From assembly GCA_963971425.1 (NCBI GenBank), contig OZ020514.1, positions 24,664,602-24,728,601 on the forward strand: DNA of 64,000 bases, given 5' to 3'. Below the pieces are notes generated by a model. The model worked only from the letters and a program-made list of their open reading frames with translations. It was not told the DNA's origin and did not search any database. Below are positions 1-64,000 of the stretch, piece by piece. Position 1 is the stretch's first letter; the number at the start of each line of letters is the position of its first letter. This DNA comes from Bryoerythrophyllum caledonicum. Taxonomy: Eukaryota > Streptophyta > Bryopsida > Pottiales > Pottiaceae. Made by a program: the position numbers and the translations under genes.

Positions 1-50
1 ACAAGTATTGACCTCGTCGATGTGGACCCGAGCCCCCTGGGTGTGTGCCC

Positions 51-740
51 GAGCTCGAGCAGGCCACTCTGGATGATGAATTGCATGAGGACTTTGATGA
101 TGCCACTTTGCCGGAGTTTGAGAGTGGCTCTCAATATGAAGCGGAAGACACAATCGGTACCTCACGGCAGCGACTCGAGTTCCCGGAGTGAGATGCGCTG
201 GATATCTCCGAGAGGCCTCATTCAGCTCCGACCTTGAGCAGGTCATCCGCTTAGCCCGCGGCCAAGAAGAAGAAGGTCGCAAGTGCAAGCGGCCGCTCTC
301 CATTGGCTACAGCGAGTAGCGCTCAGGACGACACCAGGTTGATCACCCTCCAGAAGAAGCTCTAAGAGGAGGCCACCCATCGGAGGTTAATGGAGTAGCG
401 GCTGGCAGAGCGTGACGAGGAGCTAAGGAGCCAGCAGCGGAGGCGAGACGAAGAGATGACGAGGAACCAAGAGTAGAGACATGTCGATATGATGCTCTTA
501 CTGGAGAGATTGATGGCGGCTAAGGTGCCTGCTATCGCCACAACACCACCTCCAATTAAAGTTGCGATGTCCCAGCCTCCCCTCTCAGCGGAAGAGGGGA
601 CTGGAAGTCTGTCCCGCAGCTCACTGCTGCCGTCTCCGGCACGTTCCTCCGCCGTCGAACCGCCCCTTTTTCCCTCCGAAGTCGCCCGCTCGGGACGTAT
701 TTGTCGCAGATGTTCCCAGCTCATCGTTAGGTTAGTGTAA
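51..740 (+). pseudogene. Decayed charged coiled-coil protein with nuclear localisation signal
   Basis: One frame stays coding-like from about 51 to 740 despite in-frame stops near 190, 252, 363, 396 and 471. It gives an acidic stretch (DDELHEDFDDATLPEFES), a basic nuclear-signal-like run (PAAKKKKVA), a charged helix-like stretch (RLAERDEELRSQQRRRDEEM) and a hydrophobic heptad segment (MMLLLERLMAAKV), followed by a Pro/Ser-rich tail. This acidic / basic / coiled-coil order resembles the C-terminal halves of plant MYB/SANT-like proteins, including those of Harbinger-type elements, but the N-terminal DNA-binding part would lie outside the window, so that assignment is a guess. The multiple stops show that it is not functional as read. 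Confidence 0.35.
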
Positions 741-936
741 CGAAGTTGCGAGTGTAAGAGGCAGAATATTTTGTAAATGTCCAATTTTATATTCCAGTTT
801 TTTTGTAAATATTACAGTGCTCAGCAAGCACTTCAGTTTGACCCGAGCTAAACTGCTTGACATCCGGCGACTATGACTTGTATCGTTGTCTTGTGTGTGC
901 ATCTGTTGATAGGTTGAAGTTGTTGAATTTTTTCAG

Positions 937-2147
937 ATCTAAGTTTTGGTGATGAAGCGATCGCTCACTCAATCAAAGATGAGGTCGTGCAAACTACAGT
1001 CCCAGTCGTAGAAGAGGTTGTCCAAGCTTTGGCCGTGCTTGTAGACGAGATCAATCTTGATTTTGCTGTCGTAGAGCCACCTCTTCTTGTCCCGGAACCC
1101 CTTGGCAGCATGCAAGGTTCGTTGGGATCGATGGGGGTCCGAGATGAAATGATGCAAGACGATGAGGTTCTCGAGGTATTCTTCTAACACTTTCCACTCT
1201 CCACCATGACGCCTCCCCCTGTTTGCCTCTTTTGTTCTACATTTTGTTGACCCGTCGTTGTTAATGAATCTTTAGTAATATTGTTCATTCTCCTGGCATT
1301 TTCGAACCAGGTCTGCAAGGCATCAATAAGTGGTGCCAATAATCTAGAAGAAACACCTAGAGTCCTATCAGATTTCGAGGGCAGGTGGTTGAATGTTGTG
1401 CTAGACCTCAATGGGATTTTATGCACGTGTGTGCCTACATGGTAGGCCACGGAATTTAGGAACTCTGACCTGTCCACTCACTTGGCTTTGCTGCCAACTG
1501 AAGCTGGCCGTCAACTAGTCCGAGTGCGTCCTGGTTTTGCTAAATTCCTCACGAAGTTGTCTAAGTTTGCCATCATCACGATCTGGAGTTCGATGATAGA
1601 ATCTACAACACGCCAGATATGTTAATATCTTTTTCAGCATTGTACTTCGTACCCTCTCAGGATCTTTGGTCAGGAGAGTTGCGATAGGGTTCCTGAGCGT
1701 AGAGTCAGTACTAGAACAATCTACATGAAGGAATTTGGCACTCAGAAGGACATCTTCTTGAAGACCTTATCGAACCATCTCTTCAATAGGTTGGGTCGTG
1801 AGTATACTCCAGCGAATACGCTTTTCATTGACGATAGCCCGATTAAGAACATGCTCAATTTGCCGGTGAACGTTCTTCTACTTCCATCATGGTCGCACAA
1901 TCATGATGGCACCAGAGAGGATTCGGAACTACTAGAGGAATTGCTGCCATATCTCTCGGACTTTCATATAATTCCGGGTGGTCTAGCGCAGTACAGGGCC
2001 AAACATCCCTCAGGCCGAGAGATGTTCTACAATGATCAGGAGACGTGTGGTCAGTTTGCGAGTATCTGGAACGCAATCCAAGCGTCTCAGAATCTCCGCT
2101 CTTACTACCGTTGGGAACGCTTAGATCTCTATTACATTTTAGGCTAG
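937..2147 (+). pseudogene. FCP1/SCP-like (NLI-interacting factor) phosphatase-fold protein, copy A
   Basis: Two exons can be read. Exon 1 (937-1175, after a TTTTTTCAG acceptor) is acidic; a GT-AG intron spans 1176-1310; exon 2 runs 1311-2147. Exon 2 shows the FCP1-homology order: VVLDLNGILC where the DxDx(T/V) nucleophile loop belongs, then VRVRPGFAKFLTKLSKFAII, the TIWSS strand, KTLSNHLF, and TLFIDDSPIKNMLN with the acidic DD pair. The first Asp of DxD is kept but the second is Asn, which in this family should abolish or strongly impair phosphatase chemistry. A TAG at 1443-1445 and a TAA near 1623 break the frame. The C-terminal tail has RWERLDLYYILG. The same gene recurs in copies B and C, so it belongs to the element. 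Confidence 0.8.
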
Positions 2148-2487
2148 ATAGAGCTAAACTGTATCGATTGACTGCAGCTTCATTTTGTAAAATTTGGTGG
2201 ATCATTTTTTGTGTATATATATTTTTTGATAATACAAATGGAGATGTTTCACCACTTTGTTTGTTATGCCGATCGGATATCTACTGCTGATCGAATGTCG
2301 TCATATTTTGAATGATTGGAATTTTCATCTATTATTCCGAGGTATGTGAGCGTCACTTTGGTTGAAAATTCTATAGGACTGTGATTGTCGGGCGTCCGTG
2401 GATTCCTTGTTGGGCTCAGAGGAGTTTGCCCTTTCCCTTCGGAGTAAAGGGCTTTTGTTGCACTCTGCTACAACCGCGTAGTCAACC

Positions 2488-3231
2488 ATGGATTATTCGA
2501 CCATGGCAGTGGACGACGGAGTTGTTGAAAGCCCTATTGCATGGGAGCCAATTCATGAAAGGATCAACTCACCTTCGCCACAGTGGCCTCGTTCAGTTCC
2601 AGGGTCTCCGCGTCTACATCCGGATAATTATACTCTGGCAAAGCGTATTCTTTATGACGCTTTAAGGGATGCTACTTACCCACGCTTGCTCACGGTGCGT
2701 GTTATGCTCACCTCCAAGTTATTGCACTATTGAGTCGTTCTTGCCTAGGCAATCTTGGTTTGTTGTTGAGGTATATTGCACTCATATAGTCTTTGTTTCA
2801 GTTGAGCTTATTTTTATTCGTTGGATGTTAAATGTGCTCTGTGAATTTACCCTTCAGCATTTTAGCTCCATTCGACCTAAAGTGCACTAGGATGGATCTT
2901 AATGATATAGTTTTCATGTGTGCAGTGTAGGAGTAAACGACCTAAAGTGCATTTGTTTGGATTGTATGTGGCACCTATTGTGCAGGAACCATCTCGTAAA
3001 TGTCTCTGCCCCCGTATTCTCTCAAGAAATACTGCTGGAAACAAATGCTCTCCTTCAGCTCCCACCCGCCGACACTCGCTGCCCAAATCAAACATTGGCG
3101 AGGTGGGTAGGCGGGGTTTGCAGCGTCTTCTAGAGAGTCCATTAATGCAAGAGAATGGCGCAACATGGACTAGGCAACGTGAGAGGGCTTTTTTGAAGAC
3201 GCGTATAGAGGCTTATGGAGGAACTCCCTAG
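2488..3231 (+). CDS. Small element protein with N-terminal MDxS...VDDGVVxSP motif, copy A
   Basis: The start ATG at 2488 has a good context (CAACCATGG). Exon 1 is 2488-2695, a GT-AG intron covers 2696-2925, and exon 2 is 2926-3231, giving about 170 aa. The N-terminus contains VDDGVVESP; the middle is Ser/Pro-rich; exon 2 is basic and ends in RAFLKTRIEAYGGTP. I recognise no domain. A homologue with VDDGVVDSP lies at 45498-45866, also directly downstream of an FCP1-like gene in the same orientation, so the two genes travel together. The intron holds a degenerate family-1 palindrome (2860-2886). The reading frame is open throughout, unlike its neighbours. The function is unknown. Confidence 0.5.
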
Positions 3232-3564
3232 ACCATTTAATTGGTGATAGGACAATTGTGTTTTGCCTCTAGGTAAATGAGTGTTGTGTGTGACTATTTT
3301 TCATGAAGTTCTGAATAAAGCTTGGATTAATGGTATATGCTTCCTTTACCGTTACCAAATTTTTGGACATTCGGCTAATTTGGTCCATCCATGGAATGAA
3401 ATATTGTATTTTTGGTACATTGTCTTTATGCTTTGCACCTACAAATGTCTATATATATTGATACTTCAAAGATCATATTTCTTCAAAGTCATGGAAATCT
3501 CCCAATATAATGAATATGGTGTTATATAATCGATTTGAATCTGTATAGATACGTTGCATACTTA
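3232..3564. other. Non-coding spacer
   Basis: I see no gene here. The last part (about 3495-3530) resembles 18405-18440 (shared TCTCCCAATATAA-GAATATGGTGTT), a short repeat near both sides of copy A. Confidence 0.4.
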
Positions 3565-3583
3565 CACGTTAGCTCGACTTGAG

Positions 3584-5035
3584 CTAACGTGCCAGGTTAG
3601 CTTGGTTTGAAAATCTTACCTTGAATTTTTTGTCATTTGCAATCTCCACTGCCGTTCTTCGCCCTAGCCTGTGGGACCCGCGAATGCCCGCTGCGGAGTG
3701 CTTTGGCATTGGTCTCCCAGCGTGGATCCTCAAGGCCCGAGAGCAAAGAATATTGATTGCCCACGTCGGCTTGAACCGGACCAAGTGATTTACGCGATAA
3801 AAATACGCTGAAATCTTCCTCACCTTCACAGGATCCTACGTTCAGACAATGAAACACTGCCAAGTTTGGAAGTGCTTCCTTATTTGCTCCGAGACGTTGC
3901 CGTTTATCATTGCCTTTGATGCTGCAACACTATGTTGGCCGTTTATGATATAAAAGTCACAATCACTGATGTCCTCAACCTACATTGGCATAGCATCAAG
4001 CTTGGGCATGACACAGAGAGTCTGCTTGTCCGGCATTTTGATGTAATAATGTATCAACTCCTCCATGCCTCGAAGTTTGAATGCAAGGATCGTCCACTCC
4101 AAGGGTGCATTAAAGAGCCTCATCACGTCGAGCTCGACCTTCCTCTCTCTATCTCCAAGGAAGAAGCAGCCTTGACACTCCGTCCATAATATTTGGTACA
4201 TTTCTTGGACATTGGTGTAGTCGACTGTCTCTCCATTTTCGAGCGCATGAGGGAGCCCCGAGAGTGCAAAGGCCATCAAATTGGCCAACTCAACTATGTG
4301 AGACGAGCTTTGTCTTCTTCTTGGAAGAGCTCTCTGGCTTTTTGGCAGCAGAACGCTTCTTGACGGGGGGAAGCGGACAGCGTGTTGCGTTGGGTGCTTC
4401 TGCTTGTTCTTGGGCATGGTGTTCCAATCGGTAGTGAAGCTTGGCTTTACTCCTGGCTATCGGTTGCGGCCCCTGACACTAAAAAAATTGATAAAGGGCG
4501 CCTACCCGCAATTGTCTTTGCCTTTGCTGGAGCGACAAAGGTATTCATTCTAGATAGAATAACGCGGAGTTTATTGGCTACAGCCTTTGCTTCAAGCAGC
4601 AGACCACTACTAGTCTCCCATTTCTTTAATAAGATTTTGTGGTTGATTTGAGCCTCTACTTTGTCAAATTTAGACGCCCTAATTGTCTTGACACAATCTT
4701 GGATAGATAAAAGAGATACAACATTGTTCACTACCATGATAAACATGTATGGCTCCATGGACTTAGTGGTTGTCACACATGGCAACTTAATGTGCTCGTT
4801 ATTTTCGTGGACTACATCCATAATTTTGGTATCGAAGTCAATGTGTTGCTGTTCTAAGACATCCCCAGCAAAGGTCTGACCAAACACCAGATTATTCGTC
4901 CAAGGGGCCACTTCAATGTCTTTGTTGGGTCCTTGAGCTCCCAACAATCCAAGTAGTTGTTGTCATCTCCATCATCGCCATCTAGGTCGACAGGCTTTTG
5001 CTAGAAGAAGTGCTGCAGTTGAGTCACCATCTTGT
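3584..5035 (-). pseudogene. GQH-motif (ParB/DGQHR-like) protein, copy A
   Basis: Read on the minus strand with several frameshifts and stops. From the N-terminus: an acidic start near 5035; a conserved block (VFGQTF, KIMDVVHENNEHIKLPC, EPYMFIM) between 4947 and 4700; a Lys/Arg-rich linker near 4400; then VQEMYQILWTECQGCFF and MEELIHYYIKMPD; and finally FYIINGQHSVAASKAM at about 3905-3960. The last motif matches the DGQHR / ParB-nuclease signature, in which a Gly-Gln-His turn precedes an Ala-rich helix. Copies B and C align over all these blocks. A stop (TAG) lies at 3980-3982 just before the GQH segment. The methyltransferase-like part found downstream in B and C is not seen here. The ParB link is inferred from the motif, not proven. 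Confidence 0.55.
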
Positions 5036-5159
5036 CCCTCTCATTTCTGCACGCATACGAAACCGAGCACAAACATTAGATCTTTGAATTGATAATCCAA
5101 ATAAGTTGGACAGGTTATCTTTTAGCTCGACTCGAGCTAAAGTGTACTGTGACACAAAG

Positions 5160-5960
5160 TTCATCACTTCAATTTAGCTAGGTTTATACAATCATTCGAA
5201 GAACATCAATACACCCTATTAATCATCTCGCATCTACTTCTTGCGCAACTCCCCAAACGGTGAAAAAGTTTACAAACCAATCCAATCACTCACAAACCTC
5301 ACGCTTTGAGATTCTCAAGTGGTTGGAACGGGACTGAAGCTCATGCACGATTAGGAAGTTACAAGAGAAGGAGACATGAGTTGAGATACCTTACTGTGAT
5401 TACACGACGGTTAATATGGCTGTATTTTAGCTGATGCTTCATCTTTAGTTCAACTTGAGCTAAAGTGTGACTAAATTCATAGTATCGTAGTACAATATTT
5501 CTACGATATAGTCATCCAAAAAGCATACATTGACTCTATGACCAAGACGAGCATTGATAAACACAATGCTTATACTTGCACCTATTCCCATGCAATCTTA
5601 TTAACCAAGCAACAACTTATTACCCGATCCAAGCACTTACGATCCTTTAATAGTATGGTTCTCAAGTGGTTGGATCGGAAAGCAAGATGTTATAAAATTT
5701 CATAAAGATAAGGTGTGGCAAAATCTGCACAAAGGTATTTCACTTTTGATACGATAGAAAGTCGACCAAGACGAGTTTCGATAAACACAATGATTGTACT
5801 TAAACCTATTCCCTTGCAACCTTATAAACCGAGCAACAACTTATTAACCGATCCAAGCACTCACAAACCTTTAATAGTATGGTTATCAAGTGGTTGGATT
5901 GGTAAGCAAGCTAATGCACAATTTTGAAATTGCACAAGAAGCAGACACGAGGAGAAATTT
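5160..5960. repeat. Degenerate tandem repeat, three units of about 200-300 bp
   Basis: Three segments (about 5160-5400, 5530-5710, 5750-5960) share the run CAAGTGGTTGGA together with AACACAATG, CCTATTCCC-TGCAA, ATCCAAGCACT and TTTAATAGTATGGTT. Unit 1 is the most diverged. No coding signal is seen. Confidence 0.7.
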
Positions 5961-6077
5961 TTGTGTCATTGATAAGTCTCGATGACGTTATGAGCAGCCA
6001 TCGGCAAATTTAGCTTTTGAACTGTTTAAAGCACTGTATGTTATGGTGTTTGGATTTTGGTTTAGGTGATTTATTTC

Positions 6078-6358
6078 ACACTTTAGCTCGACTCGAGCTA
6101 AAGTGTATTTGCTCAATAGAATTTTGGGATATTCCCTTTTAGAGTTGGGGTTTGAGAGTAGATAATAACGTCACTTTAGCTCGAGTCGAGCTCAAATGCG
6201 ACCAAAGACGCATTGAGCCGATACACTTTAGCTTGAGTTGAACTCAAGTGTATTGGCCTAGTGCGTCTTTGGCCGCACTTTAGCTCGACTCGAGCTAAAG
6301 TGGAGACAACAGTGTGCGCTATTGGCCACACTTTAGCTCGGCTCGAGCTAAAGTGTGG
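6078..6358. repeat. Cluster of five family-1 palindromes in 280 bp
   Basis: Palindromes at 6078-6106, 6172-6198, 6223-6251, 6276-6302 and 6326-6358 are separated by 24-65 bp. The intervening DNA itself contains short related words (GACGCATTGAGC / GTGCGTCTTTGGCC). This is the densest palindrome array in the window. Confidence 0.9.
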
Positions 6359-6359
6359 T

Positions 6360-8290
6360 GATAGAAATGTTGACTTTGTTTATTTTTGTGCAGATTCTTA
6401 AGCTTCGTATATTGTTCAAGGCGTAGGATTTAGGGCTCTATGTTGAGAGAATTGAGTTTACCTTTCAGCCATTTCAAATGAACTTCAACCAAAGTTTTAT
6501 GCAGCTGGAACTTGATGTCCTGCAACAAGAATAACATTCCAAGCTATTAACAACAGAACCTACTCATAAACCATATCACAAAACTCAGTCAACTAATCGA
6601 TCATGAAGACAAACAACATTTCATGAAAGAAAACACAGACAACATCACCACAAACTCACGTAGCCGAATCCAAACACATACAATCACCTAATAGTAACTC
6701 CATACCAAAACACCAAACCAAAACACAAACAGTCAAGACGCATTGAGCACTGAAATAAAATAAAATACATGCACACGGAATGTGCCGCAACATAAACACG
6801 ATAATTTAACACACCTAAACACAAAGCAGCACATTGAACATTCAAATCAACACGCATTCACAAAGCATTCTAATACAAACAGAAACCAAACTAGTAACTA
6901 CGTTGCGTCTTTTACCAGAAAAAATAAATTTAGAACTAACATCAACACTACCACAGGAAATACCACCAATTCCTAAAGACAACACATATATCAAAAGCAA
7001 TACAGACACAGAAAATACCACCACAAAAAATACCACCAAACTTGAAAATACCACCACATAAAACACTACCACAGAAAATACCACCAAACAACACATAGCA
7101 AAAGCAATGCAAGACAAATGCATTCAAACATCAATCTGTGCACATACCTTTAATTGTCAAAAATCCCGACTCGTTTCTTGCAATTCTTGCTCCTCATTGG
7201 ACATTCACGTCGGTCCTCCGCGCACAGCCGTTTGTATCTCTACGTGCTTAAAACCTCACACAATACTAATCCTCACTTCCTACAAACCCAATCCGCAGGA
7301 AATCAAAGCGTTGCTGATAAAGTGCACAACAAACAATAAATAAAAGCGCTACGACTTTCACAAACTCCGCAAACACTATAGCAAACTACACAAACACGAG
7401 CACAACACAAACACAAACACGAACACAAACACTAACAGGAACACGAACACGAACACAAACACAAACACGAGTGCCAGCGCAACTCTAACACAAAGAAAAA
7501 CCAAGCAACAAAACCTAGCGACGCACAAATTAATGACAAGAAAACGACTTGCAACCCGACTTCGTGGATGTACTCCCTCAAGCACCTAAAGCCCTGGAGG
7601 TTCGGGCACCTGAAGCCACGTGGTACCCCGGCAATACCCTCCAGATGCACCTTGAGATATTGGAGTAATACCCTTGGGTATGATTGGTGGATGCAACACG
7701 CATCATTGACCTTCAATATTGATACCCGGAATTTAAGGAAGGAAATTAAATCTTAGAATGTTAAGTTGAAGATATTATACGCATATACTATTCATCTACT
7801 CGTAGGTTTCCTAGACAATTTCTCTGAGCCTAAAACACTACAAAATTGTTTATTTTGAGGCAATGAGCAGGAGGCAAAGAAAATCAATTATTTCCAATTT
7901 CAACCGTATGATCTCAATTAAGACTTATAAATTGACATATTCTCAATAACACACAAACTTTGATTGCACAAAAATGAATGATTATAGTGTTTAGTGTTAA
8001 ATAAAGAGTTATATTGTTTAGTTTTCTTTTATGCTTTGAATGGATCAGATGGCTTTTACTTGACTCGATTTCAATTTTTGCATTACACAAGGAGTAAATT
8101 CATTACCATTGTTATATATAAGTTCCTCCTACACCAATTATTAGGTGATGGAGAGGGGTGAAACACATTTAAAATAATTTTAAAGCTACAATTTAAGATT
8201 CTATTACTTTAAAATCAAGCTTTTCTTTTTTGTGAATTTGACATTTTTCTATGAGAATCGAACACACAATAAGAGGTTTAGACCACATCT
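6360..8290. other. Non-coding A/C-rich and AT-rich DNA with microsatellites
   Basis: No gene is supported. Low-complexity tracts include AAAATACCACCA repeats (about 7010-7095) and ACACAAACACGAAC repeats (about 7385-7475). The short reading frames here are by-products of this composition. Confidence 0.6.
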
Positions 8291-8322
8291 TGCAGTAGTA
8301 AAATAATTAAATAAATGTCGGT

Positions 8323-8480
8323 GCACACTTTAGCTCTAGTCGAGCTAAAGTGTGCATATTTTCTGTTTAGTTCCCTCTATTTTGTGATGGTGCACACTTT
8401 AGCTCTAATAGAGCTTATGTGTGAATATTATCTTTTTAGTTCACTTCATTTAGTAATGGTGCACAGTTTAGTTTACACTA
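8323..8480. repeat. About 70-bp tandem units each centred on a palindrome (left block)
   Basis: Repeating pattern: TAGTTC-CTKCAyy-AGTGATGG spacer, then a palindrome of the form GCACACTTTAGCTCT..AGAGCTAAAGTGTGC, about every 70 bp. The same units recur at 9660-9890 and 17740-17930. Confidence 0.75.
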
Positions 8481-8789
8481 TAGATTTCTTTTAGTGTAAT
8501 GGTACGAATAATGTAGTTAGCCTAGTACACGATCTGTTAACAAGTTGGCAATTAGTGTTAGCCACATTGTCATATATATTATCCCTCAATCGTCCACCTA
8601 CTCTAGTTCATTTCGTATTAGCCTCCAATCAAAACCCTATCCTAGCACACAAATTTGTTAGTTGATAAATAGAATTAGCCCACAATCTTCTGCCTATCGG
8701 CCACCATGCATTTATTCTTCTTGTCTCATCCTCAATTTCATCTCATTATCCCACCCATTCTCAACTATTCCCATTCCCATCTTGTGCAT

Positions 8790-9200
8790 TCCTTTTACAT
8801 TTTTAATGAATATCTAATGAATATTTAATGTCTAATTATATATTTAGCAAAAACAAATGAGTTTGTAATGAATTTTAAAAGAATATTTAATGTATATTTA
8901 TATATCTGTAACTTTTAAGAACAATTAAAGAATATTTAAATATTATTTAATGAATCTTTAGAGTTTTAGAAGTATATTTTATGACAATTTCATTAATATT
9001 TGTATATTTAATAATTGTTTATAGAGTATTTAATGAATTATTAATGAATAGTTAATGAATAGTCAATAAATTTCTAATGTATAATCAATGTGTATTTGAA
9101 TATTTAATGAATATTTAATGAATATTCAATGAATATTTATTGAATATGTAATGCATATTGAATGCATATGTGATAGATATATAATGAGTATTTTATTTGT
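8790..9200. repeat. AT-rich tandem repeat (TTTAATGAATAT-like)
   Basis: Loose iteration of the 12-mer AATGAATATTTA and shorter forms, with many point differences. No coding potential. Confidence 0.8.
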
Positions 9201-9659
9201 ATTTCTATATTTATTGCATGTTTAAGTTTATTTCGTATTCCAATATTCTTTTATTTTCTCTCTTTTGTTCCCAAAAGAATGTTCTTATTTTTCCAATCTT
9301 CCACTTGTAGTTTCATTTTCCCTCCATGTGTACATTGTACTTTGTCCAATTTTTGAGATTTTCCTTTTCCTCCATATCTACGTTCTATTATTTACAAACT
9401 CTATCTTGCAAATTCTTGTTTTTCTACATGCACTCAACCCTTCTTTAATTTGATGCTCAAGATGTACACATTATCATTCTTTAGGTTTCATACACTAACT
9501 GTCCACAAATAAAAAACTTTATGTTCCACTATTTACTAGGATTGACATTTAGTGTAGTAGTTGACATTTAGTGTATTATAGTTTTGTCACTACACTTATT
9601 GTAAATTTTACAATTAGTGTATGGATTTGTATTTATTGTCCACTACACTTAAAGCCATC

Positions 9660-9890
9660 TTGTGTGCAGTGGAGCTAAAGAGTGCATTTTTGCTTTCTAA
9701 TCCACTTCATATAGTGATGGTGCACAATTTAGCTCTAGTAGAGCTAATCTGTGCATAATATCTTTTTAGTTCACTGCACCTAGTGATGGCGCACACTTTA
9801 GCTCTCCTGGAGCTAAATTGTGTGCACACACTCCTTTTAGTTCATTGCACCTAGTGATGGGGCACACCTCTACTAAAAACCGAGCTGATG
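9660..9890. repeat. About 70-bp palindrome-centred tandem units (middle block)
   Basis: Three to four diverged units with the same spacer (TTTTAGTTCACTGCACCTAG) and palindromes at 9721-9755 and 9791-9825. It is followed by a segment containing CTACAAGGTGAACT that also follows the block at 17740-17930. Confidence 0.75.
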
Positions 9891-9899
9891 TGTATGCAA

Positions 9900-10950
9900 T
9901 GTGTATTTCCACTTCTTCAAACCATCATTTTAAACTCCTTAATTCTTGTTATGGTTAAGTATTCTACAAGGTGAACTAGAAATCTTGTGACTTCTAAAAG
10001 AATTTTCAATATATGTATACCTAAATCTCCAATAATAATATTAAAAAGAAAAAAAATATGACGCTCTCCTAGTCTTAAGTGGATATGAAGTCTAAGTATT
10101 CTTGGTACCCTAAACCAAAAATATGTGACAATGTGTGAGAATGTATGACTTGGAATATAATCTAATTTTTTACTAGATAAAGGAACTGTTTTTTTGCAAT
10201 ACCAAACGTTCTAATATTACTTCTATGTATTGAAAATATCACATTCCATAGCATGTCATAGCAAAATTGCTCGACGTGTCGTCAATCAAGAAGTTTCTCT
10301 TTTGGCTAGCATAACTTTTATAGAAGACGTTCAATGAGAAAATAGATTACTTAATAATATGCCTCATGTCTTCTATCATCCTTCTACAAAATTTTGAGAA
10401 TTTAAAATATAATTTGCAACCACTAGAACGTGCTCAAAAACTGATTATTCTTTTATTGCATGTATAAAAAAATCCAAAATTACTTACATTATGAACATTT
10501 GATTATGCTTGATGCACTAAGTGTATGTTTCTTCTTTGTATTAGTTATATTTTATATTTTGATTTTCCTTATTTTGTCATGAGTAGGTCATTCCATTTCT
10601 TGTTTAAATCTTTTAATATTGTTCCACTCTATGTTTTACAAATGACAAAAAATTTAATTTCACGTCAAATTGTGAAATATATTTTGTATTGTCAATAATT
10701 CTTACATCATTCAAGTCATGCTTAGATTGTCACCGAGTAAACTCATGATAATAAAAATGTGAACTCAAGAATAAAATATTTTAATCCAACTATTAGTTTT
10801 CACACACTTTCAGTCTTTGAGTACTTAGTAAATAGTAAGCAATTTCAATTCCAAATCCATACCATGGGGACATTGGGGATTCTCTTGAAAGAATGAACAT
10901 TCTAAATATTTTGTGATATTTTCAATACATTGTGATATTTAAATCTGAAC
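9900..10950. other. AT-rich DNA, nothing recognised
   Basis: No reading frame, repeat or motif that I can support. Confidence 0.5.
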
Positions 10951-10956
10951 TTGAAC

Positions 10957-11013
10957 TCTAAACCCTAAATCCTAAACCCTAATACCTAACTTTAACCTTG
11001 AGCGTTACCCTAA
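10957..11013. promoter_or_regulatory. Telo-box-like CCCTAAA cluster, copy A
   Basis: A short run of CTAAACCCTAAATCC and related heptamers. In plants, AAACCCTA telo-boxes act in promoters. Here the run lies between the minus-strand GQH gene and the plus-strand DUF7869 gene, the same relative place as the runs at 37756-37805 (copy B) and 52500-52536 (copy C). It could equally be a small interstitial telomeric repeat. Confidence 0.5.
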
Positions 11014-11630
11014 CCCTTAATTCCACAATTACATGTATAGTGGTCGAATGTGCGAGTATAATCGAGAGATGTACTCTTCCTAATTTAGTTGATTGGAAAA
11101 AAATTGATTCAGTTTCCGGCCGAGATTTTAAATTTGCACTTTTTAAGGGCCTGTGGAAAAGTTTCCTCTCGCCAATTATGAAATCGTAGCCCGCAATTGA
11201 AACGGTCGTGGGTCCGTGACTGGCCTCGGCAAACCTCGCCCAGTTTCTTCTTTTCTTTCCTCCTCAGTTTGGTTGTTGTGCAAGGCTAATGGGTGGGAGG
11301 CTTGGAGGTGGTACAACTGTGGGAGGTTGAGAAGGGCAACATTTATAGGTTGCGCACGGTTGAGCAGAGCGCTTGCGCGAGGCAACAACGCACCGGTTGT
11401 CTACTTCATAAGGTACACAAAGTATACTTCTTGCATTCCCCGTGTATTCTAGCAATCAGGATGTGACAGTGATGCTTATTGCTCTAGTTCCAGTTGCTAG
11501 TGTGATTTTGAAGCATCACTACAAGTTTCTCGATTACTAATGCAAAGATTTGGGTTCTAGTATATAGAAAGGCAGATTCATAGGTTGAAGCGTTGGTCCA
11601 TATATGCTTGAAATGACGGCAATAATCACG
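11014..11630. other. Spacer, nothing recognised
   Basis: Slightly higher GC than its surroundings, with overlapping short frames on both strands but no recognisable protein. It may be leader or promoter sequence for the DUF7869 gene downstream. Confidence 0.4.
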
Positions 11631-11636
11631 GAAGGA

Positions 11637-11898
11637 CATTTTAGCTCGAATCGAGCTAAAGTGCCATACCTTATTATCAACGACGGTTTAGCTCAACTCG
11701 AGCTAAACTAACATACCTTATTATCTACTACAGCTTAGCTCAACTCGAGCTAAACTATCGTTCAATTTTTAGTCCAATTGTTTAGCTCAAATCGAGCCAA
11801 ACTGTCATACCTTGTTTACTACGACAGTTTAGCTCGACGCGAACTAAATTGTCATACCATTTGAAGTTCAGCATTTTACCTCGGGTTGAGCTCAAATG
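11637..11898. repeat. Cluster of six family-1 palindromes upstream of the DUF7869 gene
   Basis: Sites at 11637, 11686, 11733, 11780, 11823 and 11872 start 43-49 bp apart, joined by spacers such as ATACCTTATTATC. The spacing is close to four to five helical turns. It lies about 300 bp upstream of the start codon at 12185. Confidence 0.9.
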
Positions 11899-12184
11899 TC
11901 ATTGTCAAGGGTTTGATTATTTTATATTCGCATTAAAAGCGTTGACATGAGATTGTATTCTTGTCATATTATACCACTTGAATATACCTCAAGTCGAGCT
12001 AAATTTGCTTGTTCTACAATGTCAATTCAAATATATGCAAGTCCTTTTTTCAAGGGCCAGACCTTACCTCAATTCGAGCTAAGTAACACACTTCATATGC
12101 TTCTACATCGATTTCCATTCCAACAAGGTATTCACCCATACTTATTGGAAGGATAATCTAATATTATACTTATTTGAATGCAGG

Positions 12185-13952
12185 ATGTCTTCCTCGGAGG
12201 ATGACAAGATTCATGTTGACGCTCCCGTGAACCCAGACCTTTTTGAAATTGATGTTATTCCTCGCCGTCTCTAGGTAGAAATGACTATTTCGCTTCACAA
12301 TGGTTCGAGTGTTCGAGTTGCGGAAGGGTTGGTTTGCAATGCTGGTCCAGTGCAATTCTAGGTTCCTCTGGTCCTCTAGGGGATTCAAATGTTGTACTAC
12401 AAGTGTCCAATACTTTTAATTAGGAGGAAGCTCCTGATGAATGGAAGTACTTGTTTAAGTCTTGGTCAATTCAACAAGTCTTTTTAACCGTGTCAGTCTC
12501 TTCCATCATTGCCTTAGGGACGTTTACAATGTCTGGTTGATTGAGTGTTACAAACCTCAAGGTGGGAGCTCCCGTTTGTACGACAATTCCTCAAGGAATA
12601 CAGTTCCAATAGTGTCCAGGAATGCTAAATTTCTCATGACCCCTCATTCCATTAATGCAGTTGCGAGTATTAGTTGTTGCATTCAAAATTGTGTTCAACA
12701 CTACCCTGGAGATAAAATTAAAGTCCTCCAAACGTGCTTGTACAGTCAGATCATTGTACGATTTAGAAATCATTTCAAACTCGACGTTCATAGACAGTGT
12801 CATAGAAATGCTGCGGGTAGGAAGGTTGTGACCCTAGAGGGTGTGGACGTTTGTGCCCATGCCTGGATGAAAATCATGGATGTAAGTTCGAGTACTTTCT
12901 ATCGGAATGCAAAGGACGTTGCCGCTGGTCATGCGGCTCAACACCACGGGAATACCGGTTTGCATAAGCTTAGAGGTCATACGGTTGTGGCTACTGCCGC
13001 TCTTGGAGCCATCCTCGATAGACATACAGACCACATGCCTCACAAGTCTCGTATTCTTCCATGTGACGAGAAGGTTGTGGCAAAGGTCCTCCCTGCAAGT
13101 TTTAAGTGGAAGGAATAAATATCGCTTCTTGATGATCACCTCGCTGACTGTGGATTGCCGCCAATCTCAACCTCAAGCTTGAGTAAGATTCGGCGAGTGA
13201 GCTTCCCTGAGTACTATGCGAAGAAAGGTGGAGACAACTTTGCCTGTTGTTCTACGTGTGACAAATACGAGGATCAGATGAAGCTTACTCAACGTGGAAC
13301 ACAAGCATCACTGCTATGGCAAAAGAAGATGCAAGTTCTAATCAATATTGCTTTCGCACATCGAGACTTGTACTACCTAAACCGATTTTAATCAAAGTCG
13401 TTGCCCCAAGAGGTTCTAACCATCATGCATGATAAGATTGATCTACAGGCATATTTGCCCATGGTCATGTGGATCAACGTTACGCGCATTACGGCTTTGA
13501 TTTATATTCCCATGATGCCAATTACACAGTCAGGTCGTTCGCAAAACTATTGCGTTACCTGGGGGCGCCTCCGAAATCATCGTCCCAGCAACTCTTTCCA
13601 GAATCTAGTTCTCATCCATTGAATGACCCGGTATTACGGGGTGCAGAGAAGTTCTTGGATCCATTAGGACAGATACGAGATATCCTAGTTCTAGGAAGGC
13701 CTTTGCCTCCAATATTGAACGTGCAAATGGACAATGTTGTTGGTGATAACAAAAATAGATTTGTTTTCTGTTTTTGGTCTCCCGTTGTTGCAAAACGCAT
13801 CTTTAATGAGGTATATGTTGATTTCATGCTAGTTGGTCACACACATGATGATATAGATGGATTATTTGGACGTTAGAGTATGACACTGAGGAAGGAGAGT
13901 TTTCCAACCATTCCTTTGCCCATGAGGTCGTTCATGAAAAATGAGAGTGTTC
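12185..13952 (+). pseudogene. DUF7869-type transposon protein (GHTHDDID), copy A, 5' part
   Basis: The start ATG at 12185 follows a TGCAG acceptor-like site and begins MSSSEDDK, matching MSGASDDDD of copy B. Conserved blocks: Cys-containing CCIQNCVQHY; VDVCAHAWMKIMDVSSSTFY; HGNTGLHKL; TDHMPHKSRI; ACCSTCDKYED; HGHVDQRYAHYGFD; then MDNVVGDNKNRFVF and FMLVGHTHDDID. Such D..DN and GHTHEDID motifs mark DUF7869 proteins of eukaryotic transposons; spaced acidic residues suggest, but do not prove, an RNase-H-like nuclease. Stops near 13116 and 13389 and a frameshift near 13460 inactivate it. The first intron of copy B's gene is absent: the coding sequence runs through that point without a gap. It is cut at 13952 by an inserted element and resumes at 16453. 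Confidence 0.8.
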
Positions 13953-16452
13953 TGTGAGCCAAATAAACCGCCCCTACCGGGTGGCCTATCTTGAACACAA
14001 GTTCCTAAAATCGGGATACAACCCCATATGCAATCATCAGTGGAACTAACCATTCATGCTACCATCATGTCATAGTGGTTAGGTTGTGATTACTAAATGT
14101 TTTGGTGGACCTAGGGGTGGTGATTATTGAATTCAACCTTGAGGAGGTTCCGAACTTCATACACACATAAATTTTACCCTAGGACTCTGTTTTCAACGTT
14201 TTAAAGTTTAGAGAGGTTTAGCTCGGCCTTATGGACTTGATTAGACCCTCAAAGACCACTTCCAGATCAAGGCGTGACCCTGACAGCAGCAGACAGCAGA
14301 CAGGCTTCATTTTCTTATCCAGAATTTATATGCCCATTATCTCCTAGGTTTTAACTCCGTTTTTTATAATCGTTTTTTGTATCCGTAGTGTTATTTTGTG
14401 CTTAATGCAATGGCAGCATTCAATTACCTATCCAACTTAACCCAGGACTCACAGCTCGGCTATCAGCAGTGCAAGACTCAACTTTTACGTTTATTCAAAA
14501 CCATGTACCATACATCACGTGCACATCACATACATTCACACAAGGAGCCTTACTCGAACATCATGCCATCCAGGTACCTCCAGTTGCATTTACCTACTAT
14601 TGTCTTATTAATACCGGTTGTGTTGTTACGTTTGAAAGGAAACCCTAATTCTATTGAAAATTAGGCAGCGCTTCCGCGTGATGGTTGCTACTAGAAAATT
14701 TAGGGTTCCTTCTCCACAAGCAATCAAGAGGATAATGAATCAATTGGGAGAGGAAGGAGGCTCCCTGATCCCGCTCAATTCACCCTCTGCCGTGTTCCTG
14801 TTCGTTCTTGTGATTGGGTCGTCCTCCTCTTCTTGGTGTTGTGGTCGTCTTCCTCTTCTGTGATCGTGTCGTCCTCCTCTTCTTGGTGCTCTTCACTCCA
14901 CAGCCTGTATCTTCGTCGTCACAACTCCAATTTGTACGTTCTTAATCTTATTGAAAAGCCAACGCTTTGATCTATTAGACCTAAAATCTTAGCTTCATCG
15001 AACAAGAACTCTACGACTGACAAGGGGAAATCTGAGGCCAAGTGAGATCCGCCGCCGTTGCTCTAGCTGGTTGTCCTCGCCCCGTAGCCCGTATCTTCGT
15101 TGTCACAATTCCGATCTGCACATTTGTAAGCTTGTTGAAAAGCCAACGCTTTGATCTATCTATTCCTTAAGTCTTAGCTTGATTGGACAAAAACTCCGCG
15201 ACTGAGAAGGGGAAGTCCGAGGCCGTGTGAGATCCGCCGCCGATCCTCTTGTTGTCCTTGCTCCGCAGCTTGTATCTTCGACGTCACAGCTCTGATCTGC
15301 ACGTTCTTGAGCTAGTTGAAAAACCAACGCTCTAATCTAACTACTCCTAAAAGTTCTGCTTGATTGGACAAAAATCCGCGACTGACAAGGGGAAAACTGA
15401 GGCCGTGTGAGATCCGCCGCTGATCCTCTAGCTAGTTGTCCTCGCTCCACTACCCGTATCTTCGTCGTGACAACTCTAAATCACACGTTCTTGATCTTGT
15501 TGGAAAGCCCACGCTCTGATCTAATTACCCTCGAATTTTTGTAACAATCGACCCAACATCCAGCCCACACGAGGGGGAAATCTCAGACCCTACCTCTTCT
15601 CTCTCTTTCCACACACCTCCTCTCGGTTTCCTAGCTCCAACCACACACACCCTCGAATGAGCGGTCTCCAAAGAGGGTAACCCCAAGGCTTCTTGCTCCC
15701 TTCTTCGTTCCCAAGGTGGTGCCTGCCGCCTTTGCCTTCTTCCATCAATGACCCTCTTTAATAAAAAAACCATTAACCTATGACTACTTAACTCCGTGCC
15801 ACCCTTGCATTAACAAAAGTGGGTGTCCCACTAACCAAGGAATATCTAAATCTCAACTTTGACTCCATGCTACATGTGTATGCATGATCTCAATAAGTGA
15901 GCTATTAAGCTAAATTCAAGGATGCTAAATCTAACTAATCTACCTAAATTGAATTCCCCTTGTTTGGGATTAGGATTAATTTACCAAGTGATGGTGAGGG
16001 TTTTTTCCCACTTCTTTTGGACCTTTTTTCTACTTTTTAAAGGGCTTTTTAAGCCTCCTTCTTTTTTCCTTCTCCTCACCATTATTCTTCTTCTTCTCCT
16101 AATTTTTTCCGTGGTTTCTTCACCGTGGCCAATTTCGGCCCCCGACTCGGTAGGAGGTAATTTCTTCTCCACCACTTCTATTTCTCCTTCTTTTCTATTG
16201 TTTTTGTTTTTTCCTAATCTTCTCTTCATTTTTTCCTTCCTAAATTTTTTTTGGTTAACTTAATAAAATCCGTGGTTGCCATAGAGTGGCTCCTATTTAA
16301 GGAATAAGTGAATGGAAAGGCCATTTAGCCATCTTGATCAAAAATCATGGGTTAATCCTATTGGATTACCCACTTCAACTACTAGTTGAACCTAACACAA
16401 TCGATGTGTTGTCCATTCATCATTGGGAGCCGTTTTGGCGGCTCACATGTTC
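13948..16452. mobile_element. Solo-LTR-like insertion (13953-16447) with 5-bp target duplication TGTTC
   Basis: Left junction: TGTTC (13948-13952) then TGTGAGCC. Right junction: GGCTCACA ending at 16447, then TGTTC again (16448-16452). The TG...CA ends, the perfect 8-bp terminal inverted repeat and the 5-bp duplication are typical of a long terminal repeat. There are no internal protein domains, so a solo LTR of 2495 bp is the simplest reading; a non-autonomous element with short inverted repeats is the alternative. The protein reading of the host gene confirms the site: PMRSFMKNES on the left continues as HVPTISHLIQEVPNF on the right, matching one uninterrupted block of copy B. Confidence 0.88.
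14880..15530. repeat. About 181-bp tandem repeat (3.7 units) inside the solo LTR
   Basis: GTATCTTCG recurs near 14906, 15092, 15271 and 15454. Each unit carries the same order: a Ser/Leu-codon-like TCCTCGC block, GTATCTTCGTCGTCAC, GCACGTTCTTGA, GAAAAGCCAACGC, GACTGACAAGGGGAAA and GTGAGATCCGCCGC. Units differ by about 10-20 percent. Confidence 0.88.
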
Positions 16453-17436
16453 CCACAATCTCGCATCTTATCCAAGAGGTTCCTAACTTTAAGAAGTTCA
16501 TTGGGGATATGATTGCGGACGGTGATGAAGCTTTGCAGGGTCATACAAAGGCTCATCAGTTCAAGTTTTATGTGGACTCTAGCGGTTGTCCGGTAATGAA
16601 GTATAAAATCCTTTGTCATGATAAGGATTGGCTTCCTAAGAGAGGAGAAGGTAGTGGCATCAAATTGTGGAAGGAGGATTCCGAAGGAAGAACTTTATGG
16701 CCTTGCGGAGAACTTGATGCATTGAAGCCTTCTACGATGCGTCATCTCCCTGAGGAAGTGAAGGAATTTCAGGATACATCAATCACAGGGGGCAATCATT
16801 GCGGGAGTCTGTTGAAGCCAGATTATGTTTTGAACGGCTATCGTACTAATGGCGCGACGTTAGAAATGATCTGACTCTTCCAATGGATACACCCACATCA
16901 TTGGAAGACGACTTTTGGCCAACGATGCGAATCGCCCATGTCGTTGAAGATGAATTATCAACGGAGGATGAGGTACACAAGGAGTACCGTGAAGATGAAC
17001 ATTTTGTTGGCAATAGGCGCAATCGTCTACCTCCACCTTTCAGAGTTGGTCGTGATCTTTTTGCTGGTATTTTGTTGCATTGCGGCCTTGTGATGGAGAT
17101 GAGCGCCCATTTTGGATTGCTGAAGCAATTTCATATTCTAACGCTAACCCGGATATGCCAAACACCGTCCGTATCCAATTCTTCGGCCCTATATCCTACG
17201 ATCAGGATGTTCTTAAGTTCTATATAGATTGGGATACTGATGGCAACCTTCTCTGGATAGTTGAAAAGTGGATAGCCATAACGTGGGAGAGTACTGATTC
17301 AATCTTGATAGCATGGAAACCTAGGTCTTCCAAGAGGGATGGAGGTCATGTACAAGAATTAACTACAAAAATTCTGAAGGGGCAAGTAGTGATTATCAAG
17401 GCCTCCTTGAAAGCACTTGCCAGGTCCGAATCGTAA
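16453..17436 (+). pseudogene. DUF7869-type transposon protein, copy A, 3' part
   Basis: Continuation of the gene split at 13952. The first block (LIQEVPNFKKFIGDMIADGD, then HQFKFYVDSSGCPVMKYKI and KDWLPKRGEG) aligns with copy B residues LVQEVADFKSYIADY and MHIFKFYVEEE. The position of copy B's second intron, just after WLPP, is uninterrupted here. A stop near 16872 and a frameshift near 17080 precede the C-terminal block RPCDGDERPFWIAEAISY, which matches RPCTGHYLPVWMGRVLEC in copy B. The end at 17436 is the stop after ALARSES. The product cannot be made as a single protein. Confidence 0.75.
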
Positions 17437-17740
17437 TAGACTTAGATAAATGGACTCTCCTTTTCCTAGATTTGGATTCTAATGCGTGATACTTCATGTA
17501 GTATGGTTCGATCCAATGGTGCTAAGATTATAGATATTTGTATTTGATTACACTTTGTATGACTATATCTGATGCCAATGATTGCTATGAAATATTCTCT
17601 CCATTGTTTTTGCATATCGGTGATAATTTGCAGTATGTTTTTGTTTCTTTTTTAAATAACAATATGGTAAATTGCTTCTAATCTTGAAACCAATAACACC
17701 AGTAATTGCCTTCATGGTAAATGATAGAAAGTAAATGGTG
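17437..17740. other. Spacer after DUF7869 gene, nothing recognised
   Basis: AT-rich, 3'-flank-like sequence without a supported feature. Confidence 0.4.
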
Positions 17741-18060
17741 GTTTGTACTTTAGCTCTAGTAGAGCTAAAGTGTGAGCAAATCAACTTTTTAGTTCACTGC
17801 ACTTAGTAATGGTGCGCACTTTAGGTCAAGTGGAACTCAAGTGTCTGCAATTACTTTTTTCAGTTCATTGAACCTCTTAGTGATGGGTGCACTTTAGCTT
17901 GAAGAGAACTAATGTGTGAGCAACTTTTTTTTCACTTATCAACACCATCATTTGAAACCCGCCACTTATTTTTTAGCCATGTATTCCACAAGGTGAACTG
18001 AAATTCTTTTGAATTTTAATACGGTTTCAGAATATGAATAGCTAATTCTCTTACAAGTGG
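17740..18060. repeat. About 70-bp palindrome-centred tandem units (right block of copy A)
   Basis: Three units with palindromes at 17746-17772, 17814-17845 and 17888-17917, followed by CCACAAGGTGAACTGAAAT. The order is the same as at 9660-10000, so the two blocks are direct repeats about 8 kb apart. Confidence 0.75.
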
Positions 18061-19540
18061 GTATTTGTTTGTCATTTAGCTCACTTTTAGCTAACTTAGA
18101 GCATGGTGTTATTCCGGGTTAGTAGGTTCAAGAGATTTTTGTAACTTCTAAGGCTTTAGTGTGAATATTTAGCTATTCATATTCAATGAACTCATGTGGT
18201 ATTAAAGAAGTGTCAACTAATGTGTTCTTCTTTTCAATATAATAGCTAGATTTGTAATGTAACCCTAAACCGTAGTACTTATTCTTCTAGGGATTTTTGT
18301 AGTGAACATTACCTTCCAATTTAATGGAAACTCAAATCCCTCCATAGTGTAGAGATTAGATGTGCACTTTAGCTCTTATGTTCTACGTGTGTTACTTTGA
18401 GAGTCGCTAAATCTCCCAATATAACGAATATGGTGTTTACTTGTTTGCAGCCTGCATCGCCAATATAATTTTTGGATATTCACTGGGAGTGATATTGAAG
18501 ATAATGTAGTGTGGTCTTCCATGCTATGTCGTGAAGGTCAAGTTGCCTGCTTTGTTTTTGTTGAGGAACTCCATCTATGCCTCAAGTTTGTAACTTTGGT
18601 CATAGATACAAAACATCTTGTTGCTTTATTCTTTACTTGTCATTCTAAAGCTTTAGTATCGTATAGACAATTATTCAGGAGAAGAGTCTTGTATAAAATG
18701 GACCAAAAAGATAGAACTCTCAACTTCAATTTCAAACAATACACCTTCAAAAACTCTAAAACTTGAATTCTAAACCTATACTTAAAACTATTATCTGAAA
18801 CCATACAAGTAAGACCAATGTCATTCCAATTGAGTGGCAAATTGCTCAACTCCCGAAGACCTTTGCTATGTAATGTTTTACACAAATGGCGGTTGAAAAG
18901 GCAAAATGCGAGGAGAAGATTGTGAGACGTGGGAATGCAACTCATATGCCTACCTATACTAGTATTTGGTATATCAGAAATAAAAATGTCTCCGACCCCA
19001 TGGATTTGTACTTTTACAACAACGACATTAAACGGTGTGTGAAACAAACTAGGCCCAAGTCGATTGTTAAGTACTCAAGGGACCAGAATATGCCAACTAT
19101 CCTCAACATTTGGACTATTATGGTGGACATCAATCTCACAAGAAGCGAGATTGTGGATCTCTAAAGAGTAGGCTTTCAACTTCCAAAGAAGAAGCAAATT
19201 TCTTCAAGGTACTTGTTCTCAACAATGACTCCACCATTGGACCTCTCTAGGGTGCCCAAACTCGTGGATGTTAATAAATATCCTTTGAAGAGGAATGGAA
19301 AGACAATGAAGCACACTTCCGGTAAAACCAATCACTACCAAAATTCCAAGGATAAATAACTAGGGGTTTGCCTATTTGTTCATTTGTAGATTGGCAATCA
19401 ATAACTAAATAACGAGGCAAAATCAATGAATAATTGCAGAAATGTTTGAAACAATATAGTTTTTGTTGTGAAATATTGATTTCTGTAGTTATTCTTTTTT
19501 GCCATGTAGATTTCTCATCCATCTGCCAAAATGGAATGTC
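18061..19540. other. Unrecognised region with a possible short frame (18886-19164, +)
   Basis: An open frame at 18886-19164 (92 aa, starting MAVEKAKCEE) and another at 18509-18766 show no domain that I recognise and have no matching neighbour elsewhere in the window. AT-rich flanks. I do not call a gene. Confidence 0.3.
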
Positions 19541-19690
19541 ATCATGGGACAGTGATGAGGTGGTTGATGACGTGGATTCAAATGTTACGTGGAATTTCAG
19601 GTGGATATTGACATGGATTTGACTATGACGTGGAGATTGAGGTGGTAGTTGACGTGGTAGTTGACGTGGATGATGACGTGTTTTCCTTGA
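19540..19690. repeat. Short GACGTGG/TTGACGTGG repeat
   Basis: TGACGTGG, TGACATGG and AGGTGGTAGTTGACGTGG recur about every 12-20 bp over 150 bp. Confidence 0.6.
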
Positions 19691-19699
19691 TGACATGTA

Positions 19700-21060
19700 A
19701 TCATATGTGGCAGCTTTTGTATCACTTCTTTTAGAACATGATTGCTTTTAAATAAAGGCATTTGATTAGATGAAATCTATGTGCACATTTCATAGTTATT
19801 TATTAGATATTTTATAGTTTTTTTTGGTAATTTTTAGTTATTTTTAGTTATTTAACAGATATTCATTAGTTATTATATTGTTATTCTAAAAATGTTTTAT
19901 ATTCATTCCACCCATTTTGTTATGATTGTTTAGGTATCTTCACAATTATTGAAGAGTAATTGAAATCATCTCTTTACAGTTATCACATAGTGATTAATGA
20001 GTTACTGTAAAGTGATGTGATTAGTTATTAGATATCTATCACTACGGATTGCGTTCACAATATGTGCTCGAAAACCCATTTAGACTTAGTGATTTGTTTA
20101 CAAGTATTAGAGTAAATAAATAGTGAAGTATAGTCCCATTCAACAAATTGCTCCAAAGTTTGAGCCAAAAATGTAGTACCACAATCCCTACCAATGCCAA
20201 AAAGTATATGCCTAATCAAAAATTTACCTTTAATCATGGCTAAGCTTCAGGAGTTTGATATTCTAAAATATCACTAAATGTCTAAATCTTCCACATGGTA
20301 CTAAATCTTTTACATGGTATTACTAAATCTTCCACATAGTACTATGAAGCCACCAAACACAATTGTAGTTAAACAATCCATTTAGATGAAATACTACCTA
20401 ATAACTATATATTTACTCAAAAGAACTATAGAATGACTATGATATAACTACAGGATGATTGAACAAAGCAGAAGTGTATTACTTTGAAATGACAATATAT
20501 TCACTACACAATAACCATATACTTACTCAAAAACAACTACAAAGTGGCAATTGATATAACATATAGAATTTTATGGAAGTGGCGCTAAACGGACCAAAAT
20601 TTGAGTTGTCCCTTGTAATCTTCCTCTTCAAAATGGTGGCCTCAAAATGCTTCAAAAAGGATTGGAGGAGGGTAGATTAACTTAATCCAGATCGGATTTA
20701 TTGAAATGAGACCCGATATACTCAATCCAAAAGGTCTCCTACGCAAAACTACTTTCTAAGAACAATATCTCATATTCACACTCTCAACCTTGTCCCCAAA
20801 TACACATTGGGGTATTTAAAGAGTGTCATTACTTCACAAAACCTTCACAAAGTACTTGGTATACACTCTCAAAATCCTAACAATTGGTTTAGCCACTCTT
20901 TCAACTCTACACAATCACATTCTAGCTCTCTCTCACTACACACACACACCCTATAACAAAAGAAAGTGAAAGTGAGGGCGTTTGCCCTTTTTGCCTCCAA
21001 ACCCTAGCCGCTACTACCCTAACTTAATATTCAACTGCAGCTCTAATTTCATCCATTGTC
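19700..21060. other. AT-rich DNA, nothing recognised
   Basis: A small triplicate (ACTAAATCTTCCACATGGTA-like) lies at about 20270-20345. Around 20620-21010 the sequence becomes leader-like with CT-rich tracts and a CAAACCCTAGCCGC motif. It could be an LTR or leader of the Gypsy element downstream, but no matching second LTR is seen. Confidence 0.35.
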
Positions 21061-21117
21061 CACCGTCCAATTTAGTACGAATATTTTAGAAAGGCACATT
21101 TAATGAGCTATTTTTTG

Positions 21118-21620
21118 GTCACAAGTCATATATTTCTGCTTGAGTTATTTTACAGTTATATAGTCGTTATTCTTGAATGTATTACTACAAAATTACTAAG
21201 GTACAATCCATGTCACCAACGTACTTGCCACATCAACACTATCGGATGTGAATAGGCAGCCATCCACATCATCAATTATGTAAAAATATCCATGAGTTTG
21301 TTTTTAATCAAAGATTATATTCTTGCACGTGTTATTTTAGAGTAATTGATTAGTTATTCATGAATGTATTACTAGAGACTTACTAAGGCACTATCCACGT
21401 CACCCATGTACTTGATACATCAGCAATACCGAATGTAAATAGGCATCAATCCACATGAGTAGTTATGTAAAACTATCTACGAGTTCATTTTTAGACGTAA
21501 ATTATATTACTACCTCAATTATTGTACAATTACTGATTAGTTATTTTGAAATGTATTACTATAGAATTATTTAGGCGTAATCCATGTCATCAACGTACTT
21601 GCTACATCAACCAAATTTTC
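21118..21620. repeat. About 181-bp tandem repeat, nearly three units
   Basis: Units start near 21118, 21298 and 21479. Each has TTATTTTASAGT-AT.GATTAGTTAT, GAATGTATTACTA, ATCCATGTCACC.ACGTACTTG and an ACATCA-rich end. Diverged by about 15-25 percent. Confidence 0.8.
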
Positions 21621-22436
21621 CTGGCTAGTTATTTGTGTTGTAGTAATTTATTCTTGGATTTCTGATAGTGAATCAAAACAAATTTAAGTATGGGATTTGT
21701 TGTGTCTCTTGTTGCTTCATCATGAAGTATGGATGGTTCCACCTCAACGCTATAGATGCTCCATCATCGTCAACTCAAGAGCTCCACCCAAAGTAACAAT
21801 ATATACCGTCTCCGTGAGCTCTTTCTAAGTTTCCTCAAAGTTTGTGTGATGTATACTAGAAAAATATGGATGAATTCAAGGGACAAAGTTAGGTCATGTA
21901 TTGCAAGCATCTATATTTTTTTTCTCAAAGATTTACAGATTGAAAGCTAACTTTCACTTCTTCATCCATTTACCAATGTTCAGCTTTGACGACGTTAAGT
22001 TGGTTATTAAAGTAGCATTTTGAGATACCCTTTGACCTAGTAGTTTTTTCCACTCCATGTTTGATGCATATCCTTCGATACCAAGAGGGTACACATACAT
22101 TCAATGTGTTCCGTTTGGTGAGTAGCACGTTGGAAAGGAAGGTGCCTTTGCCAACATTGGAGGTGTCACAAGCAATAACGGCTCTACCTACCAATGAGGA
22201 TTTGGTAGCAATGCAGGCCAAGTTGGCGGCTGAGGCTATATCTATATTTGAGGCGAAAGCCACATCCATATATATGGAGCAACCATCCGAGGATCATTTA
22301 TTGATTTTCTGGAGTGGCTTATTTATTAGACAATGCGGCACGATGGGTACGAGAGCGACCCAATATGTGTTGACGGGTGGTACAATTGGTGAACAATGAC
22401 GGAGTAATGAGGGTTGGCAATATGGACGGCAACTCC

Positions 22437-22765
22437 ACTTGAGGTACTCCTCTGCGTGTTTTGTTGGACTCCATAGCTTTGCTAGGGATGATTGGCAAGC
22501 AGCAAGCCCATGATTTTGATTTAGGTGCTTCTGACCTCAAGTCTTGTCCATTTATGATTGTCACTTTAGTTGGAGGCATTGAAAAGGCCAAGGGATACAT
22601 CCGACATCCATTGCAGTTGACGTTCGGCGTGGGGTGTGAACCATTGTTTATCCACGTATCTTTTCAGTGTGCTATAACTGGTGTCACCAACTAAAATTGT
22701 CTCAAGGGTTAGCAAACGCTTCATCTACTTGGTTTTGTGGTGAATAACTCGACACAGGAGGCCTG
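22437..22765 (+). pseudogene. Retropepsin-like protease domain
   Basis: LLDSIALLGMIGKQQAHDF occupies the place of an aspartic protease active site; the usual D-S/T-G is DSI, so the catalytic Gly is lost. It is followed by DLKSCPFMIVTLVGGIEKAK, GYIRHPLQLTFGVG and, after a stop, HLLGFVVNNSTQEAW. In Gypsy polyproteins this unit cuts the precursor. Here it is broken by stops near 22692 and 22708. The assignment rests on its position before the methyltransferase and RT, and on the hydrophobic-DS-hydrophobic context. Confidence 0.6.
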
Positions 22766-22829
22766 GAATAGACCATAGTGATTTGCTGAAGATGGTAGAA
22801 ATTAGCTTATTTCTATTGTCATTGTAGCT

Positions 22830-24206
22830 AGGGCGGTGACTTCGGCGGTTGACGCTATATTGGATTTAGTGCGTTGGCATTGGATTTGCAATGTGGTTTT
22901 ATTCCTTTGGAGACGACGTTTGCATTTATGTCGGGGGTAGTGGAATCACATGAGGATGTACCAATGGAGATCCTTGCAAGTCATTGCAAAGATCCGCTTC
23001 TGCCATGGAGGACTTAGTTTGAGCTCACTTGTTGCAGTCGGATGATTGTGGGTGATTCTGATGCTCCACAACTCTTCGTGGATTCATCAACTCTGTTGCT
23101 GGCTTGTACAATTCTATCGCAACCACCAGATAAAGGTATCACCCTTGAAGAGCTATTTGATGATATAGATACGTGGCTGACGGCTATTTTAGAGGTCGGG
23201 CTCAAGATGTGGCAGTACATCTATGTAGATAGTGGCTTTGCAGACAACTGTGCCAGTCATCATCACGTTTAGCGTCTATAGGGATTGTATCGGGAGTAGT
23301 TCCCTTCTTCTATGATCCGTGGTTGTTTTAGCAAATTGCCACCTAATCAGACGTTGATCAGTAAGGATGATTTGCGCTAATTAGGTCATGTGGATTTGGT
23401 GACTGCACCATGGCCTTGCAAAGGCCATTTACAAGCGGGTAGTAGACCCAAATTGGATGATTCATGGTTGGGTCAATTTAAAGATTTGCTCAGGCTCATC
23501 TAATGGTGGATATCCACCAATCAACAATGTTGGGGTACATTTTTCAAAATGTATCATAATTGGACAACACATGGAAGAAGGTGCGTGAAGATGGTGCATA
23601 CACCAATCACCTTTTTGATTCTTGCACGTTTTTTTATGCCACACTAATGGGCTCATATGTCCATCGGTCACTTTGAATTTGGACCAACTAGGCTTCTTTC
23701 GCGACTCTCACTTCACCATAGGCTTAAGCTCACCAACCCACTCATTAGAGAATTGATTATGTTTTGGATGATCATCGTGTTTCCATAGATGTCACCAAGA
23801 ATGATGAGCCCTCATTGTCCGCAATTAACCGCCTAGGCTTCACTTGGAGACATTGCCTACCTTGATGTGTTACCTAGGATCCTTTGTTTTTAAAATACAT
23901 CGTGTGGAAATGGTTTGGGATTCTACTTTCCAGGCTTACAAAGAGCGTTTTGCCTATGAGAGAGTGCGAGCGATGATTAATATGACAAGCACCATCACCA
24001 CACCGGATTCCTTTGAGGGCCAACGTCGTTTCTTGCTGGGTCAAGCCATTGATCTCAACACTCTAGTTTGGGTTTGTGGTCTCTATTTTGCCGTTCAACA
24101 TCGTTTGTATGACCATCCAGGCATGCAAGGGGGAGACTCTGATAGTCAAGGGTCGGCGGTGCTACACCTCATGGAAGTGAAAGATGTGAATATATATTTT
24201 TGTTAG
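22830..24206 (+). pseudogene. DNA cytosine-5 methyltransferase domain captured by the Gypsy element
   Basis: Motifs in family order: motif I region ELFDDIDTWLTAILEVGL (about 23144-23200), where the SAM-binding F-G-G-I-G is replaced by FDDID; motif II YIYVDSG; motif IV GHVDLVTAPWPCKGH at 23384-23428, with the catalytic Cys codon at 23417-23419; a motif VI-like FQNV (normally ENV) near 23550 in another frame; motif VIII-like LMGSYVHRSL near 23650; and after the target-recognition region the C-terminal SFEGQRRFLLGQAIDLNTLV (24014 on), which corresponds to motifs IX-X. An active enzyme would methylate C5 of cytosine, possibly on the element's own DNA. Stops and frame changes between motifs, and loss of the motif I glycines, make this copy inactive. 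Confidence 0.82.
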
Positions 24207-24235
24207 AAGAGTAACAAATAAAAGGAGCTTGAAGC

Positions 24236-24830
24236 TTATCGTGTCTTTGAAACCTTAGCCGAGGACTTTGGTCAAGAGGCTGCCCGGGATATCTTTTCCT
24301 TATTTTATAATCACGACATGGGAATTTGTGCGGATCCCATGAGTAAGGAGTCTTGGGGCATGAATGCCCTCTCTTTTACCAAGTACAATATGCTTGGTTG
24401 TACCGATATGCGATTAGTCTCCATTATTGGGGAAAGAAACTACGGAGTTTAAAAATTGGCCTTTGGATATGGGGCAATATCATACTAGTGTCGAGGCACA
24501 AAGGGTACGAGCGTTCATACGTTTGTATCATATTTGTTTTGCTTTTAGCCTCCATGATTTATAGGGCTATAGAGGTTAACCAACTTACCTATAGTGGGAG
24601 GACTCCCACGCAATCTTCCAACAACTGTACAAGCATACTCTTTCAAAGATAGTTGGGTTCAGACTTGCTGTCAATAGCTGTTGGCCGCCAGCTTGATTGT
24701 GCTCTCCAACAACGAGTACATTTGTACCACAATTCCGTCATTGAAGAAGGATGTCTTTGACAACTGGATGGGAAAGCGGATATGGAGTGATTATAGCTTA
24801 GTCAATTGAGAGACTAAGTCAGAGTGATAT
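24236..24830 (+). other. Linker between methyltransferase and RT, no domain recognised
   Basis: A frame with FETLAEDFGQEAARDIFSLF continues for about 90 residues, then breaks down. It is probably polyprotein linker sequence. Confidence 0.35.
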
Positions 24831-24839
24831 CCCAAGCCC

Positions 24840-25500
24840 ACGCCGGAGGAGTTTTTTATTTGCTTGGAAATGCTAGTGTATTTGGTACTCTAGATTAGCA
24901 ATCTGGTTATTACTAGTTACCATTGATGGTGGATGAACAAGTGAAGATTGCATTCCAGGAAGTTGATCAAAATGGAAGAGATCAACTTCATCATTAGAAA
25001 TTCTTCCCATTTGCCCTCAAAAATACGTCCGTTGAGTTTCAGAGGTGATGGATCGGATGTTGACTGGTTAATCGTTTGCTTGATGCTACATTGATGATGT
25101 TTTTATTTTTAGGAGTAGTCCATAGGAGCATATGAGGCATCTTCACACGGTATTCAAGAGGTTTTGATAGTCAAATTGTGCTTGCATAATGGCAAATCCA
25201 AGTTCGTCCATGATGGTTTGTCATATTTTGAACATATGATTGTTCCAGAGGGTCTTGACTTGCAGCCGGCCAATGTAGATGTGTTGCAAAAGATTCCGGC
25301 CTCAACCAACGTGACACGACTTTGAGCTTTTGTTAGCTAGGCAAATTACTATTGCCGGTTTCTCAAGAACTTTAGCTTGATTGCCAAGCCGTTGACTATC
25401 ATTACAAAAAAAGATCTGCCATGGACTTGGAGATAGGAGCAAGAGCAAATATTTGCTACTTCAAAGCTAAAGCTTGATGAGTGTTTGTGCTATGGCGGCT
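24840..25500 (+). pseudogene. Gypsy reverse transcriptase domain
   Basis: The catalytic box reads CYIDDVFIF, with Tyr-Ile-Asp-Asp at 25087-25098. Upstream, LD-QSGYY and FFPFALKN are the template-grip and FPFGL-like motifs. Downstream, HMRHLHTVFKRF, VLQKIPASTNVTRL and SLIAKPLTIITKKDLPWTW are the thumb and connection segments typical of Ty3/Gypsy. Several stops and frame changes occur within 600 bp. Asp residues of the active site are still readable in one frame. Confidence 0.85.
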
Positions 25501-25559
25501 AGATGCTACACAACCTTCTTGGTTGCACACAGGCTAAAGTGTTGTGGGATTGAGACAAT

Positions 25560-25900
25560 GTTGACTCAAAAAGATAACAAAGAACGGTAGTATGTCGTAG
25601 CGTTTGCTTCTAAAAGCAACAACAAAGAATAGTCCAACTACTCGCCTTATGAAGAGGAGGCTTGGGCCGCGGTTTGGGCCATAGTCCACTTTAGGCTCTA
25701 TTTGTATAGGCACCGTTTTATGTTGATGACAGACCATCAATCTTTGAAGTGGCTCATGCAGTCTGGTAAGCTTATTGGCAAGCTTGCAATTTAGGCTTTG
25801 TTGCTTGAGAAGTATAACTTTGAGATTGTACATTGGGCCAACATCACAAATATGGATGCAGATGGCCATACTAGCAATCAGAGTCCTTGGAAGGAGGATT
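25560..25900 (+). pseudogene. Gypsy RNase H domain
   Basis: VVAFASKSNNKE, then NYSPYEEEAWAAVWAIVHFR (the Glu-containing helix), LMTDHQSLKWLM (the third acidic strand, TDH) and LLLEKYNFEIVHWANITNMD (the conserved end with ADxLSR-like DADGHTSN). Stops replace single residues (for example the Trp position before ALLLEK). It degrades the RNA strand during reverse transcription in intact relatives. Confidence 0.85.
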
Positions 25901-26229
25901 TGACTCGTACAAAGTGGCATGCGGACAGGGACAAAAAGTTAGTTTGCGGGTGGCATGCTGTGGCCTATCTCACGTTGATGACTAGATCTGCAACTTCGTT
26001 GTCTGATTTGACAACGGATGAGGAATTGGATAAGGTCCAAGTTTTTAGCAACGTGTTGGAAGACATTCAAATCTACCACAAGCTACAACATAGGACACTT
26101 CCCCCAACTCTTTTTGCTAGGAATGTGATTGAATTGAACAATAAATAGCAACGTAGTGTTGCAAGAACAATCTCCTATTCTGGGTGTGGCCGGATGGGAG
26201 TAGGCGCATAGTTCCCAAGCCAGATTAGA

Positions 26230-27030
26230 GGGCTTCGTTGGTATGGCAAGTACCTAAATAACCTAGGACATTTTGGTGTGCGACGAGCTCATTCGATGTT
26301 GCGTAGCCATAACTAGTGGATCCACATGTATCAACAGGTTGCCATGTATACTTCCTGGTGTGAAGTGCGTGATTAAGTCCAATCTAGCTTCAATACCTTG
26401 TGATCCTAGTTGCAGCCTTTGCACGATAGGGAATTTGACTAGCATTGGTCCTTAATTTTTGTCGGACTACTTCTTGCCACCCCACATGGAACCATTTGTT
26501 CACATGTGTTGGTGGTGGTGGAATATTTTAGCTAGTCGATTGAGTTTGTCGTACTACCCCAAAATTCTTTGGAGCTAGCGGCCATGGCATTACTCAACCT
26601 AGTTTTGGCTTGTTTTGGACCCATAATTGAGGTGTGGACTGACCAAAGGAGTAAGTTCCTTGAAGCTTTCAAAGCTTTGTGTACCAAATCCTAATTTGAT
26701 CGCCGCACTATTTCTTGGGATCATCCAAAAGCAAGTGATTTGGCGGAGCTTGTGGTTCAGACCATCAAGCGGGGTCTACGGAAGTGTGAATTACTTTAAG
26801 ATATCCACTGTGATAGGGACTTGATGATACTACTGGTGGCCATGGGATATCAATTTAGTTATTAGGCACTCTTGGCTTTTTACAAATTGTATCAGTAGTT
26901 GTACTTGCGAGAGCCAATTTTAACGAGTTTTGTATAGGAAAAATTTACTCCGGTTATGGATTTGAACAATCTAGAGGTGTAGGCCCAATGTATACGAGAT
27001 CAAGCGGAGTTCTTCAAGAAAGCGATATTG
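26230..27030 (+). pseudogene. Gypsy integrase: HHCC zinc finger and catalytic core
   Basis: The zinc-binding segment LGHFGVRRAHSMLRS with a later C-x2-C-like stretch (SWCEV) is followed by core traces. VWTDQRSKFLEAFKALCTKS has the second catalytic Asp (WTDQ), and DHPKASDLAELVVQTIKRGL has the Glu. The first Asp (DFxGP region near 26460) is not readable. LREPILTSFV and AEFFKKAIL are the usual C-terminal blocks. Frame changes are frequent. Confidence 0.8.
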
Positions 27031-27375
27031 TAGATTAAAAATACCAGACAAACATCAGATTTGCCCGTTTGCCCGCCCACCCTGTCTGATAAAGGTTCCC
27101 GCCCGCCCAATAGGGTCAAACGTAGTTAACTCTTTCGAAAGGTGAAAAATAGCAATGTGGCTTTTCTACGTTTATGACTGCCATATCGGCGCCACCTTCG
27201 TGCCATGTTAATGCCACTTGGCTGCCATGGAGGATGTAGGGCGGGCACGTTTAATAATCAGTGCGGAGACGTTAAATGATCAAGGGGGAAACGTTAGTTG
27301 TGCAAAGCATCTTACATATAATCTACACACATATAATTGCATCTTATATACAATTTAGTGGACCTCACCAATGCC

Positions 27376-27553
27376 AAAAACGAGCTCATTGAATAGGTAG
27401 TACGGAGGAAGTATGCAAGGCATATATAATGGATCGAAGACGGCCTTAAATACTATTTCAGGGTTCGATGGGTAGGGACAAGCTTGGGAGGGGCGGAAAC
27501 GTCATCGTGCTTAGGTGGATGAGGGGAGGACGTCAACACCCCCTCTTATAAAA
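27376..27553 (+). pseudogene. Chromodomain remnant
   Basis: KNELIE-VVRRKYARHI-WIEDGLKYYFRVRWVG, then GGAETSSCLGG and GEDVNT, where dashes are stops. This follows the chromodomain plan (EVE-IL..R, YLVRWxGY, TWEP, N at the end). In chromoviruses it follows integrase and directs insertion to particular chromatin. The E-x-TWEP part is degraded. Confidence 0.65.
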
Positions 27554-27584
27554 GGCGAGGATATCAACGGATTTTTTTGAAAAA

Positions 27585-27796
27585 CTCAACAATTATTTTT
27601 TGGAAAAATTCCTCTACATGGAGGTCTACTTTATACATAATGAACTCAAAATAGAGGCTGTCCAAATTTTTTGGAAAAAATATTTTTTTGGTCTGAGCAG
27701 ATAAACATATCATGCATATTTATGTGATGTCTATGTAATACTTCTGTCATATCTAGATGATATATATTGTGTCCGAACCAGTGACCGAGGAACATA
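27585..27796. repeat. Satellite unit, left part, interrupted by copy B
   Basis: GTCTACTTTATACAT, GAGGCTGTCCAAATTTTTTGG, a GATGTCTATG region and GTGTCCGAACCAGTGACCGA match, in order, the ~200-bp units at 43917-44218. It ends in ACATA at 27792-27796, the target duplication of copy B. Confidence 0.8.
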
Positions 27797-27823
27797 ACGG
27801 ATATTTAACTAAATATGGACAAA
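27792..27823 (+). repeat. Left target duplication (ACATA) and terminal inverted repeat of copy B
   Basis: ACATA at 27792-27796, inverted repeat 27797-27823. It contains the small palindrome ATATTTA-AC-TAAATAT. Identical to the right repeat over 26 bp; they differ by one extra base at the outermost position. Confidence 0.88.
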
Positions 27824-28232
27824 ACAAAGTCCAGAAATAAAAACGAGTCAAAAACAAGTCACTGAGAAAAAACTCAGTCGGCGAGCAGTAGAGGCCAAAA
27901 GTAATAAAGCAAGAAAAACACAATCGTCAAATCCGATGTCCCAAAATAACATATACCAGTTGCAAAAAAGAGACGTTTATTGATCAGAACAAATTACAAT
28001 GTCGACTGGCAGCCAACCAAAAAGTGAACATCTCGAGAACAAATAAATACAACTTCCTAGAAGAAATCATCCTACAATAAAGTTGAACGGAAACTAATGA
28101 CACGTACATGAACCCTCAAAATCAAATTATACAACACAAATGTTCACTTTCATGAACTTTACAAAATGCATCCTTCAAATCACGGACAATAACTAATTTG
28201 AAGACCATCGGCTGGCAGCCGAAGGAGAAGAC

Positions 28233-28913
28233 CTAGTACCATTCGATTTCGTCCCATCGGACAACTGTGCGCCCACACTCACGCGCCTTTGAAACCGCCC
28301 AGTGAGACTGACCAGGTCGATGTGCTTGCTCCAAATATTCAGGCACACTTGAAAATCTGTGGAGCGGATGGATGAAGGGAAGGATGTCGGTCACCACGTT
28401 AGGAATAACATGGTCATTGTCTCGAAGGCTCAAATGACCCTGAAACGGCCAGGGAATAAAACAAATATTGTCGGGATTTTTCCTGAGAGACCTTGGGTTC
28501 ACATCCACAAACAGAACTTGATGAGGCAGACAGACAGAACGCGAATGATTCTTCTTAGAAAGAATAGACATCGTTTTGTAACTCCAAGGAAAATTTTTGT
28601 TCTGCGCTAAGTCACGTCTACTATAGACAAATGACAGCCTATCTATAACACCAACCAGAAGAATATGCCGCAAGACAAGTTGTAACTCCTCCATCGGCAA
28701 GGTTGACCAAAGCGCGACGTTAAAGCAAGGGAGCAACATATCAAAAAGTTTCTTCAGGCCCGGCTGGCGAACAATATTCTCACGAGTGCAAGAACCAGAA
28801 ATTGGCACACGCGGTTTTACAAAGCAAAGGAGCCCATTGACACAGAGGACAACACACTTTCGATACGGTGAAGGGGTTCCATATAAGCATTTGAAATAAA
28901 AGGATGACCCCTG
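28233..28913 (-). CDS. FCP1-like pseudophosphatase paralogue 4, copy B
   Basis: Open from an acceptor-like TTTTCCAG at about 28914 to the stop at 28233. The order is FCP1-like: CVVLCVNGLLCFV at the nucleophile loop, QPGLKKLFDMLLPCFNVALW (the RPG...F strand-helix), HQVLFVDVNPRSLRKNPDNI (the IDDS.....N.pNN block), and NVVTDILPFIHPL. Both loop Asp residues are gone (CVNG in place of DxDx) and the second acidic site is VDVN, so catalysis is very unlikely. The tail ends RWDEIEWY. It is flanked by palindromes at 28209 and 28976. The 5' exon is not assigned. It may act as a non-catalytic binding domain, or it may be a decaying duplicate. Confidence 0.7.
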   Translation of the reverse strand, partial: QGSSFYFKCLYGTPSPYRKCVVLCVNGLLCFVKPRVPISGSCTRENIVRQPGLKKLFDMLLPCFNVALWSTLPMEELQLVLRHILLVGVIDRLSFVYSRRDLAQNKNFPWSYKTMSILSKKNHSRSVCLPHQVLFVDVNPRSLRKNPDNICFIPWPFQGHLSLRDNDHVIPNVVTDILPFIHPLHRFSSVPEYLEQAHRPGQSHWAVSKARECGRTVVRWDEIEWY

Positions 28914-29206
28914 GAAAATAAAAAAGAAGACAATCGTCATGATGCCAAATATTAAGGAAAGATGAAAACACTATACCGTCGGCTACCAGCCGACGGGGCA
29001 TAACAAAGCACATGACCATCATCAGAGATGAAGCACAGAAATGTGATAAAGGCAATACATACACACAGGAAAGCTGGAATTTGAAAATATATCATAAAAT
29101 CACAAAAATTAAGAAATTACAAGGAAAGAAGGATCAGTTTCTGATTGTCAGTAGCAATAAAGAGGAATAGAAACTCGAAAAAGCCCATTCGAGAATAGAT
29201 GAATAC

Positions 29207-30112
29207 TTAGTTCGAGTAGGTTATTAACAGCTTCGATTCCAATTCATTGGGACAATATGGAGCGTCGAAATCCAAGGCTTGGGGATAGATGACCTCCCTG
29301 TACTTTTGATGCTGAAACGACCCAGGGTAAAGTCGAGAAGTTCCAAATTCCCAATTTGCATGACGGTACTCCTGAACATTGACTCGAGACTTCAAAAGTC
29401 TTGAGAGAAAGGGAACTAACGCACTCAATAGATAAGGCTGCATCCCGGGAACTGAGATCTCCTGAATATTATACTTAAATAGAGAAGGATGAACAACATT
29501 ATAGGGGCTGGATAAATACAGAAGCCCAGGCCTGGATTTATGATAAAAGCTCTTCTTCTTAGCATTGCCACGACATACAAAACTTTCGGCGAAGAGAAGC
29601 CCCCTTAGTTCAAGGACGAGGTAGTAGCTTGAAGGACCCACTTGAATGTTCCTGTGAACCAAATCGGAGCTAAGGTCGGCTGTTGGAACTGAAGCAGACG
29701 AAGGTGTCGGCTGGGAGCCGACGACATTGACACCGATAGGACAAGCACCATCCGAAACTAAATCGTCGGTGTCTACCACCTCGATGTGACAGCGGGTGGA
29801 GCCAGAAGCGACAGCGACATTCCCAGGACGCATCGGTGGCACGATCTCAACTACGACAGCAGGTTTGATTACAACTGTAGGCTCCCCGACACGCTGAAGT
29901 GAACATTGGCCAGAATCGACATGAAATCCAAGACCGCTTGCCGCAACAGGTAATTCTTGATGCTCCAGTCTCTCGTAATCTCCCAACAGTGAGTGAAAGC
30001 CGCTGAAGCGCGGGGAGATATCCGTCAAGTCAACGTCTCCTAGATCAGTCGTAACTGCAAATTGGTGCGAAATATCCCGAGGAACTCCGACTTCAAGGAA
30101 TAAATTTTGCAT
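29207..30112 (-). CDS. FCP1-like paralogue 3, copy B, core deleted, with N-terminal extension
   Basis: ATG at 30110-30112 directly follows a CTTCAG acceptor-like sequence; open for 301 codons. The first ~160 residues are a variable, partly acidic region (DLGDVDLTDISPRF, VVDTDDLVSDG) interrupted by a palindrome read in frame (VVGSQPT). Then YYLVLELRGLLF represents the nucleophile loop (ELRG, no Asp), but the usual RPG-helix and IW strand are missing and the frame passes to PYNVVHPSLFKYN and VPFLSRLLKSRVNVQEY, the C-terminal part of the fold. An internal deletion of about 100 residues relative to paralogue 1 is implied. The tail (LYPGSFQHQKYREVIYP) matches those of its neighbours. Confidence 0.6.
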   Translation of the reverse strand: MQNLFLEVGVPRDISHQFAVTTDLGDVDLTDISPRFSGFHSLLGDYERLEHQELPVAASGLGFHVDSGQCSLQRVGEPTVVIKPAVVVEIVPPMRPGNVAVASGSTRCHIEVVDTDDLVSDGACPIGVNVVGSQPTPSSASVPTADLSSDLVHRNIQVGPSSYYLVLELRGLLFAESFVCRGNAKKKSFYHKSRPGLLYLSSPYNVVHPSLFKYNIQEISVPGMQPYLLSALVPFLSRLLKSRVNVQEYRHANWEFGTSRLYPGSFQHQKYREVIYPQALDFDAPYCPNELESKLLITYSN

Positions 30113-30280
30113 CTGAAGTCAATAAAGCAGACATGCATAGATTCAGTGAGGCACCAATCACAAATAATTATTCAAAAAACAAAAGAGCTTTATTACCAAA
30201 TAATTGTATTTACAGCAAGTCAAGAAAGGTTTGACAAAATGAACATTCGAGGGCGTCGGCTGCCAGCCGATGCTACAATC

Positions 30281-30994
30281 CTAAGAGGAAGAAATACTAA
30301 GACGCATCGAGCTGGGATAAGCTTCGACGTATTCCGCCCACTTTGGGTCATCGGGCCAGAGTCTAGGATATCCGGTCGAATCGATTTTCTCACAAACATA
30401 CTCAGGAACAAGCAAACCCGAAGAAATCAAATCGGAAAGGAACTGAACAACAGTAGGAAGAACGACATTCTTCAGGGTCTCCTTCGAAGTCAGATCGAAC
30501 GTCAGGGGATGCATGACATTGAGGGGACTGTTCCGGACATCAGCAAAACGACAGCAGTCGAGAAGAAGAGTGTTTAGGCTATTTGCTCTAGTGCCTAATA
30601 GGCCGGACGGATGCAAAAACAGAGTAGAAAGCTTTTGAATATATAGAGTCCGACCGTTGAACGATGTCGCCGCTATGTCGCAGAAACTGTTGTGGAAACG
30701 ATGTCTAATTTTTCTAACGATGCTACACTGTCCCTCGAGAGCTATCATTTGTAACTTCAGAAAAGAGCTCGATTGGTCACTCCAAAGTGCCACACTGAAG
30801 TTGGAAACACAGAACTCGAGAAACTCTTTCAGCATCGGCCGAAAGATGGTATGCCATTTCCTGTCGGCTCCAACACCTTGCGCCATTAAGAGACCGTTCA
30901 AGGATAAGACAAGGAAGTACTTATTGACCTTCTCAGATGGTCCGGCGCGGAGCGATAAAGACCACTCACTTGCGTCGCCAACTCCAGAGTCAAC
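30281..30994 (-). CDS. FCP1-like pseudophosphatase paralogue 2, copy B
   Basis: Open from GTTGACTCTGG after an ATTAG acceptor at about 30995 to the stop at 30281. Motifs: YFLVLSLNGLLMAQG (SLNG at the DxDx site), FRPMLKEFLEFCVSNFSVAL (RPG-like helix and strand), NTLLLDCCRFADVRNSPLNV (IDDS-like; acidic pair reduced to one Asp), then LPTVVQFLSDLISSGLLVPE. The tail is YPRLWPDDPKWAEYVEAYP. The nucleophile Asp is absent. It lies in a head-to-tail array with paralogues 1 and 3, separated by palindromes at 31180 and 30254; each ORF has its own stop, so these read as separate genes rather than one multidomain protein. Confidence 0.75.
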   Translation of the reverse strand, partial: VDSGVGDASEWSLSLRAGPSEKVNKYFLVLSLNGLLMAQGVGADRKWHTIFRPMLKEFLEFCVSNFSVALWSDQSSSFLKLQMIALEGQCSIVRKIRHRFHNSFCDIAATSFNGRTLYIQKLSTLFLHPSGLLGTRANSLNTLLLDCCRFADVRNSPLNVMHPLTFDLTSKETLKNVVLPTVVQFLSDLISSGLLVPEYVCEKIDSTGYPRLWPDDPKWAEYVEAYPSSMRLSISSS

Positions 30995-31205
30995 CTAATA
31001 AAATGAATGGATGACGATGCATGAATTAAGAACCCATCAAGTGCATAGGAACTTGAGATAATTACAATCGATGTTTATTAGGGGTAAACATTCACACAAA
31101 GATAATATCTATGTGCGAACAAAAAATATAATTCCATAGTCATGACGAATGTCATGAAAAGAAATGTAATGAATTTAAGCGTCGGCTGGCAGCCAACGAA
31201 TTGAT

Positions 31206-32150
31206 CTAACGTCTACTTGGAAGTGACCTTGGACGCTTCTCGCTTGGAAAGGACCAAACAAACTGCTCCCATTCGGGTTCTCCAAGAAGAAACCGAGGGT
31301 TCCCCAGGACGGCTACCAGCCGAGTCTTATAAGGGTCGATAGGCTTAGGTTCAAGAAAGGTCACCCTGCGGCCGAAAGGCACATCAGAGACGACGGCAGC
31401 ATCAGGCAAGACCACATCTACACTCGCTGAGAGCCCATCATTCAAGTCCGGATTCGCAACTTGAGGATGAGGACGACGATGCTTGTCACTTTGAAAGGGC
31501 AAGGCGAACTTCTTCACCAGGATAAGGTGGTCCACAATTGAGGTGTACAATGGTACAGTCCAGCCCACTTCCTTCATCGCACTCAGAAAGGAAGTTATCA
31601 CCGAGAGGGCTTGCCTACTCTCTTTGGCAGTCTCAGTTGAAGTGAGAGTGTAGGGTATGGGATGAATGGCGTTACATGGAGAATTCTTGACGTTCGAGTA
31701 CGGATGAACGTCAATCAGGAGGGTGTTGGCGCTATTGGCTCCTTTCCCTATCAAATCCCCATAACTAAGAAATAATGTTGATAGCCTCTTGAGGTAGAAC
31801 TTCTTGCCATCGATAGAATACCGAGCTACGTCGCAAAGGGTATTATCGAAGACATGTTTGATTCTTTGAAGAATGAATTTGAACTGATCTTGCAGGTCAT
31901 TAAGAAGAGTCCCCACTCCAGCCGGACTTTCGGAACTCCAAATCACGATAGTAAAATTATCAACACAGTACTTGAGAAATTCTTGGGTGTGAGGCCGGAA
32001 CTTTGTAACACGATCAGCACCATGCGTGAGAACCAAACCATTCAATTCAAGTACAAGGAAGTAATCTTTAAGGGGTGTCAAACCCACCTGAACCATGTGC
32101 TCAAACGCTTCGGATTCTCGAACTGCACCAACCTACTCTACTGCACCAGA
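31206..32150 (-). CDS. FCP1-like pseudophosphatase paralogue 1, copy B
   Basis: The clearest FCP1 fold in the window. YFLVLELNGLVLTHG stands at the DxDx(T/V) loop (E-L-N-G: first Asp to Glu, second to Asn). It is followed by FRPHTQEFLKYCVDNFTIVI and WSS, then NTLLIDVHPYSNVKNSPCNA (IDDS block as IDVH), then the C-terminal helix. A ~100-residue charged extension follows, ending in EWEQFVWSFPSEKRPRSLPS. The frame opens after an upstream splice acceptor near 32150; a family-2 palindrome lies in the presumed intron (32227). Known FCP1/SCP enzymes need both loop Asp residues, so this should be catalytically dead yet is uninterrupted for about 300 codons. Confidence 0.78.
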
Positions 32151-32406
32151 AGCAGCAAGTACAGGAGTACTAGTCCCCTGATCAGTTGATTTAAAATAAA
32201 GACCATTAAAGGACATTAGATCTCTGGTCGGCTGCCAGCCGACGAACTGACTCAGAAGATTAGACAAGGTCAGAGAATAATTCAGAAAATCAAACATAAA
32301 ATTAGTAGTGTATTCCAGCACAGAATCATGATGGGTTTATAAATATTTCAGAAAATTAGTTGCACGCTAGGTCACTAAATTCTGAACCTACAGTTAGCTA
32401 ACTATA

Positions 32407-34440
32407 AAATTAACCTCCAGATGGATTGCCTGCGCGATCCACGACAGGAGACAGGGACTCGTTTGGGAGATCTTCGCCATCGGGGGTCATTGGGGTGTTC
32501 GGTCTGGAAGAAGAATTGCTTCTTGAACCACGCTTTGCAGCAGAACCCTTCGTCTTTGCCGATGGTGACGTCGCCCGCTTCTTCCCTAAAGTTTTGCTGG
32601 TAGTCTTTGCCTTCTTTGCTTTAGGGCTTCCAAGAGTGACGCCAGTACCCGTTGAAATTACGTTAACTTCATTCTTAGGTCCCGGCGGGACAACTCGAGA
32701 ATCTCGAGTAATCGATCTTCAGGCAGCAGGGTCCGTTGCGAGATTTGGAGGATGGACAGTCTTTGCATTAGTACCCGCTATAGATGAGACGCCAGTCCGG
32801 ACAATCGTTTCGACTGGCGGTTGCTCGGCCAAATTGATGACCACAGACCCGGAAGGCATCGCCTTTTCCACTATTGTAGGCAAAAAAACCGGCAGGGATG
32901 ACTGAGGTCCTTGGACGATATGGGTAATCACATGGTCGAGATTGGTCTTCTCTTCATTTATCCCGACATCACGATCAGAAGTCTGGTCGTCCGATAAATC
33001 ATACACATCCAACGAATTCCGTGACATGGATGCTTGGGTAGATTTAACCACAAACTCATCCACAACCTTCCGAGCAAGACGAGAAAATTCATCGTCTTCC
33101 ACAACCTTTGGCGGTGGCCCAAAAGTCTTTCCAAGCTGGGTAACAACAAATGTCAAATCCGACGGCTGAGGCCAGGTGATTCGATTAGAAACACCAGACG
33201 GCTGCGGGAGAATCGACATGTTCTTAATGTGCTCCTTCGCGATAGCAATGTCAGCTACCTCGCGCACAAACTCAATCACAGTTGCTTTCGCCCGCTGAGA
33301 AAAAATACGAGAAGATAAGTAAGAAACCCGCTGCAAAAAACAGTCGGCTGCCAGCCGACGACATGCAATGACAAGAATTGGTAAATGCAGGACAAAAAAA
33401 AAGAGCAAGCACGACAAGGGTTAAGGAAACCAACCAAGGCCAAGGCTATGACATTCCCACCACCCCAGGCATTGAAGACAGTCAGGTTTGATTCCTTCAC
33501 CGCTAAGGTGGGACTCAATATTGCGGTGAGCAAACCCATGCATGGATTGCACACATCCCCACACCAGCTCTCGGACGAGGGCGAAGCAGCGTCGTCATAG
33601 ACAGGATTAAGAGGCTTCGTCAGTCCCGTCACCTTCTTGAACTGGGTGAATCTTTCACGCTCATCACTAGGTTTGTTGTAGAGGATTCCAACGTTAGCCA
33701 AAGGTCTGTCGTGCATGGCCGACACCTTGAACTTTTGGCTACTGTCAGGGAGGTAGCGAATTGTGTGGACGGCACATACTCCTGTCGAACTGCGACATTC
33801 CGACTCGATTTGAAAACTGGAGTTGTCGTCGGTAATAAGAATTGTAGGAACGAAAATCTCAGATTGTTCATCATCACTCACTCGCAGCACCCTCTGCACA
33901 ACTGCTTTGAGCCTGTCTCTGCCAATAAAGATCGATTCCCCGGCTTCGTCGAATCCAAACACAACGAACATCTCGCGAGCTCCCTTCTCGAGTTGCACGT
34001 CTCCTTTGTCGTCAATCTTCTTCACCAGTTCGACAAGCCCCTTCGCAACACGAACATCGAAGCGAATAGCAAACTCATCAACCAGATCCTCATCACAAAG
34101 AACGGCGTACTTCTTCACTGCCGACCAGAACTCGGGCGGGGCCTCGTTGGTCGTTGGAGTAATCCCGTTGTTCCTCCCCTTCAGGAATGTTGAGCCAGCA
34201 TCAGACTGCTCCAATTCGCGTCGGATGTTATCAAGGGTTTCATCGTTGATACCCTTCTCAACGGCAAGCAACGTAAATTGCTCATACGCCCAAGGGACAT
34301 ATGCGGACTCTCCAGGCTTCTTCAGTGGATAATCGCGGTACTTCAGCATCAATTCGTTTTTGATGATGTAGTTCATCTTTACATCCTTTACCCACGACTT
34401 CATAGACACACCAATAGCCCCCTTTCTCCTTTCATGCGTT
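32407..34440 (-). pseudogene. DNA-methyltransferase-like C-terminal region of the GQH gene, copy B
   Basis: Exon 33435-34440 begins near GVSMKSWVKDVKMNYIIKNE and ends with CNPCMGLLTAILSPTLAVKE and NLTVFNAWGGGNVIALAL. A 140-bp GT-AG intron (33295-33434, palindrome at 33343) follows, then RAKATVIEFVREVADIAIAK. The run LL..I.......VFNAWGGGN...ALA..R..A..IE is the layout of the SAM-binding motif I and following helix in permuted N4/N6 amino-methyltransferases, where motif I comes last. No clear DPPY catalytic motif is visible upstream, so the fold is inferred and activity is doubtful. A Lys/Ser/Pro-rich tail (PKAKKAKTTSKTLGKKR) follows a TGA at 32717. A frameshift near 34440 joins it to the upstream exon. 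Confidence 0.45.
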
Positions 34441-36230
34441 CACCTTAATATACACCTTCTTATCCAGAATCGCCTCAGCCAGCTTCATGGAGTCCTCATC
34501 ACGCAGGTTGACGAGGTACGAAAGGTCCGTGTGCGTGATCTCCCGCTGCGGCATTCGTGGAATTTGAAGAGGAGGTTGACCGTTCTCCCCAATTAGTTGA
34601 CCCATCTGCCAAGCGTTGAAAACCACTTGCCACTTGTTGTAGAGATCATCAGGAACGAAAACAAGGGGTAGCTTCTGGGTCTCCACGTCTTTAGCCTTAT
34701 TCATAATCACAGTGAGGTGATTCTTGCAAAAATCCTGCAATAATCACGATGAATAGAGTCAGGTTCCAACACATGTAAGGCCGTCGGCTGCCAGCAGACG
34801 GTCAGATACACTGAAGCCAAACAACAAGATGAGCATGAACAAACAAGTGAGCACTAAAAGTACCTTCTAGGCAGCATGGTCTTGAAGCTTGTCAACGCGA
34901 CCAAGCTCAATCCACCTCTCCCTCATTCTACGAAGCTGGGGAACGTAGGTCTCTTCCGCTTTCTTCTCGGCAACATCAACGTTCAGAAGGTTCGAAATTT
35001 TCACCAGGTCGTCTTGAGTATTCGACCAGAGTACGATAATGTCCCACTCTATGAAATACTTAGCCCTCGACGATTCGAGGTCCTCCATCTCTCCGAGCTC
35101 CTTACACATAGTATATGTGTGCTACCCACCAATGATGAACCAATGACAATTTGGTTCTTCATACCACTTGTACGTCTGACCGCCGAAATGAACTTGGTCC
35201 TCCATCATTTTTGGCAGGCTCCTGCGAAGAAATTCCATACCCTTTAACTCCTTGCCATCTTGAGCAGAACCTGGTGGAGCACGCAGAGGAACATAGTATA
35301 GTGGCGGTTTTGCTCGCCAAGGACCAACAGCTTTGTAGATGATTTGAAGCTGGTCGAGGCGCCTTTCGACAAGTTCACGGTAGACCATTCCATGGGGCGC
35401 AAGGTGGATCTTTGACGAATGAATCTTTACTGGCAAAACCTGCTGCCCAAACGGATAACAACACCCTAATCCTTTCTCAACCGTGTTGTACATCTCTTGG
35501 ACCTCCTTACTGTTGGTATTGGATAAGAGGTTGTTCAAACATACCAACGCTTCGGCCACCGTCTTCTCCTTCGCAATTTTCTTCGACGTCCGCTTCTTTG
35601 GAGCCGGATCAGGTGCCACAGCAACAACAGTCAGCGCAGAACTGCTAGCCTTTTTTGAGGCCCTAGGCTTCTTTGCAGCTTTACGTTTGCCATTCCCCTC
35701 AGATCTGCCATTGAGTGCCACTCTCTGGTCCTTCGCCTGCTTAAAGCATTCGACCAATTCCGCGCGGCTTTTTGGGTGAAAGTCGGTAAATTGCATGCCC
35801 ACCTCCTGTGCTGACGTGCAGAGCTCCAGTGAGCAGAGAGCCCAGCGAATTCGAACAGCATAGGACTCCGGGTCGTCGTCGGCAACTCGAACCTTCACCT
35901 TTAGTAGGAGTCGAATACAGTTGTCGTCCTCAGGATCTTCCATGATATCCATCATGGCAACAAGGTTTCCACCAAGAAAACTCTTGCCCAAGTGCTTCCC
36001 GTTGATTCCCATTTCAGTCACCTCCCCTAGCCTCCAGGTAATGCCCCATTCGGTCAATTCAGGACGAGCCTCGAATGTGGCATTTGGAACCTGATTATCA
36101 AGCCAGACTGCCTCGTCTTCACTAATAGAAGGCTCAAACAGCCACTTCAGCTTACTGAGCCTGCGCAACAAAATAGCGAGCATTTCTCGTGAGCCACATT
36201 CGAGTAGAACGTCGTCGGCTGGCAGCCGAC
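34432..36230 (-). pseudogene. N-terminal GQH (ParB/DGQHR-like) part of the same gene, copy B
   Basis: The main exon (34867-36230) starts inside a family-2 palindrome (CRLPADD) and contains: a conserved block (TWRLGEVTEMGINGKHLGKS, NLVAMMDIMEDPEDDNCIRL); a basic linker (GKRKAAKKPRASKKASSS, PKKRTSKKIAKEKTV); EVQEMYNTVEKGLGCCYP; LVERRLDQLQIIYKAV; and CHWFIIGG-HTYTMCKELGE, where the dash is TAG at 35122-35124. Copy A has Gln there, so GQH became GG-stop-H. A second TAG lies at 34867. A 126-bp intron (34741-34866, palindrome 34781) leads to exon 34432-34740 (LPLVFVPDDLYNKWQVVFNA). ParB-like domains bind or cut DNA; here this is inference from GQH and the Ala/Cys helix. Confidence 0.55.
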
Positions 36231-37930
36231 ACAAGAGAATTCCGTCGGCTGGCAGCCGACACTATAGATTACCATTGGAACAGAGCACAATTGCTACAAT
36301 ATATAACATTATTTCATTCAATGGAACTAAGAATTGAAAAATCCAAAATATATACAGCTTGCCGTCGGCTGGCAGCCGACGATGAAAGAGAATTATACCT
36401 ATCGACTGACGTCATTTTGTCGGCTGCTTGAAAAAACCCGTCGGCTGGTCACTTTGACTCTAGCGCTCGAGCTCCTCCGCCTCGTTCCGCCTCCTGGGTG
36501 CTCCTCCACTGCTTTCTTCAACTTCCGGAAACCCTACATCGACTGGCCGCGGACGGATTCAGTCCTAAACAAGGAAAAATCTTACAACCTATTCCTAAAG
36601 CTGCTTAACTAAACCAGGAAGAGTAGATTGCAAATGACCCGGTTTGGTGGAAGCCTGACCTTTTATACGTCCTCAAATCTGAACGCCGCGACCGTTCGAT
36701 CAACTTTCGTCCTTAATCGAAAGGCCATCGAAGCGTCTCGGTAGTCTGATTGTCTGATAGTCTCGGTAGTCTGTCAGTTTTCATCCAACCGGCTGGATTT
36801 ACAGTTGGCATTTTCAATTTCATTAAAATTTATTTTATAATTTTCCAATATTCAGATTTACTTGTCGCTTTTTTGATATGATGTAACTTTCTTTTTTATA
36901 TTCTAATTTAGATTTTCTTAAATGTCTCTTTTATATATTCTTTGATTTTTTGAAATTTCTTTTTAGTTTGGCTTTCGGATTCGACTCATTCTTCCTCGTC
37001 ATTTATATTTTGTTTTTGATTCTCTGAAAAAATCTTTTCGAATTTCGCAAGGAAGTTTCGTGTTGAAATTTCACATTCGATTCCGTTCAAATTTGAATTT
37101 GAAGTCCAAGAATGAATGCGCGCGAATTTCTGGGCGCGAATCCACGAAGGTGTTTCTGGCGTGAAATTTCAAAATTGACTTTTGTGCACATTGTTCAGCT
37201 GAGAGAGGGATATCAACGCATCTACTCCGTATCCTCTGTCATTTCTCGTCTGCTTCTCTTTCTTGCACCTGCTCTCACACGCTTTCGTGTAGTATAGTTT
37301 TTGTCTCAGCTTAGATCTTCCGCTTTGCACTTTTCTGCACTGGCTGTATTTAGCATTCAAGCATTCTACCTGTTGCGCGTTGACAAGCACTTTCTGGAAG
37401 TAGGCGTTCATTTATGGTGTAGGCGATCATGTCTGGTTCAATTAAGGTCAATGCTTTCTCCGGTTAGAGCTCAGATTCCATGTTCAGTAAAATCCGTGTA
37501 TTGTCCTGCAGCTTTCCAGATTTTGAGTAGCAATTTGATACTATGTAAGTCGACCTTGTTGCCTCACCTTAACGCTGATTCTGCGTTGATCACCTGACTA
37601 CCTGAAGTCTTGATACCCTAAACACTGGAAACCAAATGTGTGTACAAAAGTGCTCCTTCCCAGTTTGTATCTGCATTCCAAGAACTCACGCACATGCTCT
37701 TTCCGAATCACAAATTCCCAAGTCTCATGCAAAAGCACTGAAATCCTGTGGAAGTTCACCCGAAACTCGAAACCCTAATCTTGAACCCTAATCCAAAAAC
37801 CTAATGCATCAGTTTTGACTCTGTGATGCATGCATTCATACACTCCCTATTTGTGAGCCGTTCTCGAGCTGGATCCATAGGTTGATATCTTCGACAAATT
37901 TTGTCGGCTCCCAACCGACGAAGCCCAGTT
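36231..37930. promoter_or_regulatory. Divergent promoter region of copy B with palindromes and telo-box motifs
   Basis: This 1.7-kb gap separates minus-strand genes from plus-strand genes. It holds palindromes 36244 and 36364, half-sites at 36419 and 36439, and a palindrome at 37903 immediately before the ATG at 37944. AAACCCTAA-type telo-boxes lie at 37756-37805. The middle (36800-37100) is T-rich. No gene is supported. Confidence 0.5.
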
Positions 37931-37943
37931 CGCATTCTGGATC

Positions 37944-38633
37944 ATGGACTACGGACCCATTTTATCGTTTATGAAGAACGGAAAATCAGGTCGATGGAAG
38001 CCACGCAAAGGTGTTCAAGTCGCCCTAACTCACTCAGGTCTCTATTATGCTGGACGCGCAGTTGTTCAAAAAATCATTCTGAGGGATCCATGGATTATTT
38101 GTGTCAAGGTAATCGATGTTTCCGATTTGATGGAAATGCCCATTCCGTTCCCAATTGATGGACTATCCATGCTTCGCAAATGCTCTGGCCGGTCAACCGA
38201 TTGGGATGCGGCTGACCTGCGTCCATTCGCTGTCATCGACGAACTCAATGAGGATCAACCGGAATCCATATTGCAACCCGTTGAGGATATCAAACCAGTT
38301 CTGTCGTTTTGGAACCTTCGTGACGGAATGAAGGTTGCCCTCCTTGTTGATGTCATGGGTCACAACTGTTGTGCAAGCGTTGGAGTTATCGACAAGTGCT
38401 CACCAAAGGGATCGTGGGAAGGGTTCCTAATTCCTCACAGTTTTTTTCTGGTTGTCCGAGTCCAGACAGTAAATGTTAAGTTCCTCACTCATACCGCATA
38501 CTGCGAGCTCCCTGAGGTGATCACGCTTGGTGACACGGTGGGTAACCTTGTTCTCGATGGAGTGGCTATCGAGTTCGCCCCATGCGTGTCGGTGACGACA
38601 CTAGATACTCCTCATCTGATGAATATTCAGTGA
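37944..38633 (+). CDS. 229-aa element protein with two similar modules
   Basis: ATG at 37944 is 25 bp after a palindrome; open to the TGA at 38631-38633. The next gene's ATG is only 5 bp downstream. Two halves look alike: GVQVALTHSGLYYAGRAVV ... PWIICVKVIDVSDL ... PIPFPIDGLSML, and GMKVALLVDVMGHNCCASVG ... FFLVVRVQTVNVKFL ... ELPEVITLGDTVGN. The pattern (G..VAL, central Val-rich strand, then a Pro and T-L-G step) recalls a small beta-rich module found in plant En/Spm-related transposon proteins, but this is a weak resemblance. I do not recognise the family. It may be a separate protein, or a first exon frame-shifted from the DUF7869 gene. Confidence 0.5.
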   Translation: MDYGPILSFMKNGKSGRWKPRKGVQVALTHSGLYYAGRAVVQKIILRDPWIICVKVIDVSDLMEMPIPFPIDGLSMLRKCSGRSTDWDAADLRPFAVIDELNEDQPESILQPVEDIKPVLSFWNLRDGMKVALLVDVMGHNCCASVGVIDKCSPKGSWEGFLIPHSFFLVVRVQTVNVKFLTHTAYCELPEVITLGDTVGNLVLDGVAIEFAPCVSVTTLDTPHLMNIQ

Positions 38634-38638
38634 GTGAG

Positions 38639-41600
38639 ATGTCAGGCGCTTCGGATGACGATGATCGCAGGGACAGGATCTATGATGACAGCACTTTTCA
38701 AGTGTCCACAGGATTCAATGTGGATTCGGGAAGCGACTCTAAAGCATGTCGAGAGCGATATGAGGACGTTCCGTCGGCTGGCAGCCGACGTTCAACTGAT
38801 CAACCACCGATTGAAGCAACCTTCCCTTCAGGGGTCAATTGTGATTAATTTCAATATCCGGATCGACCACAATGGAGGAACAAGTACTACCATTTGCTCG
38901 ACAATAATCTCGCTTTAGTTGGGCGGGCGATGATTCAAGTTTGTCTCCCGCATGAAGTATGTGATGCGGACGTTTTGGGTGACACTGACGTTGGCGTACT
39001 CTTTGTTTCTGAGCATGAGAATCTTCAGATGACGACGCTCCGCTGGAAGATTTTGCACACGCGCCTTGAAGGTGGTCCACTACTGTCAGAGTGCCTCATC
39101 TACTACTCTGAGCACAATGAAGCCACATGTAAAGATGACGGGCTTGAGGGGGTGGCCAAGGATCCATACAGAGGTATGAAACGGGAGCTTAAGCAGAAGT
39201 GCGATGTTTCTGTTACCAAGTTTCGACGCCTCCAGTCCAAAGATTCTTGTCAACTTGTTAGTTCGAAAAAGTGTTGTTCGAGACGATGCTGTCAGATTTT
39301 TCTTTGGGTGGACACTTGTAGAATCTGCCAACAGTTCTACTCCTCAAGCTTTGAACAACGGCGTGAAACTGCGTACGCTGTTCAAGGCCAGCTCCACGAT
39401 GTTCCTGGCTTCCGGAAACCCTTCATAACTGTGCATGGTGTTGACGTTTGCGAAGTTGCGTGGTTTCGCATTCATGGCGTCTCCAAGTCTGCATACTACA
39501 AGTATAAATCGGATTCATTGAACGGACGCGTAAATGGTGGTCATGGAAATGCGGGAATTCTGCTCCCCAGGTCTCAGACTGTTCAAGCTCGTGGGACCAT
39601 TTCCAGAATCATCAACGATAATGCAGACCACATGCCAAATGAGTTTCGAGTCATTGGCAACAAGAGGGTTGCATCTCTGATGGTTCTTCTTGCTGCGATG
39701 GACTGGAATCATCTCCGTGATATGTCCAACCTGGTATCGTTTAACATTATTACTACTTGTACATTTGACTTGCTCATATATCCCATTGTGTCGCCTGGCA
39801 GCCGATGTATGTCTATTTTTGCATCTCATTAATTCTACTTCATTAGTCTTGATCGCAATCTCTTTCGATTCCAGGTGAACTTTGAATGTTGTGTCAAGCC
39901 GATTTCGCAATCTGCTGTTAGTCGATTGAAACGGAAGTTTTTTCGGAACGTTGAAGTGAAGGCCGTGGGTAGCAACTTTTCGAGATGTACCGAGTGTGAC
40001 TATCTGGTTGAGTTTCTTGCCAAATATCCTCGCGGGTCCGACGAATGGCAAGCATTGCATGATGATCGGGCGAGGCATCTCAACTACCAAAGTGCTTGCC
40101 GTAATGTATACTCCGGATGGACATCTCAGTCCATTAATTACCCGTCTGAGTTTCTCTGCATTATTCACGACAAGATGGACACTTCAAAGACGGCCATTCC
40201 AAAAATGCAACGGATTACGAAAGCGACCGCAGGTCTTAGACAGATTCCTATTTCATGTACTGGCATGCTTACTCACGGTCACGGCGACGGTGCATATGCG
40301 CATTACTCCACGTCTTTATGGCCTGGGGACTCCAATTTCACAATTTCGTCCATTTGCCGTGTTCTTCGGGCATTGGAGCGCCGACGTATGCGTGAGTCAA
40401 AGCAGCTTTTTACATGTCCACCTTAGAATTCGTTCTTTGAATCTTTACTCCGTGGTAAATCTAGATGTAGTTCATCGATTCCAGAAGCTAGGGGCGATCC
40501 CCTTCCAGTTTCTTCGCTCGCTCAACCGGAAGCTAAGCTTCCTCGGAAACTGTATCTCCAACTTGATAACTCTGCAAAGGATAACAAGAACAGGTTCGTC
40601 ATGGCCTTCTATTTGCTTCTCACAGCCAGACAAATTTTTAAGGAAGTGACTGTGGGATTCTTGATTGTCGGCCACACTCATGAGGACATTGACGCGCATT
40701 TTAGTTACCTTTCAAAATTCATCAAACGGAAAAACATTTACTGCTTAGCTGACCTCATGAAATCTTTCATGGACTCTCAGAAGACAGTAGCCTTTATTCC
40801 TGAACTTGTTCAAGAGGTTGCTGATTTCAAAAGTTACATTGCTGATTACCATCACGAAGGCAAGAATAAGCTTGTTGGCCTTGGTGAGATGCACATTTTC
40901 AAATTTTACGTTGAAGAGGAAGGTGAAGATGCGGGATGGCCGGTCATGAGATACAAGAGAAGTGCGACGGATTCATCATGGCTCCCTCCGGGTGAGGCTC
41001 ATTTGTTTTTGTCATCGTTCTGTTTGCATTCATTTTCTGCTGATTTTTTTGTTACTTATTTGTCGGCTGCCAGCCGACGGATTTTACCTTTGTGCTTCTT
41101 TTGTCCTTCATTCCTTCCATTTCATTGCTTTCTTGTCTTTGTCTAACTTTTTTGTATATTGCATTCAGATAAGCCTGTGAAGATGAGGACGGCGGATCAA
41201 TTCGGGAATCCAAACCTTCCGATTGGTGATCCAAAACCAGTACCTTTCAAGCCGCTTTGGGGTGACGTTCATGTCAACGAATCGAAGCGAAACAAGGAGA
41301 AGGAGGCTGCAAGAGCGACTGGAAACAGCGAGAAGCAGTCCTTTATCAAGAACGGTATTGCAAAGTATATTGAGTTCTGGAGGATGGGCATGGCTCGAGA
41401 CAAACGATATGCCGCGGATACGGAACCTTTCATTGATTATTGGGAGCGTCTTTTACAACTAATATCTGGTCCTCTCCCGCCAAATCCCGACTGTCTGCAA
41501 GAAGGATTCTGGCCGAAATCGGACTAGATGCGTGATCATGCTCGCGCAGCGTCACAGCCGGATGCAATTATTTCCGGCTTGGATGTCACACCAGAAGATG

Positions 41601-42049
41601 AGCCTGACGCTTACCCTTTCTAAAGCCCCGAGATGAGCCGTCCGTAATTATCCTTCAATCCATTTCGTGATGTTCTCCTTGCTGATTTTGTACTCTGCCG
41701 ACCTTGCACTGGGCATTACCTTCCTGTGTGGATGGGCCGGGTACTGGAGTGCGTCAACCACAGTCCCGGGGATTCCTACGGAAACTTTAAGGTTGAATGG
41801 TGGGTTCCACTCACGACCAAGAAAGATTCTAAGAAGATCATCGGGAAGGAGTGCTGGAATAGGCGGTGGGAGGGTAAGCACAGGGATCCAGATGTTCAAA
41901 ATTGTAGTATCGTTCTCTTCTCGCATCGCTACCCTTCTCATAATAAGCGTGGGCCTCCAAAGACCCACCGTATCCCACCTGAAGCAGCGAGCGTTGCAAT
42001 GGCTTGTGTGGAGGTTGGTGGCATCTCTATTCATGGCAGTAGCGAATGA
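38639..42049 (+). pseudogene. DUF7869-type transposon protein (GHTHEDID), copy B
   Basis: ATG 38639 gives acidic MSGASDDDD. Exon 1 (to 39733): Cys-rich KKCCSRRCCQIF, VHGVDVCEVAWFRIHGVSKS, GGHGNAGIL, NADHMPNEFRV. Intron 1 is 39734-39874 (141 bp, palindrome 39790). Exon 2 (39875-40991): CTECDYLVEF, IIHDKMDTSK, HGHGDGAYAHY, LYLQLDNSAKDNKNRF, FLIVGHTHEDIDAHF, SWLPP. Intron 2 is 40992-41168 (177 bp, palindrome 41062). Exon 3 runs from 41169; the frame changes to LPVWMGRVLECVNHS near 41700, ending at 42049. Stops: TAA 38846, TAG 40424, TAG 41525. DUF7869 proteins occur in eukaryotic mobile elements; HGDG, LDN...DN and HED are candidate metal-binding acids of an RNase-H-like transposase (inferred). 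It is the likeliest recombinase of the element. Confidence 0.8.
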
Positions 42050-42230
42050 TATCATTTTCTTGGTCGGCTGCCAGCCGACGGATTGATGTTTTCTACAATG
42101 TAATTCGTTCATCATATATTAATTTGAATGCTGCCTGGAACAGCAGTATCTACCGGTCTTTCGCCCATTGATACATTTTTCAAGTAACTCATCTCTCATG
42201 ATCTCAGTCTGAGTAGTTGGTGTTATTCTT

Positions 42231-42554
42231 GTCGGCTGCCACCCGACAGCCTCTGCATTTTGCATATGCAGTTCGATCCATTTTTTGTGGTCAAAGTCTT
42301 TGTGTGTGTGAAGGAAAGACTTAAATCTGTGGCACGTGTGTTGCTCGGTATCATTATGACGAGTAGATGGGTAGTTGTACATGAGTAATTATTGTTGGTG
42401 CGCAATTTGCGGCAAATGAATTATAAATTCACGGATTCACTGTATGTGAAGTATCTCATTGTGTTCAGTTGGTTTTGTGTATCTTGGTTTATATTTGCCA
42501 CAGGTTGGAGTGATTTCTTCTTTTCTTAGTCTGATTCTGTTTCCAGCCGACGAC
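42231..42554. other. Spacer with palindromes
   Basis: Palindrome 42231-42247 and half-palindrome 42543-42552 lie between the DUF7869 gene and the next start codon. Nothing else is recognised. Confidence 0.5.
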
Positions 42555-42989
42555 ATGATTGAGACTTGTAGTATGGCGCTTGTCAGGAGAGCGAGAGAGG
42601 AAAAGGAGGAGAGGGAGGCAAATGAGGCCAGAGTTGCCAGGGAGGCAGAGTCTCAGAATAGTATAGTGTCTGAAAACTCTGTGGATAGCACTGTTCCGTC
42701 GACTAACGTTCATGAGGAGAATTGGAACGAGGCAGATGACAAAGAGGAGTCCAACCACGATGTCGATTCAGACGTTGATGGCAGTCAGCATGTCGTTGTA
42801 CATTTGGGATGCTCTGATGAAGATGACCTCCACTGCAATGGATCGGACAAGGTGGACTTGTGGGCTACCGGAATCTTTGACAGCGATTCGTTTTCAAGCT
42901 TTTCGGGTAATCCATTTGAAACCGGATGCGACACCGGTTCGGACGTGGACTCCAATATGTACGCTCCTGCATGGCGCAAGAACTGGTAG
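42555..42989 (+). CDS. Small acidic protein, copy B
   Basis: ATG 42555 follows immediately after a half-palindrome (TTTCCAGCCGACGAC); 144 aa, stop at 42987-42989. The N-terminal third is a charged helix (RRAREEKEEREANEARVARE). The rest is rich in Asp, Glu and Ser (DDKEESNHDVDSDVDGSQ, DSDSFSSFSG) and ends NMYAPAWRKNW. No domain is recognised. It is the last gene of the plus-strand series. TTTCCAG just upstream could be a splice acceptor, in which case this is a 3' exon of the preceding gene. The acidic composition resembles the N-terminus of the DUF7869 protein. Confidence 0.5.
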   Translation: MIETCSMALVRRAREEKEEREANEARVAREAESQNSIVSENSVDSTVPSTNVHEENWNEADDKEESNHDVDSDVDGSQHVVVHLGCSDEDDLHCNGSDKVDLWATGIFDSDSFSSFSGNPFETGCDTGSDVDSNMYAPAWRKNW

Positions 42990-43888
42990 ATGTAAAGTAT
43001 AGTTCAGCTTGTAAATAGTCCTCTGCAGTTGCTTTTCTCTAATCGATTTTCCAGACTGCTGCCATCTATGGGGCACCTCCAAATGTAACATTTATTTGGA
43101 CTAAAATATCGTGCTCTATTCGGATCTTATCCTTGATGTACTTTATTTTAGTCAAGCTTGTTTAACCTTTCTGTTTTGATGTTGTGCTTTGTAGAATGCT
43201 GTGTGTAATAGAATTTTGTTATCAATGTATTCTCTTGATGGTCGTTTATGTATGTTCAATATTTTACGTGCTGCCAATTGGCAGTCATCTATTTATGAAA
43301 CCCACTTCCTCTTCTTTGTTTTCATGTTGACCACCTCGTTTTCATGTTGACCACCTCTCATTGCTTCATATTTTTGGTTTAATTTCCAAATTATCACCTT
43401 ATTTTTCATCCCATTTTTTGAATAATTTATTTGATCATTGGAGTTTTTTTACTCACCTTTTTTAATCATGAAATTTCTTCTATAAAAATATTCGATGATT
43501 CTGATTCCTCCTCTTTCTTTGTCGGCTGGCCCCCGACCTTTAATTCTGTCTTCGAGAATCCTTAGGGCATATGGAGATTCTTTAGGGTTGAAGGGGAATA
43601 TTTAGGGTCTGGGAGAATATTTAGGGTCTACGGAGAATCTGTAGGTTTTTGGAGAATCTTTAGATTTTGTGGATTGACAGCCAACGCTTAAAGTTAAGGA
43701 TTCTAGTGGTTTTGAAGAGACTTTATTATGATATGAGACAGTTATTATAGTTTTGTGTGGGACAATGTTTGGTGGCACGCAATTTCAAATGTATATGTTT
43801 AGGATTTAGCCCATATTTTCTTGTTTATTTTTATGATATAGGAAATGAAATCCGAGTCTAAGTTATTTTTTGGTCCATAATTGATCGA
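42990..43888. other. Right non-coding end of copy B
   Basis: Contains a short repeat GGAGAATCTTTAGGGTTT-like, about 22 bp each, at 43550-43672 (TTTAGGG resembles plant telomere heptamers) and the last palindrome at 43521. No gene. Confidence 0.6.
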
Positions 43889-43921
43889 TTTGTCCATATT
43901 TAGTTAAATATCCGCTACATA
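43889..43921 (-). repeat. Right terminal inverted repeat and target duplication of copy B
   Basis: Inverted repeat 43889-43916, then ACATA 43917-43921. Confidence 0.88.
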
Positions 43922-44218
43922 TAATTACTTTAACACATGATTGTTGAACTAGACCTCGAAGTATGATATGGACGGTGTCCGAATTTCTTAGAAAATATAT
44001 ATTTTTTGTCTAAGGTGATATCCATGTGATGCCAAGAACATATTTATGAAATATCTATCTGATATTTGTGTATTATCTAGGTGATATCCATTGTCTTCGA
44101 ACCGTTGTGCGCGAAAAAAAATAATTACTTTGACATAAGTATGTTGAAGTAGACCTTGGGGTACGGTATGGAAGGTGTCCAAATTTTTGGAAAATTTTTT
44201 GGAAAAACTTGTCGGACC
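43917..44218. repeat. About 203-bp satellite units to the right of copy B
   Basis: AATTACTTT.ACA.A..TTGTTGAA.TAGACCT starts near 43922 and again near 44126, each followed by GGTGTCCRAATTT. One full unit and the start of another are present. The end of the left flank (27585-27796) supplies the missing part of the first unit. Confidence 0.8.
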
Positions 44219-45490
44219 TGTAAATAATAATCAATTGGCATTATTGGTTCCACAAATCTTTAAGAGAGAGAAATGGCCTTAGCAAGCGTCGAGGAAGAGA
44301 CTCCCTTCAACGGGTAATGTCCATGCCCCATGTCCCCGCCCTATCCGATGACATCTCCACCCCCGAGGATAACATCCACACCCTGGACAAGGACATCTAT
44401 GCCTCGATAACAACATCCACGCCTTGGCCAAGAACGTTTGCGCTCCAATGTTAACGTTTGCGCCTTGTTGGAGCCATCAAAGTTGGACTTAATCCACTAT
44501 GGAACAACATCTCACGTACTAAGCTGTCATTTACAGCCAACTATCTTATCCTTGAATTAATTACTATAACACCATATTCAATAAAATGAGACAAATTGTG
44601 AATTTTGAGACTAAAAGCCAATTATTTTGGAACTATTAACAGTGTGAATACTTATTGCAGACTAAAAGATACAATAAACAACATCATGAAAAACATCACC
44701 AATCCATCACCTCAACTTTGTATGCGCAACATTTCAAATTATTAAGTCTAAATAAAAGGTAAATTTTAGAATTCGGGCCTATTATCAACAAGTTAGGAAG
44801 TGCATATATTGGAAGGCAGTTCTTGGAGAGTACCCTCTCCTGCGTTATATTTCAATTAAGACTGAAGACCACAAGTCTATGTTTAAAGTGGTATGATATG
44901 ATAGACCTATCCTCACCACAACGATCAAGCAACAACCATCCACGAAAACTTAGAACTCATGAAAAATGGCAATTTATAATTAGAAATTACAAATGATGAA
45001 ACAAGGATGTAAGCATGCCAAAATGGCAAAAGCGAGCTGAATCTATAATAGTTTTGACTTTTGGCTATTAATAGATGACCACATGATGCATGGTCAATAC
45101 CATACAAAAATACATGGATTTTAGAATAATATGCACAAACAAAATGAATGGTTTAGAATATTTTATTTATAAAATCCAAATATTTTACTGCTGGCTATAT
45201 ATAGAGAAAACTCCACCAATAGATTCTATAATCTTCTCTAACTTAAAGAATCATCATATCATATTATGTACTGATACTATCTACTAGATACATTTTAATC
45301 AAGTCCTAGCGCCTTTAGACGCAACGCCTCTTGCGCTTTCAATTCTGCATAACCAATCATGATTTCTTTTTTCCGAGAATATGGTTTAAAATAACAATTG
45401 AGGTCAACTATCTGCGTACTCTCAGAAAGAAACGACAAAGGACACACACCAATATCAGCCTACAACCATCACGAACTTGAGACGGAACAA
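44219..45490. other. Non-coding region with a small ACATCC-ACGCC repeat
   Basis: At 44340-44470, variants of GACATCCACGCC and CTGGACAAGG recur about every 26-30 bp. The remainder (44470-45490) is AT-rich with nothing recognised. Confidence 0.5.
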
Positions 45491-45497
45491 ACTTCAC

Positions 45498-45866
45498 TCA
45501 ATTCTTTGATGGTCTAGATCTCCAAAGCCTTGGTTGTAAACCCATAGATTGAGTTTGACACCCCATTGAACGACTAGGTTCGGCTATGACCTTCATTGCG
45601 TTTCGAGAACGTGAAGCGGAATATCGGCTTTGCTTAGCAGGCGACTGTCTACAATCGGAAGAATTTGGCACATTCTCCTTCTCCATGTTCAGATCAACAA
45701 CATCATCTCAGTAGAGCTTCTGTTGAGGAGTACAATCGGTTCTAGCTTGAACAACAAAAAACATCCGCTTGAAAGGTGAACGGGATGCAACAGGCACTAT
45801 CCCTGCCCTCCGCTTGGGAGGGCTATCTACAACACCATCATCCACCTTTTGCTTAGAGAAGTCCAT
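45498..45866 (-). pseudogene. Small element protein with MDxS...VDDGVVxSP motif, copy C
   Basis: ATG at 45864-45866 gives MDFSKQKVDDGVVDSPPKRR, homologous to the start of the gene at 2488. A TGA near 45712 interrupts it, after which KENVPNSSDCRQSPAKQS continues to the stop at 45498. The basic Ser/Pro-rich composition fits copy A's exon 2 (SAPTRRHSLPKSN). It lies about 470 bp downstream of the FCP1-like gene in the same orientation, as in copy A. The function is unknown; conservation of the pair is the main evidence that it is a real gene. Confidence 0.5.
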
Positions 45867-46336
45867 GATAGTAGGGCAACATTAGTTGGAGTGCACATAA
45901 GATATGGTTTTGATTGCTAAGGCTGGGAGATGTCACCACCATAAGACCCAAAGTACTCAGAAATGATGCTAACATCCGACGGCAGCATACTACTATTATT
46001 CATGTATGCACATAGATCAGCACTAGACTTTGAAACCTGAAATCCATCGATATGCAGCAAAGAATCAGAGAATGACGAACACATACGAGGCAATGAAATT
46101 ATGGTTGACCCAAAGATAAGTTTTTGACGTCATAAGAAGTGACAGACACGACAAATATGTAGAAGAAAAAAACAAATAGTTGATATTTATTTATAGCTGT
46201 CAAAATATATACAAAACTTACAAAGACAATTTAGCTACAAGCGTATCAAAAAATGTATTGCGCGTACTAATCCTACATTGAAAATCCCTACATTTGTAAA
46301 GTTCCCCTATATTTTGTGTAAAGGTTACTCCTACAA

Positions 46337-47368
46337 CTATTTAGGAACTGATTTAAAAACTTTGGAAATCTTGTATGTAATATCCATGTTCCTTGTGGAG
46401 AGCGACATTCCATCAATGATATGCTTCATTAAAGGACTATTAGGCACCAAAGGAGGTGTCCCTATATGATTACTATCGACGAAATTTTTCAACTGCCCGA
46501 GAGGACGTTCACAATGCAAGCGGCAAAGCCACAAACCAAGAGTCCCGGTAAGGACAATATCATTCCTATCCCCGCATCTCCATGGAGGCAGAAAGATGGC
46601 GTTTCTAGTAACATTACAAACACTCTTCTCCGGGCTTTTGTCTATAAGAAGAGTGTTGTCGGAGTTAAAGACTACCAAATCATGTTGAAGGCTAAACAAC
46701 ATTTTTGACAAGGTTTTCAAAAACATTGACTTCTACAAATTATCCAAAGCCATGAGGTATACATTCCGCAATGTTTTAATTTGTGAACATTTTTCTTGAC
46801 CTAAAACAAGCTTTGGAGCCCACAGACCCTTGAAGAGACAAGCCGCAATTGCCTCGACCGTGGATTTCTTCATAGAGCTCCAAATGACGACAGAGTTCAG
46901 AAAGTTTTTGATGGTCGTTAAAAAATCACGAACACGTGGACAAAAGTAAACCGCCTTTCGTCCAATCAAGGCAGGAATGGTGGACAAATAATCAGTCCGT
47001 TGTGAGCTATGCGCAAAAAGCCTCACAACGGCAAAGAATGGATCCGCCATGCATAGAATGCCATTCAAATCCATGATAGAATTCAGCCACTTTGTTGGTC
47101 GCGTGCTCTCAACAACGAACACAATTCTAGGAACATAGTCATGGGACAACACCAACACACAATACAGTCCATCGTAGAAATAAGTTGAAGTTACTTGATA
47201 AAATGCAGATTGAGTAATATGCAATGGAATTGTCATTGATTGCACAAACCCCCCACATAGCGATTGGAATACAACTTTCCCATTTGAAGTCTTGAATGCA
47301 AGAAGGCGGTGAACAATATCATCTAATCCAATCTGAGAAACAACTGAAGAAAATGAACCATTAAACAA
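46337..47368 (-). pseudogene. FCP1-like phosphatase-fold protein, copy C
   Basis: A single frame from about 47368 to 46337 broken only by TAG at 46733-46735. About 100 N-terminal residues of no known type precede SIMDLNGILCMADPFF. Then CPRVRDFLTTIKNFLNSVVI with the following WSS, SMFLKTLSKMLF, and NTLLIDKSPEKSVCNVTRNA. As in copy A, the loop is D-L-N: the nucleophile Asp is present and the general acid/base Asp is replaced. The second acidic site is IDKS rather than IDDS. The start is unclear; a TTTCTTCAG acceptor just inside 47368 suggests that an upstream exon exists. The tail after LPPW is shorter than in copy A. Confidence 0.78.
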
Positions 47369-47561
47369 TTTTTAAATTACGATAACATTATATATACAGA
47401 GATATACACTCCTCGTAAAGTACATCAAAAATTGTATGGATCTAATGCCTCCATGCAAACACATCCAAATAAAACCTATTGAGTCTAGGGCTGAGCACTT
47501 TCATTCCAAAAAAACCACAGCTGCATTTTGTGATAAAATGGGCAAAAATGTAAAAAAAAAG

Positions 47562-48840
47562 CTAGCCGACCGTATCCACCTCAGATGATTGTAGTCCGTA
47601 AGGCTCTAGAGACGGCTTGTAGTCGACAGGCTCCTCTTTGCACACCTCCTCTCCCTCTACTGCAACCTCTGCATGACACCACTCTTCCGCGAATTGAGCA
47701 GGGATCGATGGAATCGAACCACTTGGAAATGGAGCACCACCAACAAGGACAACACGCTCACAAATAGCAACAATGGCGTCTTTGATCAAAGGTGAATTTA
47801 GAGCTGGTTTTGAAGGCTAGGTATGCTCGGATCGAGGATACTTAAAAGGCCCTGATGATGCAGATGGGATATCCCTAGGAAGAACTGGCGCCTCAGGTAT
47901 GGGGTCTAAAGAGTGATCCTGGACGCTTGAAACGGAAGCTTCTCCAACTAGATGGGATAAAGATCATTGTTGTAATCCAGTCCAAAGGGGTTGAATTTTA
48001 GCCACAGACATATCCTCGTTGCGAGGATAAGTAGAGGAATGAGGCACGATAGATTTTGATGGAGCAAAGAGGACAAGAACCAAAATCTGAGTTTTCTCAA
48101 CAAGACGTCGGTGGAGTTCCACGAGCATCTGCGCTTGGATCTTTGCACTAATTGATGCAACAAGCCTCTCTCTTTCTTGCGCAAACTCCGCTCGTTGCTT
48201 TTCAAAAGCAACTTCCATCTCAACCTACTTCTTATGGGCAGCTTCCAATTGGGCCATGATAGCGTACTTCTCCTTCAGCTCTTGGAGGCATTGGTTTTGT
48301 TGGTGCTGGTAAAAGTAAGCACCAGGTTCATACTTCACAAGCTCACTAGGGATAGGAGCATGCCCAACTGCATTGAAGAAAGCAACATCAGATTTGGAGT
48401 TGCCATCTAACCTCAATTCAACCAACATTTCCACAACGATCAGATCCACCGCATGCTCAGATGAAGTGAGACAATCTCCACCTACATCGTCATTGGAGTC
48501 AGAAAGCAGGATGATAGAATCATCATGCGGAATGGTATAAATGATGCGAACCAGTAGAGCAGAAGTAGTTCCAGCCATTGGAGATTTGTCGGGACCATGA
48601 TTAACTTTCGAATGAACCATTTTGTTAGAAATTGGAAAGTCATCATCCGCGAGCAAAGGAGATTGGCGGAGGGGCGATCTACTACAAGAACGATAAGACG
48701 GCTCTCCAACATCCATGCTAAGGCTCAAAAGATTGACACTGACATTGCTCCTATATGGATTGGCAAACAATGGAGCCTCATGGGAAGAATGCGGAGTCAC
48801 TACATCGCTACCAGATGCCCGCTAGATCTTGGGAGAGTCC
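47562..48840 (-). pseudogene. Coiled-coil / acidic element protein, copy C
   Basis: One frame from about 48840 down to 47950 with a single in-frame stop near 48222, then a further frame at 47562-47789. An N-terminal Ser-rich region (SYRSCSRSPLRQSPLLADDD) and an acidic patch (LLSDSNDDVGGDCLTSSE) precede a helix-rich stretch (CLQELKEKYAIMAQLEAAHK, stop, FEKQRAEFAQERERLVAS) with heptad-like Leu/Ala spacing. No known domain. It may be the C-terminal tail of the GQH/methyltransferase-like gene, whose copy B counterpart also ends in a Ser/Lys-rich region, or an independent gene. A palindrome (48011-48029) lies within it. Confidence 0.4.
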
Positions 48841-51800
48841 TACCGCGATCCACCACCAGAGTGTTGTGCATGTTGACAAGCACATTCAGCCCTCCTTGGT
48901 GAGATTTGGGACCTCGGAACGCGTTCTTGAGTTGCTGAATGTGACGTCAATGCAAAGGCATCTAAGACGTTCGATGGCAAAGGCCCAACGTAAGCACAAT
49001 CCTTGTGAATGAAATCATTCATGTCTAACTTAAAAATGTACTTCACTTGATTTTTATATTGAAGCTAGAAGGATTTATTAATAAGACTGTAGAATGATGA
49101 TCCAAACATCTGCGAGGAACACTAATCAACAAGATCAGAAATTGGATCACAAAATTGATGTCAACAAGCTAAAATGAAATGAATAGTTTATCGTCGATTT
49201 GAGGATAAACCGCATTGAAACCAATGATCGCATACCTGATTGGCTAGCATGAACTTTGAGCCGATAAATACTCCGAATACCCTCTTCTTTGGATTGCAGA
49301 AGTTTCAAAGTAACTCCAAGTAGAACTCCATCCGCAATTCCGAACCGTGGACGGCAAAGCTTGCCTCCAGGTACTTATTCTTCTCCTTGTAGAAGAATGT
49401 ATCGGCTGCAAAGTAGTTCTACTTTAATTTTCCCACCAACAAGGGAGCCTGAGGATGACTCCTCTTTACTAACCTTTGCCCGGAAGGTCCGTAATAAGGC
49501 GCTCATTGGCCAACGGCAAGTACGCCAAGGAGACGCTCGAATACCTTGTCATCCTCTTCTTGGCAAACTTCACTGCATGCATCGCACGGTTATTGGAGGA
49601 GGTGATCCAGATCCAAACATGAGAACTGCTCATGTTTGGGGTGCTCTGCAGCAACTTCGTAGCTTTCATAAAATTGGCAAAGTAAGGCTCGTCCAGGGAG
49701 TCGTCCTTAGTAAGCCACCCAGGGACTTCTCAAAGGTCTAGAAGTCCCAGAGTAAACTCCTTAGAATCATCTGGAGTAGTGAAGTACTCACCGAACTCCT
49801 GATTCTCTAGATCAAAATTGCGGAGCTTGACATGACCATCATGCGGGTTGAACAGGTTCTATATATTTAAAAACTTCTTGAAGAACAGAAGAACGTTTGG
49901 AAACTTCTCAACTAAATGAGAAGCTCGTTTTAACTTCCCCGCATTGGTCAACTTCATCGACCAGAACTCCTTGTCGGGATGACAGAGGAGCATGTTGTAA
50001 GTAGTAGAAGACACACGGTGTGTCTTTTTCCACTCCTTCTACATAGCATCTTCAATCAACCCATCAGGAAGTAGAAACAACAATGATAGGTCAATGTGCA
50101 CCAGCTCCTATATGACAACGCGCTTTTTCTTCCTACGATCATACCACTCTTCGTAATGGTAGCACAACCCATGAACCATGTTCGTCTTACGGAGCGTGAC
50201 TTTTAGATATTTGTGCCCGCGATCACTGTCAACCATGTAAGTGAAAAAATCTCTTAAAATCCTGGTCGGACAGATGATCCAAACTTTTGAAAAATTAGCG
50301 GTGGATCGGCGAATGCTTGAAATTTCTAGCGTCCATGAATGGACAAGCTGTGTCGGAGTTTACGATGTCTCCGCAACTGTGTTGATCTAGAAATGATTCC
50401 TAGAGCTAGAAAATGTTATCATGAAGTGTGATAACCTTGATTTTATTCGTATAGTCTAATGACTTATTCACTTGCTTCCCTTTCTTCGTTGCGTCAATGT
50501 TTTGGAAGTGCGTAAGAATCAGCTTGGCAAACAACTGTAAGCACATTAAAGACAATTTCAGTCCACTAAATCAAGTACGAGAAAAAGGACATTGTCACAC
50601 GAGGGACAAAAGAAATGGCATAGGAGAGTATCCTCAATTCAAGGATAATCAAATGACTGGCACATTACGGAGTACTTCTCCTAGTCGAAGTTGGCACCAT
50701 TCATTTGAATGTCGCCCTCCTCATGTTGTTAGCTCCATCGACCAGAGTTAAGCTTGATTCTCCTGCAACTTGAAATCTGGTTTTCCCACGTTGGCTAGGC
50801 ATGGTCAAGCTAGTTTGTGTTGTTGTAGAACTTTGAAATCCTCTCGAATTCAAGAGGATCCATTGTCTAAACATCATATGCATCCCAACGACACAAGTCA
50901 CGTTTGCGTTGCTCCTTGCATTGGTCAACACCTTGAAGTCTTTTGGAAGCTTTGACATTGTGTTGTCTTTTGATCAGCATGAACTTTCCACCCTTGATTT
51001 CATCCCATGAATTAGGTTTCGGCTGGGTTGGTTCCCAAGCATCATTGATCAGGCAGATGCAAAGCTTTTGCCGTTGGTTCACCTCTCCAAATTGGACAAG
51101 AAAGTCCATTGAGTTGCGGACAATGCCCTCCTCCATCCCGTGAATCACAAATTGCGCTTTTGTGGGTACACATTGTATGATCCCTACTGGAAATGTGGAC
51201 TCAAACAGAAAGCATGTCTTACACTCCTCCCAGAATAATCTCTGGGACTCCGTTAACTACTCCAAGTCCAACTCAGGGTTGTTGCAAGATTTACTAGGAG
51301 TAGCAGCCCTCGTCACAGTCGACGTTGAGCTCCTACCGGTCGTGACAGTCTTCTTCCTTTTTGAGGGCTCGCTAGGAGTCAATTTCCTTTTTGAAGCTCT
51401 TCTTGGAGCAACGCGGCTCGTACTTGAGCCGCATCCGCTATTTCTCCAGCAACATCGCCAGCTATTACGCTCTTTGACTTTAGCCGACGTCGTTGAGTTG
51501 GAGCGGCTGGAATAGGTCGGATCTCAAAGTTTGACAAGAGTTGGTGAATGCAAACCATTCTCCTATTAACTTTCTTGGCGTCGTCGTTTGACCACTGACC
51601 ATACTTCTCGAGAGCTAGTCTCAACGACCCGAGCCCATTCCTATCAACACTCTCAAGCAATTTGTTGAAATCAAAGTGCCCGGACTTGTCAGCGACTTTC
51701 ACAACAATCAAATGAAAGTGAGGTAGGTCCTCTCCAGCAAGGCCTAGATGCCTAGAACGAGATAATTGCGTTGCCGCTGCTCAACCAACATCACTCTCCT

Positions 51801-52491
51801 TTCTGTTCAAAGGCACGTATGGGATTTTGTCATTTACTTTGACAAAAAAGAGAACATTTTTATCCGACTTGAAGAGGGACTAGCTCTTCACTTCTTTCAC
51901 GAACGACCACAATCTTCCATAGTTTTCGACAATGACGTCAATGAAAAGCGATGGGGCGACATGATTATTAAAGTCCTTGATGAAGACTTATGCTAAAACA
52001 AAGTAGTCGTAGTTGTCGAAGGCCTCCATCGGACATTTGAAATGTGCATGGAGGCATTCGAGGTATGAGTTAGATGTTTATCACAATATTTATCGTCAAG
52101 TCGAGGATAGGTATCTGTTTTCATCAGATTAGTTGAGAACCAGGCAATCATTCTCCACTTGAAGATATGGGCATGCTTTCAGTTACAATTTAAGAAAGTA
52201 AACCAACACTCAAACAAACGAATTTTACTTTCATGCATTTTAGATAATTATATAATCACATATCTCAAATTTATGCTCGACTCGAGGATAATGTGAACTA
52301 ATATGAAGGTGTTTCCAGTTAAATTACTTCACGCATCAATATAAAATATTTCTTTTTCAATCAGAGTTTTCTATAGTTTGGTTTTATCCTCAATTCGAAG
52401 GTAAACTGTAAGCTTAAGGATTGACTCTTATCCTCGAGTCGAGGATAAGCTATTAGTTCAAGGATTATCTTGAATCCTCCACTCAAGGATA
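47822..52491. repeat. Palindrome family 3 (TTATCCTCGASTCGAGGATAA), about 8 sites in copy C
   Basis: Sites: 47822-47840, 48011-48029, 49186-49210, 52091-52109, 52271-52291, 52381-52406, 52427-52449 (perfect, 23 bp) and 52473-52491 (weak). The inner core CTCGASTCGAG equals that of family 1, while the outer arms differ (GATAA versus CTAAA). They cluster upstream of the gene start at 52050 and within one intron. Confidence 0.85.
48841..52050 (-). pseudogene. GQH / methyltransferase-like gene, copy C
   Basis: Blocks matching copies A and B in order on the minus strand: HVAPSLFIDVIVENYGRLW (about 51950); HFDFNKLLESVDRNGLGSLR, then KKVNRRMVCIHQLLSNF (51711-51530); FWEECKTCFLFESTFP and VIHGMEEGIVRNSMDFLVQF (about 51230-51070); GGKFMLIKRQHNVKASKRLQ (about 50940-51000; KRQH in place of GQH); LFLLPDGLIEDAM (about 50060); and SFAVHGSELRMEFYLELL-NF then KRVFGVFIGSKFMLANQ (about 49240-49370). 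An intron (about 49065-49235, palindrome 49186-49210) interrupts the last block at exactly the residue where copy B's intron lies; KDCAYVGPLPSNVLDAFA follows. Stops and frameshifts are frequent. Confidence 0.5.
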
Positions 52492-52499
52492 AACTGTGA

Positions 52500-52536
52500 A
52501 CTCTCCTTAATCCTAAATCCTAAACCACAAACCCTT
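52500..52536. promoter_or_regulatory. Telo-box-like run, copy C
   Basis: TTAATCCTAAATCCTAAACC followed by ACAAACCC, upstream of the minus-strand gene, in the same place as in copies A and B. Confidence 0.4.
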
Positions 52537-52539
52537 AAC

Positions 52540-53225
52540 TGGACTCACTATCACTCTTAGTTCTATTCCCAAAATGTCGGCTTGTAGACTTAGCTGAGGA
52601 ATGGAAGATGAACTGGAGCATTATTAAAGATTTGACAATAAACACAGAGAAATTGAACTCATAATTGTGCTTTGCATTAAACATGATAGAACAACGTAGT
52701 ACCTTTAGTGTGAGTGTGGTAAGTCGCAAATCTACAAATGTAATTTACTTGTACACATTCCGCCACAAAACCAGAATAATGTGCTTCTACACAAAAAATC
52801 AACACTGAAAATGAAACACAGAGATTTTGACTAGGAAAATTCTACACTGAGAACTTTACACTCAAGTGTTACTATTCACTTGCACCCCTAAAAAAATTCT
52901 GCTCTACAAACCCGAGGCCACAAACCATTCAAGTGCCCACACATCTAAAGAAACGCTTATACACAAGAAATAAAGTTCTTCAAACAAATGACCAATGTAA
53001 AGTAGGAACATGAAACTCTCATAGAAGCTTGCACTACGCGCGGTGAAACAAGCACATAGTGGAACCCTCAACACACTGCAGTAGGCAACTGCAAACGCAT
53101 CTACACAGTCACAAAAAACTAACCCTTTACAAGACAACAAACAAACTAAACCAAAACAAAACAAAACATAAACACCACCTGAACCACATGAGAACAACCA
53201 CAAAAAAACACTAAAGAACCAAACA
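52540..53225. other. Unrecognised sequence after the truncated end of copy C
   Basis: AT-rich then A/C-rich. A long minus-strand frame (52904-53626) is hydrophobic, and its upstream half is drawn from the repeat beyond 53230. I do not call it a gene. Confidence 0.4.
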
Positions 53226-53229
53226 AGAA

Positions 53230-53625
53230 AGGTGCGTCGCGGAAGTGAGATGAGCGGCAGAAGAAAAGAGCGTCGCAGAAAAGAGTTGTGCGAGTTGCGC
53301 GGCAAAAGTGTGATGAGCGGCAAAAGTGACGGCAGGATTGCACGAGAGATAATGAACGGGAGAGAGTTGCACGGAGAGAGAGTTGCGCAAAGAGAGAATT
53401 GCGCAAAGAGAGAATTGCGCAGAGAGAGAGTTGTGCGGCGGAGAGAGTTGCAAGAGTTGCGCAAGGACTCAAAAACAAGGAGAAAATGAAAGAGTTTTGC
53501 TGAGAGAGAGTTGCACAAAGAGAGAAATGCGGAGACAAAGTTGCGCACACAGAGAGTTGCTCGGCAAAGAGAGTTGCGACAGTTGCACGACGACACAAAA
53601 ACAAGAAGGAAGGATAATAGCCGCA
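53230..53625. repeat. Degenerate AGAGAGTTGCGC repeat
   Basis: Variants of AGAGAGTTGCGCAA and AGAGTTGCACG recur every 12-18 bp over about 390 bp, with two copies of a larger unit ending in GACNCAAAAACAAGRAGRA near 53475 and 53600. Confidence 0.8.
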
Positions 53626-53649
53626 CATGTTAATCTTGCAATTTGGATG

Positions 53650-56600
53650 CCTTTTTGGGCAGCAGGCAACGGGAAGCAAGAAATGCGGAGAGGACAACGG
53701 ATAGCGGACAGCGAAGAGCGGACAACAAATAGCGTACAGCGAATAGCAAACGGCGCACAACAAGCAGCGGGCAGCAGACAACGAACAGCGCACAGCAAGC
53801 AACGGGCAGCAGACAACGAACAGCGCAAAGCGGACAACGGACAACGAACAATGAACAACAGACAACGGATAGCGGACAGTGGACAGCGGACAGCGGACAG
53901 CGGATAGCGGATAGCGGACAGCGCACAACGGACAGTGGACAACGGACAACGGGCAACGAACAACGGACAGCGGACAGCGGACACCAAACATCGGACATCG
54001 GAGACCGCATAGCGGATAGCAGAGAGTAGACAGCGGACAACGCAGAGCAGACATTGGACACCAGACATAGGACAACACACAACGAATAGGAGATAGCAGA
54101 CAACGGAAAGCCGACAGCGCATAGCGGACATTGCACATTGGAGACCGCATAGCGGATTGCGGGCAACGAACACCAGATAGCGGACAGCAAACTACAGACA
54201 ACGGACTGCGAATTGCGTACAGTAAGTAGCGCATAGCGCACAACGGGCAGCGCGCGGCGGACAGCGCATACTGGATAGCGCACGACGGACAACACACAAC
54301 GAACAGCCCACAACGGACAACGGAGAGCGCACATCGGACACCGGACACCGGACATTGGAGAGCGGACCGTAGAGAAGAGACTACGAATAGCAGATAGCGA
54401 ACATGGGACAATCGACAGCCGATAGGGGATAACGAATAGCGGACAACAGATAGGAGACAGCGGACAGCGGACAGCGGACAGCGGACAGCGGACAGCGGAC
54501 AGCGGACAGCGGACAGCGGACAGCGGACAGCGGACAGCGGACAGCGGACAGCGGACAGCGGACAGCGGACAGCGGACAGCGGACAGCGGACAGCAGACAG
54601 CAGACAGCGGACAGCGGACAGCAGACAACGGACAACGGACAGCGGATAGCGGACAACGGACAACGGACAGCAGACAGCGGACAGCCGACAGCGGACAGCC
54701 GACAGCGGACAGCGGACAGCGGACAGCGGACAACCGACAGCGGACAACCGACAGCGGACAGCGGACAACAGACAACGGACAACGGACAACGGACAACGGA
54801 CACCGGACAACGGACAACGGACAACGAACGACGGACACAGGACAACGGACAACGGACACCGGACAACGGACACCCGACAACAGACACCGGACAACGGACA
54901 ACGGACAACGGACGACGGACACATGACAACGGACAACGGACAACGGACAACGGACAACGGACAACGGACAACGGACAACGGACACCGGACAACGGACACC
55001 GGACAACGGACAACGGACACCGGACACCGGACACCGCACAACGGACACCGCACAACGAACATCGGATAACGGACACCGCACAACGGACACCGCACAACGG
55101 ACACTGCACAACGGACAACAGACAACGGACACCGGACAACGGACATCGGACAACGGACACCGGACAACGGACACCGGACAACAGACAACGGACAACGGAC
55201 AACGGACACCGGACACCGGACACCGCACAACGGACACCGGACAACGGACACCGGACACCGGACAACGGACAACGGACAACGGACAACGGACACTGGACAA
55301 CGGACAACGGACAACGGACAACGGACACCGGACAACGGACACCGGACAACGGACACCGAACAACAGACACCGGACAACGGACACCGGACACCAGACTACG
55401 GACAACGGACAACGGACACCGGACAACGGACACCGCACAACGGACACCGGACAACGGACAATGGACAACAGACAACGGACAACGGACAACGGACAACGGA
55501 CAACGGACAACGGACAACGGACACTGGACAACGGACACCGGACAACGGGAACGGACACCGGACAACGGACAACGGACAACAGACAACGGACACCGAACAA
55601 CGGACACCGGACAACGGACAACGGACACCGGACAACGAACACCGGACAACGGACACCGGACAACGGACACCGGACACTGGACAACAGACAACGGACAACG
55701 GACAGCGGACAACGGACACCGCACAACGGACACCGGACAACGGACACCGGACAACGGACAACAGACAACGGACAACGGACAACGGACAACGGACAACGGA
55801 CAACGGACAACGGACAACGGACAACGGACAACAGACAACGGGCAACGATCAACGGACAACGGACACCGGACAACGGACAACGGACAACAGACACTGGACA
55901 ATGGACAACGGACAACGGGAACGGACACCGGACAACGGACAACGGACAACGGACACCGGACAACAGACACTGGACAACGGACAACGGACACCGGACAACG
56001 AACACCGGACAACGGACACCGGACAACGGACACCGGACAACGGACAACGGACAACGGACACCGGACAACGGACAACGGACAACGGACAACGGACAATGGA
56101 CAATGGACACCGAACAACGGACAACGGACACCGGACACCGGACACCGGACACCGGACACCGGACACCGGACACCGGACACCGGACACCGGACACCGGACA
56201 CCGGACACCGGACACTGGACACCGGACACCGGACACCGGATACCGGACAACGGACACCGCACACCGGACACCGGACAATGGACACCGCACAACGGACACC
56301 GCACAACGGACACCGCACAACGGACACTGCACAACGGACACCGCACAACGGACAACGAACAACGGACATCGGACAACGGACAACGGACAACGGACAACGG
56401 ACAACGGACAACGGACAACGGGAATGGACACCGGTCAACGGACACCGGCTAACGGACACCGGACACTGGACAACGGACACTGGACAACGGACACCGGACA
56501 ACGGACAACTGACACCGGACACCGGACAACGGACAACGGACAACGGACAACGGACACTGGACAACGGACAACGGACAACGGACAACGGACACCGGACAAC

Positions 56601-59395
56601 GGACACCGGACAACGGACACCGAACAACAGACACCGGACAACGGACACCGGACACCAGACTACGGACAACGGACAACGGACACCGGACAACGGACACCGC
56701 ACAACGGACACCGGACAACGGACAATGGACAACAGACAACGGACAACGGACAACGGACAACGGACAACGGACAACGGACAACAGACAACGGACAACGGAC
56801 ACTGGACAACGGACACCGGACAACGGGAACGGACACCGGACAACGGACAACGGACAACGGACAACGGACACCGAACAACGGACACCGGACAACGGACAAC
56901 GGACACCGGACAACGAACACCGGACAACGGACACCGGACAACGGACACCGGACACTGGACAACAGACAACGGACAACGGACAGCGGACAACGGACACCGC
57001 ACAACGGACACCGGACAACGGACACCGGACAACGGACAACAGACAACGGACAACGGACAACGGACAACGGACAACGGACAACGGACAACGGACAACGGAC
57101 AACGGACAACAGACAACGGGCAACGATCAACGGACAACGGACACCGGACAACGGACAACGGACAACAGACACTGGACAATGGACAACGGACAACGGGAAC
57201 GGACACCGGACAACGGACAACGGACAACGGACACCGGACAACAGACACTGGACAACGGACAACGGACACCGGACAACGAACACCGGACAACGGACACCGG
57301 ACAACGGACACCGGACAACGGACAACGGACAACGGACACCGGACAACGGACAACGGACAACGGACAACGGACAATGGACAATGGACACCGAACAACGGAC
57401 AACGGACACCGGACACCGGACACCGGACACCGGACACCGGACACCGGACACCGGACACCGGACACCGGACACCGGACACCGGACACCGGACACTGGACAC
57501 CGGACACCGGACACCGGATACCGGACAACGGACACCGCACACCGGACACCGGACAATGGACACCGCACAACGGACACCGCACAACGGACACCGCACAACG
57601 GACACTGCACAACGGACACCGCACAACGGACAACGAACAACGGACATCGGACAACGGACAACGGACAACGGACAACGGACAACGGACAACGGACAACGGG
57701 AATGGACACCGGTCAACGGACACCGGCTAACGGACACCGGACACTGGACAACGGACACTGGACAACGGACACCGGACAACGGACAACGGACACCGGACAC
57801 CGGACAACGGACAACGGACAACGGACAACGGACACTGGACAACGGACAACGGACAACGGACAACGGACACCGGACAACGGACACCGGACAACGGACACCG
57901 AACAACAGACACCGGACAACGGACACCGGACACCAGACTACGGACAACGGACAACGGACACCGGACAACGGACACCGCACAACGGACACCGGACAACGGA
58001 CAATGGACAACAGACAACGGACAACGGACAACGGACAACGGACAACGGACAACGGACAACGGACAACGGACAACGGACACTGGACAACGGACACCGGACA
58101 ACGAACACCGGACAACGGACACCGGACAACGGACACCGGACAACGGACAACGGACAACGGACACCGGACAACGGACAACGGACAACGGACAACGGACAAT
58201 GGACAATGGACACCGAACAACGGACAACGGACACCGGACACCGGACACCGGACACCGGACACCGGACACCGGACACCGGACACCGGACACCGGACACCGG
58301 ACACCGGACACCGGACACCGGACACCGGACACTGGACACCGGACACCGAACACCGGATACCGGACAACGGACACCGCACACCGGACACCGGACAATGGAC
58401 ACCGCACAACGGACACCGCACAACGGACACCGCACAACGGACACTGCACAACGGACACCGCACAACGGACAACGAACAACGGACATCGGACAACGGACAA
58501 CGGACAACGGACAACGGACAACGGACAACGGACAACGGGAATGGACACCGGTCAACGGACACCGGCTAACGGACACCGGACACTGGACAACGGACAACGG
58601 ACACCGGACAACGGACAACGGACACCGGACACCGGACAACGGACAACGGACAACGGACAACGGACAACGGACAACGGACAACGGACACCGGACAACGAAC
58701 ACCGGACAACGGACACCGGACAACGGACACCGGACAACGGACAACAGACAACGGACACTGGACACCGAACAACGGACAACGGACAACGGACACCGGACAC
58801 CGGACACCGGACACCGGATACCGGACAACGGACACCGCACAACGGACACCGGACAACGGACACCGGACAACGGACACCGGACAAAGGACACCGCACAACG
58901 GACACCGGACAAAGGACACCGCACAACGGACACTGCACAACGGACACCGCACAACGGTCAACGAACAACGGACACCGGACAACGGACAACGGACACCGGA
59001 CAACGGACAACCGACAACGGACAACGGACACCGGACAACGGACACTGGACAACGGACAACGGTCAACGGACAACGGACAACGGACAACGGACATCGGACA
59101 CCGGACAACGAACACCGCACAACGGACACCGCACAACGGACACCGTACAACGGACACCGCACAACGGACAACGGACAACGGACAACGGCCAACGGACACC
59201 GGACAACGGACAACGGACAACGGACAACGGGAATGGACACCGGTCAACGGACACCGGCTAACGGACACCGGATACTGGACAACGGACACTGGACAATGGA
59301 CACCGGACAACGGATACCGGGCAACGGACACCGGACAACGGACACCGGACAACGGACAACGGACACGGGACAACAGGCACCGGACATCGGGTTGC
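53650..59395. repeat. Heptanucleotide minisatellite array GGACAVC, 5.7 kb
   Basis: An almost unbroken array of 7-mers differing mainly at position 6: GGACAGC dominates the first ~1.1 kb (about 19 perfect copies at 54460-54593), while GGACAAC and GGACACC dominate the rest. The first part (53650-54450) is the most degenerate. Occasional GGGAAT or GGGAAC 6-mers shift the phase. Because 7 is not divisible by 3, three units (21 bp) repeat the codon pattern, so every frame on a strand reads the same cyclic heptapeptide (TTDNGQR-like on plus, VVRCPLS-like on minus) without stops. The long open frames (up to about 1390 codons) are therefore artefacts of composition. There is one CpG per unit. Confidence 0.97.
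55142..59229. repeat. Higher-order repeats within the heptamer array
   Basis: The marker GGGAATGGACACCGG occurs at 56420, 57698, 58537 and 59229. The first two intervals (about 55142-56419 and 56420-57697) are 1278 bp and share a near-identical order of A- and C-type heptamers; the next are 839 and 692 bp with internal deletions. Confidence 0.88.
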
Positions 59396-59397
59396 GG

Positions 59398-60555
59398 AGC
59401 AAGTGGCAGAGACAAGCCCATCTACTATGCTAGCTGGATGATGATCAGAGCGGAGAGGAACTACACTGCCACCGAGTGTCAGGCTTTGGCAGTGGTGTAA
59501 GAAGTATGAAGTTCTGCCATTACCTCTTTGGAGAGAAGATGGTCTTCTAGACCGACCATGTCTCACTGAAGTACCTCGTGAACAAGCCTGACCTTTCAGG
59601 GAGGATTGCTCGCTGGATACTTCTACTTCAAGAGTTTAACTATGAGATTAGAGTCAAATCCGGCAAGGCCAACCAAAATGCAGACTATCCGTCTCGACAA
59701 CCAAGGTCGAAGAGCACCGACGACCTCAAAATAGAGTTTCCCGATGAATTCCCGGGCTCAACATCGGATTCGAGCCTGGAGGACAGCACAGATCTAAACC
59801 CGGACATCCTTTAGAAATGCTCTGCCGAACAACATCAATCCGAGCCAAGCGCTGAGTGTAAGTAGGAAAGTCACGCCGAAGATGAATGGCAGACCAGGGA
59901 AGACGAATCAATCTTCCAAACGGAGCCCGATGAAGAATCCGCGTATAAGGACATCTGAACCTACCTCTTTGATCACATGTACTCGGAAGGGTGGAGTAGA
60001 GAGGAGAAGGCCGTATTCTAGCATAAGGTAGCTCGTTACACCCTCATTGAAGGGATCCTCTTTAAGTGTGGACCCGATGAGAAGTTAAGATGGTGTTTAG
60101 AGCTAAAGGAGAGAAGACCTGTCATCCGTACCCTACACGATGACCCTGCTGGAGGACACTTTGCCGTGATGAGCACAATGGAGCGGATCCAAGCGGCGGG
60201 GTACTGGTGGCAGCATCTCCAGTGGGACATAAAACACTTTGTTCAAGGTTGCGGCTCATGCCAACGTATCGGCAATCCGGCCACCCAGAACGTTCGGCCT
60301 TTACCTCCTATCATTCCCTTAGCACCATTCAAAAAATGGGGAATAGACTTCATCGGCCCTATTTTTTAGGTGAGCAAGAACATGAGTAAATACATCATCC
60401 TAGCAACGGATTACGCCTCCAACTGGGTCAAAGCCTGAGAGAGCAGGAGGAATGAGGCCAACACTTTTACAACCTTCCCCTTTGAACAAATATGTACGAA
60501 GTTTGGTCACCCCCTTGAGATTGTTAGTAATAGACAGGGTTGTCATAACGGACGG
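59398..60555 (+). mobile_element. Second Ty3/Gypsy fragment: RNase H to integrase
   Basis: Directly after the array comes KPIYYASWMM...AERNYTATECQALAVV (second half of RNase H). After a frameshift, GEKMVF-TDHVSLKYLVNKP follows, then LSGRIARWILLLQEFNYEIR. A linker leads to the integrase zinc finger (HDDPAGGHF, YWW, GCGSCQRIG at about 60137-60275) and WGIDFIGPIF with the first catalytic Asp, then a stop at 60367. The second Asp is changed (IVSNRQG). It breaks off near 60555. The N-terminal half of RNase H and all of RT are missing. This is a different Gypsy lineage from the one at 22-27 kb. Confidence 0.85.
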
Positions 60556-60741
60556 GTTCAAGTGATCCGACGAGACAACCGGACGGACGGTCCGGACGGT
60601 TCATACATATTGCCTGAAGTGCTCCCAGTAATTTTTTGAAGGTAATAAACTTTTATTGTGATGGCCACGTCACATTCAGACTTGTCACACCACCGTGGCA
60701 CTAGGGCGGAGACGTCCTCGCCCCTAAATGGTACAGGCGAA

Positions 60742-60965
60742 GACATCCTCGCCCCTCCCCGCCTAAATTTGGAATCAGAATCTTTAAACGGTCATATCTC
60801 ACTCAAAAAAAGTCCAAATTAAGCGCGTGATATGTTTTCTGGAATCTACAAAAAACTTAGATGTCAAAACACACCTCAAACGCTTAATCTGGGCTATTTT
60901 TGAGTGAGTTATAACCATTCAAACGTTCTAACTCTTAAATTAGGCAGGGAAGGGGCAGGGACGTC
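60742..60965. repeat. Fold-back element 1 (two ~84-bp arms, ~55-bp loop)
   Basis: The left arm (60742-60825; CCTCGCCCCTCCCCGCCTAA..., CACTCAAAAA, AATTAAGCG) is the imperfect reverse complement of the right arm (60881-60965; CGCTTAATCTGGGC, TTTTTGAGTG, TTAGGCAGGGAAGGGGCAGGG). GC-rich outer ends, AT-rich inner arms. Confidence 0.85.
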
Positions 60966-61021
60966 TCCGCCCCTAAATGGTAAGGGCGGAGAAATCCCCG
61001 CCCCTAAATGGCAAGCGCCGA

Positions 61022-61245
61022 GACGTCCTTGCCCCTCCCCGCCTAATTTTGGAATCAAGATCTTTGAACGGCCATACCTCACTCAAAAATAGTCCAAATT
61101 AAGCGCATGATATGTTTTTTGGCATCTACAAAAAATTTAGATGTCAAAACACACCTCAAACGCTTCATTTAGACTATTTTTGAGTGAGTTATGTCCATCT
61201 AAACTTTACGACTCCAAAAATAGGCGGGGAAGGGGCGGGGACGTT
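61022..61245. repeat. Fold-back element 2, tandem copy of element 1
   Basis: Same arms and loop as 60742-60965 (left 61022-61105, right 61161-61245). They are separated by CCCCTAAATGG-containing GC-rich spacers (about 60700-60740 and 60966-61021). Confidence 0.85.
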
Positions 61246-61271
61246 AGGGGCGGAGACGTGAGGGCGAGGAC

Positions 61272-62010
61272 TCAACCCTTTGAAGGTTGTAGAGGAACAA
61301 AGTTGGGCAAACTCCATTCTCGCCTTGGCAAGGGCCTTCCTCCTTCCCATGCGTTGGAGAAACGATATTTTTAATGTAAATTTAGTTTTACTTCCCACTT
61401 CTAGGAAATGACATGATTGTCGTGATGATTAAGGAATGCAAAGATCTTGCCGGAACCAAATATAGCGGCTCTTTGCTTTAAATTATTCTATTGGACTTGA
61501 ATTAGGAGAAGAAGAAGAACTACGGTCTTCCAATGGGACCGGCGTGAATGTAGTGTTTATTCATTCTCTTCACTAAGCATATGGCCACGGGACATAGGCT
61601 AGTGTATATAGAACTATTTCCCCCTCTCGAGGATAAACACTTTTCTACACTAAGTGCTTCCCTACACTAATTGCATTAAAGATAACCTACATGTCATCTC
61701 CCCCAAGGGCTTTGTGGGTCCCCATACAACGAGGCCGTGGGACCTCCCACCATAATTGGGTGGACTATGATGGTACTTGAATTAGAATGTTGTATTACGC
61801 TACAAACAACAAATTCTTTTTGACATTTTCAAAGAAGGTAATATTCTTTGCATAAGTGAAACCTCCTTTATTATCGACGGACAAATACCATTGAGCAATG
61901 TAGTTTTAATGTAAAAATGTGTTCTTAAATGACCCATCTTAAGGTCATATTCAAATTTATGAAGCATAATGTCAAATCATCCAATGTCCATATATCCCTT
62001 GTGTAACAAC
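61272..62010. repeat. Long direct repeat, copy 1 (about 740 bp)
   Basis: Begins TCAACCCTTTGAAGGTTG and ends CCCTTGTGTAACAAC. It matches 62744-63486 along its whole length with scattered differences and small indels. No TG...CA ends, so it is not a clear LTR. Short frames (for example FEGCRGTKLGKLHSRLGKGL) appear in both copies, but nothing suggests a gene. Confidence 0.88.
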
Positions 62011-62743
62011 TCCTTTGGAACAATCCACAAATTACTCTTCATAACCGTAGGGTCGATGAAATACATATCTTTAAATTGTTGGGGTTATGATTATTTATCA
62101 CCTAATTCAATCATAAAGAAAGATGATGCATTTAAAAGCATTCTCTAAAGGCCACAATGTTCCAAAGTCAAAGTGGTTCTCTCACAACACTTCTTATCAA
62201 ATGGTGATAATTTAACTTTAAATTGATTAAACCTTGCAAAGGTTAGATGAAACTCCAAAAGGCTTTGCTTCTAAGAGTGACACCTTCGAAAGGTCACATT
62301 AAACATGTCTATTGTAAAAGCAATGGATGTAGGGGAGAGACACACGACCAAATGTTTTTTAGTATACATATAGATGTACAAACAATATAAATGTGAATAG
62401 AAGCTCTAGTAAAATTTCTAGCAATATAGAACATAACTATTAACTTCTTTCTTGAAATCATGTCTATATACAATAACCACAGAACTTTGTATGGTTTGTA
62501 TGAAATTCTTTTTTTAAATAAATATAATTTGGACGTTGTTTTGTAATATATATATGTCGTATTTATAAATTGGGAATGTCAATTTCTTTATGTTCAAATG
62601 GAAACTATTACATTTCATTTTTAATATTTGTTGCTCTTCAAATATGTATTATATTTGGAACATAGAGAATTTATTTTTACATCGATGTTAAATGGTTTCA
62701 CTTCTAGTTCTCTAACACGTGCAGACTATTTGATTTCAAAATT
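62011..62743. other. Spacer between the 740-bp repeats
   Basis: 733 bp of AT-rich sequence; no domain or primer-binding-site-like motif was recognised. Confidence 0.5.
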
Positions 62744-63486
62744 TCAACCCTTTGAAGGTTGTAGAGGAACAAAGTTGGGCAAACTCCATTCTCGCCTTGG
62801 CAAAGGCCTTCCTCCTTCCCATGCGTTGGAGAACTATATTTTTATTGTAAATTTAGTTTTCCTTCCAACTTCTAGAGAAGGATATAATTGCCGTGATGAT
62901 TGAGGAATGCCTAGATCTTGTCGGAACCAAATATAGCGGCTATTTGTTTTATATGGTGCCATTGGACTTGCGAAGATGAAGAAGAAGAAGAAGAACTACG
63001 GTCTTATAATGGGACCGGCGTGATTGTAGTGTTTGTTCATTCTCTTCACTAAGCATATGGCCACGGGACATAGGCTAGTGTATATAGAACTACTTCCCCT
63101 TCTTGAGGATAAACACTTTTCTACTCTAAGTGCTTCTCTACACTAATTGCATTAGAGACAACCGAAATTTGATCTGCCCCAAGGACTTTGTGGGTTCCCA
63201 TACAACGGAGCCGTGGAACCTTCTACTATAATTGGGTGGACTATGGTGGTACTTGAATTAGAATGTTGTATTACGCTGTAAACAACAAAGTATTTTTGAC
63301 ATTTTCAAAGAAGGTAATATTCTTTGCACAAGTAAACCCTCCTTTATTATCGATGGACAAATATCATTGAGCAATATAGTTTTAATTTAAAGATGTGTTC
63401 TTAAATGACTTATCTTAAAGTCATATTCAAATTTATGAAGCGTATTTTTGAATCATCCAATGTCCATATATCCCTTGTGTAACAAC
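62744..63486. repeat. Long direct repeat, copy 2 (about 740 bp)
   Basis: See copy 1 at 61272. Starting offset about 1472 bp. Confidence 0.88.
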
Positions 63487-64000
63487 ACTATAGCTTTAAT
63501 TTACAAAGGAATTACGCAACTTAACTTTAGAAAGGAATTATTTAATTATGCAATGAGAGGGAAATATATAAATCCCCAAACATAAGGGGTTGTGTAAGCT
63601 TCTAACCACGGAGGAAATATACAAGGTACCCAACAATAGAATGTTGCATGAGTGCCCCACAATAAATACCCTCTTTTCATCCATTGAGAAATAGTGAGAA
63701 CCTAAATCAGTAGAATCTACCATTCAAATGTTGTACCTATTTCATGATATTTTGTTTGTACCAATTACATAATTTTTTGACATTATATCTAATTATATAT
63801 TACTTATAACCATATTTCACACTTTAAAAGCAATGTGTGCTACATATAACTTTCTTTATAAAATTTATCCTAAGTGAATATATTTTCCCCTATTTCTTTA
63901 TCATACGTAGTTTCTACAATTTTTGCCAGTGGCCCCTTCGAGATTACATTTTTTTTCCAACTTCTCCAAAAAGTGAAAACATGTTTAACTTGGGTTAAAA
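63487..64000. other. AT-rich end of window, nothing recognised
   Basis: No supported feature. Confidence 0.4.

Follow-up and report, generated by a model that had tools for sequence, protein, structure and literature searches.

A palindrome-bearing family of large DNA transposons with a probable DUF7869 transposase in the moss Bryoerythrophyllum caledonicum

Within a 64,000-nucleotide stretch of the Bryoerythrophyllum caledonicum genome (contig OZ020514.1; hereafter the window), some 16 kb hold a set of genes in an unfamiliar combination, which raises the question of what this element is, which of its genes moves it and what the short palindrome repeated along it does. We find that it is a transposon, spanning 27796-43916 and bounded by ends of the AACGG...CCGTT type. 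A preliminary description of this DNA had proposed terminal inverted repeats, and these are borne out: the 28-bp left repeat AACGGATATTTAACTAAATATGGACAAA (27796..27823, plus strand) differs at one position from the right repeat (43889..43916, minus strand), and 26 bp of it, CGGATATTTAACTAAATATGGACAAA, are perfect from 27798 and in inverted copy at 43889-43914. The right repeat terminates in CCGCT in the window copy and in CCGTT in 30 of 32 insertions. A genome search for paired repeats around the same genes with flanking duplications, suggested in the same description, revealed pairing in many copies: across the source genome (437 Mb) a partner right end exists for 31 of 40 left ends, 14 of these pairs being separated by 16.6-16.9 kb. 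Across 32 insertions (the 31 pairs and one more), the target duplication is exactly 4 bp in 28, 5 bp in one and absent in three, compared with a 4-bp match rate of 1.5% in mismatched end pairs used as a control. Because the family duplicates 4 bp, the duplication in the window is ACAT (27792..27795 and 43917..43920) rather than the ACATA first reported, and the element starts at 27796 rather than 27797.

The restored empty site in satellite DNA also proved real, since the flanks joined through one copy of the duplication align to a neighbouring satellite monomer without a break at the junction (73%, 229 columns, E 3e-33). Of ten other copies fetched, five are complete and collinear with the window copy, with lengths of 16.4-16.75 kb and pairwise identities of 95-96.5%, which makes an assembly join inside the element unlikely; the remaining five are interrupted or not resolved inside 20 kb. 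Inverted ends combined with a target duplication of constant length are the hallmark of DDE/D class II cut-and-paste elements. The earlier inference of an undescribed family is supported by the pairing ends, target duplications and collinear copies, and its term "complete" holds for the ends but not for the genes, as each of the six complete copies inspected has at least one inferred exon that is not open. The window copy is decayed, with stops and two deletions. Exon borders were set by eye, and part of the apparent stops and frame breaks could be border errors.

The genes lie in two blocks that run in opposite directions, and their unfamiliarity is confirmed in that only DUF7869 and NIF pass the Pfam cut-off among the window and second-family (A, below) ORFs scanned. 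The DUF7869 gene already named in the preliminary description (38639..42049, plus strand; inferred exons 38639-39733, 39875-40991 and 41169-42049) matches its Pfam family at E 1.3e-22, and its product is 58-61% identical to entries from Physcomitrium patens and Ceratodon purpureus; a profile search also recovered DUF7869 entries from Riccia sorocarpa. A two-module protein had been named separately. Both modules are present (37944..38633, plus strand), but in moss relatives they belong to the DUF7869 protein as its N-terminal part, with both modules fused to DUF7869-type sequence in P0009 and P0012 and the second module in P0002. For P0009, a protein database also gives PF26133, which is absent from our own Pfam scan of that protein.

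The structure predicted for a DUF7869 relative, at pLDDT 90.7, contains an RNase H-like core of the integrase/DDE type in which three aspartates are conserved, as in a DDE/D enzyme; an earlier model built from eight sequences (pLDDT 43.6) was set aside. Foldseek alone returned no significant match for the model, and the DUF7869 profile gave one match, at chance level, among PDB sequences; none was found in viral contigs. Based on the predicted core, the DUF7869 protein is very probably the transposase, and it may touch chromatin through its predicted C-terminal barrel, which is BAH-like or MazF/SH3-like. The window copy carries five in-frame stops ahead of the terminal TGA. Under an alternative code with TAA and TAG read as glutamine, this plus-strand gene would be one open frame with TGA as its only stop, but four of the five stops coincide with Q, W, C and a variable position of the moss homologues, and the first is located where the sequences do not align. 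This placement matches ordinary decay, and we therefore reject the alternative code.

On the minus strand, four FCP1-like genes had been proposed, and three of them exceed the Pfam cut-off for NIF: ORF 1 (31206..32096, E 1.9e-11), ORF 2 (30281..30994, E 1.3e-5) and ORF 4 (28233..28911, E 5.8e-6). ORF 3 (29207..30118) lacks about 300 bp in the window copy, and even in an undeleted copy it remains below the cut-off (E 0.044). An active FCP1/NIF phosphatase is marked by the nucleophilic aspartate of motif I. In by-eye alignments this residue is replaced by E, S, E and C in the four ORFs, which read ELNG, SLNG and CVNG in place of DLNG in ORFs 1, 2 and 4, so that ORF 4, for one, is missing the first aspartate of the phosphatase motif; DLNG with its aspartate is retained in the FCP1-like frames of family A and of a third element, C. 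ORF 1 matched PDB sequences at chance level only. The transcription machinery may be the target of the FCP1-like proteins, which in the window family would lack phosphatase activity.

The minus-strand "GQH" gene (32416..36183; inferred exons 36183-34864, 34734-33435 and 33294-32416) has three stops and one frame break in the window copy. Its likeness to a ParB/DNA-methyltransferase fusion, of which the methyltransferase part had been proposed earlier, was by eye and found no backing, as no ParB or N6/N4 methyltransferase model appeared up to E 5-10 in the pieces scanned and the protein has no Pfam family match. Moreover, 964 of its 1167 residues found nothing at E <= 0.001 among 5.8 billion proteins, and its second piece had no match among PDB sequences. 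A family-A copy contains a weak relative (23% across 239 residues, tblastn E 2e-5), and one family-A piece has a below-cut-off match to HTH_Tnp_Tc3_2 (E 0.005). The acidic protein noted previously corresponds to a plus-strand ORF at 42577..42989 with no Pfam match.

Allowing up to three mismatches, the 17-bp palindrome GTCGGCTGSCAGCCGAC occurs 20 times inside the element (28001..43537) and nowhere else in the window; the preliminary description had made no mention of it. The copies start at 28001, 28207, 28978, 29706, 30255, 31181, 31308, 32227, 33343, 34783, 36214, 36244, 36364, 37903, 38773, 39790, 41062, 42063, 42231 and 43521, chiefly in noncoding DNA with some within inferred coding sequence. 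Their central base is G and C equally often, and the palindrome thus has no strand preference. No palindrome patterns were found in viral contigs.

A second family, A, has ends of the form AACACC...GGTGTT, unlike those of the window family; the one copy read is 18.7 kb long and has the same gene order. Two of its members lie in the window. Part of one (1..3523, minus strand; left end 3506-3523, one mismatch) is apparently inserted in another, which occupies 3524..18437 (plus strand; right end 18420-18437), holds other insertions and contains a broken DUF7869 gene (12182-17433) and the palindrome CACTTTAGCTCGACTCGAGCTAAAGTG. Palindromes of region A include tandem groups, and in family A a tandem group occupies a long stretch separating the two gene blocks. 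The family-A palindrome is also found in L001, a related contig of another sample, which carries its longer form three times; a search of L001 for shorter palindromes (arms of 7, centre up to 4) found no recurring family. Palindromes of contigs L002 and L003 include none matching GTCGGCTGSCAGCCGAC, CACTTTAGCTCGACTCGAGCTAAAGTG or TTATCCTCGACTCGAGGATAA, and L003 has a further, different palindrome twice. The last of these three sequences is the palindrome of element C, of which part lies at 44568..52492 (minus strand). Its left end resembles that of family A with 3 of 18 mismatches, and its right end was not found. Its FCP1-like frame (46130-47500) matches the region-A frame at 33% but no Pfam model; a GQH-like frame was recognised by eye only.

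We propose that the element is a large cut-and-paste DNA transposon that would be moved by the DUF7869 protein, that its family-wide palindromes would be binding sites for a dimeric protein encoded by the element, perhaps the GQH protein, and that this protein would recognise its own family only and hold its own chromatin open, as VANC does with VANDAL in Arabidopsis. We consider this explanation as a whole rather probable and its transposon part virtually certain; that the palindromes are bound by element-specific proteins is reasonably likely. That their purpose is anti-silencing is a more tentative suggestion, and it is possible, though we would not presume it, that an undescribed DUF7869 superfamily across mosses and probably land plants more widely pairs a private palindrome with a binding protein in each family for de-repression or mobilisation of its own kin only.

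The palindromes could instead be extra sites that the transposase or a helper binds to bring the long element together in a transposition complex, much like the subterminal sites in Spm/CACTA elements. A dimer would fit their dyad symmetry, and besides the interior sites there are palindromes near both ends; in the five complete other copies these stand on the left at distances of about 200 and 410 bp and on the right within about 400 bp. Most sites, however, are far from the ends and fairly evenly spaced through inferred introns and intergenic DNA, a distribution not required of subterminal sites, and we regard this alternative as somewhat unlikely. Less likely still, they are small repeats of no use, mobile or recombinogenic, that gained copies within one ancestral element per family, to which the tandem groups of region A, the faster erosion of palindromes than of flanking DNA in dead copies and the identical positions across copies of the window family, expected from inheritance alone, would all conform. 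Against this, the sequence differs among families while the layout is similar, and upstream of the gene L001 and region A align only in short stretches that contain palindromes. We also doubt, slightly more strongly, that the palindromes are RNA hairpins of introns or untranslated regions serving transcript processing or regulation: several do lie within inferred introns and four (28207, 30255, 31181 and 42063) are no more than 15 bp away from an inferred stop codon, but others are in inferred coding sequence or near the element ends, the family-A tandem group sits between gene blocks, and with G and C equal at the centre neither strand is preferred. A virus-derived or host-captured gene cluster, which the large size and opposed gene blocks might evoke, is highly improbable given that 28 of 32 insertions show matching ends together with a 4-bp duplication and that the core is of DDE type.

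These elements suggest a likely function for DUF7869, could account for many bryophyte genes annotated as hypothetical, and would provide an independent case for the idea of escape from host silencing through sequence-specific self-recognition. The proposal predicts that the protein of each family binds its own palindrome only, a question accessible to experiment because 29 of the 48 family-A transposase matches listed in the source genome have a stop-free frame. We found no naming of such elements in the open PubMed Central literature, nor the term DUF7869 in the papers searched there; on our reading, judged against that literature, this transposase group lacks a published description.

Among known systems, Spm/CACTA elements have many short, subterminal binding motifs that are not palindromic, and a 3-bp duplication. 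The elements described here are similar in having numerous copies of a short motif within a plant transposon, and differ in their ends (AACGG...CCGTT and AACACC...GGTGTT, not CACTA) and transposase. Relative to retroviral integrases, mariner (Mos1) and other DDE transposases, identity is about 7-14% in the rows compared, the likely third residue is aspartate, and the protein is longer with a C-terminal barrel and a 4-bp duplication. Mutator and VANDAL elements duplicate about 9 bp of target, unlike the 4 bp here, and a Pfam scan of P0002, P0009, P0012, P0010 and P0005 gave DUF7869 or nothing above cut-off, with no Mutator transposase model. No recognised VANC domain occurs among the Pfam hits, and a family-specific motif is present. 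A study of Arabidopsis VANDAL elements (PMC5735166) describes multi-gene plant transposons with a short family-specific sequence in their noncoding parts, and the moss elements share a short family-specific word in the noncoding DNA of a multi-gene plant element. Unlike VANDAL, they repeat a palindrome of 17-27 bp, and they combine DUF7869 as likely transposase domain with NIF-like and GQH genes. By sequence, the plus-strand gene belongs with the DUF7869 proteins (Pfam PF25273) of mosses and liverworts, whose sole label so far is that of a domain of unknown function.

The window element is a transposon with true ends. Its terminal repeats are identical over 26 bp and, as the preliminary description had reported, joining its flanks restores a satellite monomer. 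When the source genome (437 Mb, 894 contigs) was searched with each end, as had been proposed there, at least 40 matches were obtained for the left end and at least 40 for the right; 31 of the 40 listed left ends were paired with a same-strand right end within 80 kb, and nine were unpaired. Paired ends lie 14-18 kb apart in 18 cases (14 of them at 16.6-16.9 kb), farther apart in 12 and 3.2 kb apart in one. Across these pairs and one insertion whose right end was found in fetched sequence (n=32), we found an exact 4-bp target duplication in 28, 5 bp in one and none in three, compared with 4-bp agreement of 1.5% in a mismatched control that set left against right flanks of different insertions. 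AACGG stands at the left end in 32/32 and CCGTT at the right end in 30/32. Because this duplication and these ends hold family-wide, the element spans 27796-43916 and its duplication is ACAT; the ACATA originally proposed had its boundary one base off. That a predicted DDD transposase acts at these AAC...GTT ends is well supported. The 3.2-kb pair (G000:C7:19140209-19143404), which has a 4-bp duplication, is probably an internally deleted, non-autonomous copy.

For 10 of the remaining 39 listed left ends we retrieved 20 kb of surrounding sequence, and five of these 10 proved to be complete, collinear copies of 16.4-16.75 kb, which share 95-96.5% identity with one another and with the window copy. 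Relative to most of these, the window copy is missing ~300 bp in FCP1-like ORF 3 and ~345 bp near its right end. None of the six complete copies, the window copy included, has every inferred exon open, and for this reason all six look dead. In the window element, the minus block holds the GQH gene (32416-36183) followed by four FCP1/NIF-like ORFs and the plus block a two-module part, DUF7869 and an acidic ORF, in that order. All of these genes had been listed before, the two-module part as a separate protein; in moss relatives it sits in one protein with DUF7869. Among named DUF7869 proteins, those closest to the window protein come from the mosses Physcomitrium patens (58% identity) and Ceratodon purpureus (59-61%), and metagenome entries reach 72-73%, from which the host is probably a moss. 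The window DUF7869 frame contains five in-frame stops. Four of them coincide with positions that are Q, W, C or variable in relatives and the remaining one lies in a stretch without alignment to relatives, a placement that fits decay under the standard code.

A copy of the second family (family A), C2 (L093-L095; 18,726 bp), has perfect 18-bp ends (AACACCATATTCGTTATA) flanked on both sides by CTGC, a 4-bp match that is weak evidence in these CTGC-rich minisatellite surroundings. Its GQH-like, FCP1-like and DUF7869 genes share the order and orientation of the first family, with one FCP1-like gene versus four and a 951-codon DUF7869 frame without interruption. The first-family GQH protein matches C2 (tblastn E 2e-5, 23% over 239 residues) and has no match in window regions A and C. 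A family-A GQH piece gave a helix-turn-helix match (HTH_Tnp_Tc3_2, E 0.005) below the cut-off, and the ParB-like and methyltransferase-like features of GQH we take to be by-eye resemblance without profile support. The window has family-A ends at 3506-3523, with 1 mismatch, and at 18420-18437; within 1-18437 one family-A element lies inside another, apparently by insertion, and the DUF7869 gene of the host copy is broken at about 13950-16410. Partial element C has its left end at 44568-44585 (AACACCATATTCGTTATA with 3 mismatches), and its right end was looked for and not found. A 7-bp tandem repeat, CAACGGA (~800 copies, 53800-59390), adjoins element C; a 280-bp unit with G+C-rich words is repeated about twice at 60703-61244, and a presumably retrotransposon-like RNase H reading frame at 25396-26403 is open only when TAA and TAG are read through.

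Three contigs binned with prokaryote genomes, L001 (cyanobacterium bin), L002 and L003, also carry DUF7869-like genes; these contigs are probably eukaryotic contamination. The L001 protein shares 47-76% identity by segment with the broken region-A gene and 76-77% with at least 48 scored full-length relatives in the source genome, the match being stop-free in 29 of the 48 listed (counted by hand).

The 17-bp palindrome GTCGGCTGSCAGCCGAC, with 8-bp arms and one central base that is equally often G or C, has 20 sites in the window element and none in the rest of the window (both with up to 3 mismatches), nor in five shuffles of the element. Only three of the 20 lie in inferred coding sequence, which makes up 68% of the length (P 2e-6), and the six complete copies carry 20-23 sites each at places that correspond with few exceptions. 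Region A has its own palindrome (23 sites, none elsewhere in the window, up to 7 of 27 mismatches), and region C has another, with 9 sites and one stray copy at 61616 when 5 of 21 mismatches are tolerated; C2 holds 32 family-A sites if as many as 8 of 27 mismatches are allowed, a limit without shuffle control. The family-A palindrome occurs three times upstream of the L001 DUF7869-like gene and flanks the DUF7869 gene on both sides in two of two relatives inspected. L003, from a Bacteroidetes bin and with a distant DUF7869 match, bears the 24-bp palindrome CTTGTGTTCGTTTCCGAACACAAG at 5034-5057 and 5123-5146, perhaps a further private palindrome.

The palindromes are private to each family, lie mostly in noncoding DNA throughout the element and accompany a DUF7869 lineage in different samples. 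With these properties they look like candidate sites for an element-encoded dimer, which would be the new part of the proposed mechanism. Against this reading, palindromes diverge faster than flanking DNA in decayed copies, family A is read end to end from one copy, C2, and 117 of 123 DUF7869 homologues, compared at the protein level only, are without such a peptide. If the palindromes are dimer sites, GQH or another element protein may be the putative palindrome-binding, VANC-like part. The nearest described system to such palindrome-based recognition would be VANC of Arabidopsis VANDAL elements, where a short motif directs VANC21 to introns, to intergenic DNA and to noncoding DNA at the termini, and where related VANC proteins work on different VANDAL families (PMC5735166).
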